Source of the DNA: Patescibacteria group bacterium
GTDB taxonomy: Bacteria; Patescibacteriota; Minisyncoccia; Moranbacterales; DUUL01
Assembly (NCBI GenBank): GCA_015493225.1
Contig: WGDO01000013.1
Location: forward strand, 1-34,134
Direction: 5' to 3'
Length of the DNA: 34,134 nt
Shown here: positions 1 through 34,134 of the stretch, piece by piece
How the letters are laid out: each line of letters starts with the position of its first letter
Numbering within the stretch: the stretch's first letter is position 1
Notes under the pieces: model-generated
What the model saw: the letters and a program-made list of their open reading frames with translations, nothing else
Told to the model about the DNA's origin: nothing
Database searches by the model: none
Translations under genes and position numbers: made by a program

Positions 1-2
1 AT

Positions 3-1709
3 TCTGCTAAAAACATCCTTAAGCAATACGAAGAACAATTTAGTTTTTTAATTCAAGAACAACAACAGGCCCAAAGAGAATATCAAGCTTCTCTAAAAGA
101 AGCCAGTAATTTTAAAAACGAATTAATTAAACAAGCTCAAACAGAAAAGAGTTATTATCAAGATAGACTAAAACTAGCCGAGGCAAGATTAGATTATGAT
201 CAAATAGCCAGAACAGATAATTCTGATTTAGATTCTTATCTATCTTTTGTTCCGGCCACAGTTTCTTCTGCTAGTTTAGCTTCTTCCTTTGGACTTAACT
301 TTTCCGTTGGATTAGGAGCTTTAGATAAACTTAAAAAATCTCTTAAAAAACTCAAGAAGAAAGCTAAGAAGGCCTACAAGAAAGCAGAGAAGAAAGCGAA
401 GAAAAGACGGGAAGAAGAAAAGAGAAGAAGAGACGCTCAAAGAAGTGCTTACTATGCTAGATTAAACGCCTGGAAAAAAGCCGAGGCAGAACACCAAGCA
501 GCGATTAAAGAACATACCTGGTTTGATGCCAATGGAAACGGTTACTCCGGATTTTATTCCGAGGTAGGAGGGTATTCTCATACCCCGCCTAAGCCTCGTT
601 GGTCAGATTATTTATCCTTTGCAAGCCACTCCTCAACCCCAGCAACCATCAAAAAAAGCTGGTGGAGTAAGGTTAAGGATTTAGCAAAAAGTGCTTTGAA
701 TAATTTTAAGGCACATCCAATTAAATCTATTTTACATAGTGCTTGGAATGTAGCTAAATTTATTTCGTCACCAGTAACTGCCATTGGAGGAATTGGCTGG
801 GGAACAAAATTAGGTTATGATGCTTATAAAAATAAAGATTCAGTAATAAAATTAGCTGAAACAACCGCTACTCCCTTCTTTGCTGTTGGTAATTTTGTTG
901 GAGAATGGTATAATAGAATTAATAAAATAGAACAAGATATACTTAGTAGTGCTGAAACAAAAATCAAAAATTATTTCGTTGGTAATCCTTTGGCGGAGGA
1001 GGCTAAGCCATCTGCTAAAATAGCAGAAGATGTTTACGGAGACAAAGATGTTACTCTTCCGGATGGAGTAAGAAAAATAACCGATAGGAATGAGTTGCAA
1101 AAATATGGATTAACTCCGGAAATGTTAAGAGATGATAAAAGTGGATTTTTAGCTGGAGTATATATCAATGACCTAACTGGAGAATTGACAATTGCTTATG
1201 CTGGAACTAAAGTTACCAGTTTAAAAGATTGGGTGACTAACTTTGGGCAAGGATTAGGATTTGATATGAAACAATATCAGGAGGCAAGAGCTATAGCATA
1301 TGCAATAGAGGATAAAATACAAAATGGAGAAATAGATGGACAAAAAGTGTCGTTTGTTGGACATTCTCTTGGTGGAGGGTTGGCTGCTTTATCCGGAGCG
1401 ATTACCAAAGCAAAAACCACCACTTTTAATGCCGCAGGAGTCAATAATAGAACCTTACGAAATGCACGTGTTTCTGAAGATGAAATTAAAAATCATAATT
1501 TTTCCAACATAACAAACTATGTTCACCGAGGAGAAATTTTAACTTATGTCCAAGAAGATAGTACAATAAGATTTTTAGCCCCAGATGCCCTAGGTAATCA
1601 AATGAAATTTGGTAGTAGATGGGAAATGCTTATGCCTGATCAAGTACCTGAACTTAAAGTGATAAAACTAGTTGAGGCCTCTAAAAAACACACTCTAAAT
1701 ATTAAATAA
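3..1709 (+). CDS. Polymorphic-toxin-like protein with C-terminal lipase (class 3-like) domain, 5' partial
   Basis: The reading frame is open from position 3 with no stop up to TAA at 1707-1709, so the gene begins before the window; a TTG at 696 is only an internal codon. The visible 568 residues start with a Gln/Glu/Lys-rich, probably coiled-coil stretch, then a Lys/Arg-rich block near residues 108-145, a Gly/Tyr/Pro-rich linker, and a lipase domain from about residue 330. The nucleophile elbow GHSLGGG has its Ser codon at 1365-1367 (fragment residue 455). A His in KKHTL, six codons before the stop (codon 1689), fits the catalytic base, and HRGEIL lies where the acidic residue is expected. 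Family knowledge: alpha/beta-hydrolase lipases of this type serve as toxin tips in polymorphic toxins and as T6SS Tle effectors. The adjacent ankyrin gene supports a toxin role by inference. The delivery domain is outside the window. It could instead be a housekeeping surface lipase. Confidence 0.75.
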   Translation, partial: SAKNILKQYEEQFSFLIQEQQQAQREYQASLKEASNFKNELIKQAQTEKSYYQDRLKLAEARLDYDQIARTDNSDLDSYLSFVPATVSSASLASSFGLNFSVGLGALDKLKKSLKKLKKKAKKAYKKAEKKAKKRREEEKRRRDAQRSAYYARLNAWKKAEAEHQAAIKEHTWFDANGNGYSGFYSEVGGYSHTPPKPRWSDYLSFASHSSTPATIKKSWWSKVKDLAKSALNNFKAHPIKSILHSAWNVAKFISSPVTAIGGIGWGTKLGYDAYKNKDSVIKLAETTATPFFAVGNFVGEWYNRINKIEQDILSSAETKIKNYFVGNPLAEEAKPSAKIAEDVYGDKDVTLPDGVRKITDRNELQKYGLTPEMLRDDKSGFLAGVYINDLTGELTIAYAGTKVTSLKDWVTNFGQGLGFDMKQYQEARAIAYAIEDKIQNGEIDGQKVSFVGHSLGGGLAALSGAITKAKTTTFNAAGVNNRTLRNARVSEDEIKNHNFSNITNYVHRGEILTYVQEDSTIRFLAPDALGNQMKFGSRWEMLMPDQVPELKVIKLVEASKKHTLNIK

Positions 1710-1714
1710 TTCTA

Positions 1715-2731
1715 ATGAGTCTTAAAAACATACCAAAATTTGTTTGGGTAATACTAATCATGGCTATGGTTATTATTATCCCTTACAAAATATATATGTC
1801 AAAATACTCTGCTAAAAACTATTTTACCGATAAAAAAGTAGTTGCTCTTTGTAATGCTGCTAAAAAAGGAGACACTAAAAAAATAGATAAATTACTGGCA
1901 GAAGGAGTTGACATTAATACTGTTGGCAAAACAGGATTAAATCCTCTTTACTGGCTTTTGGTAATGAATAAAGAATCTAAGAAAAAAAGAATTGGGTTTA
2001 AATATCTTTTAAAAAAAGGAGCTAATCCGTTACAAGTGCATACAAAAAGTAATTGGAATTTAATCCACACTACTGCCCAATACAAAAATCCCGATTATTT
2101 AAAAATGATTCTAAAATATGGACACATTGAAAGAAAAGATTTGGATGCAGAAATACCAAATGAACAGTTTTCAGTAGCCTTGATGCAAGCCATGGCAACC
2201 AATAGATTTGAAAACTTTAAACTTCTCTTAGATGCTGGAGCAGATATGAACTGGCGTAAAACTGATGAAGTAGGTATGGTTAAATCGGTTTTACGGAGTT
2301 GTAGTATGGATGGTGATTGGAAATATAGCTATGAATTATTAAAGCGAGGAGTGGATTATTCTAAAGATTTGGAGTTCATAAAAAATAGAATAGAATCAAC
2401 GGTGGGTAGTATTTATAGTAGTATGACTGGTATAAATTGGGAAGGGGTAGATTGGCGTCAAAAAGTAGTCCAATTCTTCCGAGAAAAGGGAATTGAAATT
2501 AAACCTGGAATGAATAAAAATGAAAAATATGTGAATGAAAATGGTAAAGATGTTTTATATGTTAATGAAGGAATAGATTATGATACAGGAGAAAGGATTC
2601 CTGACAAACCAGATAAATGGGAGAAATTCTTAGAATCTTCACGTTACAAAGGAACCACCAAAGACCCCGACCAACAAAAATATTTAGATAAAAAACTTGA
2701 GAAAATGAAGATTGAGAGGTTGAGGGATTAA
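1715..2731 (+). CDS. Membrane-anchored ankyrin-repeat protein, candidate immunity protein for the upstream lipase
   Basis: ATG at 1715 lies 5 bp after the stop of the lipase gene, so the two are probably co-transcribed and co-translated; no strong ribosome site is visible. The 338-aa product has one N-terminal transmembrane segment (about residues 8-28). Ankyrin-like repeats follow from about residue 40 to 215, recognisable by LCNAAKKGD, LLAEGVDIN, YLLKKGANP and LLLDAGAD. The C-terminal third is hydrophilic, rich in Lys, Asp and Glu, and has no recognised domain. Known: ankyrin-repeat proteins are recurrent immunity genes next to lipase effectors and polymorphic toxins. Inference: this one sits on the outer face of the membrane or in the periplasm-like space and neutralises the lipase. 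An unrelated scaffold role cannot be excluded. Confidence 0.75.
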   Translation: MSLKNIPKFVWVILIMAMVIIIPYKIYMSKYSAKNYFTDKKVVALCNAAKKGDTKKIDKLLAEGVDINTVGKTGLNPLYWLLVMNKESKKKRIGFKYLLKKGANPLQVHTKSNWNLIHTTAQYKNPDYLKMILKYGHIERKDLDAEIPNEQFSVALMQAMATNRFENFKLLLDAGADMNWRKTDEVGMVKSVLRSCSMDGDWKYSYELLKRGVDYSKDLEFIKNRIESTVGSIYSSMTGINWEGVDWRQKVVQFFREKGIEIKPGMNKNEKYVNENGKDVLYVNEGIDYDTGERIPDKPDKWEKFLESSRYKGTTKDPDQQKYLDKKLEKMKIERLRD

Positions 2732-2762
2732 ATAAATAAAACACCAATAACGAAAAAAGTTT

Positions 2763-2797
2763 AAAAAAATCCAGAGGTTTTATCTTTGGATTTTTTT
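2763..2797 (+). terminator. Rho-independent terminator of the lipase/ankyrin pair
   Basis: An A-run plus ATCCA at 2763-2773 pairs with TGGAT plus a T-run at 2787-2797 around a 13-nt loop that carries an extra short AG/CT pairing. It lies 32 bp after the ankyrin stop and ends in seven T residues. Confidence 0.75.
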
Positions 2798-2827
2798 ATA
2801 CAATCATTCAATTGAATGATTGTATAA
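2796..2827. repeat. Perfect 32-bp palindrome
   Basis: Both halves are exact reverse complements around the centre CAATTG (2809-2814). It abuts the T-run of the preceding terminator. It could be a protein-binding site or a transposon scar. No second copy was seen. Confidence 0.8.
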
Positions 2828-2853
2828 TTGTATAAGAGTTGTAAGTTTTTTGG

Positions 2854-2882
2854 TTGACTGGAGAGTGGGGAGGGGGTATAAT
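2854..2882 (+). promoter_or_regulatory. Sigma70-type promoter upstream of the glycan locus
   Basis: TTGACT at 2854-2859 and TATAAT at 2877-2882 are separated by 17 bp. The start would be near 2889, leaving a leader of about 425 nt before the flippase. That leader holds the AAAGTC hairpin and the C-rich hairpin, which could attenuate transcription, or the promoter may make a separate short RNA. Confidence 0.55.
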
Positions 2883-2934
2883 TATGAGAGTAGTTTTAGA
2901 CCTCTTAAATTAGATATTCGTTGGACGGGGCTAG

Positions 2935-2990
2935 TTTAATTTCTAATTTTCAAATCTCAAATTTCAATAATCAATGTTTGAAACCTAATT
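2935..2990. repeat. AT-rich repeat fragment (left-arm type)
   Basis: This stretch shares the TTTCTAATTTTC and TTTCAATxAyCAATGTTT words with the larger AT-rich inverted-repeat copies at 17653-17802 and 25865-26019 and with 15795-15860. It looks like a decayed partial copy in the untranslated region before the flippase. Confidence 0.4.
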
Positions 2991-3030
2991 TGCGACGGCA
3001 TTGTATAATGGAAATTTGAAGAAGTAATTA

Positions 3031-3115
3031 AGAGTCCTTAAAGTCCTTAAAGTCTATAAAGTCTATAGAGTCCCCACGCACTTTTGACTTTATAGACTTT
3101 ATAGACTTTTGACTT
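3031..3115. repeat. AAAGTC-family repeat in gene-less hairpin form
   Basis: Direct AAAGTC words read into a hairpin: 3050-3072 pairs with 3086-3108 at 22 of 23 positions, leaving a 13-nt loop. The same type of arm encloses the S23 gene at 4666-5013, so this looks like a deletion derivative without cargo. Confidence 0.7.
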
Positions 3116-3166
3116 CAAGTTATTTAAATGAAAGATTTTTTTTGGGGGGGCAGGTAGCTACTGAAA

Positions 3167-3262
3167 AACCCCCCAAATTCTCTCGTTACTTTTATTCATC
3201 AACTGCGTTGACAAATAAAAGTAACGAGAGAATTTGACCCTCTTTACACAGGGGGTTAACAA
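3167..3262. repeat. C-rich repeat with long perfect hairpin
   Basis: A perfect 22-bp stem (3175-3196 with 3214-3235) has a further 5-bp stem inside its loop (TCAAC 3199-3203 with GTTGA 3207-3211). It is bordered by CCCCCC on the left and CCCTC...GGGGG on the right. The borders match the C-rich repeats at 6013-6080 and 7341-7437 in inverse orientation. Confidence 0.75.
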
Positions 3263-3315
3263 GAATTTTAGATTTAGTAGTTTGATGTATGATTAGTTAA
3301 ATTAAAAACCAAAAC

Positions 3316-4587
3316 ATGATTCAAAAAATATTAAAAGATGATTTTGTAAAACATAATATAATTCTTTTTTCCGGGTCAATGATTGTGGCTGTTTTGAATT
3401 ACGCCTACCATCCGATTTTAAGTCGGATGATGAGTGTGGGTGATTTTGGTGAAGTGCAGGCCTTGATTGCCATTTTTTTACAAAGCGGAGTTTTGTTGGG
3501 AATTTTTGGAACCATTGTGGTTAATCTAACGGCCAACAGTAACAGTGATTCGGAAAATTTATCCTTGATAAATCAACTCTACAAAATAGCGATGATTACC
3601 AGTTTGGTTTTGACGGTTGGTATTATTATCGGAACACCGTTTTTGAAAAAGTTTTTGCAATTTCATTCGGTTTGGGCTTTTTGGGTTTTAGCCCTGTCTT
3701 TGCCCTTGAGTGTTTCTCTGACTTTTCGTCGTTTTTTTCTGCAGGGCAAAAAAGAGTTTTTAAAAAATTCTTTGGTAAGCATTTTTTATGCTGGCGGGCG
3801 TTTAGTAATAGCTGTTTTTTTGGTTTGGCTGGGCTGGGCGACGGTGGGAGCAATCGGTGCCATCACTCTTACCACTTTTTTTTCTTTATTTTATGCTTAC
3901 AAAATTACTCACAAAGAATTAAAATTATCTCTCAGAGAAAAAGTTGTTTTCAATAAAAAACTGAAGGAAGAGTTTCGTTATGGGATTTTGATTTTTTTGG
4001 TAACTGCTTTTGTGACTTTTCTCTATACGGCGGATATGATTTTTGTGAAGCATTATTTTTCTCCGGAGATTGCCGGTTTCTATGGCGGAGTAGCTACCAT
4101 TGCTCGGATAGTTTATTTTATAACTGGTTCGGTGGTGGGAGTATTGATTGCCTCGGTTAAAATAAAGGACTCTTGGCAAGAAAATAAAAGAGTGCTGTTA
4201 AAGGGATTGATTATTATTTCTTTGATTGGGGCAAGTGTTACCGGAATATTTATTTTGTTTCCGGAACTAGTGATTAAACTAATGATTGGGCAACGGTATG
4301 TGTCGTATGCTTATTTATTGCCTCGAATGGCCATTTTGTTATTTTTAGTCAGTTTAAGTAATCTTTTGTTAATGTTTTTCTTGGCCTTGAGAAAATATTT
4401 TATTATTAAAATTGTTATAATCGGGGCGTTGTTTATTACCTTGACAACAGTCTTACATCATGCTACTTTGATAAGCATAGTGGATAATTTTTTGGTGGGA
4501 AGTGTTGGAGTGATAGGGTGGCTGGGATATAAAGTCCGTAAAGTCAATCCTACTTCGCTGAAGCTTCGCGGGACAAGAAGTCCGTAA
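3316..4587 (+). CDS. Polysaccharide/oligosaccharide flippase, Wzx-like (MATE superfamily)
   Basis: The 423-aa product is almost entirely hydrophobic with roughly 12 predicted transmembrane helices and an N-terminal region (HNIILFSGSMIVAVLNY followed by HPILSRMMSVGDFGE) typical of Wzx/RfbX polysaccharide exporters. Such proteins move undecaprenyl-linked glycan units across the cytoplasmic membrane, which fits its position at the head of a glycosyltransferase cluster. ATG at 3316 has no obvious ribosome-binding site. The last 15 or so residues (VRKVNPTSLKLRG...) are read from an AAAGTC repeat and a CTTCGC hairpin inserted at the 3' end, and the stop TAA falls inside a repeat unit. The natural C-terminus was therefore probably altered. 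Substrate unknown. Confidence 0.85.
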   Translation: MIQKILKDDFVKHNIILFSGSMIVAVLNYAYHPILSRMMSVGDFGEVQALIAIFLQSGVLLGIFGTIVVNLTANSNSDSENLSLINQLYKIAMITSLVLTVGIIIGTPFLKKFLQFHSVWAFWVLALSLPLSVSLTFRRFFLQGKKEFLKNSLVSIFYAGGRLVIAVFLVWLGWATVGAIGAITLTTFFSLFYAYKITHKELKLSLREKVVFNKKLKEEFRYGILIFLVTAFVTFLYTADMIFVKHYFSPEIAGFYGGVATIARIVYFITGSVVGVLIASVKIKDSWQENKRVLLKGLIIISLIGASVTGIFILFPELVIKLMIGQRYVSYAYLLPRMAILLFLVSLSNLLLMFFLALRKYFIIKIVIIGALFITLTTVLHHATLISIVDNFLVGSVGVIGWLGYKVRKVNPTSLKLRGTRSP

Positions 4588-4665
4588 AGTCCATAAAGTC
4601 TAAAGTCAAAAGTCCGTAAAGTCCATAAAGTCTATAAAGTCCATAAAGTCTAAAGTCAAAAGTCT
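4531..4665. repeat. AAAGTC-family repeat array, with a CTTCGC hairpin unit
   Basis: Runs of AAAGTCCATAAAGTC-type units occupy the flippase 3' end and the gap up to the S23 start codon. A short unit at 4549-4575 (CTACTTCGCtgaaGCTTCGC type) recurs inside the gene at 11479 (about 13808-13835). Confidence 0.75.
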
Positions 4666-5060
4666 ATGAAGATTGATAAATTTGAAGATATTATTGCTTG
4701 GCAGAAATTAAGAGAATTAACAAAAGACGTCTATGGGTTATTCAGAGATAGTAGGGATTTTGGATTCAAAGATCAAATTCAAAGAGCAAGTGTTTCAATT
4801 ATGAATAATATTGCGGAGGGGTTTGAGAGAAGAGGAGATAAAGAATTCAAACATTTTTTATTTATTGCTAAAGGATCTTGTGGAGAAGTTCGTTCAATGC
4901 TTTATCTGGCAATTGAGTTAAAATATATTTCACAAGAAGAATTTATAAGATTAAATAATTTAACAACGGAAATTTCTAAAGTACTGTCAGGATTTATAAA
5001 AACTCTAAACTAAATAAGTTTGGACTTTATAGACTTTATGGACTTTATGAACTTTCGACT
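4604..5060. mobile_element. S23 gene cassette bounded by 40-bp inverted repeats
   Basis: The arm 4604-4643 matches the reverse complement of 5021-5060 at 37 of 40 positions. Between the arms lies only the four-helix-bundle gene. Both arms are made of AAAGTC units. The layout resembles bacterial 23S rRNA intervening sequences, where an S23 ORF sits in the loop of a stem, but here it stands alone between two glycan genes. Mobility is inferred. Confidence 0.6.
4666..5013 (+). CDS. Four-helix bundle protein, S23 / 23S rRNA intervening-sequence protein family (copy 1)
   Basis: The 115-aa product has the hallmark features of the family: the FEDIIAWQKLRELT start, MNNIAEGFERR in the middle and the SCGEVRSMLYLA helix, at the family's usual length. 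It forms a small helical bundle related to the Avd protein of diversity-generating retroelements; the biochemical role of stand-alone copies is unknown. A second copy at 9455-9802 aligns without gaps across the whole length with long identical stretches. ATG 4666 follows directly after the repeat arm, and no ribosome-binding site is visible. The inverted AAAGTC arms suggest that it travels or is maintained with this repeat family. Confidence 0.92.
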   Translation: MKIDKFEDIIAWQKLRELTKDVYGLFRDSRDFGFKDQIQRASVSIMNNIAEGFERRGDKEFKHFLFIAKGSCGEVRSMLYLAIELKYISQEEFIRLNNLTTEISKVLSGFIKTLN

Positions 5061-5069
5061 AATTAAACA

Positions 5070-6011
5070 ATGTTAATTTCCCTCATCATCCCTGCTTACA
5101 ACGAAGAAAAAAACATCCCCCTGATTTATCAGGCTATTTGTGATGAGTGGGAAAAAAATTTAGCGGATAAATATGAGTTTGAGTTAATTTTTGTGGATGA
5201 CGGAAGTACTGATACCTCAGTGAAAGAAATTGGAAAGTTGGTGGAAAAGGATGACCGAGTGAAACTTTTAGAATTTTCTCGAAATTTTGGCAAAGAAATA
5301 GCGACAACTGCCGGCATTCATCATTGTAAGGGAGATGCCTGTATTATGATGGATGCTGATTTACAACATCCGGTGGAAATTTTGCCGGAATTTATTCGTC
5401 GTTGGCAGGAAGAGGGCGTGGAAGTTTTAATCGGTACCAGAAAGAGTAGTAAGAGTGATAGTTTTATTAAGCGTTGGGGTGGAAGGGTTTTTTATAAAAT
5501 AATGCGATTGATTTCTGATGTACCCATTGTTCCCCAGGCAACTGATTATCGCTTACTAGATAGACAGGTGATTGATGCTTTCAATAAATTACCGGAGCGA
5601 AACAGAATTACGAGAGGTTTGATTGATTGGTTGGGATTTAAAAGGCGACTTTTATATTTTGAGGCCAATGAACGAGCGGAAGGAACAGCTAGCTATAGCA
5701 CTATTGGGCTAATTAGATTAGCGGTAACTAGCTTTATTTCCCTTAGTTTGTTTCCCTTGCGTCTGGCTGGCTATTTGGGAATTATTATTGTTGGTATTTC
5801 TGGTATTTTGGGAATAGTGATGTTGATAGATAGATATTTTGCCAATTGGGGCTATAATTTTTCTGGGACGGCAATTTTAGCAGATATTATTTTGTTTTTA
5901 ATTGGGATTGTGCTTGTTTCCCTAGGACTATTGGCTTTTTACATTGGTCATATTTATCATGAATCGCAGGGAAGACCGCTTTATATTGTTAGGAGTCAGA
6001 AGAAACAGTAA
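5070..6011 (+). CDS. GT2 glycosyltransferase, polyprenyl-phosphate sugar synthase type (DPM1/GtrB/ArnC-like)
   Basis: The 313-aa product has an N-terminal GT-A domain with IIPAYNEE (7-13), DDGSTD (43-48) and the metal-binding DAD in MMDADLQHP (95-97). Two C-terminal transmembrane hairpin helices follow (about 225-258 and 268-295) and then a short basic tail. This architecture belongs to enzymes that load a sugar from a nucleotide donor onto a polyprenyl phosphate at the inner face of the membrane. The product would serve as donor for GT-C enzymes such as those at 11479, 20862, 26048 or 30559. Start ATG 5070 lies 9 bp after the inverted repeat arm of the S23 cassette. The sugar cannot be told from sequence. 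Confidence 0.9.
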   Translation: MLISLIIPAYNEEKNIPLIYQAICDEWEKNLADKYEFELIFVDDGSTDTSVKEIGKLVEKDDRVKLLEFSRNFGKEIATTAGIHHCKGDACIMMDADLQHPVEILPEFIRRWQEEGVEVLIGTRKSSKSDSFIKRWGGRVFYKIMRLISDVPIVPQATDYRLLDRQVIDAFNKLPERNRITRGLIDWLGFKRRLLYFEANERAEGTASYSTIGLIRLAVTSFISLSLFPLRLAGYLGIIIVGISGILGIVMLIDRYFANWGYNFSGTAILADIILFLIGIVLVSLGLLAFYIGHIYHESQGRPLYIVRSQKKQ

Positions 6012-6012
6012 T

Positions 6013-6080
6013 TTCACCCCCTGAGTAAAGGGGGTCAAATTTTGAAGAATGAAAACTTTGGGGGGTTTTTAAGTAATTTT
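6013..6080. repeat. C-rich repeat (CACCCCCT...AGGGGG / TTTGGGGGG type)
   Basis: A CCCCCT...AGGGGG hairpin right after the GT2 stop is followed by GAATGAAAACTTTGGGGGGTTTTTAA. The same order occurs in frame inside the gene at 6860 (7341-7437) and inverted at 3167-3262. A second short hairpin (CATCCC...GGGATG) lies at about 6088-6105. Either may end transcription. Confidence 0.7.
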
Positions 6081-6128
6081 TAAACTCATCCCTAAACGGG
6101 GGATGAAAGAATTTAATTTTTCAATGTT

Positions 6129-6659
6129 ATGAATAAAAATAGCAACAAACAGAAACATAAAAACCTTGCTTTTATTGATGGGCAGAATTTATATATGGGT
6201 ACATCTTGTGATCAAGACAATGCTTGGCGAATAGACTTTAAAAAATTTAGAATTTATTTAAAAAATAAATATAATGTTGAAAAAGCATATTATTATCTTG
6301 GTTTTATTATTGATAAAAATCAAGAACTTTATAATATGATACAGGAAGCAGGATTTATATTAGTATTCAGAGAACATAATTCAGCGATGGTTGGTAAGAA
6401 AAAGGGAAATGTGGATACGGATATTGTTTTTGCTATTATGAAGAAAATATATAAGCAAGATGATTTTAATAAAATTGTAATGGTCTCTGGTGATGGAGAC
6501 TATAAAATGCTAGTTGATTTTTTAATAGAAGAGGGTAGGTTTGAGAAAATTTTATTTCCAAATCGTAAATTTGCGTCGTCTTTGTATAATAAAATACACT
6601 TGAGATTTAAAGCACATCTTGATGATGATGGTATAAAAAGAAAAATAGGAGTCCAATAA
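6129..6659 (+). CDS. NYN-domain (PIN-like) protein, LabA/DUF88 family
   Basis: The 176-aa product shows the acidic pattern of the NYN RNase fold: FIDGQNL (15-21, Asp17), VDTD (95-98) and SGDGDY (120-125). Family members are predicted metal-dependent RNases acting on RNA in the cytoplasm; several take part in RNA turnover or silencing. All expected catalytic acids are present, so it is probably active. It is a single gene between two glycosyltransferases, with C-rich repeats before and a minus-strand small-RNA candidate after. No partner gene is visible. ATG 6129 gives the family's usual N-terminus apart from a short basic extension (KNSNKQKHK). Confidence 0.85.
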   Translation: MNKNSNKQKHKNLAFIDGQNLYMGTSCDQDNAWRIDFKKFRIYLKNKYNVEKAYYYLGFIIDKNQELYNMIQEAGFILVFREHNSAMVGKKKGNVDTDIVFAIMKKIYKQDDFNKIVMVSGDGDYKMLVDFLIEEGRFEKILFPNRKFASSLYNKIHLRFKAHLDDDGIKRKIGVQ

Positions 6660-6661
6660 AA

Positions 6662-6712
6662 AGAAAAGGCCTCCTTAGGTAATTAGCCGTTTGGATGCCT
6701 CTTCGTCTTTAT
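6662..6712 (-). ncRNA. Candidate small RNA with own terminator (minus strand)
   Basis: Read on the minus strand, the promoter at 6719-6746 would start RNA near 6712. About 40 nt later AGGCATCC (6695-6702) pairs with GGAGGCCT (6667-6674) with one mismatch, followed by a T-rich tail. The RNA would be roughly 50 nt. The same promoter/hairpin plan occurs at 15910-16005. It could instead be only a terminator facing the NYN gene. Confidence 0.4.
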
Positions 6713-6718
6713 GTAAAT

Positions 6719-6746
6719 AGTATAACACACAGAAAGTTTTTGTCAA
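6719..6746 (-). promoter_or_regulatory. Minus-strand promoter
   Basis: Reverse-strand TTGACA (complement of 6741-6746) and TATACT (complement of 6719-6724) are spaced by 16 bp. No minus-strand ORF follows, only the hairpin described for the small-RNA candidate. Confidence 0.5.
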
Positions 6747-6783
6747 GTGTTTAATTATTTACCCTGTTAAATAAGAGTTAGGA

Positions 6784-6857
6784 AGATTAAAAAATTTAAA
6801 AATTAAGGAATTGTTTGAAAATTAAAAATTAGAAATTAGAAATTAGAAATTGAAAAC
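6784..6857. repeat. AT-rich repeat, right-arm copy
   Basis: GGAATTGTTTGAAAATTAAAAATTAG and repeated AGAAATT words match the right arm of the elements at 17653-17802 and 25865-26019. It ends 2 bp before the start codon of the next gene. Confidence 0.55.
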
Positions 6858-6859
6858 AT

Positions 6860-8116
6860 ATGCGTATATTATGGTTCACATGGAAAGACCTGAAACATCC
6901 CGAGAAAGGTGGGGCGGAGTTAGTGACCGCGGAAATTACCAAGCGATTGGTGCAAGATGGACATCAAGTTAAAATTATTACGGCTGGCTACCCAGCAAGT
7001 CAAAAGTCTATAAAGTTTACCCCGTCGAATGATTCGGGGTCGAAAGTCAAAGGTCAAAAATTTGATACACAAAATGGTGCGGAGGTAATTAGAGTGGGAA
7101 ATAAATTCACGGTTTATTGGCAAGCTTACCGTTATTACAAAAAAAATCTTCGGGATTGGCCGAATATCGTGATAGAAGAAGTAAACACGGTTCCATTTTT
7201 TACTCGCTTTTATAGCAAAAAAGGCGCCAAACATTATCTCTTTTTCCATCAACTTGCTCGGGAAATTTGGTTTTATCAAATGCCCTGGTTTATTGGTTGG
7301 ATTGGTTATCTTGCCGAAGCACTATATCTACGACTCCTTTCTCACCCCCTGCGTAAAGGGGGTCAAAGTCTGAGTTTACCCCTCGTAGCTGAAAGCGAAG
7401 TGGGGAAGGATGAAAACTTTGGGGGGTTTTTAAGTAAAAGCGATTCTCCTCAAGTCATCACTATCTCAAACAGCACCAAACAAGACCTGATGAAATACGG
7501 TTTTAAAAAAGAAAATATTAGCATTATTTCCGAGGGAGTTCATATTGAGCCGGTAGAGGACTTGGCTAAAATTAAAAAATATGATAAACCGACGATGTTG
7601 TCTTTGGGAGCGGTGAGGAAGATGAAACGGACTATTCATCAATTGAAGGCTTTTGAAATTGCTAAAAAGGAAATTCCCGATTTGCAATTTAAAATATCCG
7701 GCTTGATAAATGATAAATACGGAGAAAAATTTTTGAAACTGATTGAGAAAAGTCCTTACAAAAAAGATATTGAATTTATGGGTAGGGTGAGTGATGAGAA
7801 GAAAGAGGAATTGATGCAAAGAAGTCATTTAATAACGGTTACTTCCCTAAAAGAGGGCTGGGGGTTGATTGTGACGGAGGCGAATAGTCAAGGTACACCG
7901 GCGGTGGTTTATGATGTGGATGGGCTTAGGGATGCGGTAAAGCACGACGAAACCGGACTAGTCTGCCAGCCCAGCCCTGCCAACCTCGCCAAAAGTATTG
8001 CCCAACTCTTGCAAGACAAAGAAAAGTATGATAAATTGAGAACTAATGCCTGGAAATGGAGCAAGGAGATAACTTTTGAGAAATGCTATGGGGAGTTTAG
8101 GGAAATAATAGAATAA
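6860..8116 (+). CDS. GT4 glycosyltransferase (GT-B fold) carrying two repeat-encoded inserts
   Basis: The 418-aa product has a GT-B fold. The N-terminal half begins RILWFTWKDLKHPEKGGAE, with the glycine-rich acceptor loop. The C-terminal half has the GT4 EX7E motif in EGWGLIVTEA and the following GTPAVVYDVDGLRD segment. It would transfer a sugar from a nucleotide donor to a membrane-linked glycan. Two stretches are foreign. About residues 47-68 (SQKSIKFTPSNDSG...) are read from an AAAGTC/ACCCCG repeat. About residues 161-193 (SHPLRKGGQSLS...) are read from a C-rich repeat. Both are in frame, so the protein is probably still made. The 3' end (from 8066) is duplicated downstream of the Fic gene at 9299-9338. 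Confidence 0.88.
   Translation: MRILWFTWKDLKHPEKGGAELVTAEITKRLVQDGHQVKIITAGYPASQKSIKFTPSNDSGSKVKGQKFDTQNGAEVIRVGNKFTVYWQAYRYYKKNLRDWPNIVIEEVNTVPFFTRFYSKKGAKHYLFFHQLAREIWFYQMPWFIGWIGYLAEALYLRLLSHPLRKGGQSLSLPLVAESEVGKDENFGGFLSKSDSPQVITISNSTKQDLMKYGFKKENISIISEGVHIEPVEDLAKIKKYDKPTMLSLGAVRKMKRTIHQLKAFEIAKKEIPDLQFKISGLINDKYGEKFLKLIEKSPYKKDIEFMGRVSDEKKEELMQRSHLITVTSLKEGWGLIVTEANSQGTPAVVYDVDGLRDAVKHDETGLVCQPSPANLAKSIAQLLQDKEKYDKLRTNAWKWSKEITFEKCYGEFREIIE
6997..7063. repeat. In-frame AAAGTC/ACCCCG repeat inside the GT4 gene
   Basis: AGTCAAAAGTCTATAAAGTT, then ACCCCGTCGAATGATTCGGGGT (a hairpin), then CGAAAGTCAAAGGTC. The same order occurs at 15110-15170, 17583-17645 and 18876-18930. Its length keeps the reading frame. 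Confidence 0.75.
7341..7437. repeat. In-frame C-rich repeat inside the GT4 gene
   Basis: It starts CTCACCCCCTGCGTAAAGGG and ends TTTGGGGGGTTTTTAAGTAA, the same borders as the intergenic copy at 6013-6080. Inside it lies a second unit, GTTTACCCC...GGGG, so one repeat has inserted into another. Confidence 0.75.
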
Positions 8117-8122
8117 ACCTAC

Positions 8123-8181
8123 GCACTACGATAGTGCATACCCTTGCATCTATGCACAAAAAATGATAAAATTAGTGCATA
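8123..8181. promoter_or_regulatory. GTGCATA/TATGCAC operator-like cluster before fic
   Basis: A palindrome GCACTAcgaTAGTGC (8123-8137) is followed by TATGCAC (8151-8157) and its inverse GTGCATA (8175-8181). The repeated half-sites lie in the 85 bp before the Fic start and may bind the Fic protein's own winged-helix domain. No good -35/-10 pair was seen. Confidence 0.5.
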
Positions 8182-8201
8182 CTTATTTTTAAAAGAAATA
8201 T

Positions 8202-9299
8202 ATGACATACAATAAAAATATTCCATATAATGATTTACCACTTTTGCCACCAAAGGTTAATTTTGACGATGTAGAATTGTTAAAATTGGTAAATAAAGCA
8301 AATAATTCTATTTTTGAATTAAAAGGAATTACAAATATTTTACCAAATAAGTTTATTTTATTGTCACCTTTGTCAGTAAAAGAAGGTGTTGCCAGCAGTG
8401 GTGTGGAAAATATAAATACAACAGTTGCGGAAGCTTTAAAAGCTGATATATTATATGAAAAATCTGAGTTATCTGGAGCGGAAAAGGAAGTCTTGAATTA
8501 TAGAGAGGCTATTTTTAGTGGTTTTGATATTTATAGAAAAAAAGGATTTCTTGCCACAAATGATATTATTAAAATTCAGTCTGTATTAGAGCCAAACAAA
8601 AAAGGGATTAGAACAATTCCGGATGTGAAAATTAAAAACACTAAAACAAATGAAGTGATATATTCTCCTCCTGCCGGAAAGGATTTTATCTTAGATAAAT
8701 TGCAAAATTTTGAACAATATTTTAATAATGAAGATGGCTTTGATGATTTAGACCCTTTAATAAGAGTTGCTGTTATGCATTACCAGTTTGAGGCGATACA
8801 TCCGTTTTTAGACGGCAACGGTAGAACAGGTAGAATTTTAATGGTGCTATATTTAACGATGATGAAACGATTGGATGTACCAACGTTATTTATCAGTAAA
8901 TATATTTTGGATACAAGAGATAAGTATTATAAACTTCTTGCGGGAATTACTGAAAATAATGATTGGTTAAAATTTGTAAAGTATATTATCAAAGGGATTG
9001 ATTCTCAGGCCAAGGAAACTGCAAAAAAGATTTTAGAAATTCAGAATCTTATTGAAAATCAAAAGGAAACTGCTCTTAGTAAAGATAGTAAAATTTTAGA
9101 TGATTATAAAATGACAGAATATTTATTTTCAAGTCCATTTTATACGCAGGAAAGATTATCTAAATTTATGAATGTGCATAGAAATACAGCGGCTAGGTAT
9201 TTTAAAGAATTAGAAAGAATTGGATTGATAGAAAAATTCAAGTACAAGAATGAAAATATTTATTATAATAAGAAATTTCTAAATTTATTGAGTTATTAG
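8202..9299 (+). CDS. Fic family AMPylator-like protein with N-terminal inhibitory motif and C-terminal winged helix
   Basis: The 365-aa product starts with a Fic_N-type region. The segment SSGVEN (65-70) fits the inhibitory (S/T)xxxE(G/N) motif of class II Fic proteins. The full catalytic motif HPFLDGNGRTGR begins at His200, so NMP transfer (usually AMP from ATP to a hydroxyl side chain of a target protein) is expected. Residues from about 300 to the end form a winged-helix-like DNA-binding domain (RLSKFMNVHRNTAARYFKEL). It could bind the palindromic half-sites at 8123-8181 and regulate its own gene. Targets are unknown. Neighbours are glycan genes unrelated to it, and direct repeats of the GT4 gene end flank it, so it was probably acquired. 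No separate antitoxin gene is visible. Confidence 0.93.
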   Translation: MTYNKNIPYNDLPLLPPKVNFDDVELLKLVNKANNSIFELKGITNILPNKFILLSPLSVKEGVASSGVENINTTVAEALKADILYEKSELSGAEKEVLNYREAIFSGFDIYRKKGFLATNDIIKIQSVLEPNKKGIRTIPDVKIKNTKTNEVIYSPPAGKDFILDKLQNFEQYFNNEDGFDDLDPLIRVAVMHYQFEAIHPFLDGNGRTGRILMVLYLTMMKRLDVPTLFISKYILDTRDKYYKLLAGITENNDWLKFVKYIIKGIDSQAKETAKKILEIQNLIENQKETALSKDSKILDDYKMTEYLFSSPFYTQERLSKFMNVHRNTAARYFKELERIGLIEKFKYKNENIYYNKKFLNLLSY

Positions 9300-9338
9300 A
9301 GATTACTTTTGAGAAATGTTATGAGGAGTTTAGGGAAA

Positions 9339-9453
9339 GTGTAAAGTTGAAAGTAAAAAGTGAAATGTGTAATGTGGCAAGTGGAAAGTGAAAAGTGGAA
9401 AGTATAAGGTGCAATGTTTAAAGTTTAATGTGTAATGTGTAAAGTTTAAAGTT
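9339..9453. repeat. AAAGTG/AAAGTT repeat array
   Basis: Imperfect units such as GTAAAGTTGAAAGT, GTGGAAAGTGAAAAGTGG and GTGTAATGTGTAAAGTTTAA lead up to the second S23 gene. GTGAAAAGTGGAA (9388-9400) is the exact inverse of 9809-9821 after that gene. This is a variant of the AAAGTC family. Confidence 0.6.
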
Positions 9454-9454
9454 T

Positions 9455-9802
9455 ATGATGATTGAAAAATTTGAGGAGATTATTGCTTGGCAGAAAAGTA
9501 AAGAATTGACAATTAATATATATTTGTTGTTTAAAGATAGTAAAGACTATGGATTTAAGGGTCAGATAGAAAGAGCTTCTGTTTCAATTATGAATAATAT
9601 TGCAGAGGGATTTGAGCGTGGTAGCAAAAAAGATTTTAAAAAGTTTTTGTATATTGCTAAGGCATCCTGTGGCGAAGTTAGATCTATGCTTTATCTTGGG
9701 CTGGAATTAAATTACATAAATCAGAAAGATTTTGATAAATTCTATAAATTATCATCAGATATTTCGCGCTTATTAGCCGGTTTTATAAAAACATTAAAGT
9801 AA
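9455..9802 (+). CDS. Four-helix bundle protein, S23 / IVP family (copy 2)
   Basis: The 115-aa product is a close paralogue of the gene at 4666-5013, sharing SVSIMNNIAEGFER, SCGEVRSMLYL and GFIKTL without gaps. ATG 9455 is chosen because it aligns with the start of copy 1; a second ATG follows directly. As with copy 1, the gene is preceded by AAAGT-type repeats and followed by their inverse (9806-9840), so the pair has the same architecture with a different repeat variant. The two proteins differ at many positions, so they are not a recent tandem duplication. The function of stand-alone family members is not known. Confidence 0.92.
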   Translation: MMIEKFEEIIAWQKSKELTINIYLLFKDSKDYGFKGQIERASVSIMNNIAEGFERGSKKDFKKFLYIAKASCGEVRSMLYLGLELNYINQKDFDKFYKLSSDISRLLAGFIKTLK

Positions 9803-9843
9803 AAGACATTCCACTTTTCACATTTAACATTTGACTTTCCCCT

Positions 9844-10656
9844 ATGAAAACCCCATTAGTCTCAATAATAGTTCCCACCTACAACTCAAGTAAGTTTCTT
9901 GAGGCGTGTTTGGAGTCTGTTAAAAACCAAAGCTACCCGAGTGTTGAGCTGATAGTTGTAGACAACAACAGCAAAGACAATACAAAAGAAATCGCCAAAA
10001 AGTACACAGACAAGGTTTTTAATAAGGGTCCGGAGAGGAGTGCACAGGTAAATTATGGTGTAAAACAGGCAACAGGCGAATATGTTTATAAAGTGGATTC
10101 AGATTTTGTGCTTGATAAAGAAGTTGTTGAACAGTGTGTTAAAGAGATTCAAAAAGGCTTTGATGCGATAGTAGTGCATAATTCGCCAGATGTGCGAGTG
10201 AGTTGGATTGCAAAAATTAGGAAGTTTGAAGTGGATATGTATAAATATGATATTACGCATTCATCGGCACGGTTTGTAAAAAAAGAAGTTTATAAGGCAA
10301 TTGGAGGTTTTAATAGTGCAATTACTGCGGGGGAAGATTATGATTTTCAAAACAAGCTAAACAGAGGTGGATATAAAACTGGATTTATTGAGGCGGAGGC
10401 ACTACACTTAGGCGAGCCAACAAGTTTTTGGAAGCATATGAAGAAATATTACGATTATGGAAAAGACTTTGTAAATTATAAAGCAGAAAATGAAGAAGAA
10501 TCAAAGGAACAGTTAGGATTTATTCGTCCAGTCTATTTAAAAAACTGGACAAAATTTATAAGACATCCAATTCTCGCAACCGGATTTATATTTTATAATA
10601 TATTTAAGTTTAGTTTTGGTGGGGTGGGGTTGTTGGTTGGGAAAGTTAAGAAATAA
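9844..10656 (+). CDS. GT2 glycosyltransferase
   Basis: The 270-aa product has a GT-A domain: SIIVPTYNSSKFLE (7-20), VDNNSKDN (39-46), the metal-binding DSD (85-87) and a GEDYDF catalytic-base region near 160. It ends with a hydrophobic segment (about 240-265) that may sit on the membrane. It would add a sugar to a growing lipid-linked glycan on the cytoplasmic side. The next GT2 starts 4 bp after its stop and the following membrane protein overlaps that one by 4 bp, so 9844-15333 forms a tightly coupled unit. Donor and linkage cannot be read from sequence. Confidence 0.9.
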   Translation: MKTPLVSIIVPTYNSSKFLEACLESVKNQSYPSVELIVVDNNSKDNTKEIAKKYTDKVFNKGPERSAQVNYGVKQATGEYVYKVDSDFVLDKEVVEQCVKEIQKGFDAIVVHNSPDVRVSWIAKIRKFEVDMYKYDITHSSARFVKKEVYKAIGGFNSAITAGEDYDFQNKLNRGGYKTGFIEAEALHLGEPTSFWKHMKKYYDYGKDFVNYKAENEEESKEQLGFIRPVYLKNWTKFIRHPILATGFIFYNIFKFSFGGVGLLVGKVKK

Positions 10657-10660
10657 GTAT

Positions 10661-11482
10661 ATGAAATCAAAAAGGCCAAAAATTAGTGTGGTGATGCCGT
10701 TCTATAATGCGGAGAAATTTTTAGATGAGTCTATTCAGAGTATTTTAAATCAAACTTTTACTGATTTTGAGTTTATTATTATTAATGATGCATCAACTGA
10801 TAATTCTGATGAAGTTGTGCAAAAATATTTAGATGATGAAAGAATTGTTTATGTAAAGAATAAAGAAAATAAAGGTATCGTTTATAACTTAAATCACGGG
10901 ATTAAAATTGCAAAAGCAGATATAATTGCCCGTATGGATGGAGATGATATTTCAATGCCAGAAAGATTCGAGAAACAATATGAGTATTTACGACATCATG
11001 AAGATATAACTATTGTGGGTGCATATGCTCAAGTAATTGATGGAAATGGCATAAAAAAAGAGATTATGAAATTTGAATCAAATACAATAAAAATGTCCAA
11101 AACTTTTTTCTACATAGACAGTTTTTTGCACCCATTAGTTATGTATCGCAAAAAAGATATTATTGATGCTGGGTTGTATCGCGAGCAATTTAATTTGGTT
11201 GAAGATAACGATTTATATTTGAGATTATTCTTTGGCGATTACAAAGGAGTAAATTTAGATAGTATATTATTGAAATATAGAAAACATAGTAACTCAACTG
11301 ACAAGTTCTTTAAGATAAAAATGTGGAGATTATTCAAGATGAGAATAGAGTTATTGCGAGAAAATAAAACACAAGCAGATATAAAAAAATATTTATATAC
11401 ATTTGCAAATTTAATATTAGGATTGATTGTAACGTCAAGAATGAGGAATGGAATAGTAATTTTTTTAAAGAATTTACTATGA
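10661..11482 (+). CDS. GT2 glycosyltransferase
   Basis: ATG at 10661, 4 bp after the previous stop, is chosen over an in-frame TTG at 10616 inside the preceding gene. From ATG the 273-aa protein begins in the usual GT2 way, with KISVVMPFYNAEKFLDESI. INDASTDNS (41-49), DGD (93-95) and VEDNDLYLRL, holding the catalytic acid, are present. The C-terminal segment (about 240-272) is hydrophobic. The gene's TGA overlaps the ATG of the next gene (ATGA), indicating translational coupling. It would act in the same glycan assembly pathway as its neighbours. Confidence 0.9.
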   Translation: MKSKRPKISVVMPFYNAEKFLDESIQSILNQTFTDFEFIIINDASTDNSDEVVQKYLDDERIVYVKNKENKGIVYNLNHGIKIAKADIIARMDGDDISMPERFEKQYEYLRHHEDITIVGAYAQVIDGNGIKKEIMKFESNTIKMSKTFFYIDSFLHPLVMYRKKDIIDAGLYREQFNLVEDNDLYLRLFFGDYKGVNLDSILLKYRKHSNSTDKFFKIKMWRLFKMRIELLRENKTQADIKKYLYTFANLILGLIVTSRMRNGIVIFLKNLL

Positions 11483-14400
11483 AATTTATTTTGAAACAAA
11501 TAAGGAAAAAAATATTTTATATTATTCTTATTTTGATAAGTATACTATTTTATCATAAGTGGTTTACATCCGCTATTTTTTTTAATGGCGATTGGGGTTA
11601 TTTATTTAAAACTTCCATGATTGATACATCCCATTTTTATGTGTGGGAAGCTTTTAATCATATTGGAACATTACCAGTGGCGTTATTTAAAATGCCTGTA
11701 GATTTTTTAATGGCGTTATTTGTGCATGTCTTGTCCCCTGAGATGGTTATAAAAATATTTTATTTTTATCCAATTATATTCATTTTACCAATTGGTGCTT
11801 TTTTATTAGTTAAAGAAATTGTTGAAGACAATCTATCATCTTTTGTGGGTGCAATAATAATTTCCTTTAACACATATTTTTTATCAATAAATACAGCTGG
11901 ACATTTAGGACTTATTGTAGCAAATTCTTTTGCATTGCTAGGTTTGTTTTTATTTTTTACATATATTAATAATAATTATAAAAATCACAAAGTATTATTA
12001 AGTTCGTTTTTATTATTGACATTATCAGGATTTTACGATTTTAGAGTTTTCTATATATATTTTTTTATAATGTTTTTTTATGAAATTTTTAATTTTAAAA
12101 ACAATAATTCTTATTTAAAATTTAAAAATTTTATATTAATTGGTGTAATTACCATTTTTTTAAACACATTTTGGATACTTGGAATATTGAAGAGTGGTCG
12201 TTTGTCAGCAAATGAAGTTTTATCTAGACCACTTTTTGGTGATCAGTTTTGGTCATTACTTTACGCAATAACTTTATATCATCCTTTTTGGTCAGGATCC
12301 AAGCCTGAATGGTTTATTCTTCATAATATCCCAGTGTTGTTTTATTTGACGCCACTATTATCTTTTACTGCTATTTTTTTATTTAATAAAAATAAACAAC
12401 TTATTTTTTGGTCAGTAATTGGTTTGCTTGGAATATTTCTTTCTAAGCAATCAGATTCACCCTTTGTAAATGTATATCAATGGTTATATGATAATTTTCC
12501 AGGCTTTAATGCATTCAGGGAAGCAACTAAATTTTATATTTTGATAATATTGTCATATGCAATACTCATGTCTTTTTTAGTAGGAAAAATGAAACTGTTT
12601 TTTAATAAATATGTACAAATTTTATTTGCAGTAGGAATATCTTGTTTATTTCTTTGGAATGGTATACCCATGGTTAATGGTGAAATAAAAACAATATTTA
12701 CACAAAGAAACATACCCACGGATTATGTTATGTTTAATAATTTTTTAAAAAGAGATACATTTTTTTCTAGAGTTTTATGGATACCGACAATATCAACGTG
12801 GATGTTTTATTCAAATAAACATCCTCAATTAGCTATTGGCTCAATAGATAATAATAGATGGATGAAGATTCTTGATATTAATCCCGTTGACAATAATAAT
12901 ATTCAGAGTATAAATGTTTTAAATAGTCATTCTGCTAACTTGATATTAGACATACTAAACGTTAAATATGTCATTGTTCCCATAGAAAGCAGTGATGAAG
13001 ATATTGATTTTTTTGTACAATATGGGCTGAAACAAAACCCAAACATTCGTCAATGGTATATTGACCAGTTAGACAAACTTGATTATTTGCAAAAAATTGA
13101 TATCGGCACAAAAGAGCTTGTTGTTTATGAAAATAAAGATTATAAACCATACATAAGAGGTATTGATAATTTGCTTGCATTTAATAGTACCAAAAACCTT
13201 GAAGATAAATATAGTTTTGTAAATGACACTTTATATAAAGACTTCGATTTTTTAGTTAAAAATGAGAAGAAAAAAATACCAAGTGAAAATGTTATACAAG
13301 TTTTTGAAGATGCAAAAAGTGAAGATATTAAAAGTAATGAAGTAGTTGATGTTGAGAGTGTGGGACATAAAGATATACTTTATCGTAACCCTAACAAAAG
13401 AGACCTGGTTATTAAAACTGCCGATGACAAGAGTGAAATTGTTGCCATCAAAAAAGAACGATTGATTGTTAATGGTAAAGAGTTGGTTGATAAAGATAAC
13501 ACTCAGACCATTTTTACTCTTAATGATGATTATTATAATTATTATATTAAGGATGGCGGGACAGTAATTCCTTTTGTAAACAACGCTAGATTGAATTCGG
13601 AAGTTCCAAATGAAATATATAAAATGGTTGCGGATAATGTTATTAAAAATGGTGATTTTAATAATTCTCTTTGGCAAGATAAAGTTGGTGATTGTCATCA
13701 TTACGACGATGGAGCAGTTTTATCTATGAAAAAAGTTTTGGGAGAAAGTAGTATCAACTTAAAAACCCCCCATCCCCCCCTTCGCGAAAAGGGGGATGAC
13801 CCCCTTGATCCTACTTCGCCCGATGAGCTTCGCGGAACAGGCGCCGGGGGTGGGCATAATTACGCTTTACAACTGGAGGCGACAAAACATATTGCCTGTA
13901 CCAGCCAAAAAAATATTCCTGTTGAGTCAAATAAAGAATATTTGGTGAAATTTGATTATAAACCGGTGAATGCCAAGCAAGCGGGATTTTATCTTGGATT
14001 TAAAAACAGCGGTGAAGAAAATTATCAAAGTTATTCGGAAAGATTGGCAACACCTGATTATACCAGAGGTGAATGGCAACATTATGCTAAAATAATTCGT
14101 GTTCCTCAGGGAACAACCGATTTGTCTTTTTATTTATATGCTTATGAAAGCGATGGAGAAGAGAATAATATTGTTCAATATGATAATGTAAGTGTTCAAC
14201 CGGTAGAGTTGGTGCAAACTATAAATCCGGAAGAAAAAAATTCTTTTGTTAAAGTCGATTTGCCAAAAACAAACAATGGGGAATATAAACTTGAATACAA
14301 AGATGAACAGCATAATTTTGCCAATAAAATACCAAACCCTTCTTTTGAAAATGGTTTATGGGCAAAGAAGGTGGGGGATTGTAATCATTATGATGATAAT

Positions 14401-15333
14401 CCGGTGCTTGGGATGAAAAGAATTACAGTCGAAAGTCGAAAGTCCAAAGTCGAAAGTCAGAAGGATAAATATGCATTGCAGTTTGAGGCGACTAGACATA
14501 CTGCTTGCTTGAGCCAAAAAGGAATACCCGTCAAGGGAAAAACAGAATACTTGTTTGAGTTTGATTATCAAGGCGAAAAAGCCAAACAAGCCGGTTATTA
14601 TATTATTTTTAATGATAGTAACAAAACAGTTATTAACGAAAAGGTTCCTATCACCGAAAAAGATTGGCAAACTTTTCATAAGCGATTTACCACTCCGGCA
14701 GATGCTACCAGTATGACTTTGTATATTTACGGATATTCTAAAGATGAAAAAACAAAAGTTATTACTCGCTATGACAATTTTAAACTGATTGAGCTACCCA
14801 ATATTGCCAACAGATATTATTTGGTGAGTGAATCTGAAGTGGAAACAGCCAAACCAAAAGAAACGACCTTTGATCTCATCAACCCAACCAAAAAACTGGT
14901 GCATATTAAGGGTGCGACAAAGCCGTTTTATTTAACCATGAGCGAGAGCTATCACGACAAATGGCAAGCCGAGCTTAACAACGGTAAGGTCAATGGATTC
15001 TTTAAGAGCTGGGTGCCGTTTGTTCATCCTGATGTAATTGCCAATGATAAACATTTTAAGTATATGACATTTTTGAATGGGTGGTATATAAATCCGCAGG
15101 ATTTATGTGAGTCAAAAGTCAAAAGTTTACCCCGTCGGATGACTTGGGGTCAAAAGTCTATAAAGTCAGGTTGTACAAAAAACCCTGATGGCTCATATGA
15201 TATTGAGATGGTTATTGAATTCACCCCTCAAAGATATTTTTACTTGGGATTATTGATATCGGGTATTACTTTCATAACCCTGATTGGATATTTAGGGTAT
15301 GATTTTATTCGCCGTCGTAAAAATATCTTGTAG
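11479..15333 (+). CDS. Giant GT-C-like membrane protein with two carbohydrate-binding-like modules
   Basis: The 1284-aa product has about 12 N-terminal transmembrane helices (to residue ~400), a long extracytoplasmic region and a last transmembrane helix (about 1253-1277) before a RRRKN tail. An acidic first loop (FNGDWGYLF) and overall plan suggest a GT-C enzyme using a polyprenyl-linked donor, comparable in plan to AftD/DUF3367-type arabinofuranosyltransferases; this is inference. Two homologous modules (about 717-907 and 947-1107, sharing VGDC.HYDD, ALQ.EAT.H.AC.SQK and AKQAG.Y) look like CBM4/9-type sugar-binding domains. Repeats are inserted in frame at about residues 760-793, 982-995 and 1211-1231. 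The last 104 bp of the coding end recur at 15623-15726, beyond the GIY-YIG gene. Start overlaps the upstream GT2 by 4 bp. Confidence 0.8.
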   Translation: MKFILKQIRKKIFYIILILISILFYHKWFTSAIFFNGDWGYLFKTSMIDTSHFYVWEAFNHIGTLPVALFKMPVDFLMALFVHVLSPEMVIKIFYFYPIIFILPIGAFLLVKEIVEDNLSSFVGAIIISFNTYFLSINTAGHLGLIVANSFALLGLFLFFTYINNNYKNHKVLLSSFLLLTLSGFYDFRVFYIYFFIMFFYEIFNFKNNNSYLKFKNFILIGVITIFLNTFWILGILKSGRLSANEVLSRPLFGDQFWSLLYAITLYHPFWSGSKPEWFILHNIPVLFYLTPLLSFTAIFLFNKNKQLIFWSVIGLLGIFLSKQSDSPFVNVYQWLYDNFPGFNAFREATKFYILIILSYAILMSFLVGKMKLFFNKYVQILFAVGISCLFLWNGIPMVNGEIKTIFTQRNIPTDYVMFNNFLKRDTFFSRVLWIPTISTWMFYSNKHPQLAIGSIDNNRWMKILDINPVDNNNIQSINVLNSHSANLILDILNVKYVIVPIESSDEDIDFFVQYGLKQNPNIRQWYIDQLDKLDYLQKIDIGTKELVVYENKDYKPYIRGIDNLLAFNSTKNLEDKYSFVNDTLYKDFDFLVKNEKKKIPSENVIQVFEDAKSEDIKSNEVVDVESVGHKDILYRNPNKRDLVIKTADDKSEIVAIKKERLIVNGKELVDKDNTQTIFTLNDDYYNYYIKDGGTVIPFVNNARLNSEVPNEIYKMVADNVIKNGDFNNSLWQDKVGDCHHYDDGAVLSMKKVLGESSINLKTPHPPLREKGDDPLDPTSPDELRGTGAGGGHNYALQLEATKHIACTSQKNIPVESNKEYLVKFDYKPVNAKQAGFYLGFKNSGEENYQSYSERLATPDYTRGEWQHYAKIIRVPQGTTDLSFYLYAYESDGEENNIVQYDNVSVQPVELVQTINPEEKNSFVKVDLPKTNNGEYKLEYKDEQHNFANKIPNPSFENGLWAKKVGDCNHYDDNPVLGMKRITVESRKSKVESQKDKYALQFEATRHTACLSQKGIPVKGKTEYLFEFDYQGEKAKQAGYYIIFNDSNKTVINEKVPITEKDWQTFHKRFTTPADATSMTLYIYGYSKDEKTKVITRYDNFKLIELPNIANRYYLVSESEVETAKPKETTFDLINPTKKLVHIKGATKPFYLTMSESYHDKWQAELNNGKVNGFFKSWVPFVHPDVIANDKHFKYMTFLNGWYINPQDLCESKVKSLPRRMTWGQKSIKSGCTKNPDGSYDIEMVIEFTPQRYFYLGLLISGITFITLIGYLGYDFIRRRKNIL
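13757..13857. repeat. In-frame C-rich plus CTTCGC repeat in module 1 of the giant protein
   Basis: TTAAAAACCCCCCATCCCCC, a CCCCTTCGCGAAAAGGGG hairpin and GATCCTACTTCGCCCGATGA follow each other. They add about 33 residues (PHPPLREKGDDPL...) at a point where homologous module 2 carries a different repeat. Confidence 0.75.
14424..14463. repeat. In-frame AAAGTC repeat in module 2 of the giant protein
   Basis: AGTCGAAAGTCGAAAGTCC and further units encode VESRKSKVESQKD, between the KR.T and YALQFEA parts of the second module. Confidence 0.7.
15110..15170. repeat. In-frame AAAGTC/ACCCCG repeat near the 3' end of the giant gene
   Basis: GTCAAAAGTCAAAAGTTTA, the hairpin ACCCCGTCGGATGACTTGGGGT and CAAAAGTCTATAAAGTC encode SKVKSLPRRMTWGQKSIKS. 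The same composite occurs at 6997-7063 and in intergenic copies. Confidence 0.75.
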
Positions 15334-15726
15334 AAATTTATTATTTTTGTGAAAATTATGTATTATGTTTATGTTTTACTAAGTAAAGTTGACAATAAGA
15401 GATATATCGGATTTACAAGTGATCTAAAAAGGCGTTTGGAGGAGCATAATAATGGAGAAAATAAGTCTACAAAGTATAGGAGACCATTAAAACTGATTTA
15501 TTATGAAGCGTGTTTAAGTCAAAAGGATGCAACAAGACGAGAAAAATATTTGAAAGGGCCTTGGGGATATAAGTATCTTAATAAGCGCCTTAAATTTTCA
15601 CAAAAATAATAAATTTCGGGGGTTCACCCCTCAAAGATATTTTTACTTGGGATTATTGATATCGGGTATTACTTTCATAAGCCTGATTGGATATTTAGGG
15701 TATGATTTTATTCGCCGTCGTAAAAA
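15220..15726. mobile_element. GIY-YIG cassette with 25-bp terminal inverted repeats between 104-bp direct repeats
   Basis: 15220-15323 (coding end of the giant gene) equals 15623-15726 except for one base (15278 C versus 15681 G). Between the copies, 15333-15357 is the exact inverse of 15593-15617. The start codon of the nuclease gene is the base after the left arm, and its stop codon lies inside the right arm, so the 285-bp unit holds nothing but the gene. The downstream copy would end the giant protein with RRRKKNK, the present one with RRRKNIL. The unit therefore entered at a gene end that was duplicated in the process. Confidence 0.8.
15358..15609 (+). CDS. GIY-YIG nuclease domain protein (URI/YhbQ-like)
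   Basis: ATG 15358 is preferred over an in-frame GTG at 15349, since family members start MYYVYVL. The 83-aa product is a stand-alone GIY-YIG domain: YVYVL (3-7), RYIGFT (15-20), the basic LKRRLEEHN (23-31) and REKYLKGPWG with the metal-binding Glu62. Related single-domain proteins cut DNA with Mg2+; their biological roles are mostly unknown, while larger GIY-YIG proteins are homing endonucleases. The perfect terminal inverted repeat tightly enclosing the gene and the duplicated flank of the giant gene indicate a recent selfish insertion. The right inverted repeat encodes its last residues (FSQK). Confidence 0.92.
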   Translation: MYYVYVLLSKVDNKRYIGFTSDLKRRLEEHNNGENKSTKYRRPLKLIYYEACLSQKDATRREKYLKGPWGYKYLNKRLKFSQK

Positions 15727-15754
15727 AAATAAATAAAGAAACAAGATACAAAAC

Positions 15755-15860
15755 ATGGTGTTTAAAGTGTAATGTGGAAAGTTTGAGAAGATACAAGATA
15801 CAAATTTCAAGATACAAACAAATCTCAAGTTTCAATGACCAATGTTTAAAACACAGTGTT
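15755..15860. repeat. Degenerate repeat region (GATACAA and AAAGTG words)
   Basis: GTTTAAAGTGTAATGTGGAA resembles the array at 9339-9453. AGATACAAGATACAAATTTC and TCAAGTTTCAATGACCAATG resemble the fragment at 2935-2990. A short open frame here (15702-15887) has no coding character. Confidence 0.5.
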
Positions 15861-15909
15861 TGGAAAGGATGTGAGGTTGTGAAATAAAAGGTGAAATAAG
15901 ATTAAAACT

Positions 15910-15970
15910 TTTTAATAAAAAACGGCTCCCCTTGTGGGGAGCCTCGGAGCTTCGCACAAAGCGAAACATT
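15910..15970 (-). ncRNA. Candidate small RNA with strong terminator (minus strand)
   Basis: Read on the minus strand, a start near 15970 gives about 55 nt. These contain a TTCGC...GCGAA hairpin and end in GGCTCCCC/GGGGAGCC (8-bp perfect stem, 15923-15942) followed by GTTTTTTATT. No minus-strand ORF exists. The arrangement matches the candidate at 6662-6746. Confidence 0.5.
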
Positions 15971-15976
15971 TGTATT

Positions 15977-16005
15977 ATTATAACACATAAAAAACAATTT
16001 GACAA
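15977..16005 (-). promoter_or_regulatory. Minus-strand promoter divergent from the abiE promoter
   Basis: Reverse-strand TTGTCA (complement of 16000-16005) and TATAAT (complement of 15977-15982) are spaced by 17 bp. The -35 hexamer overlaps that of the abiE promoter on the other strand. Confidence 0.5.
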
Positions 16006-16027
16006 AAAAGACGTTTCAGTGTATTAT
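15999..16027 (+). promoter_or_regulatory. Promoter of the abiEi-abiEii operon
   Basis: TTGACA (15999-16004) and TATTAT (16022-16027) are spaced by 17 bp. The transcript would start near 16034, 58 nt before the abiEi start codon. AGGAAGG at 16075-16081 serves as ribosome site, one of the few good ones in the window. Confidence 0.75.
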
Positions 16028-16052
16028 TAAAGATGTTAATACAATGAAACGT
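16011..16052. promoter_or_regulatory. Operator-like inverted repeat over the abiE promoter
   Basis: ACGTTTCAGTGTATTA (16011-16026) matches the inverse of 16037-16052 at 15 of 16 positions, with a 10-nt spacer. It overlaps the -10 box. Known AbiEi proteins repress their own operon by binding inverted repeats at the promoter. Confidence 0.65.
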
Positions 16053-16091
16053 TAAAAAACATTAAAAAGGCGTCAGGAAGGCGTAAAATTT

Positions 16092-16712
16092 ATGAAATTC
16101 TTTGATTTTGAACAAAAAATGGCAAATTATCCGGTTTTTAGCGCCAGAGAGTTAAAAACTATTCTTTTTGCTGAAAAAAATATTTTAGTGCAAGTGTCTT
16201 TTTGGTTGAAGAAGGGGTATATCAAAAAAGTGAAAAAAGGGCTTTATGTATTAACATCGGCAATCGACAGGGTTGACCCAATTGTTTTAGCTGATAGAAT
16301 TTATAGTCCTTCATATTTGAGTTTGGAGTATGCTTTAAATTATTATGGAATTATTCCAGATATCCCAGGCACTTACACTTCGGTGAGCACTCGTAAGACT
16401 GAAAATTTTAATAATAAATTTGGTAATTATTCCTATCAAAAAATTAAAAAAGAATTATTCACCGGGTATGAGATTATTCAGGATGGGGTTTTGTCCTATG
16501 GAATTGCTAGCCCGGAAAAAGCTTTGTTTGATTATTTATATTTAAACAAAAATAAGTTTGTGGCAGAGTTTAATTTTTGGAAAGAGTTGAGAATTGATGA
16601 GGAGTTTAAGTTTAGAAAAAAGGAGATTGAGAATTACAAAAAATTATTTCAAGATAAAAAAGTTGATTTGTTAGTGGATAGTTTATTAAAATATCAAAAA
16701 GATGCTAGATAA
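16092..16712 (+). CDS. abiEi: AbiEi-type antitoxin / transcriptional regulator
   Basis: The 206-aa product starts with a winged-helix region (residues ~1-55: PVFSARELKTILF, KKGYIKKVKKGLYVL). The AbiEi C-terminal domain follows (DPIVLADRIYSPSYLSLEYAL, YGIASPEKALFDYLYL). In type IV toxin-antitoxin systems the AbiEi protein both represses the operon and counters the AbiEii nucleotidyltransferase. The operon has a clear promoter, an inverted-repeat operator and a ribosome site. The next gene overlaps by 11 bp, as is usual for this pair. Repeats border the operon on both sides, which suggests acquisition. Confidence 0.9.
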   Translation: MKFFDFEQKMANYPVFSARELKTILFAEKNILVQVSFWLKKGYIKKVKKGLYVLTSAIDRVDPIVLADRIYSPSYLSLEYALNYYGIIPDIPGTYTSVSTRKTENFNNKFGNYSYQKIKKELFTGYEIIQDGVLSYGIASPEKALFDYLYLNKNKFVAEFNFWKELRIDEEFKFRKKEIENYKKLFQDKKVDLLVDSLLKYQKDAR

Positions 16713-17502
16713 AAAAAATATTGAAAAATATGCCAAGCAAAATAATATTCCACTTTCTAGTACTAGAAGGTTGCTGACTGAATATTTGCAGGCAGAAATT
16801 TTGCAAATTTTATCTCGTTCTGAGTTTGGAGCAAGGTTATCTTTTTTGGGTGGAACTTGCTTAAGGTTTGCTTATAAAATTGAAAGATTTTCGGAAGATT
16901 TAGATTTTGATTTAATTGTTAGGGAAAAAGTTGATTTTCAGGAATTAGCTGATTATTTTAAAAAGGAACTAAGTAGGCTTGGTTTTGTTGTAGATACAAG
17001 AGTCAAAAGGACGGAAAATATTTTTGTTATTTTTGTGAAATTTTCTAAGGTAATGAAGCAAATTGGAATCAGTAATTTAGAAGACCAAAAATTAAAGATT
17101 AAGTTTGAGGTAGACCCAAAGCCATTAAAAAATATTAAATATCATTCGGAGATTATTTCAGCCTATGGGAAAAGTTTTAATATTATTATCAATGATTTGG
17201 AAACTCTTTTTGCTCAGAAGATTTTGGCAATTGCTTTTCGTCCCTATCAGAAGGGAAGGGATTTTTATGATTTGGTTTGGTTTTTGAGTCAGAAAAATGT
17301 TGAGCCGAATTATAAGATTCTTCAGGAGGCGGGGATTAAAATTAGTAATCGAGAGGAGTTGATTGATTTTTTACAAAAACAGGCCAAGAAAAGTGATTTA
17401 AAACAGGCAGTAAAAGATGTGGAGAGGTTTCTTTTTTATCCGGAGCAGGCCCAGTGGATTTTAAAGTTGCCTGAGTATTTGGAGGGATTTAGGAGTTTGT
17501 AA
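16702..17502 (+). CDS. abiEii: AbiEii-type nucleotidyltransferase toxin
   Basis: The 266-aa product carries the nucleotidyltransferase fold signature: LGGTCLRFAY (49-58), SEDLDFDL (64-71), a downstream acidic strand, and the later Lys-rich region LFAQKILAIAFRPYQKGRDFYDLVWFL typical of AbiEii/AbiGii. Family members (for example MenT) add nucleotides to tRNA acceptor ends and stop translation; phage defence by abortive infection is known for some. The ATG lies within the end of abiEi (11-bp overlap), so translation is coupled. All key residues appear intact. The stop codon lies within the first unit of an AAAGTC repeat array. Confidence 0.9.
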   Translation: MLDKKNIEKYAKQNNIPLSSTRRLLTEYLQAEILQILSRSEFGARLSFLGGTCLRFAYKIERFSEDLDFDLIVREKVDFQELADYFKKELSRLGFVVDTRVKRTENIFVIFVKFSKVMKQIGISNLEDQKLKIKFEVDPKPLKNIKYHSEIISAYGKSFNIIINDLETLFAQKILAIAFRPYQKGRDFYDLVWFLSQKNVEPNYKILQEAGIKISNREELIDFLQKQAKKSDLKQAVKDVERFLFYPEQAQWILKLPEYLEGFRSL

Positions 17503-17645
17503 AGTCGAAAGTCCTTAAAGTCCTTAAAGTCGAAAGTCCTTAAAGTCGAAAGTCCTTAAAGTCGAAAGTCCATAAAGTCTATAAAGTTTACCCTGTTAAA
17601 GCTTTGATAGGGTGAATCCCGTCGGATGACTTGGGGTGGAAAGTT
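17499..17645. repeat. AAAGTC-family tandem array with ACCCCG-type end
   Basis: About ten AAAGTC units in the forms GAAAGTCCTTAAAGTC and CATAAAGTCTATAAAGT run from the abiEii stop. An ACCCTGTT...AGGGT hairpin and GTCGGATGACTTGGGGT follow. The composite ends match 15110-15170. Confidence 0.8.
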
Positions 17646-17652
17646 TTTTAAT

Positions 17653-17802
17653 AATTTCTAATTTTCAATTTTCAATTCTTAAACAATGTCCTAATTTTTT
17701 AATGTTCTAATTTCCCAAAATAAACAGTTTGTTTAGAAAATTTGAAAATTCGTAAATTAAATAATTGTTTGAAAATTAGAAATTGAAAATTGAAAATTTT
17801 AA
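17653..17802. repeat. AT-rich inverted-repeat element (MITE-like), copy 1
   Basis: A roughly 150-bp imperfect palindrome: left-arm words (AATTTCTAATTTTCAATTTT, AAACAATG) return inverted in the right arm (AATTGTTTGAAAATTAGAAA), around AAACAGTTTGTTT. Copy 2 lies at 25865-26019 and a half copy at 6784-6857. It carries no ORF. Confidence 0.65.
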
Positions 17803-17811
17803 ATTATATAT

Positions 17812-17863
17812 AAAAACATGCGAGATATTAAGATAAAATGGAAATTTTGAGGTGAGGAGAGGG
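17812..17863. repeat. Copy of the 5' end of the gene at 18951, left flank of the zeta gene
   Basis: AAAAACATGCGAGATATTAAG and the following bases match 18945-18998 except for two substitutions and a 2-bp gap. In this copy the frame ends after about ten codons, so it is a dead fragment. The zeta gene and its small partner lie between the two copies. Confidence 0.8.
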
Positions 17864-17898
17864 TTTAATGATTTTATTTAAATAATTAATTGGGAACA

Positions 17899-18582
17899 AT
17901 GAATCAATTTGAAGAAAGTATCAAGAAAAAGGCTATTGATTATGTAAAGAAAAATAAAAAGAAAATTATAGAAGAAGTTGTTGGAGATGCTAATCCAGTT
18001 AATAATGCTGTGGCAATTTTTATGGCTGGTTCACCTGGAGCAGGAAAAACAGAATTTTCTAAACATTTTATTGAACAAGAGTTTAACAATCAAAATATTG
18101 TTAGAATTGATCCAGATGAAATTAGAGAGAGGTTGCCAGGATATAATGGAAAAAATGCATATCTTTTTCAAAAAGCTGTGATAAAAGCTGTTGAAAAAGT
18201 ATTGGATTATGTATTTGCTAAAAATATTCATTTTTTATTGGATGGTACATTTTCCAATCAAAATGTTGCAAATAAAAATATTAAAAGAGCTATTAAACAC
18301 AATCGAATTATTCAGATTAATTATGTTTATCAACCGCCAGAGATTGCTTGGAATTTTACCCAGGAGAGAGAATTGGTTATGAAGCGAAGAATAACGAAAG
18401 AGGTCTTTGAGGATGGATTGAAAAATTCAAGATTGGTGGTTGCAAATATTAAAAAGGAATTTAAAAATAGAGTAATAGTTGATTTAATAACTCGTAATAT
18501 TAAAACGAATAAATATAAATATTATTTTAATAGAAGCGTTGCAGAAATAAATAATATTGACAAAAAGAGTAATATGGTATAA
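17899..18582 (+). CDS. Zeta toxin family kinase
   Basis: ATG 17899 (MNQFEES) is preferred to a TTG three codons earlier. The 227-aa product has Walker A GSPGAGKT (44-51), RIDPDEIRERLPGY (69-82) and a predicted Asp-bearing catalytic region (LLDGTFSN) typical of zeta/PezT kinases, which phosphorylate UDP-GlcNAc and block peptidoglycan synthesis. An interplay with the surrounding nucleotide-sugar pathway is possible but inferred. No epsilon-type antitoxin lies upstream. A 59-aa gene starts 10 bp downstream. The pair lies between two copies of the beginning of the gene at 18951, suggesting insertion. Confidence 0.88.
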   Translation: MNQFEESIKKKAIDYVKKNKKKIIEEVVGDANPVNNAVAIFMAGSPGAGKTEFSKHFIEQEFNNQNIVRIDPDEIRERLPGYNGKNAYLFQKAVIKAVEKVLDYVFAKNIHFLLDGTFSNQNVANKNIKRAIKHNRIIQINYVYQPPEIAWNFTQERELVMKRRITKEVFEDGLKNSRLVVANIKKEFKNRVIVDLITRNIKTNKYKYYFNRSVAEINNIDKKSNMV

Positions 18583-18583
18583 T
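18557..18583 (+). promoter_or_regulatory. Promoter inside the zeta 3' end
   Basis: TTGACA (18557-18562) and TATAAT (18578-18583) are spaced by 15 bp, with an extended -10 (TGG just before). The start would fall at about 18590-18592, at the ATG of the 59-aa gene, giving a leaderless message. Confidence 0.55.
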
Positions 18584-18591
18584 ATAGTGAT

Positions 18592-18771
18592 ATGTTGAAT
18601 ATATTAAAAAAGTTAAAATTTAAAAAAGATACGAAAGAAGTAGATGAGGTTTATGAGTTTTTTGCTAATGCAAAGGCTAAGGATCGTAAAAGGGCATATG
18701 ATAGGGCATTGCGGTCAGCTCAAAAAGACCAGTTAAATATTTTGAAGAAAGCCGAGGGGTTAAAAGGATAA
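18592..18771 (+). CDS. Small basic helical protein, 59 aa, possible partner (antitoxin) of zeta
   Basis: ATG 18592 to TAA 18769-18771. The product (MLNILKKLKFKKDTKEVDEV...) is rich in Lys, Glu, Asp and Ala and probably all helical; the centre reads VYEFFANAKAKDRKRAYDRA. It follows zeta by 10 bp, has its own promoter and is followed by a strong terminator, so it is likely a real gene. I recognise no family. Its position and separate promoter suggest an antitoxin by inference, although classical epsilon antitoxins lie upstream of zeta. Confidence 0.65.
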   Translation: MLNILKKLKFKKDTKEVDEVYEFFANAKAKDRKRAYDRALRSAQKDQLNILKKAEGLKG

Positions 18772-18804
18772 ATTTTTAGAATGATTTTTTGAAGTTTTTT
18801 AAAT

Positions 18805-18840
18805 ACTCCTGTTTATATTGTTTGTAAACGGGAGTGTTTT
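18805..18840 (+). terminator. Rho-independent terminator after the zeta pair
   Basis: ACTCCTGTTTA (18805-18815) pairs with TAAACGGGAGT (18825-18835) with one mismatch, and GTTTT follows. It isolates the zeta pair from the gene at 18951. Confidence 0.75.
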
Positions 18841-18851
18841 ATAAATTGTAA

Positions 18852-18930
18852 GTGAAGTCTATAAAGTCTATAGAGTCTATAAAGTTTACCCCGTTGAATA
18901 ACTTGGGGTCGAAAATTTATAAAGTCCTTG
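18852..18930. repeat. AAAGTC/ACCCCG composite repeat
   Basis: AAGTCTATAAAGTCTATAGA units, ACCCCGTTGAATAACTTGGGGT and GAAAATTTATAAAGTCC lie directly before the second copy of the MRDIKIK start region. The same composite precedes the first copy (17583-17645). Confidence 0.75.
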
Positions 18931-18944
18931 GGTAATTTTTAATT

Positions 18945-18998
18945 AAAAACATGCGAGATATTAAGATAAAACGAAGAAATTTTGAGGTAAGGAGAGGG
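18945..18998. repeat. Right flank of the zeta insertion (intact copy)
   Basis: Functional copy of the 5' end shared with 17812-17863; it contains the start codon of the gene at 18951. Confidence 0.8.
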
Positions 18999-19604
18999 GA
19001 AAGACAAGCTGGTTTTTCAGAAGAAAAATCGGTTAATCGTGTTTCTTCTGAGGCTTTTCAAAATGCGGAGCGTTCCACGGTGGAAACGGCCGGACGAAGA
19101 TTTAGCGGGGAATATTATGATGAGAAAAGTACTTCTTCGGTGGAGGATTTTATGGGAAAGTCTGAGTATAAAAATCCCCCTCGGTCTAGAAATAGCATTA
19201 AATTTCCGTCAAATTCACTTCACCGGGCTATTTCTTCGCCATCTCAACAAAAGGGGAAGAAATTATCCCAGACTAGAAAAATTAGTGGAGCGGTGATTAT
19301 GCTGGTGGGGATGATTTTACTTTTTCTTTTGACGGATTTGACTTCCGTTGATATTTTTTTCTGGTTGTTCTTTTTTGCGATGTTTTGGTATAAATTAGAT
19401 TCTCGGATTTCCATTGCTGGAGCATTGATTGGACTGGTGGTCATAATGCTTCTTTCTGCCGGACAGGGCTTTGGCTGGTGGAAAACGGATAATTTGCAGG
19501 AGCAAATTGCCGTGGCTGTTTATTTCTTTTTGGTCATTGGGGTTTTGAAGCAAATTTGGGAATATAAGATGGAGTCGAAAGTCCATAAAGTCGAAAGTCT
19601 GTAA
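18951..19604 (+). CDS. Membrane protein of unknown function with long polar N-terminal region
   Basis: The 217-aa product has about 105 polar, Ser/Arg/Glu-rich residues and then four hydrophobic helices (roughly 110-128, 130-147, 151-168 and 182-203) with a short loop GQGFGWWKTDN. No family is recognised. The last residues (MESKVHKVESL) are encoded by AAAGTC units, and the stop lies in the repeat, so the original C-terminus has been replaced or extended. The gene's first 54 bp including the upstream five A residues recur at 17812-17863. It may be an accessory of the glycan locus, but nothing in the sequence shows this. Confidence 0.7.
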   Translation: MRDIKIKRRNFEVRRGERQAGFSEEKSVNRVSSEAFQNAERSTVETAGRRFSGEYYDEKSTSSVEDFMGKSEYKNPPRSRNSIKFPSNSLHRAISSPSQQKGKKLSQTRKISGAVIMLVGMILLFLLTDLTSVDIFFWLFFFAMFWYKLDSRISIAGALIGLVVIMLLSAGQGFGWWKTDNLQEQIAVAVYFFLVIGVLKQIWEYKMESKVHKVESL

Positions 19605-19702
19605 AGTTTACCTGATAGTATAAGCTCTGGACAAATCAACAAAATAATGCTACCATCAGCACTTATGGAGGGTTTTACAAGAGATTCATTATTTATTTCA
19701 GA

Positions 19703-20881
19703 ATGATTAAACATAGAAATATTGCTTTGATAAGTACTTTTTACGGTGAAAACCTTGGCGGAGCGGAAAAAAGTATTGGTTTATTAGCAGACTTGCTTCG
19801 ACAAAAGGGTTTTAATGTTAAAGTATTTTCAACCAGAGCATACAAATTATCCCAAAAAAATATTATTCAAATACCCTACACTAGGTATATTCCTAATAAG
19901 TTTTTACTTTTGGGAAATAGTTTATTGGATTGGTATTTATATTGGTGTTTAGCTAGAGTTATTAAAAAAGATTCGGGTTATGATTTTTTGCATAGTCAAG
20001 ATTTTTTTATACTACCGGCTACGGTTAAGATTGGTTATAGAATAAAATTGCCAATTATTGCTCAGGTCAGAGAAGTAATAGACAAAAAAGTATATCGGGG
20101 TAATTATTCAATGATTGTAACATATTTAGGCAATTTGCTTTTGAAGTCAAGATTAAAAACTTGGCGAAAAAGTTTATCACAATGCTCTCGGGTTATAGCA
20201 ATCAGTGAGTTTATTAAGAAAAATTTAGTCCTTAATGGTTTACAATCTAAAAATATTTCTACTGTTTATAATTTTTTAAAACCGGAAACAATTTCCAAAA
20301 TTCAGAAAGGGAAGAGGGTGGCAAAAACAACCAAAATAATTTATTTTATGCCTGGCAGAATTGAGGTGGAGAAGGGACATCAATTACTAATTAATACTCT
20401 TAAAAAATTGCCGGAGAAAAATTATCAAGTTCGTTTAGCTGGACAAGGCCCCTATGAGCCAGAGTTGAAAAAAATAATTAAGAAATACAATCTTGAGAGG
20501 AATGTAAAATTCTTAGGACAATTAAAAGAAAGGGCTATGCAAAAAGAGTATAATAATTGTCACTATGTTTTACAGCTTGGGAAAGTTCCCGAAGGCTTTG
20601 GCCGGACTATTTTAGAAGCTCTTTTGCATAGCAAGAAAGTTATTGCCCTAGATGTTGGTGCAAAGAAGGAGCTATTAACCAATAAAGGTAGGGGGTTTTT
20701 GATAAACTCAAATAAAGCTTCTGAGGAATTATTATCAATTTTACAATTAACAATGGAGGAGAAGCAATATCCTAAAGTATCCACAGAAGAATTAAAAAAA
20801 ATTAAAGAACAGTTTTCTGGGGACAGAGTTTATAAAAAACTTTTAGAAATATATAATTCATATGCTTCAACAAAAGTATAA
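19703..20881 (+). CDS. GT4 glycosyltransferase
   Basis: The 392-aa product is a GT-B enzyme: N-terminal YGENLGGAEKSIGLLADLL with the acceptor-side glycine loop, mid-region SRVIAISEFIKKNL, and C-terminal YFMPGRIEVEKGHQLL plus EX7E in EGFGRTILEAL (about 298-308). It would act on a cytoplasmic lipid-linked acceptor. Its last 20 bp overlap the start of the giant membrane protein gene at 20862, so the two are translationally coupled and probably work on the same glycan. Unlike the GT4 gene at 6860, it carries no repeat inserts. Confidence 0.9.
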   Translation: MIKHRNIALISTFYGENLGGAEKSIGLLADLLRQKGFNVKVFSTRAYKLSQKNIIQIPYTRYIPNKFLLLGNSLLDWYLYWCLARVIKKDSGYDFLHSQDFFILPATVKIGYRIKLPIIAQVREVIDKKVYRGNYSMIVTYLGNLLLKSRLKTWRKSLSQCSRVIAISEFIKKNLVLNGLQSKNISTVYNFLKPETISKIQKGKRVAKTTKIIYFMPGRIEVEKGHQLLINTLKKLPEKNYQVRLAGQGPYEPELKKIIKKYNLERNVKFLGQLKERAMQKEYNNCHYVLQLGKVPEGFGRTILEALLHSKKVIALDVGAKKELLTNKGRGFLINSNKASEELLSILQLTMEEKQYPKVSTEELKKIKEQFSGDRVYKKLLEIYNSYASTKV

Positions 20882-23800
20882 AAATTCATTGATAGCTATT
20901 TTTTATTTCTTAATTACTTTTTTGCTTTTAATTAAGTTTTTGTTTACGGCTGGTATTCCTCATCATGGAGATTTTTCTTTTCCGGTTTTTACGGATAATT
21001 GGTTTAGGGAATTATACCCACTTTGGAATGAATCAACTTCTGCTTCTAATTTTCAAAATGTAAATAGAGCTATTTTTTTGGCTCCTTTTATTTTAATTTT
21101 CAAATTCTTTTCCTGGAAGATGGAATTTTTAATAAAATTTTTAATTTTCACCTTGTTTTTTAGTAGTTTTTTTCTAGCCCATCTTTCCATTCGGTTTTTG
21201 ATAGTTAAAAATTTAAAAAGGACAATTAATAAACACTATTTGGAGCTGTCTGTTTTTTTAGGAGCAGTTATTTTTACTCTTAACCCCTGGGTGCTGGACA
21301 GAGTTTATGCTATATTTTTCTGGATTGCTTATATTGTTACACCGCCTCTCCTGGTCTTAACCTATAAATTACTACGGCGGATAACTTTTTACCGTATTTT
21401 TATTTTTACGCTTCTTTTTTCCTATGCCTCTCTGACTCCCCATTATTTGATTTTTACTTTTATAATTATCACTGCCTATATTATCATTGAAACTATATTT
21501 GCCAGGAACAAATCATTTTTTATTTTAAATGCCATCCGTTCATTTGTAATGATTTCGATTCTTTTCTTTATTTTGAATATTTATTGGTTAATTCCTACTA
21601 TTCAGGTTCTGAGTCAATCTAGCATAGACCCGGGTTATCCCATTACTTTGGAAGGCGTTAAAGTTTTTAGTCGTAATAGTAATTTACTTAATGTTATCCG
21701 AGGAACAGATGCTTGGGTATCCTGGTTGGATTGGTATGGTTCTCCCCAGAGCCCACAGGGTTGGAAAGGTGTTTTGTGGCAAATTATTAGTTTGGTGGGC
21801 TTATTGAGTTACATTCTTTTTCTTCGTAGTAATATTATCAAAAAAAATGTTAAAATTTTTCTTTCCCTGGTCTTTGTAATGGCTATTTTTATGGCCCAGG
21901 GGTTTTCTAATTTCATTGGAGGTTTTTACTATTGGTTAATTTTTAATTCTCCTTTTCATTCTCTGGGTTGGATATTTAGAGACCCTAATAAATTTACCGG
22001 TTATGTTTGGTTGGTTTATGCATTTTCCGTGCCTATTGTTTTAATAAGTATTTTTCAAAATAAACGAAAATATTTCAAACTTAAAATTCTTTTTTTCTTC
22101 CTAGCTTTTGCTTTTTTTATTTTACCTAAGGTTGAGGGCTATCTATATAATTATTTATTGCCAGTAAAATTGCCTTCGGCTTATAATCGGGCCTATGATT
22201 TTTTGAGAGCAAATCAAAATCCTAGATATAAAACAATTTTTATTGCTCCCTATGAACAGTTCAGCAAGAGTAATTTAAATTATGGCATATCACACACCTG
22301 GAATAAATCTCGCATTGCCACCAATAGCATTATTCGTTCTTCTCCGGTTTCTTCTTTTGGGTTTTATCATTTTACTAATCCTTTCGCTCAAATGTATGAT
22401 TATATTTATCCAAATAATGATTTGGATAGTGTTGGTTTAACTCTACAAACATTGGGCGTGGAGTATCTTTTTTATCATGGTGATGTTACCAATGCTCAGG
22501 AACAGATTAAGATAGATTTGGCCACTTTCAATAAGGATCAAAATTTAGAACTTGTTTTCCAGGATGATTTTATTTATATTTATAAAGTTAAAAATTCTTT
22601 GATTTCTAAAATAAATTTTTCTCAAGACTATGGAGTTGTCAGTGGGGGACTTAATGCTAAAAATATAATGGATAGGAAATTTCCAAATTTACCACTTATT
22701 TTTTTAGACCAGGATTTTAAAAATATTATCTCGAATGATAACGAGATGGTTGAAAAGGGGGCTAAATTAAAAATAAGTTACAATCAAAAATATTGGAATT
22801 CGGATATTTTGCGTTTAAGTGACAAAATTATTTGGCCAACGGAATTTTATAATAAAAATCAAGAATCAAATTGGGAGTATGTTCAAACTCATAATAAATA
22901 TCAAACCAACCGGCCTTGGCATTCCTATGTTGAAAATTTTTTAAAGGTTCATAATGAAAGAGAGTTTGATTTTCAAAAGGGAATTATTACTACTCATCAG
23001 GCTAATGCTAAATATGAGATTGACTTGACTGATAATTTAAATGAAAAGAAAAAAGTCTATGTTAGGTTATTTAAAAATAGGGCTGGTGGAAAAATTGAAA
23101 TAAATTTTTCTGATAATCAAAAAAAGGTTGTTGATACATTTTCTACTGCAGACCATTTTGAAACTATTTATCTTGGTGAATTTAATTTTAATGATTGCCC
23201 CCAAGTTATTCTAACGAATCTTAGCGGACATAATGCTATAAATTATTTGGCATTTTTATCGTCGGAAAATAATCAAAAAATACCCAATGACAGTAATGTT
23301 TTTATCGCTGATACTAATTATCCGTTGAGTTTGGATGGTAAGAATAATTATCTTTCAAATGTTTTTGCTAGTGTTTTTGTGCCCAGAGATAAAGAATTAT
23401 CACTGGCTTTGAATGATAGTCCCATATCCTTTGAAGGGAAGGATATAAAAAAAGAAGTAGTGAAAATGAAAAAAGGTGAAAACATTATTAAAAAATATAA
23501 ACCTCTGAAAAATATTGATTTAGTTCCGGGGAATATAAAGTATTTTAATTTTCATGACAAAAATGTTGTCGACCCCATTTTTACAGAGGATAAAAATTCC
23601 ACGTGGAAAAGATTGGAGTCGGAGGCGGTGGAAATTAATGATGAAAATGTGTTTTTCTTTTTTAATATTCATTATGAGGAAATGCAACAGTTTCATGTTA
23701 GAATTGATTTTTTGGATGCTGATAAAAAATATTTAAATCATAATATTTTGAATAAAGGACGAGATGGGGAAGGGGAATTGATAATTAGGGAAGCTTTAAT

Positions 23801-24284
23801 TCCTCCCCAGGGTACACATTATTTTAAAGTTAGTTATATGTCACTTGATTCTGAAAAAGAAAGTAAACTTGTGGTTCAAAGGGCCTATGCTGAATTATTC
23901 AAAGAAGTAAACCCTGGTCAACAAATTATTGCTCTTGATAAAACATTATTATATTTTCAACCAGATTTAACTGAACTAAAATATCAAAAAGAAAATGCTA
24001 CTCATTATAACATTGAGAGCAATGCCCAGGGAAGGGGTTTGGTACAATTTATTGAAAGTTATGATAATTTATGGAGAATGAAATTAAAAAATGGTCAAAT
24101 ATTAAAACCTATTCAAATTAATTCTATTTTTAATGGTTTTGTTATTAGGCCCGATTGGAATTTAGAGGGAGCCACTATCTATTATTTGCCTCAAAAATAT
24201 TATAAAAATTTATTGATTATTTCTTTTCTGGCAATTCTTATTTTTGGTGTTTATTCTATTTATGAGTTTTATAGATGGCGTTAG
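20862..24284 (+). CDS. Giant GT-C-like membrane glycosyltransferase
   Basis: The 1140-aa product has about 12 transmembrane helices in its first 430 residues, then a 650-residue extracytoplasmic part, and one terminal helix (about 1110-1130). The first loop (IPHHGDFSFPVFTDNWFRELYPLWNE, given here by its key residues HGD, P, W and LW) resembles the acidic loop of GT-C enzymes of the AftD/DUF3367 kind. The outside part contains beta-rich, probably sugar-binding modules (for example around 895-1010). Same plan as the protein at 11479 but without repeat inserts. Predicted role: transfer of a sugar from a polyprenyl donor on the outer side of the membrane; not proven by any recognised catalytic motif. 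Confidence 0.75.
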   Translation: MLQQKYKNSLIAIFYFLITFLLLIKFLFTAGIPHHGDFSFPVFTDNWFRELYPLWNESTSASNFQNVNRAIFLAPFILIFKFFSWKMEFLIKFLIFTLFFSSFFLAHLSIRFLIVKNLKRTINKHYLELSVFLGAVIFTLNPWVLDRVYAIFFWIAYIVTPPLLVLTYKLLRRITFYRIFIFTLLFSYASLTPHYLIFTFIIITAYIIIETIFARNKSFFILNAIRSFVMISILFFILNIYWLIPTIQVLSQSSIDPGYPITLEGVKVFSRNSNLLNVIRGTDAWVSWLDWYGSPQSPQGWKGVLWQIISLVGLLSYILFLRSNIIKKNVKIFLSLVFVMAIFMAQGFSNFIGGFYYWLIFNSPFHSLGWIFRDPNKFTGYVWLVYAFSVPIVLISIFQNKRKYFKLKILFFFLAFAFFILPKVEGYLYNYLLPVKLPSAYNRAYDFLRANQNPRYKTIFIAPYEQFSKSNLNYGISHTWNKSRIATNSIIRSSPVSSFGFYHFTNPFAQMYDYIYPNNDLDSVGLTLQTLGVEYLFYHGDVTNAQEQIKIDLATFNKDQNLELVFQDDFIYIYKVKNSLISKINFSQDYGVVSGGLNAKNIMDRKFPNLPLIFLDQDFKNIISNDNEMVEKGAKLKISYNQKYWNSDILRLSDKIIWPTEFYNKNQESNWEYVQTHNKYQTNRPWHSYVENFLKVHNEREFDFQKGIITTHQANAKYEIDLTDNLNEKKKVYVRLFKNRAGGKIEINFSDNQKKVVDTFSTADHFETIYLGEFNFNDCPQVILTNLSGHNAINYLAFLSSENNQKIPNDSNVFIADTNYPLSLDGKNNYLSNVFASVFVPRDKELSLALNDSPISFEGKDIKKEVVKMKKGENIIKKYKPLKNIDLVPGNIKYFNFHDKNVVDPIFTEDKNSTWKRLESEAVEINDENVFFFFNIHYEEMQQFHVRIDFLDADKKYLNHNILNKGRDGEGELIIREALIPPQGTHYFKVSYMSLDSEKESKLVVQRAYAELFKEVNPGQQIIALDKTLLYFQPDLTELKYQKENATHYNIESNAQGRGLVQFIESYDNLWRMKLKNGQILKPIQINSIFNGFVIRPDWNLEGATIYYLPQKYYKNLLIISFLAILIFGVYSIYEFYRWR

Positions 24285-24339
24285 ATTTTTGTGGATTGTA
24301 GGCCATTAATCTTAAAATATAAAAATAATCTTAAAATAT

Positions 24340-24376
24340 AAAAAAGAAGCCCTCAGTTAGGAATTAACCGAGGGTC
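24340..24376 (-). terminator. Rho-independent terminator of the minus-strand secreted protein gene
   Basis: On the minus strand CCCTCGGTTA pairs with TAACTGAGGG (24365-24374 with 24350-24359, one mismatch) around 5 nt, followed by a T-run (complement of the A-run at 24340-24345). Confidence 0.75.
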
Positions 24377-24405
24377 TTTAAAGAACAAATTGTAAATGAT
24401 ATTTT

Positions 24406-25761
24406 TTAATGCCATTCAAGCAGGGGGCCATAGGAACCATCTGCTTTCTTTAGAACGACATAGTGGGTGCCGTTTTTCCACCCACTAAAGTCTTTTCTGC
24501 CGTCAGAGTTTACATCTTTGATAACTCTGATGTTATTTATTCCCCAGCCATCAAGCCGGCCGAAAAATGGAGTTACATAACTCCATCCCTGAAGTAACCT
24601 TCCCCCGATGTTTTTGAGGACAACAACCCCGGAGTCTCCAAAACCGACAAACTCTTTTCCCCGTTTGCCGTCCATGTTCCGGAAAATTCGGAGATGTTTG
24701 TCTTTTTTCCAACCGTGGAAATTGCAAAAATTTCCGGAAAAAAGAATTTCTTTGGAGGTAAATGTTCCAGTGGGAAATCCATTGGAATCTTTTATCCCCC
24801 AACATATAAACATTTTAGTGTTGCCGATGCCAACAAAATCCTTGGCACCATCTTCGTCGATGTCTACAAACCGACGAATATGGTGGGGAATTAGCCAACC
24901 TTTGCCATGGTTATATCCAAAACCATGGATGATATAGCCATTGTCACTGGCTATGGAAAGAGTTCGGTCTCCATTGTTGTAGGCGGCCATTATACCCAAT
25001 TCCCCCATACCAACAATGTCCGGGAGGTTATCCCCGTTGATATCAATGGGTTTATCACGCTTGTGCCAGCCAACTCTCCAGCCTTGTTGATAGCCAAATT
25101 CATGAAGAACACATGAAATGGCAGAAGTACTGACTCCGTCAATACCCCAAGAAACATATACTCCCGAGTAGCCAAAACCAACAATATCATACCATTGGTC
25201 TTCGTCAAACTTGACAATATAAATAACATCTTGAGTTGGATCCCAGTTGGCAAACTGGGATGAAAGAAGAATTGGTGCTTCGGGAATGGCTGATAATGAG
25301 CCCCGAGAAAGCCACATCCCTTGATTGTCAACATATAAAGTATCGACAATTCCATCCCCATTATAATCAATCTGCCATGTCGGAAACTCCTCTGGTGGAG
25401 TTGCCGACCAGGTATTCTCTACTGGTTCGGCAATGAAATTTATCTCATTACAGAAACCACTTTTTTTTCCTGTATCGGCATAGGCTCTTACCGAACAGAA
25501 ATAGTCCTGATTCTCTGTTAGCCCCGAGAGGACATACTCCACTTTTCCACCTGTTAAAGGCGGGTTGCCGACGTCTTCGCAAAAATCATAGTCGGCGACG
25601 CTACGGGACTGGATCCCGCAGCAAATTTTATACCCGCTAAGGTTTGCCTCCGAATTTGGTTTCCAACTGAAGGTTATGTCATTGGTTTCAGTTAGCCCAA
25701 AATTGGGCATAGCCATTATTAATGTGCTGATAAAAATACTGCCTGCTAACACCTTCTTCAT
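24406..25761 (-). CDS. Secreted FN3 / FG-GAP (VCBS)-like repeat protein
   Basis: The 451-aa product has a Sec signal peptide (about 1-24, MKKVLAGSIFISTLIMAMPN), an FN3 domain (about 28-115) and then VCBS/FG-GAP-like repeats. Calcium-loop sequences such as DYNGDGIVD, DINGDNLPD, DIDEDGAKD and DVNSDGRKD are each followed by FxGxG-type strands, probably forming a beta-propeller. It has no sorting signal or membrane anchor at the C-terminus, so it is probably released or non-covalently bound to the cell surface, with a possible adhesion role. It is the only complete minus-strand gene here, has its own promoter and terminator and is visibly richer in G+C than its neighbours, which suggests transfer. 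GGGAG 9 nt before ATG may be the ribosome site. Confidence 0.85.
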   Translation of the reverse strand: MKKVLAGSIFISTLIMAMPNFGLTETNDITFSWKPNSEANLSGYKICCGIQSRSVADYDFCEDVGNPPLTGGKVEYVLSGLTENQDYFCSVRAYADTGKKSGFCNEINFIAEPVENTWSATPPEEFPTWQIDYNGDGIVDTLYVDNQGMWLSRGSLSAIPEAPILLSSQFANWDPTQDVIYIVKFDEDQWYDIVGFGYSGVYVSWGIDGVSTSAISCVLHEFGYQQGWRVGWHKRDKPIDINGDNLPDIVGMGELGIMAAYNNGDRTLSIASDNGYIIHGFGYNHGKGWLIPHHIRRFVDIDEDGAKDFVGIGNTKMFICWGIKDSNGFPTGTFTSKEILFSGNFCNFHGWKKDKHLRIFRNMDGKRGKEFVGFGDSGVVVLKNIGGRLLQGWSYVTPFFGRLDGWGINNIRVIKDVNSDGRKDFSGWKNGTHYVVLKKADGSYGPLLEWH

Positions 25762-25817
25762 TTCTTCGTCTCCCTTTGCTTTAATTACTCTTTGAGTAAG
25801 TGGTTGTATTTTTATAC

Positions 25818-25850
25818 ATTATATATTAACATAGACTATGTGGGTGTCAA
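25818..25850 (-). promoter_or_regulatory. Promoter of the FN3/VCBS-like gene
   Basis: Minus-strand TTGACA (complement of 25845-25850) has TAATAT 16 bp away (complement of 25823-25828); a perfect TATAAT lies 21 bp away (complement of 25818-25823). One of the two serves as -10. Confidence 0.55.
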
Positions 25851-25864
25851 CAGAGAGTTGGGGA

Positions 25865-26019
25865 TAATTTTTAATTTCTAATTTCTAATTTTCAATTTCT
25901 AAACAATGTTCTAATTTTTTAATGTTTTAATTTCCTAAATAAACAGCTTGTTTGAAATATTTAAACATTAGAACATTAAAGAATTGTTTGAAAATTAGAA
26001 ATTGAAAATTAAAAATTAA
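25865..26019. repeat. AT-rich inverted-repeat element (MITE-like), copy 2
   Basis: Arms such as TCTAATTTTCAATTTCTAAA return inverted as AATTGTTTGAAAATTAGAAA around AAATAAACAGCTTGTTTGAA. It matches 17653-17802 in order and core. It ends 28 bp before the next start codon. Confidence 0.7.
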
Positions 26020-26047
26020 ATTCATCTCTTTAAAAATTATATACCTT

Positions 26048-27829
26048 ATGTTGTCATATTTTAAAAAACACACAATTTTATTTTTCGCTATTTTTGTAAC
26101 GGTGGTTGTTTTATGGCGGTTACTTTTGCCCGGCTATGTCATTTTACTTGATTGGCCGGCAGGTCCTTTAATCAAATTTCAGTTTAGTGATGTTATTTCT
26201 TTTATGAATGCTCCCAGTGGTTTAATTTTAACAGGGCTGAATTATTTTTTACCTGGTTGGATTATTCAAAAACTTTTAATGTTTGGGATTTTCTTTTTAG
26301 CTGTTTACTTGCCATTGAAATTATTGGGTGATAATAATTTCAAGTTATTTTCCAAAACTTCCGCCAAATATTTTTTAGCACTATTTCTGGCTATTAATCC
26401 CTTTGTCTATGAACGATTTATTGCTGGACAGTGGAGAGTATTGGTTGGTTATTTAACAGTTTTTCCTTTAATTTATTTTATTATTGAATTTCACAGTAAG
26501 GGAGTGTCTCCAGGTTGGCGTCAAGCTAGAAATATTTTTTTAACTTTACTTGTGGCTGGTTTTTTTTCTATTCATTTTTTAGCGATTGATTCTTTGATTA
26601 TTCTTTTTTATATTTTTTATAGATTATTTTTGACGGTGGGGGAGAGTGTTAAGAATCAGATTGTTATTACGGATGAAAAATCCACCCCTAACCCCTCCTT
26701 TATAAAAGGAGGGGGACTAGGTTGGTTTGGTAAAATATTTTTGGCCGGGATTGTTTTTATCATTGTCAGTAGCTATTGGTTAATTCCTTATTTTAAACAA
26801 GGTAATTCTGTGTTAAATAATTTCAACAGTGCTCATCAACGGGCTTTTGCCACTGCTCAAAATGAAGAATGGAGTGTTCTGGAAAATGTGATAGTGATGC
26901 ATGGATTTTGGGGAGAGGATCATAAATGGGTGGAGCAATTTAAATTGCCGAAAAACTCTCCTTTATTCATGGCTGGGTTTTATATTTTAATGATTTTGGT
27001 TGTTTTGGGCTTGTTTTCTTTCTGGCGAGATAAAAAATATCGTTGGTTGGCGGTCTGGTTATTTTTGTTAGGAGTGGCTAGTATTATTTTTTCTGCCGGG
27101 GTGCGAAATAATGTTTTTCAGGATATTAATCTTTGGTTGTTTAATAACATTTCTTTTTGGAAAGGATTTCGTGATACTCAGAAGTGGAGTGGAGTATTGG
27201 TGGTTGTTTATGCTTTATTGGCGAGTAAAGGGATTGAAAGTATTGATAAATTAATCAATAAGAAATTTAAGACATTTCAATATGGTAGGCAAGTTGTGAC
27301 TGCGGTAGGAATTATTTTAATTTTAATACTGACTTCCCAAATGCTTTTTGGTTTCAGAGGGCAAATTAAACCAGTTTGGTATCCCGCTGAATGGACAGAA
27401 GTTAGTCAAAAATTAATTATGGATGGAATAAAAAAGAAGGAGTCAGCTAAAATACTTTTTTTACCTTGGCATCAGTATTATTCCTTGCGATTTAATGATA
27501 ATCATTTGAGTGCCAATCCGGCTAATAATTTTTTTCCGGGAAAAATTGTTTTGGGACATAATACGGAGCTTTGGGGAATTAAATCTTTACCGGGGAATAT
27601 AGAAAATTATTCTTTTCTGGAAAAACGAATTACTTCCAACAATCCTAATCCGGAATTTATTAATGAAAGTATAAAAATATTTAAAGATAATAATATTAAA
27701 TATATTATTTGGACGAATGACTTGGTGAAATCAGATGTTTATGAATATCCTTTTTTGCAGTCTTCACTTTTGAGGAAAATTGTTGAGGAGGAGGGGGTGG
27801 GGGTGTATGAGGTGGAAAGTCGAAAGTAG
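26048..27829 (+). CDS. GT-C-like membrane protein with one repeat-encoded insert
   Basis: The 593-aa product has about 12 transmembrane helices followed by a 140-residue extracytoplasmic C-terminal domain (from about 450). The N-terminal half (WRLLLPGYVILLDWPAGP, a short acidic first loop, and NPFVYERFIAGQWRVL later) and the C-terminal plan resemble a shortened version of the proteins at 11479 and 20862. A glycan-transfer role is inferred. About residues 214-231 (KSTPNPSFIKGGGLGWFG) come from a C-rich repeat in a loop between helices, in frame. The end of the gene carries a short GGAAAGTCGAAAGT repeat (coding VESRK). Confidence 0.75.
   Translation: MLSYFKKHTILFFAIFVTVVVLWRLLLPGYVILLDWPAGPLIKFQFSDVISFMNAPSGLILTGLNYFLPGWIIQKLLMFGIFFLAVYLPLKLLGDNNFKLFSKTSAKYFLALFLAINPFVYERFIAGQWRVLVGYLTVFPLIYFIIEFHSKGVSPGWRQARNIFLTLLVAGFFSIHFLAIDSLIILFYIFYRLFLTVGESVKNQIVITDEKSTPNPSFIKGGGLGWFGKIFLAGIVFIIVSSYWLIPYFKQGNSVLNNFNSAHQRAFATAQNEEWSVLENVIVMHGFWGEDHKWVEQFKLPKNSPLFMAGFYILMILVVLGLFSFWRDKKYRWLAVWLFLLGVASIIFSAGVRNNVFQDINLWLFNNISFWKGFRDTQKWSGVLVVVYALLASKGIESIDKLINKKFKTFQYGRQVVTAVGIILILILTSQMLFGFRGQIKPVWYPAEWTEVSQKLIMDGIKKKESAKILFLPWHQYYSLRFNDNHLSANPANNFFPGKIVLGHNTELWGIKSLPGNIENYSFLEKRITSNNPNPEFINESIKIFKDNNIKYIIWTNDLVKSDVYEYPFLQSSLLRKIVEEEGVGVYEVESRK
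26680..26722. repeat. In-frame C-rich palindrome in the GT-C-like gene
   Basis: CCCCTCCTTT and AAAGGAGGGG (26692-26715) form a perfect stem around TATA, bordered by ACCCCTAA and GGACTAGGT. It encodes NPSFIKGGGLG. The amino-acid pattern and palindrome recall C-rich repeats known inside coding genes of other bacteria. Confidence 0.75.
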
Positions 27830-27876
27830 GAAGTAAATTTAAAATTTTAAATTTAAAATTTTAAATTGCTTCGCTC

Positions 27877-27906
27877 TTGACAATTTCAGCAAATATGTAT
27901 TATACT
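27877..27906 (+). promoter_or_regulatory. Promoter of the first modular secreted gene, with leader palindrome
   Basis: TTGACA (27877-27882) with TATACT at 27901-27906 (18 bp). The 5' leader contains ACTAATAAAATTAGT (27912-27926, palindrome) and a GGGAGGGG run 22 nt before the start codon. AT-rich palindromes at 27836-27866 lie just upstream. Confidence 0.6.
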
Positions 27907-27964
27907 GAGGGACTAATAAAATTAGTATTAGTACGGGAGGGGTTTTAATCATTAAATAAAACCT

Positions 27965-28672
27965 ATGCAAAAACATTTGCTGAAAATTATGGCCTTGTTG
28001 GTCATTGTGGGAGGAGTTACTTTGGCTATGCCGGCCAAAGCATCTAGTGAAACTAGTTCTGGTGAGGCACCTATTTGCCATCTTCGGGCAAACCCTAATG
28101 AAATTAGTATTGGGGGAGGAACAACTTTAATTTGGTGGTCAACCGGAGGAGTTGTGGAAGGAAAACTTTATCCGAAAGGTTCCGATCATTTAATTAAAAC
28201 TTTTTCTGGAGACAGAGGTTGGCATTGGATTTCTGGAATTGTGGACACTCGAAAATATACTTTGGTTGTTAAAAACGAAGCTGGAAAGATGGCTAACTGT
28301 GATGCGGAGGTTGTGGTAAAGGAAAAGAGCGATAATAACAATGAAGATGTTGATAATCAAGGAGATGACTCTGATAATTCAACGGTCAAAATTGTTGTTA
28401 AAAATAAAAAACATCGACATCATCATCGTAATTCCAAGAAATACAAGAAACATAAAAAATACAGAGGTCATAGTAATAGAAAAATTTATAAAAAAATCAA
28501 GCATTGGAAAAAACATAATCGTGCCAAATACTTACAGTACAAAGCTGTATATAAAAAATATAAAGGAAGTTCTCATAAGAAGTTAAAGAAAAGATTGAGT
28601 GCCAGCGAGTATGCTATTTATAAGGAATATAAAATATATCACGAATATAAAGAATATTTACATTATAGATAA
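27965..28672 (+). CDS. Secreted Ig-like protein with Lys/Tyr-rich basic C-terminal domain
   Basis: The 235-aa product has a signal peptide (1-26, cleavage after AKA). An Ig-like module (about 37-118) contains two Cys that can pair (PICHLRANP and ANCDAEVVV) and the marks LIWWSTGG, LYPKGS, WISGIVDTR and YTL. An Asp/Asn-rich linker follows, then a 90-residue strongly basic domain from about 145, full of KYKK, HHH and KHWKK. The Ig module recurs twice in the protein at 29676, and the basic domain recurs almost unchanged in the protein at 32977. Predicted location: outside the membrane, perhaps bound to anionic polymers or DNA. No known family for the basic domain is recognised. Confidence 0.8.
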   Translation: MQKHLLKIMALLVIVGGVTLAMPAKASSETSSGEAPICHLRANPNEISIGGGTTLIWWSTGGVVEGKLYPKGSDHLIKTFSGDRGWHWISGIVDTRKYTLVVKNEAGKMANCDAEVVVKEKSDNNNEDVDNQGDDSDNSTVKIVVKNKKHRHHHRNSKKYKKHKKYRGHSNRKIYKKIKHWKKHNRAKYLQYKAVYKKYKGSSHKKLKKRLSASEYAIYKEYKIYHEYKEYLHYR

Positions 28673-28682
28673 GTGAAATTTA

Positions 28683-28736
28683 AAAAATACGCCCCTTTTA
28701 GGAACTATTTCCAGTTTCTAGAGGGGCGTATTTTTA
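28683..28736 (+). terminator. Terminator with AAATACGCCCCT stem
   Basis: AAATACGCCCCT (28685-28696) pairs with AGGGGCGTATTT (28722-28733) and a T-run follows. The same stem core ends the gene at 32977 (33499-33530). Confidence 0.8.
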
Positions 28737-28765
28737 TTGACTTTTTTAAGGTAAAATGCTATGGT
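28737..28765 (+). promoter_or_regulatory. Promoter of the HtrA-like gene
   Basis: TTGACT (28737-28742) and TATGGT (28760-28765) are spaced by 17 bp, with TGC before the -10 (extended type). Confidence 0.5.
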
Positions 28766-28816
28766 TAGTATATCTTAAAAGTATATTTGAAAGATTACAA
28801 AAATAAGATAATTATT

Positions 28817-29566
28817 ATGAAAAAAGAATTATATAAAATTGATGTAATTAAATTGGTGGTGTTAATTGTGGTCTTAACGGCGACGGCTGTTTTGGGGTTA
28901 GTTTTTGCTTTTAATTTTTTTCTAGGTCAAAAATCTACAACCGTAGAAAAAGTTACGGACAAAGTTGGCGAAAGACTGACCAAGGGGATAACTAATAAGA
29001 AGCAGGAGCAAATAACTCCAGAAAAAGCAGTTTTGAAAGCAATTAATGCTAACCGAAGTCGGGTTGTTAAAATTTATGCTAAGTTAGACAAGGCCACTGA
29101 TTTAAATGAAAGAAATGAAAAGTTTTTAGCAAGGGGTATTATTATTTCCGAAGATGGAAAAGTTGCCACTGTTAAAGGAGCTTTTCAAGCAACGGATGAG
29201 TATTCCATTATTGTTCCTGGCAAGGAAGATGTTTTTAATGTACAACCCTTGGAAATTGGCAAGCAGTTAGCTTTTTTCAAAATTCCGGCTAAGTTTAATT
29301 TAGTGGTTAATTTAGATAATTCACAACCAAAAAAAGGTGACTTAGTTGTGGCTATTGGGGGAAGGGAAAAAGATGGAATGGCTGTTGGTGAAGTTTTAAA
29401 AGTGGAGGATGTTTTAGATAATATTCTAATTACCACAACGATTCCTCCGAAAAGCATCGAAGCAGGAACGCCTTTAATCAATCAAGAAGAAAAGGTTATT
29501 GGCATTTATAGTGCCACCGATGAAAAGGGAAGAAGTTTGTTTATCGCCGGGAAGGATATACACTAG
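28817..29566 (+). CDS. Membrane-anchored HtrA/S1C-like protein without catalytic triad
   Basis: ATG 28817 is preferred over a TTG ten codons earlier. The 249-aa product has an N-terminal transmembrane anchor (about 10-36), a charged linker, and from about residue 75 a domain that follows the S1C (HtrA) order. FLARGIIISEDGKVAT corresponds to the first strands, IGKQLAFFKIPA to the DLAvLKi strand, KKGDLVVAIGG to the next, and EAGTPLINQEEKVIGIYSA to the GNSGGPL region. In each place the active residue is missing: no His after the first strands (TVKGAF), no Asp in KQLAFF, and no Ser in EAGTPL. No PDZ domain follows. Predicted to be a non-catalytic binding protein on the outer face. Confidence 0.7.
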   Translation: MKKELYKIDVIKLVVLIVVLTATAVLGLVFAFNFFLGQKSTTVEKVTDKVGERLTKGITNKKQEQITPEKAVLKAINANRSRVVKIYAKLDKATDLNERNEKFLARGIIISEDGKVATVKGAFQATDEYSIIVPGKEDVFNVQPLEIGKQLAFFKIPAKFNLVVNLDNSQPKKGDLVVAIGGREKDGMAVGEVLKVEDVLDNILITTTIPPKSIEAGTPLINQEEKVIGIYSATDEKGRSLFIAGKDIH

Positions 29567-29572
29567 CTTGAG

Positions 29573-29581
29573 TTATCCACA
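29573..29581 (+). promoter_or_regulatory. Single perfect DnaA-box sequence
   Basis: TTATCCACA, the consensus 9-mer, lies 20 bp before the -35 box of the next gene. It stands alone, so it is not an origin by itself; it may be chance or a DnaA-linked regulatory site. Confidence 0.3.
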
Positions 29582-29600
29582 GGTTACAATTTTAATTGCC

Positions 29601-29629
29601 TTGCAGGATTTAAATAACACTGTTATAAT
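29601..29629 (+). promoter_or_regulatory. Promoter of the second modular secreted gene
   Basis: TTGCAG (29601-29606) and TATAAT (29624-29629), 17-bp spacing. A GGGGGG run lies 26 nt before ATG, as in the leader of the gene at 27965. Confidence 0.6.
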
Positions 29630-29675
29630 AAAAAGGTTAAGAAGGGGGGAATATATAATAAATAAATTAGTGAAA

Positions 29676-30479
29676 ATGAAAAGTAAAATTATAGCTGGAA
29701 TTATCGCTTTGGTGGCAATGGTTATTATTGTTCCAACAAGCAATGCTTCCATGGAAGAAAATGGGGGATCAGGATATGGAGGAGATGCTCCAGCCTGTAC
29801 AATATATGCTAATCCTGACACCATTGATGTTAATGGAGCCACAACTTTAATTTGGCATGTTAATGAAAATGTTACCAGAGGATATCTTCATCCAAAAGGG
29901 TCAACTGATTGGATGCAAGAAATTGACCTAAATGGAACCTGGTGGATTTCTGGAATTGTAGATACTCGAGATTATACTTTGACTGTGAAATCTGCCGACG
30001 GACAAACTGCCGATTGTGATGCTCATATCACCGTAAACGAAGAAACAAACGAAGAATTAACTTGTGAGATGTCTGCTAATCCTGCTAGCATTGCTTCTGG
30101 AGAAGGAACAAGTCTAGTTTGGAGTTCAACTGGTAATGTAGTAAGTGCTTACTTACACCCAACTGGTTCAGAACATTCTTTTGCTGAAGTTGGTCCAAAT
30201 GGCTCTTGGTGGATTGGAGGAATTAATGATAGTAGAAGTTATAGCATTACTTTAACTGATGATGAAGGAAATACTGTAACCTGTGATGCTCCTATTACTG
30301 TAACTACCACTCATGAATGTATTGACTGGGACGGCGATGGCTGGGGATGGGATGGAGAGAAGGGATGTAAAATGCCAGATACTGAAGAAGATAACTCTGC
30401 TGCAGTTTGCTATGACTGGGACGGCGATGGCTGGGGATGGGATGGAGAAAAGGGATGCAAAATGCCAGATGTTGACTAA
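29676..30479 (+). CDS. Secreted protein with two Ig-like modules and two DGDGWGW boxes
   Basis: ATG 29676 starts a clear signal peptide (1-25, KIIAGIIALVAMVIIVPTS); an open frame further upstream is not a plausible N-terminus. The 267-aa product has two Ig-like modules (about 38-125 and 127-213; PACTIYANP...TADCDAHITV and LTCEMSANP...VTCDAPITV) with the same WWISG/WWIGG, LHPKGS and YTL/YSI marks as the protein at 27965. Two Cys-bounded boxes of the form C.DWDGDGWGWDGEKGCKMPD follow and reach the C-terminus. The acidic box could bind calcium, as DxDxDG loops do; similar boxes are, from memory, found in secreted polysaccharide enzymes of marine bacteria. Own promoter and terminator. Confidence 0.8.
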   Translation: MKSKIIAGIIALVAMVIIVPTSNASMEENGGSGYGGDAPACTIYANPDTIDVNGATTLIWHVNENVTRGYLHPKGSTDWMQEIDLNGTWWISGIVDTRDYTLTVKSADGQTADCDAHITVNEETNEELTCEMSANPASIASGEGTSLVWSSTGNVVSAYLHPTGSEHSFAEVGPNGSWWIGGINDSRSYSITLTDDEGNTVTCDAPITVTTTHECIDWDGDGWGWDGEKGCKMPDTEEDNSAAVCYDWDGDGWGWDGEKGCKMPDVD

Positions 30480-30500
30480 AAATATATAGAATATCTTTTC

Positions 30501-30531
30501 AAAAAAGCAGTTAGTAATTAACTGCTTTTTT
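30501..30531 (+). terminator. Rho-independent terminator after the second modular secreted gene
   Basis: AAAAAGCAGTTA (30502-30513) pairs with TAACTGCTTTTT (30519-30530) around 5 nt. Confidence 0.85.
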
Positions 30532-30558
30532 AATAAATATATTAGATTGATTATTTTT

Positions 30559-32061
30559 ATGAAAAACATTAAAAATTATTTTAAAAAATCCGCATTAATT
30601 TTCTTCTACTTGTTAATGTTTATTATTTTTGTAGGAGTATTTTTGAGAATAAAATATCTTGGTAGTGATAGCTATTGGCTGGACGAAGGTTTTACGTTGA
30701 TGCAGGGTAGGGGAGTGGTTAATCATGGTTACCCACTCTTAGATTCAGGTTGGATTGAATGGAAAGATTTATTGATGCCTTACCTAATAGCTCCTTTTAT
30801 TAAATTCTTTGGCTTGCAAAATAGCTTCCTTCTACGCTTACCAGCCGTAATCTTTGGTGTAGCCACCATTATTGTTGGATATTACTTGGTTAAGAGATTA
30901 TTTTCTCGTTTGACGGCTTTGATGTTTGCTATCTTCTTGTCCTTAGGTTATTGGTATATTGCCTGGAGTCAACAGGTGCGGGGCTATTCCGCTCTGATAT
31001 TTTTTGTCTTGTTGTTTTTTTATTTTTTAGTTGAACATTTTAAAAAAGATAAAACTAAATATTTATGGTTGGCATTTTGTACTATAATTCTAGCCACTCT
31101 ATCAAAGACCTTTGGCGCCTTATTGTTAGCTCCTTTTTCATTTTATCTTTTTAAAAGTAGAAAATATAAAATATTATTATTGATTACTCTCCCTAGTATT
31201 TTGGTGATGTTTTTAGCTAAAAATAAAATAAGCAATATTTTTAATCTCCAGAGAGAATTGCATTTTTGTTTCTATATTAAGCAGTATTTGTTGCATTATT
31301 TTGCTACAGTGTCCGTTTTTGGTTGGCTTGGATTATTGGCCTCTTTTTTAAATGATAAAAAAAATAGAATTATCCATGGCAGTATTTTGATATTTATGTT
31401 GGGTGCTCTTATCGTATTTTCAACGATGGTAATTGTTACCGAAGGAAGATATTTATTAATGATTACTCCTTTTTTATTTTTATATACGGCTTATTTTATT
31501 GAATACTTAACGAAAAATTTAGAACACAAAACAACTGCAACTATTTTGATATTTTTAATAGTACTATTTGCTTCTTTTATTTTTGATCATAACATCGTTT
31601 TATTTCCGCAAAAGCATTATAAGTTGGAAACAGGAACTCCACAGCCGAATTATAAACAAGCCTATGGAGTGATAAAAAAGAATGGATTTAAAAAAGAAGA
31701 TGTTATTATATCCGGCAATCCAATGATGGATTTGATTTATTTAAATAAGGTTGATTATACTATTCGTTGGTCTTTGACCGGACGGAGAGGTGATGATATG
31801 TTTAAAAATGGACAAGATATGTATACCGGGGCGGAAAAATTATATAGTCGGGACGGGCGGGGCGGAATAGAAAAAATTAAAAAACTCCAACATAAATTTA
31901 ATGTTTATGTTGTTCTTGACTCCCTGGCCTTGCATCGAATGAACCCAAAACTTAGGGAAGACATCATTCATTCCGATGGGCAGGTTATATTTAAAGAAAA
32001 GGGTCACAACGGTGTCGTCGTTTATTTTTTCAAACACACCCCGAAAAATGTGTCTTTTTAG
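30559..32061 (+). CDS. ArnT/PMT-like (GT39/GT83) membrane glycosyltransferase
   Basis: ATG 30559 is preferred over an in-frame TTG at 30547. The 500-aa product has about 12 transmembrane helices, and its first extracytoplasmic loop contains YWLDEGFTL, with the Asp-Glu pair that is catalytic in PMT/ArnT enzymes. The second loop (YWYIAWSQQVRGYS) and the LPAVIFGVATI region also fit. A C-terminal extracytoplasmic domain (from about 350) follows. It would transfer a sugar from a polyprenyl-phosphate donor, such as one made by the GT2 enzyme at 5070, to a protein or lipid outside. It lies among secreted protein genes, so protein glycosylation is possible. Target unknown. Confidence 0.88.
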   Translation: MKNIKNYFKKSALIFFYLLMFIIFVGVFLRIKYLGSDSYWLDEGFTLMQGRGVVNHGYPLLDSGWIEWKDLLMPYLIAPFIKFFGLQNSFLLRLPAVIFGVATIIVGYYLVKRLFSRLTALMFAIFLSLGYWYIAWSQQVRGYSALIFFVLLFFYFLVEHFKKDKTKYLWLAFCTIILATLSKTFGALLLAPFSFYLFKSRKYKILLLITLPSILVMFLAKNKISNIFNLQRELHFCFYIKQYLLHYFATVSVFGWLGLLASFLNDKKNRIIHGSILIFMLGALIVFSTMVIVTEGRYLLMITPFLFLYTAYFIEYLTKNLEHKTTATILIFLIVLFASFIFDHNIVLFPQKHYKLETGTPQPNYKQAYGVIKKNGFKKEDVIISGNPMMDLIYLNKVDYTIRWSLTGRRGDDMFKNGQDMYTGAEKLYSRDGRGGIEKIKKLQHKFNVYVVLDSLALHRMNPKLREDIIHSDGQVIFKEKGHNGVVVYFFKHTPKNVSF

Positions 32062-32072
32062 TAAAATTTTAT

Positions 32073-32100
32073 TTGATAAAAAATATGTATATGCTAAAGT
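32073..32100 (+). promoter_or_regulatory. Decayed promoter of the four-box gene, copy of the one at 32912
   Basis: TTGATA (32073-32078) and TAAAGT (32095-32100), 16-bp spacing, align base for base with TTGACA...TATAAT at 32912-32939. The -10 box is weaker. The 157-bp element at 32110-32266 separates it from its gene. Confidence 0.5.
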
Positions 32101-32109
32101 TGGTTAATA

Positions 32110-32266
32110 GACCTCTTGCAAAACCCTTCACTATAAAAAACCAACCTTTTTTGCTAATTTTCCTTTAAAATTTTTATCCTATGCTAAGGCATAAGAAAAA
32201 AATTATGCAGAAAAATTAACAGAAAATCTAAGCTTTTTTATTAAACAAAGGGTTTTGCAAGAGGCC
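32110..32266. mobile_element. 157-bp MITE with 19-bp terminal inverted repeats and TA target duplication
   Basis: GACCTCTTGCAAAACCCTT (32110-32128) matches the inverse of 32248-32266 with one mismatch, and TA flanks it on both sides (32108-32109, 32267-32268). No ORF. The leader of the paralogous gene at 32977 lacks it, which shows the empty site. Ends and TA duplication resemble IS5-family (IS427-type) elements; this assignment is tentative. Confidence 0.85.
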
Positions 32267-32299
32267 TAATCAAGAATTTAATATTTAATTTTAATAATT

Positions 32300-32884
32300 A
32301 TGAAACAAAATTTCAAATTATTACTTGCTGGAACTATCTCTATGTTGGTTTTTGCAATTATGGTACTAATCTCCCCAAATAATGCTTTTGGATATAGCTA
32401 TGGGTATAATTATGATGATAACTCCACTGCTGGAGAATGTGTAGATTGGGACGGAGATGGCTGGGGCTGGGACGGAGAGAAGGGATGTAAGATGGATAGT
32501 AATGACGACAATGACAACAATGATAACCAAGATGATAATGGTGATGATAACTCCACTGCTGGAGAATGTGTAGATTGGGACGGAGATGGCTGGGGATGGG
32601 ACGGAGAAAAGGGTTGCAAAATGCCTGACAATGACAATCAAGACAACGATGACCAAGATGATAATGGTGATGATAATTCCACTGCTGGAGAATGTGTAGA
32701 TTGGGACGGAGACGGCTGGGGCTGGGACGGAGAGAAGGGATGTAAGATGCCTGACAATGACAATCAAGACAACGATGACCAAGATGATAATGGTGATGAT
32801 AACTCCACTGCTGGAGAATGTGTAGATTGGGACGGAGACGGCTGGGGCTGGGACGGAGAGAAGGGATGTAAGATGCCTTCTTGA
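32300..32884 (+). CDS. Secreted acidic protein with four tandem DGDGWGW boxes
   Basis: The 194-aa product has a signal peptide (1-31, ending NNAFG) identical to that of the protein at 32977. Four boxes at residues 46-65, 89-108, 131-150 and 173-192, each C-VDWDGDGWGWDGEKG-C plus KM, are joined by Asp/Asn/Gln linkers. Each box has two Cys that could form a disulfide around an acidic, Trp-rich loop; calcium or sugar binding is inferred. The linkers are extremely acidic, the opposite of the basic domains of the sister proteins. The gene is a duplicate of the start of the gene at 32977 with expanded boxes. A MITE sits in its leader. Confidence 0.82.
   Translation: MKQNFKLLLAGTISMLVFAIMVLISPNNAFGYSYGYNYDDNSTAGECVDWDGDGWGWDGEKGCKMDSNDDNDNNDNQDDNGDDNSTAGECVDWDGDGWGWDGEKGCKMPDNDNQDNDDQDDNGDDNSTAGECVDWDGDGWGWDGEKGCKMPDNDNQDNDDQDDNGDDNSTAGECVDWDGDGWGWDGEKGCKMPS
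32423..32884 (+). repeat. In-frame tandem repeat, about 126-bp period, four units
   Basis: Units start at 32423, 32552, 32678 and 32804 (periods 129, 126 and 126), with near-identical DNA including silent positions. The last two units are the most alike, which suggests recent expansion and variable copy number. Confidence 0.9.
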
Positions 32885-32911
32885 TTAAGACACTGCTAAA
32901 GTAAAATTTAC

Positions 32912-32939
32912 TTGACAAAATACATATATATGCTATAAT
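32912..32939 (+). promoter_or_regulatory. Strong promoter of the fourth modular secreted gene
   Basis: TTGACA (32912-32917) and TATAAT (32934-32939), 16-bp spacing, with TGC before the -10. The leader to ATG is about 30 nt, AT-rich. Confidence 0.75.
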
Positions 32940-32976
32940 TAATTGATTAATAATTTAATATTTAATCTTAATGATT

Positions 32977-33465
32977 ATGAAACAAAATTTCAAATTATTA
33001 CTTGCTGGAACTATCTCTATGTTGGTTTTTGCAATCATGGTACTAATCTCCCCGAATAATGCTTTTGGGTATAGCTATAATAATAGTTCCACTGTTGGAG
33101 AATGTGTAGACTTAGATGGTGATGGCTGGGGTTGGGACGGAGAGAAAGGATGTAGAATAGACGACGGTAATGATGTGGAAGATAAGCTTGTCAAGCATAA
33201 AAAATATCGACATCACCATCATAACCCCAAGAAATACAAAAAATATAAAAAATATAAAAGCAGTCACAATAGAAAAATTTATAAAAAAATCAAGCATTGG
33301 AAAAAACATAATCATGCAAAATACCTACAATATAAAGCGGTGTATAAAAGATATAGAGGGCGTTCTTATAAGAGATTACATACAAGCCTAAGTGTTGCAG
33401 AGCGTAGTATTTATAAGGAATACAAAAAATATCGTGGATACAAAAAATATCGACAATCTAGATAG
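32977..33465 (+). CDS. Secreted protein with one DGDGWGW box and the Lys/Tyr-rich basic domain
   Basis: ATG 32977 is chosen over ATG 32971 because it aligns with the sister gene at 32300. The 162-aa product has a signal peptide (1-31), one box (Cys43-Cys59, VDLDGDGWGWDGEKG) and from about residue 72 a basic domain nearly identical to that of the protein at 27965 (for example RKIYKKIKHWKKHN.AKYLQ and KAVYK). It therefore joins modules found separately in the sister proteins. Expected outside the membrane; binding of anionic polymers or DNA is inferred. A strong promoter precedes it and a terminator follows. Confidence 0.82.
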   Translation: MKQNFKLLLAGTISMLVFAIMVLISPNNAFGYSYNNSSTVGECVDLDGDGWGWDGEKGCRIDDGNDVEDKLVKHKKYRHHHHNPKKYKKYKKYKSSHNRKIYKKIKHWKKHNHAKYLQYKAVYKRYRGRSYKRLHTSLSVAERSIYKEYKKYRGYKKYRQSR

Positions 33466-33498
33466 TCTAAAACATGTAAGAAATAAAATTTATTTTAT

Positions 33499-33530
33499 TA
33501 AATACGCCTTCCTCGGAGGCGTATTTTTTT
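33499..33530 (+). terminator. Terminator with AAATACGCCT stem
   Basis: AAATACGCCT (33500-33509) pairs with AGGCGTATTT (33517-33526), and T residues follow. Related in sequence to the terminator at 28683-28736. Confidence 0.85.
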
Positions 33531-33540
33531 TAAAGCCTTT

Positions 33541-33999
33541 AAAGAGGGTAGGGCGTGAGATAATCTTGGGATTAAATATAGTAACGTGGGTGGGTTAGTG
33601 TGTTCTTTCCTGCTTTGGTAAAAATTGTGAACCATGAAAGGTTATGTATTTTAAAAGATGGTGGAATAAGATAAATTAAAATATTATATGTTTAAAAGAT
33701 TAAATATATAATATTTGGAGTAAATAGAAGGAAATATAAGGGAAGTATAGCGTCGCACAATATATCTTTTGCGACATTATATATAAAAAATAGCCTAAAA
33801 ATGCTTTAAATAAGGCTTTTTTGCCTACTTTAAGTGTTTATTAAGGTTCTTTTATACTATTTTTATAGATCATTCTGCACAAATATGCTTTTATTATGGT
33901 CATATTCCCTGCTTTAAATTCCTTTAACTATTGTTATATTTACTTATTTAGTGATTAAGACATTTTTAGTTAAATTTAAAATAAGGCACTGGTAACCGA
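33541..33999. other. Intergenic region without recognised gene
   Basis: AT-rich. A GTCGCA...TGCGAC hairpin lies at about 33751-33775. AGCCT (33792-33796) and AGGCT (33813-33817) with A and T runs on both sides form a weak, possibly two-way terminator. No ORF with coding character and no repeat of the families above was seen. Confidence 0.4.
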
Positions 34000-34134
34000 T
34001 TAGTAGTTTTTCCCAGAATAATTTTCCCGAATATAGCTCATCCAATTATGTATTTTAGGTAGTTTACAACCAGCTAATTCTAAAGGAGATTTATTCCTTC
34101 GACTAGGAAACTCTGATTCCTTTAAGGAATGAAA
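34000..34134 (-). CDS. 3' end of an unidentified minus-strand gene
   Basis: The frame is open from the window edge (34134) to TAA (complement of 34000-34002), 44 codons. The visible part is basic (SEFPSRRNKSPLELAGCKLP, then HNWMSYIREN) and looks like a genuine protein end rather than chance. A transposase C-terminus is possible but no family is recognised with certainty. Confidence 0.45.
   Translation of the reverse strand, partial: FHSLKESEFPSRRNKSPLELAGCKLPKIHNWMSYIRENYSGKNY

Follow-up and report, generated by a model that had tools for sequence, protein, structure and literature searches.

A GIY-YIG nuclease gene between two copies of a host gene end

The window analysed here, a 34,134-bp stretch of DNA, belongs to a 1.3-Mb Patescibacteria genome bin of 87 contigs. 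It includes the gene for a 1284-aa membrane protein with a carbohydrate-binding domain, and the 3' end of this gene is present twice: positions 15220-15323 and 15623-15726 are identical at 103/104 positions. Between these direct copies, a perfect 25-bp inverted repeat (15333-15357 versus 15593-15617) tightly encloses a short open reading frame. Its ATG, at 15358, is immediately 3' of the left arm, and its stop (15607-15609) lies inside the right arm. The first-pass annotation had described the 104-bp copies, the arms and the placement of ATG and stop, and each proved exact to the base. The encoded protein scores 65 bits as a GIY-YIG domain (Pfam cut-off 22.6) and has 83 aa, little beyond the catalytic domain. 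An additional 13-bp inverted repeat, absent from that annotation, connects the beginning of the duplication with the unit's left end (AAGATATTTTTAC, 15231-15243; GTAAAAATATCTT, 15317-15329). We distinguish the following parts, all on the + strand; the limits of the unit are those argued for below.

11479-15333, +: host gene for the giant membrane protein (CBM_4_9 carbohydrate-binding domain); the proposed unit supplies the last codons of this gene
15220-15223, +: TTCA, putative left copy of the proposed 4-bp target-site duplication
15224-15622, +: proposed mobile unit, 399 bp, CCCC...GGGGG, with probable boundaries
15224-15323, +: c1, functional copy of the host gene 3' end, within the unit
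15231-15243, +: X, target codons (after Q: R-Y-F-Y), 5' half of a covarying stem
15317-15329, +: X', perfect reverse complement of X; the native gene end lacks X'
15333-15357, +: left arm of the perfect 25-bp inverted repeat
15358-15609, +: GIY-YIG nuclease ORF, 83 aa
15593-15617, +: right arm of the inverted repeat, holding the ORF stop
15618-15622, +: terminal G-run of the unit
15623-15626, +: TTCA, right copy of the proposed 4-bp duplication
15627-15736, +: c2, resident 3' end of the host gene, displaced and now detached from it; c2 has a stop of its own (15734-15736)

The nuclease ORF is the only one in the unit, which contains no known transposase, and no integrase, transposase or site-specific recombinase was detected among the 20 window ORFs scanned. 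An Rfam scan of the window returned no family above threshold, group I and II introns and riboswitch-like RNAs included. The window likewise gave no rRNA match, and a tRNA search of it found nothing. The 25-bp arm has no further copy in the 1.3-Mb genome, with up to 3 mismatches allowed, and there are no solo copies. Elsewhere in the window, genes for an AbiEii-type nucleotidyl transferase toxin and, next to it, a zeta-toxin kinase lie just 3' of the unit (16702-18582), and a Fic protein is encoded at 8202-9299.

The same codon is occupied in three other lineages

The three closest relatives of the 83-aa nuclease are about 67-71% identical and come from other Patescibacteria. A protein scan covering 84,980 genomes yielded the two closest, L166 (Magasanikbacteria, 71%) and L167 (Shapirobacteria, 68%), and a gene-end search of 380 genomes of the phylum yielded a fourth occupied locus, L247. 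In the window and in these three loci, homologous membrane-protein genes are occupied at one and the same codon, and the parts follow one order: c1, stop, arm, nuclease, arm, G-run, c2. The junctions are kept across all four (left ..AGAAATT[TC]AT.A; right ATTT[CG]GGGGG). The left arm also holds the stop of the upstream gene in L166, L167 and L247, and the right arm holds or abuts the nuclease stop in all four. The nuclease is intact and conserved in 4/4 loci, with invariant residues at the GIY and YIG motif positions together with one Arg, one His and one Glu.

Many unoccupied sites, with one gene end and no nuclease, came out of the same gene-end search. Twenty homologous gene ends read in detail each have a single end, with neither nuclease nor duplicate, and a duplicated flank without an insert was not seen among them. 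CCCC is present at 4/4 occupied sites versus 2 of about 20 empty ones, as counted by eye. The window-type subfamily is rare, with four loci found in all, from genome bins; a search for more members in the order and class of G421 gave none of this type. We found no near relative of the window with an empty site, and a search of its GTDB family gave no homologue of the host C-terminus beyond the window genome. In phage and plasmid records, nuclease relatives are only 38-47% identical; viral contigs contain one relative at 60% and four short partial matches.

The first-pass annotation had proposed a minimal GIY-YIG cassette, bounded by inverted repeats, that regenerates the end of its host gene. 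Occupation of the homologous site in three other lineages supports this proposal. Further GIY-YIG copies with matching inverted repeats do exist, since the same unit recurs in other lineages and its wider clade occurs in other genes.

A wider nuclease clade at tRNA and rRNA genes

We built a tree of 133 small GIY-YIG proteins of the class, whose shortness makes for weak trees. Nearly all cases with arms or directly downstream tRNAs fall in one half (83 rows, support 97/93). The other half we take, by sequence resemblance, as UPF0213/COG2827, small GIY-YIG proteins (PDB 1zg2, 1ywl) with the same domain and size as the window nuclease; hugging inverted repeats occur there in 0/50 cases and a direct repeat in 1/50. 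Members of the first half, hereafter the clade, are found repeatedly at tRNA genes, 16S and 23S rRNA genes and stop codons. Hugging exact inverted repeats of at least 14 bp accompany 20/84 clade genes versus 2/694 other ORFs of the same loci, and flanking direct repeats with a score of at least 18 accompany 23/84 versus 2/149. The repeats around clade nucleases exceed chance.

A same-strand tRNA lies directly downstream of 32/84 clade genes versus 7/149 other ORFs of the same loci. For 28 of 42 downstream tRNAs, a remnant of the tRNA, mostly from nucleotide 1, is present upstream of the nuclease, and a few upstream tRNAs have 3' remnants downstream of it. Nuclease lineage tracks tRNA type (16 changes versus 22.8 when shuffled; 0/200). 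The type is kept across host families; the 7 Leu-CAA rows fall together, at a fork whose exact position is weakly supported. The window genome contains a second case, a GIY-YIG gene in tRNA-Glu(TTC) on contig C82 (L003, 1471-1743); a second copy of the first 35 nt of that tRNA lies on the other side of the gene. At L094 and L135, the nuclease gene lies inside a 16S and a 23S rRNA gene, respectively, with the same repeat layout. Relatives of one GIY-YIG protein, P0001, at 55-71% identity, also appear in records labelled Planctomycetota, Desulfobacterales, Bacteroidales, Omnitrophota and Cloacimonadota. We discounted synteny with tRNA-Gln in tree half A, which probably reflects vertical linkage.

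The left end of the unit covaries with its target

X' comprises the last 10-13 nt left of the arm and is reverse-complementary to X, the R-x-F-Y target codons located 94-101 nt upstream, at the start of c1. Each X' matches its own X at 10/10 positions in 4/4 loci and the X of other loci at 6-9. Among 48-144 synonymous spellings, the host's own codon choice is the sole fit to X', and composition shuffles equal the match in at most 0.02%. Duplex energies are best for own pairs, and in L166, L167 and L247 pairing extends across a bulged CCCC. RNAalifold found this stem and no other, with 4 compensated double changes. At the 20 empty gene ends, X-type complementarity reaches 5-7 of 10. Complementarity of this kind is not a general feature of the clade, because it is significant at 1/19 tRNA-type loci.

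X' can be read as a guide, as a selected RNA stem or as the trace of snap-back copying. The last of these, quasipalindrome correction that leaves covariation as a by-product with no guide or selected structure, is a possibility we take seriously, and it would be compatible with the mechanism we favour below. The A-richness of native gene ends could allow priming on the target codons, which are rich in T, and X' is short; however, the match is 10/10 in 4/4 loci, with several varying positions always compensated. More speculatively, single ~80-aa GIY-YIG units might find their targets partly by base pairing. X' would then be a guide that changes with host codon use, and a carried or duplicated piece of the target gene (a protein-gene 3' end, a tRNA 5' or 3' part) would keep that gene whole. 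We advance this idea tentatively.

Unit ends and the divergence of the two gene ends

The first-pass annotation had treated the 104-bp repeat as an unusually long target duplication, a reading that is probably wrong. The window reads TTCA/CCCC...GGGGG/TTCA/CCCC and L166 reads CGAG/CCCC...GGGGG/CGAG/CCCC, so that exactly 4 bp (TTCA and CGAG, respectively) fall outside a unit bounded by a C-run and a G-run. Similar C-runs on the left and G-runs on the right are found in 63 related units, 276-319 bp long when inverted-repeat ends are used. Exact 4-bp direct repeats flank 7/59 related units versus 0.8 with ends shuffled. Because related units show these ends and 4-bp repeats above the shuffled level, we infer that the unit spans 15224-15622, that is, an ordinary unit extended on the left by 100 bp from the host gene end. 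The target duplication would be 4 bp, a post hoc reading for the window, and the remaining 100 bp are better read as a carried gene end. The duplication is not uniform across loci. The 4-bp repeat is missing from L167 and L247, whose right ends each have an additional hairpin; many related units of the LKSYLTG group show 0-1 bp instead of 4; and the one clean comparison with empty relatives, for a related unit at an atpD end (L290 versus L291-L295), gives 0-1 bp. We had also considered that an 'FLSLTG' clade always duplicates the stop codon, and dropped this in favour of the 4-bp end repeat.

The copies c1 and c2 agree at 103/104 positions in the window, at 82/98 in L166 and at roughly two thirds of positions in both L167 and L247; a comparison across hosts gives 51-70% identity. 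The differences in L166, L167 and L247 are mostly synonymous, with 4, 12 and 4 nonsynonymous codons versus 11.1, 20.6 and 14.9 expected, and 0/5000 simulations were as low. This bias suggests that both copies evolved as functional ends before they were joined; the divergence at these three loci fits two ends that were each functional prior to meeting. A foreign origin of c1 cannot be demonstrated in the window because c1 and c2 differ there at 1/104 positions.

These results bear on the possibility of a true long target duplication, in which the nuclease or a partner nicks the strands ~100 bp apart and fill-in around a 295-300-bp unit produces the two 104-bp copies. The near-identity of the copies in the window is as this scheme would have it, and both edges of the L166 duplication, 98 bp long, lie at homologous gene positions. 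Against it stand the synonymous-biased divergence of the copies in L166, L167 and L247, a unit that would lack the left C-run, unlike 63 related units, and the fact that X' follows the X of c1, not c2. We therefore regard a long target duplication as unlikely.

A probable homing-like mechanism that would leave the host gene whole

We consider it probable that the unit is a minimal homing-like mobile element, 399 bp long and with the GIY-YIG nuclease as its sole gene, and that it restores the host gene end. The steps that follow, cleavage and the direction of copying included, are reasoned from sequence comparison. Near the 3' end of a host gene that is still unoccupied, the nuclease would cut at the C-run within the P-Q-R codons, and repair or insertion would then set the 399-bp unit at the cut, with a 4-bp duplication. 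The host protein would be restored because the unit starts with its own copy of the last 100 bp of the gene, followed by a stop; the old end would be pushed downstream, unused. Pairing of the inverted arms would place the nuclease ORF in a hairpin. In the least certain step, X' probably helps the ends to recognise the target or to fold. A single uninterrupted gene end in relatives of the window species that lack the unit would be predicted to read ...TTCACCCCTC.... Unlike at a classical split homing site, the uncut target sequence persists in c1, which counts against the homing-like reading.

Alternatively, the host 3' end could be a general recombination or attachment hotspot, with the nuclease as passive cargo, brought in by a phage-type integrase or by the uptake of DNA that contains gene ends. 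In two other genomes, the end of this host gene is duplicated around different inserts, a methyltransferase-like gene in L254 and an NYN-like gene with three end copies in L261, and for this reason the gene end may be such a hotspot. However, the ORF scan of the window revealed no enzyme of this type; nuclease, arms and junctions are common to all four loci; and the clade behaves alike in tRNA and rRNA genes. Passive carriage into a hotspot thus appears decidedly improbable. It is barely credible that the nuclease is a passenger in a palindromic, non-autonomous element (REP/RAYT or MITE-like) mobilised in trans: C-run/G-run palindromic ends are general and short non-coding palindromes with the same ends lie beside some relatives (a 54-bp copy in G049, others near L147, L172 and L204), but the window arm is confined to the unit itself, whereas REP/RAYT systems have many palindrome copies per genome, and the nuclease has stayed intact at every window-type locus.

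Relation to known systems

For the homing-like unit that we favour, the closest precedent is the fungal mitochondrial mORF carrying a foreign C-terminus, as presented in PMC3630166. That paper describes mORFs with C-terminal duplication in Allomyces atp6 and in Glomus sp. atp6, atp9 (GIY-YIG), cox2 and nad3. Judged from its description, mORFs and the window-type unit share a host gene with an in-frame inserted C-terminus, an endonuclease ORF and a displaced, putatively native C-terminus, as well as two diverged ends and apparent spread between species. Our loci show the corresponding features: an endonuclease ORF between in-frame and displaced gene ends, the same site in unrelated hosts, and empty alleles. 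In contrast, mORFs as given there are mitochondrial, with larger ORFs and inserts. The window unit comes from a bacterium, its nuclease has 83 aa, and related units lie at tRNA and rRNA genes. The target-complementary left end, the tight inverted arms and the C-run/G-run ends of the window-type unit do not figure in that paper's description of mORFs. The window unit would work like a fungal mORF, but in a bacterium, near catalytic-domain size and with C-run/G-run palindromic ends.

A survey of CPR rRNA genes reports GIY-YIG-encoding insertions that are neither group I nor group II introns and judges them to lie outside spread by homing (PMC11270868). The insertions it presents involve the same nuclease superfamily and the same bacterial radiation, and L094 and L135 are of that kind. 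Inverted arms, tRNA sites and gene-end regeneration, found here, do not feature in its account of the rRNA insertions. For this clade, we argue that the gene-end and tRNA data oppose that judgement.

The first-pass annotation had also raised an RNA-hairpin-based mode as in rRNA intervening sequences. This idea fits the relatives in 16S (L094) and 23S (L135) rRNA genes, which have the same repeat layout; it does not extend to the window unit, which lies outside any rRNA gene. Both this unit and 23S rRNA intervening sequences are hairpin-forming inserts harmless to the host gene, but the latter are dealt with by RNase III processing, whereas the window unit lies at a protein gene end that a spare copy would restore. 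Elements of the IS200/IS605 family resemble the window unit in their palindromic ends and in a short subterminal stretch that is complementary to the target. Unlike them, the window unit has no HUH transposase, only the GIY-YIG nuclease, and a duplication of about 4 bp is proposed.

We found no description of bacterial units of this kind in the open-access literature, subscription papers and preprints being outside the scope of the search. If our reading is correct, the locus holds a very small self-spreading nuclease-gene unit whose host is spared by a spare gene end, a bacterial counterpart to the fungal mitochondrial elements. It would also be a clean, testable case of an element end covarying with its target, and would help explain the abundance of tiny GIY-YIG genes, often beside tRNA genes, in Patescibacteria.

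Additional observations at related loci

Several loci show further features around unit ends. The 5' tRNA remnants at L056, L186, L203, L217 and L223 contain a GC-rich hairpin (CCCGCC...GGCGGG) that splits the D-loop (..CAGTGG / TAGAGC..); this looks like the insertion of a non-coding C-run/G-run palindrome. Around position 1733 of L196, at a tRNA-Ile, the G-run end of the unit seems to provide the GGG with which the tRNA starts, and CGCG is repeated on either side. L142 and L151 (G242 and G238, of one genus) have the same unit ends at two different genomic sites, which suggests recent movement. A 54-bp non-coding hairpin at about 15025-15078 of L321 (G049:C1) has the ends ACCCTGTGAAAT / ATTTCACAGGGTAA, those of the G049 GIY-YIG unit L148. 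At L015, complex long direct repeats (64 and 66 bp) surround a GIY-YIG gene with no tRNA nearby. Finally, L191 (2144-2785, Lutibacter agarilyticus) contains two tandem GIY-YIG genes, and the start of the next gene is duplicated.

Follow-up and report, generated by a model that had tools for sequence, protein, structure and literature searches.

Secreted proteins of a Patescibacteria bacterium sharing CBM10-like boxes and a putative cationic C-terminal surface-retention domain

The window analysed here, a stretch of 34,134 nucleotides from a Patescibacteria bacterium with a tiny genome (contig WGDO01000013.1), encodes four secreted proteins made from common parts, designated A to D. On balance we favour the view, drawn from the sequences, that this locus specifies glycan-binding surface proteins which are held non-covalently at the envelope by a cationic C-terminal tail, here called the KY domain. 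How Patescibacteria display proteins and attach to surfaces or to host cells is poorly understood, and is hard to study without cultures. The KY domain, being recognisable in sequence, would predict which proteins are displayed, and the purified domain could be tested without culturing the organism. The conserved pairing of a dead HtrA with an Ig/CBM10-like protein provides a second handle on the surface biology of these bacteria.

All four open reading frames lie, on the forward strand, where a preliminary description of this DNA had placed them, and each begins with a signal-peptide-like segment. Gene A (27965–28672) specifies a signal peptide, one Ig-like domain (28070–28324; 3.4e-37 against profile A1, which itself includes the A sequence) and a C-terminal helical KY domain (28394–28669). 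Gene B (29676–30479, alternative GTG start at 29670) specifies a signal peptide followed by two Ig domains (29790–30041 and 30057–30305) and two CBM10-like boxes (30309–30380 and 30399–30470). The product of gene C (32300–32884) consists of a signal peptide and four boxes (32429–32497, 32558–32629, 32684–32755 and 32810–32878) with acidic linkers between them, while that of gene D (32977–33465, alternative start at 32971) has a signal peptide, one box (33094–33165) and a C-terminal KY domain (33187–33462). In both A and D the last codon is the end of the KY domain. As had also been described, an HtrA-like gene (28787/28817–29566) and a PMT-like gene (30559–32061; PMT_2/GT39) are found among the four, on the same strand. 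Wherever the N-terminus of a protein bearing these modules could be read it carried secretion or membrane signals; the modules are not confined to unrelated cytoplasmic proteins.

No Pfam Ig family matched the Ig domains of the window. Both Ig domains of B were delimited by profile and by AlphaFold, which models them as two beta-sandwiches with a pLDDT of about 90, and Foldseek returned a probability of 1.00 between this model and many tandem Ig structures, which points to a predicted Ig beta-sandwich fold.

The box is 24 residues long and follows the pattern C-x-DxDGDG...C, with an EF-hand-like DxDxDG loop and one Cys pair. It went undetected in searches of the window proteins against Pfam and NCBIfam, its AlphaFold pLDDT is below 50, and no paper turned up in a literature text search for DGDGWGW. 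Three of 26 boxes matched CBM_10 (best 9.4e-8); these are among a few divergent boxes, those of the window having no Pfam match. In a box protein of another genome (L182) the CBM_10 match is above the gathering score (E 5.7e-6). The top match of the box profile in the PDB was the CBM10 of xylanase A (1e8r, E 0.024), the alignment resting on GDGWGWDGekSC/TNGWGWEDQRSC. We therefore regard the box as a probable shortened relative of carbohydrate-binding module CBM10, the homology being weakly shown. Like CBM10 (PF02013; 1e8r) it has a GWGW[DE]xxxxC core and the second Cys spacing, occurs in tandem and is found attached to GH5, and it keeps two of the three aromatics of the binding face (PMC8121702). 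It differs in length (24 residues versus about 36–45), in having one Cys pair and no first Tyr, in a first half that is an EF-hand-like DxDxDG loop, and in that the window boxes are carried by non-enzymatic surface proteins. Canonical type A CBM10s have three planar aromatics (Tyr, Trp, Trp), and non-canonical members lacking the Tyr exist (PMC8121702). Since the Tyr-bearing half is absent from the box we use the name "CBM10-like" rather than classical CBM10, and because the first Tyr of the classical module is missing along with one of its disulphides, cellulose binding should not be assumed.

Boxes are found elsewhere on a GH5 cellulase, a GSDH+PKD protein, fasciclin and subtilase proteins and other secreted proteins. 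Their occurrence in Granulosicoccaceae, Chromatiales and Acidimicrobiales led us to reject the idea that the box is specific to Patescibacteria.

It is possible, if rather unlikely, that the box is an Excalibur-like motif which folds on calcium and is a mere calcium-dependent spacer with no glycan role. The C-x-DxDGDG...C pattern is what such a motif would offer, and an Excalibur domain, disordered when calcium is absent, acquires its fold once calcium binds (PMC5137146). Excalibur (PF05901; CbpL, PMC5137146) likewise has a small extracellular disulphide-linked DxDxDG loop and belongs to modular surface proteins that bind the wall through other modules. The box, unlike Excalibur, gives no significant profile match (a sub-threshold E of 0.076 on a related box protein), differs in its GWGW core and Cys spacing, and has the DxDxDG but no CE after it, the Excalibur pattern being DxDxDGxxCE. 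The match to CBM_10 is far stronger. Furthermore, GWGW with its two Trp residues never varies in box alignment A10, and the box variants CIDTPPLGNGWGWDGQQSC have lost the DxDxDG loop and yet retain GWGW...SC, so that what stays invariant is the Trp core and not the calcium loop. These observations favour a CBM10-like module, which makes the suggestion of adhesion in the preliminary description plausible.

The C-terminal region of A and D, described previously only as basic, is predicted to be a folded domain of about 80 residues with five helices (AlphaFold pLDDT 86.6 and pTM 0.72 for the copy in A), which had not been named before. Searches of the window proteins against Pfam and NCBIfam did not detect it, the best Foldseek hit of its model in the PDB had an E value of only 6.4, and no relative was found in viral contigs. 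A profile built from the two window copies alone picked up homologues in nine further genomes of the order. Of the 131 order genomes the refined profile matched 14, and it matched none of the other genomes in a 380-genome sample of the phylum. Leave-one-out scores were 54–82 bits versus at most 9.4 for shuffled copies; together with the confidently predicted fold this rules against the tail being low-complexity sequence. Of the 15 readable proteins, 14 have 0–4 residues beyond the domain (it is not C-terminal in L167), which stands behind ectodomains as diverse as DUF285, Big_13, fn3/chitobiase-type and GDSL-lipase domains. It is rich in Tyr and carries a net charge of +25 in A and +29 in D, the family ranging from +8 to +29.

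From this terminal position on diverse secreted proteins, and from the charge, we infer surface anchoring. The chance that KY is a new, order-specific surface-retention domain, cationic, placed at the extreme C-terminus and operating without a transmembrane helix, sortase-type motif or repeats, seems to us only a little short of even. Non-covalent retention of diverse secreted proteins by a shared domain, the mode of action proposed for KY, is what the CWB2-type modules of C. difficile achieve through an anionic wall polymer (PMC4973711); KY is unrelated to these, is strongly basic, occurs as one copy and nearly always lies at the terminus. With PEP-CTERM and similar systems (PMC1569441) it shares a sporadic distribution among lineages and the recurrence of one homologous region at the C-terminus of diverse proteins with signal peptides. 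The arrangement of motif, transmembrane helix and basic tail which defines the PEP-CTERM and LPXTG types is not found, KY being a folded domain of about 80 residues with no hydrophobic transmembrane segment and no processing motif. Each genome encodes only one or two KY proteins, a small number if this were a general sorting system, versus a median of eight for PEP-CTERM (PMC1569441), and no partner enzyme was identified for KY.

Alternatively, KY might be a secreted domain that binds nucleic acid or another polyanion in a biofilm matrix or for DNA capture, and does not anchor proteins to the cell's own envelope. Its positive charge, many Tyr residues and helical predicted fold would suit such a role. 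We think this unlikely, as the charge of some members is modest (+8 to +12) and a retention tag accounts better than a functional binding head for a C-terminal position that is almost universal although the ectodomains differ greatly.

If KY is such a retention tag, the signal peptides would route A to D across the membrane, and A and D would stay on the cell through non-covalent binding of KY to an anionic envelope polymer; B and C are without the domain, and the anchor model covers A and D alone. The boxes, with their EF-hand-like loop and two Trp residues of the CBM10 face, may bind polysaccharide and perhaps calcium. Valency would differ between the proteins: a single box when anchored (D), a pair on an Ig-Ig stalk (B) and a soluble four-valent linker (C).

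The sharing of modules among the four proteins far exceeds chance. The preliminary description had called the modules near-identical, which holds for the seven boxes (70–100% identity in DNA) and for the leader and signal-peptide block of C (32269–32401), a 133-nt block including upstream region which is duplicated before and within D at 95% identity. It does not hold for the tails of A and D (79% in DNA, 67% in protein) or for the Ig domains, whose protein identities are 49% (A and B-Ig1), 39% (A and B-Ig2) and 42% (B-Ig1 and B-Ig2). The four boxes of C form a tandem array of 126-nt units (score 784, 92% matches). The Ig-Ig-box-box architecture of B and its neighbourhood recur in a species of another family of the order (63% identity), where each Ig domain is 65–67% identical to its positional counterpart. 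We conclude from these comparisons that B is inherited across families of the order, together with its domain arrangement and its neighbouring genes, and is not a recent shuffle, and that the Ig modules diverged long ago; a tree of the Ig domains gave little resolution. A, C and D are the local derivatives, which arose by module duplication in the window's lineage, C consisting of the signal block and a fourfold-amplified box, and D of the C signal block, a box and the A tail. The proposal of a secreted, modular family evolving by module exchange can be kept as recombination in the window's lineage, giving C and D. Since B was inherited and the Ig modules are anciently diverged, general shuffling of near-identical modules is unsupported, and we reject wholesale recent shuffling as the origin of B and of the Ig domains.

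Promoter-like sites, identified by consensus match only, precede A (27877–27906, 11/12) and D (32912–32939, a perfect TTGACA-16-TATAAT), and terminator-like hairpins follow both genes (28693–28726 and 33500–33526), all on the forward strand. The counterpart before C (32073–32100) matches at only 9 of 12 positions, and between it and C lies a MITE-like element (32108–32268, no strand assigned) with the terminal inverted repeat GACCTCTTGCAAAACCC. Counting this copy the genome has five full-length copies and one split copy, and the region upstream of D resembles an empty site of the element. One might suppose from the degraded promoter-like site, the interposed MITE and the nearly perfect, recent repeat array of C that the mosaic is mostly neutral, repeat expansion and duplication having given C and D with B alone functional. 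This strikes us as improbable: the box protein sequence is intact, D lies between a perfect promoter-like site and a terminator-like hairpin, and a D-like KY gene directly follows a GT39 gene in another family (L126).

The cell-surface layer of the preliminary description we consider very improbable: proteins that are secreted, repetitive and acidic, with calcium-loop-like boxes and a glycan locus, might serve as its structural subunits, but these are small, occur in few related genomes, vary freely in box number (two to four or more) and gave no Pfam or NCBIfam match to S-layer or SLH domains, while S-layer proteins as a rule predominate and stay conserved within their lineage.

The HtrA-like gene (28817–29566, alternative start at 28787) codes for a putative membrane-anchored pseudoprotease. 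Its trypsin-like homology was recognised by Trypsin_2 (E 1e-5, just below the cut-off), a DegS model (4.8e-7) and DegP-like entries in the PDB (7e-4); this part of the earlier assignment stands. The catalytic triad does not, H, D and S being replaced by G, Q and A in the window. All three residues are replaced in five of five orthologues and intact in six true HtrAs, and an active protease is accordingly rejected. Among the 131 genomes of the order, the orthologues and the strong Ig protein occur in an identical set of five (nominally 3e-9, which overstates independence since the genomes are related and come from two families), and the two genes adjoin in L025, L077, L078 and the window. Co-occurrence, adjacency and the loss of catalytic residues suggest that B works with this protein, which would probably be a docking, chaperone or export partner and would not cleave B. 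MamO (PMC4794232) is a comparable case of a trypsin/HtrA-like fold which is no longer a protease and has taken on an envelope-linked role; it belongs to another lineage and gene context, and the window protein differs in lacking all three catalytic residues and in its Ig/box partner.

The product of 30559–32061 is a predicted GT39/PMT-like membrane glycosyltransferase, with both PMT_2 (1.8e-13) and PMT (6e-5) above cut-off, and from its adjacency it may glycosylate A to D. Relatives lie directly upstream of KY-domain genes in L126 and L140/L159, and GT39 and KY genes are neighbours in the window as well; three genomes support this association, and in one of them the KY gene has decayed. The A to D locus sits in a glycan-biosynthesis neighbourhood. 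The first gene of the conserved neighbourhood (26048–27829, forward strand) codes for a predicted multi-pass, GT-C-like membrane protein which scores 116 bits against NCBIfam MmpA, under the cut-off of 210. In L025 (39% identity) and L077 (41%) its orthologue immediately precedes the HtrA-like gene, and in L125 (35%) one small open reading frame intervenes.

The basic C-terminal tail shared by the products of genes A (27965–28672; Ig plus tail) and D (32977–33465; box plus tail), here termed the KY domain, is a candidate new surface-retention domain and the most valuable part of our finding. A profile built from the two window tails picked up homologues in nine additional genomes of this order. 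An alignment of twelve sequences over about 80 residues has invariant Tyr and Lys positions. Since leave-one-out profiles gave 54–82 bits for real KY sequences and at most 9.4 for shuffles (300 each), amino acid composition does not account for the match and was ruled out as its cause. Within the order the domain occurs in 14 of 131 genomes; a 380-genome phylum sample, which included a few members of the order, yielded none outside the window's own genome. Comparison with Pfam, NCBIfam and PDB sequences gave no match. An AlphaFold model, based upon an input of only two sequences, has five helices (pLDDT 86.6, pTM 0.72), for which Foldseek found no relative in PDB (best E 6.4).

In 14 of the 15 proteins that could be read through to the stop codon, the KY domain lies 0–4 residues before that codon; in the lone exception (locus L167) the domain comes after the signal peptide. 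The remainder of these proteins varies widely, from DUF285 and Big_13, purple-acid-phosphatase-N/fn3 and chitobiase-type domains, a GDSL lipase and unclassified repeats to hardly anything at all. Because it is C-terminal, secreted, cationic and common to unrelated ectodomains, the most plausible role of the KY domain is in retention or sorting, and its net charge of +8 to +29 suggests an anionic ligand.

Second in value is a conserved pairing of a pseudoprotease with an Ig/box protein. The product of the gene between A and B (28817–29566) is homologous to HtrA/DegS and forms its own group, the profile of which scores 120–361 bits in five genomes versus less than 47 for all other HtrAs of the order. 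When compared to six true HtrAs of the order, its His, Asp and Ser columns hold G, Q and A, and each of the five orthologues retains none of the triad positions. Among the 131 genomes these five are exactly those with strong Ig-protein matches (hypergeometric 3e-9, relatedness of the genomes being ignored). The simplest reading is that this protein would be a dedicated non-catalytic partner of B (29676–30479; Ig-Ig-box-box). MamO is an earlier example of a protease from this class taking on another role (PMC4794232).

The order multi-pass membrane gene, HtrA-like gene, Ig protein is found in the window, in G008 (same family) and in G434 (another family); in the window, A also stands between the first two. 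In genome G439 an Ig/box protein directly follows the HtrA-like gene; in G049 the membrane and HtrA-like genes are close to the end of one contig, and another contig starts with an Ig/box protein. The G434 protein has exactly the B architecture (63% identity). The G008 protein possesses four Ig domains and no box, and that of G439 has an Ig domain, one window-type box, several boxes of a second type (YC...DxxGxGWGDTxSxExGC) and another Ig domain. Thus module gain and loss also occur in the B lineage, over a longer period. The second type, more fully YCSxxYPGRxxxDxxGxGWGDTxSxExGC, alternates with Ig domains and acidic linkers at L026 3–929 and L078 8759–10159 (minus strand).

The four ORFs, three modules and two intervening genes named in the preliminary description are all present. 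Repeat searches of the window revealed seven boxes, a 126-nt tandem array inside C (32300–32884; four boxes), A/D tail homology spanning 277 nt, and a 133-nt block common to C and D (95% identity). The modules had been called near-identical, a description that fits the boxes and the C/D signal block and fails for the tails (67% protein identity) and the Ig domains; the latter are 39–49% identical within the window versus 65–67% for B against its orthologue in another family. A to D form a genuine set of modular secreted proteins that is specific to this lineage. Recent shuffling is not its main source, since the architecture and neighbours of B are kept across families of the order. The suggested surface layer is not borne out on present evidence.

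In G436 (L126) a gene specifying a signal peptide and KY domain lies directly downstream of a GT39 gene, and in G008 (L140/L159) a GT39 gene directly precedes a KY gene that has decayed or is interrupted close to the end of the contig. D is therefore likely the original gene behind the window GT39 (30559–32061), and C probably a later derivative. C and D have upstream DNA and signal peptide in common; C lacks the tail and its box is amplified. The promoter-like site is perfect in D (12/12), versus 9/12 in its C counterpart. Between this site and C is a MITE-like element (32108–32268) flanked by TA, with 17-nt terminal inverted repeats; the genome has five full-length copies, including this one, and one split copy. 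The D upstream region looks like an empty site of the element, the joint being imperfectly aligned.

The box (C-x-DxDGDGWGWDGEKGC) was also found outside Patescibacteria by a genome scan, in Granulosicoccaceae, a Chromatiales symbiont, a Robiginitomaculum record and Acidimicrobiales, where it is joined to fasciclin, subtilase and unnamed secreted proteins. In G439 the box matches 18 times, spread over eight or more proteins (loci L175, L178, L182, L169), among them a GH5 cellulase and a GSDH+PKD protein (sugar dehydrogenase with PKD domains). One of its boxes, DPDGDGWGWENNKSC, exceeds the CBM_10 gathering score; 3 of 26 boxes match CBM_10 (best E 9.4e-8). The top PDB match of the box profile is xylanase A CBM10; the two align on the GWGW...SC core, which includes the two Trp of the binding face (PMC8121702). 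Window boxes alone have no match in Pfam, hence "CBM10-like." The preceding DxDxDG residues fit EF-hand loop positions 1–6; variants with PPLGNG instead (L154) show that members of the family can do without this part.

The window is contig C13 of a 1.31 Mb draft genome (91% complete), and glycan genes are abundant on it. Upstream of the locus are a polysaccharide flippase-type protein, GT2 and GT4 glycosyltransferases and a CBM_4_9 membrane protein. A GT39-GH8 fusion enzyme, larger than the separate window GT39, is encoded near box or Ig proteins in three genomes (window genome C69, as the next gene; G049 C9; G439 C25), at L030 1016–3655, L028 2096–4747 and L078 1387–4101. This pairing of a membrane glycosyltransferase with a glycanase is unusual. 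The window GT39 itself may glycosylate A to D, as had been suggested.

Just upstream of the locus, on the opposite strand, a secreted fn3 and FG-GAP repeat protein is encoded (24406–25761, minus strand), and the glycan cluster contains a SoFic-like Fic-domain protein (8202–9299) and an ankyrin-repeat protein (1715–2731). An in-frame repeat, STPNPSF[IT]KGG / PPLTPPLKKEG, occurs inside coding genes (window 26048–27829, about residue 214; L029 6442–7171; L030 1–742), resembling the palindromic elements that are found within genes in certain other bacteria. Arrays of a 9-nt unit, AAAGTCC[A/T]T, occur on both strands and are mostly intergenic (3031–3109, 4531–4650, 5023–5055, 15153–15167, 17508–17579 and 19578–19592), with 21 matches versus 0.02 expected.
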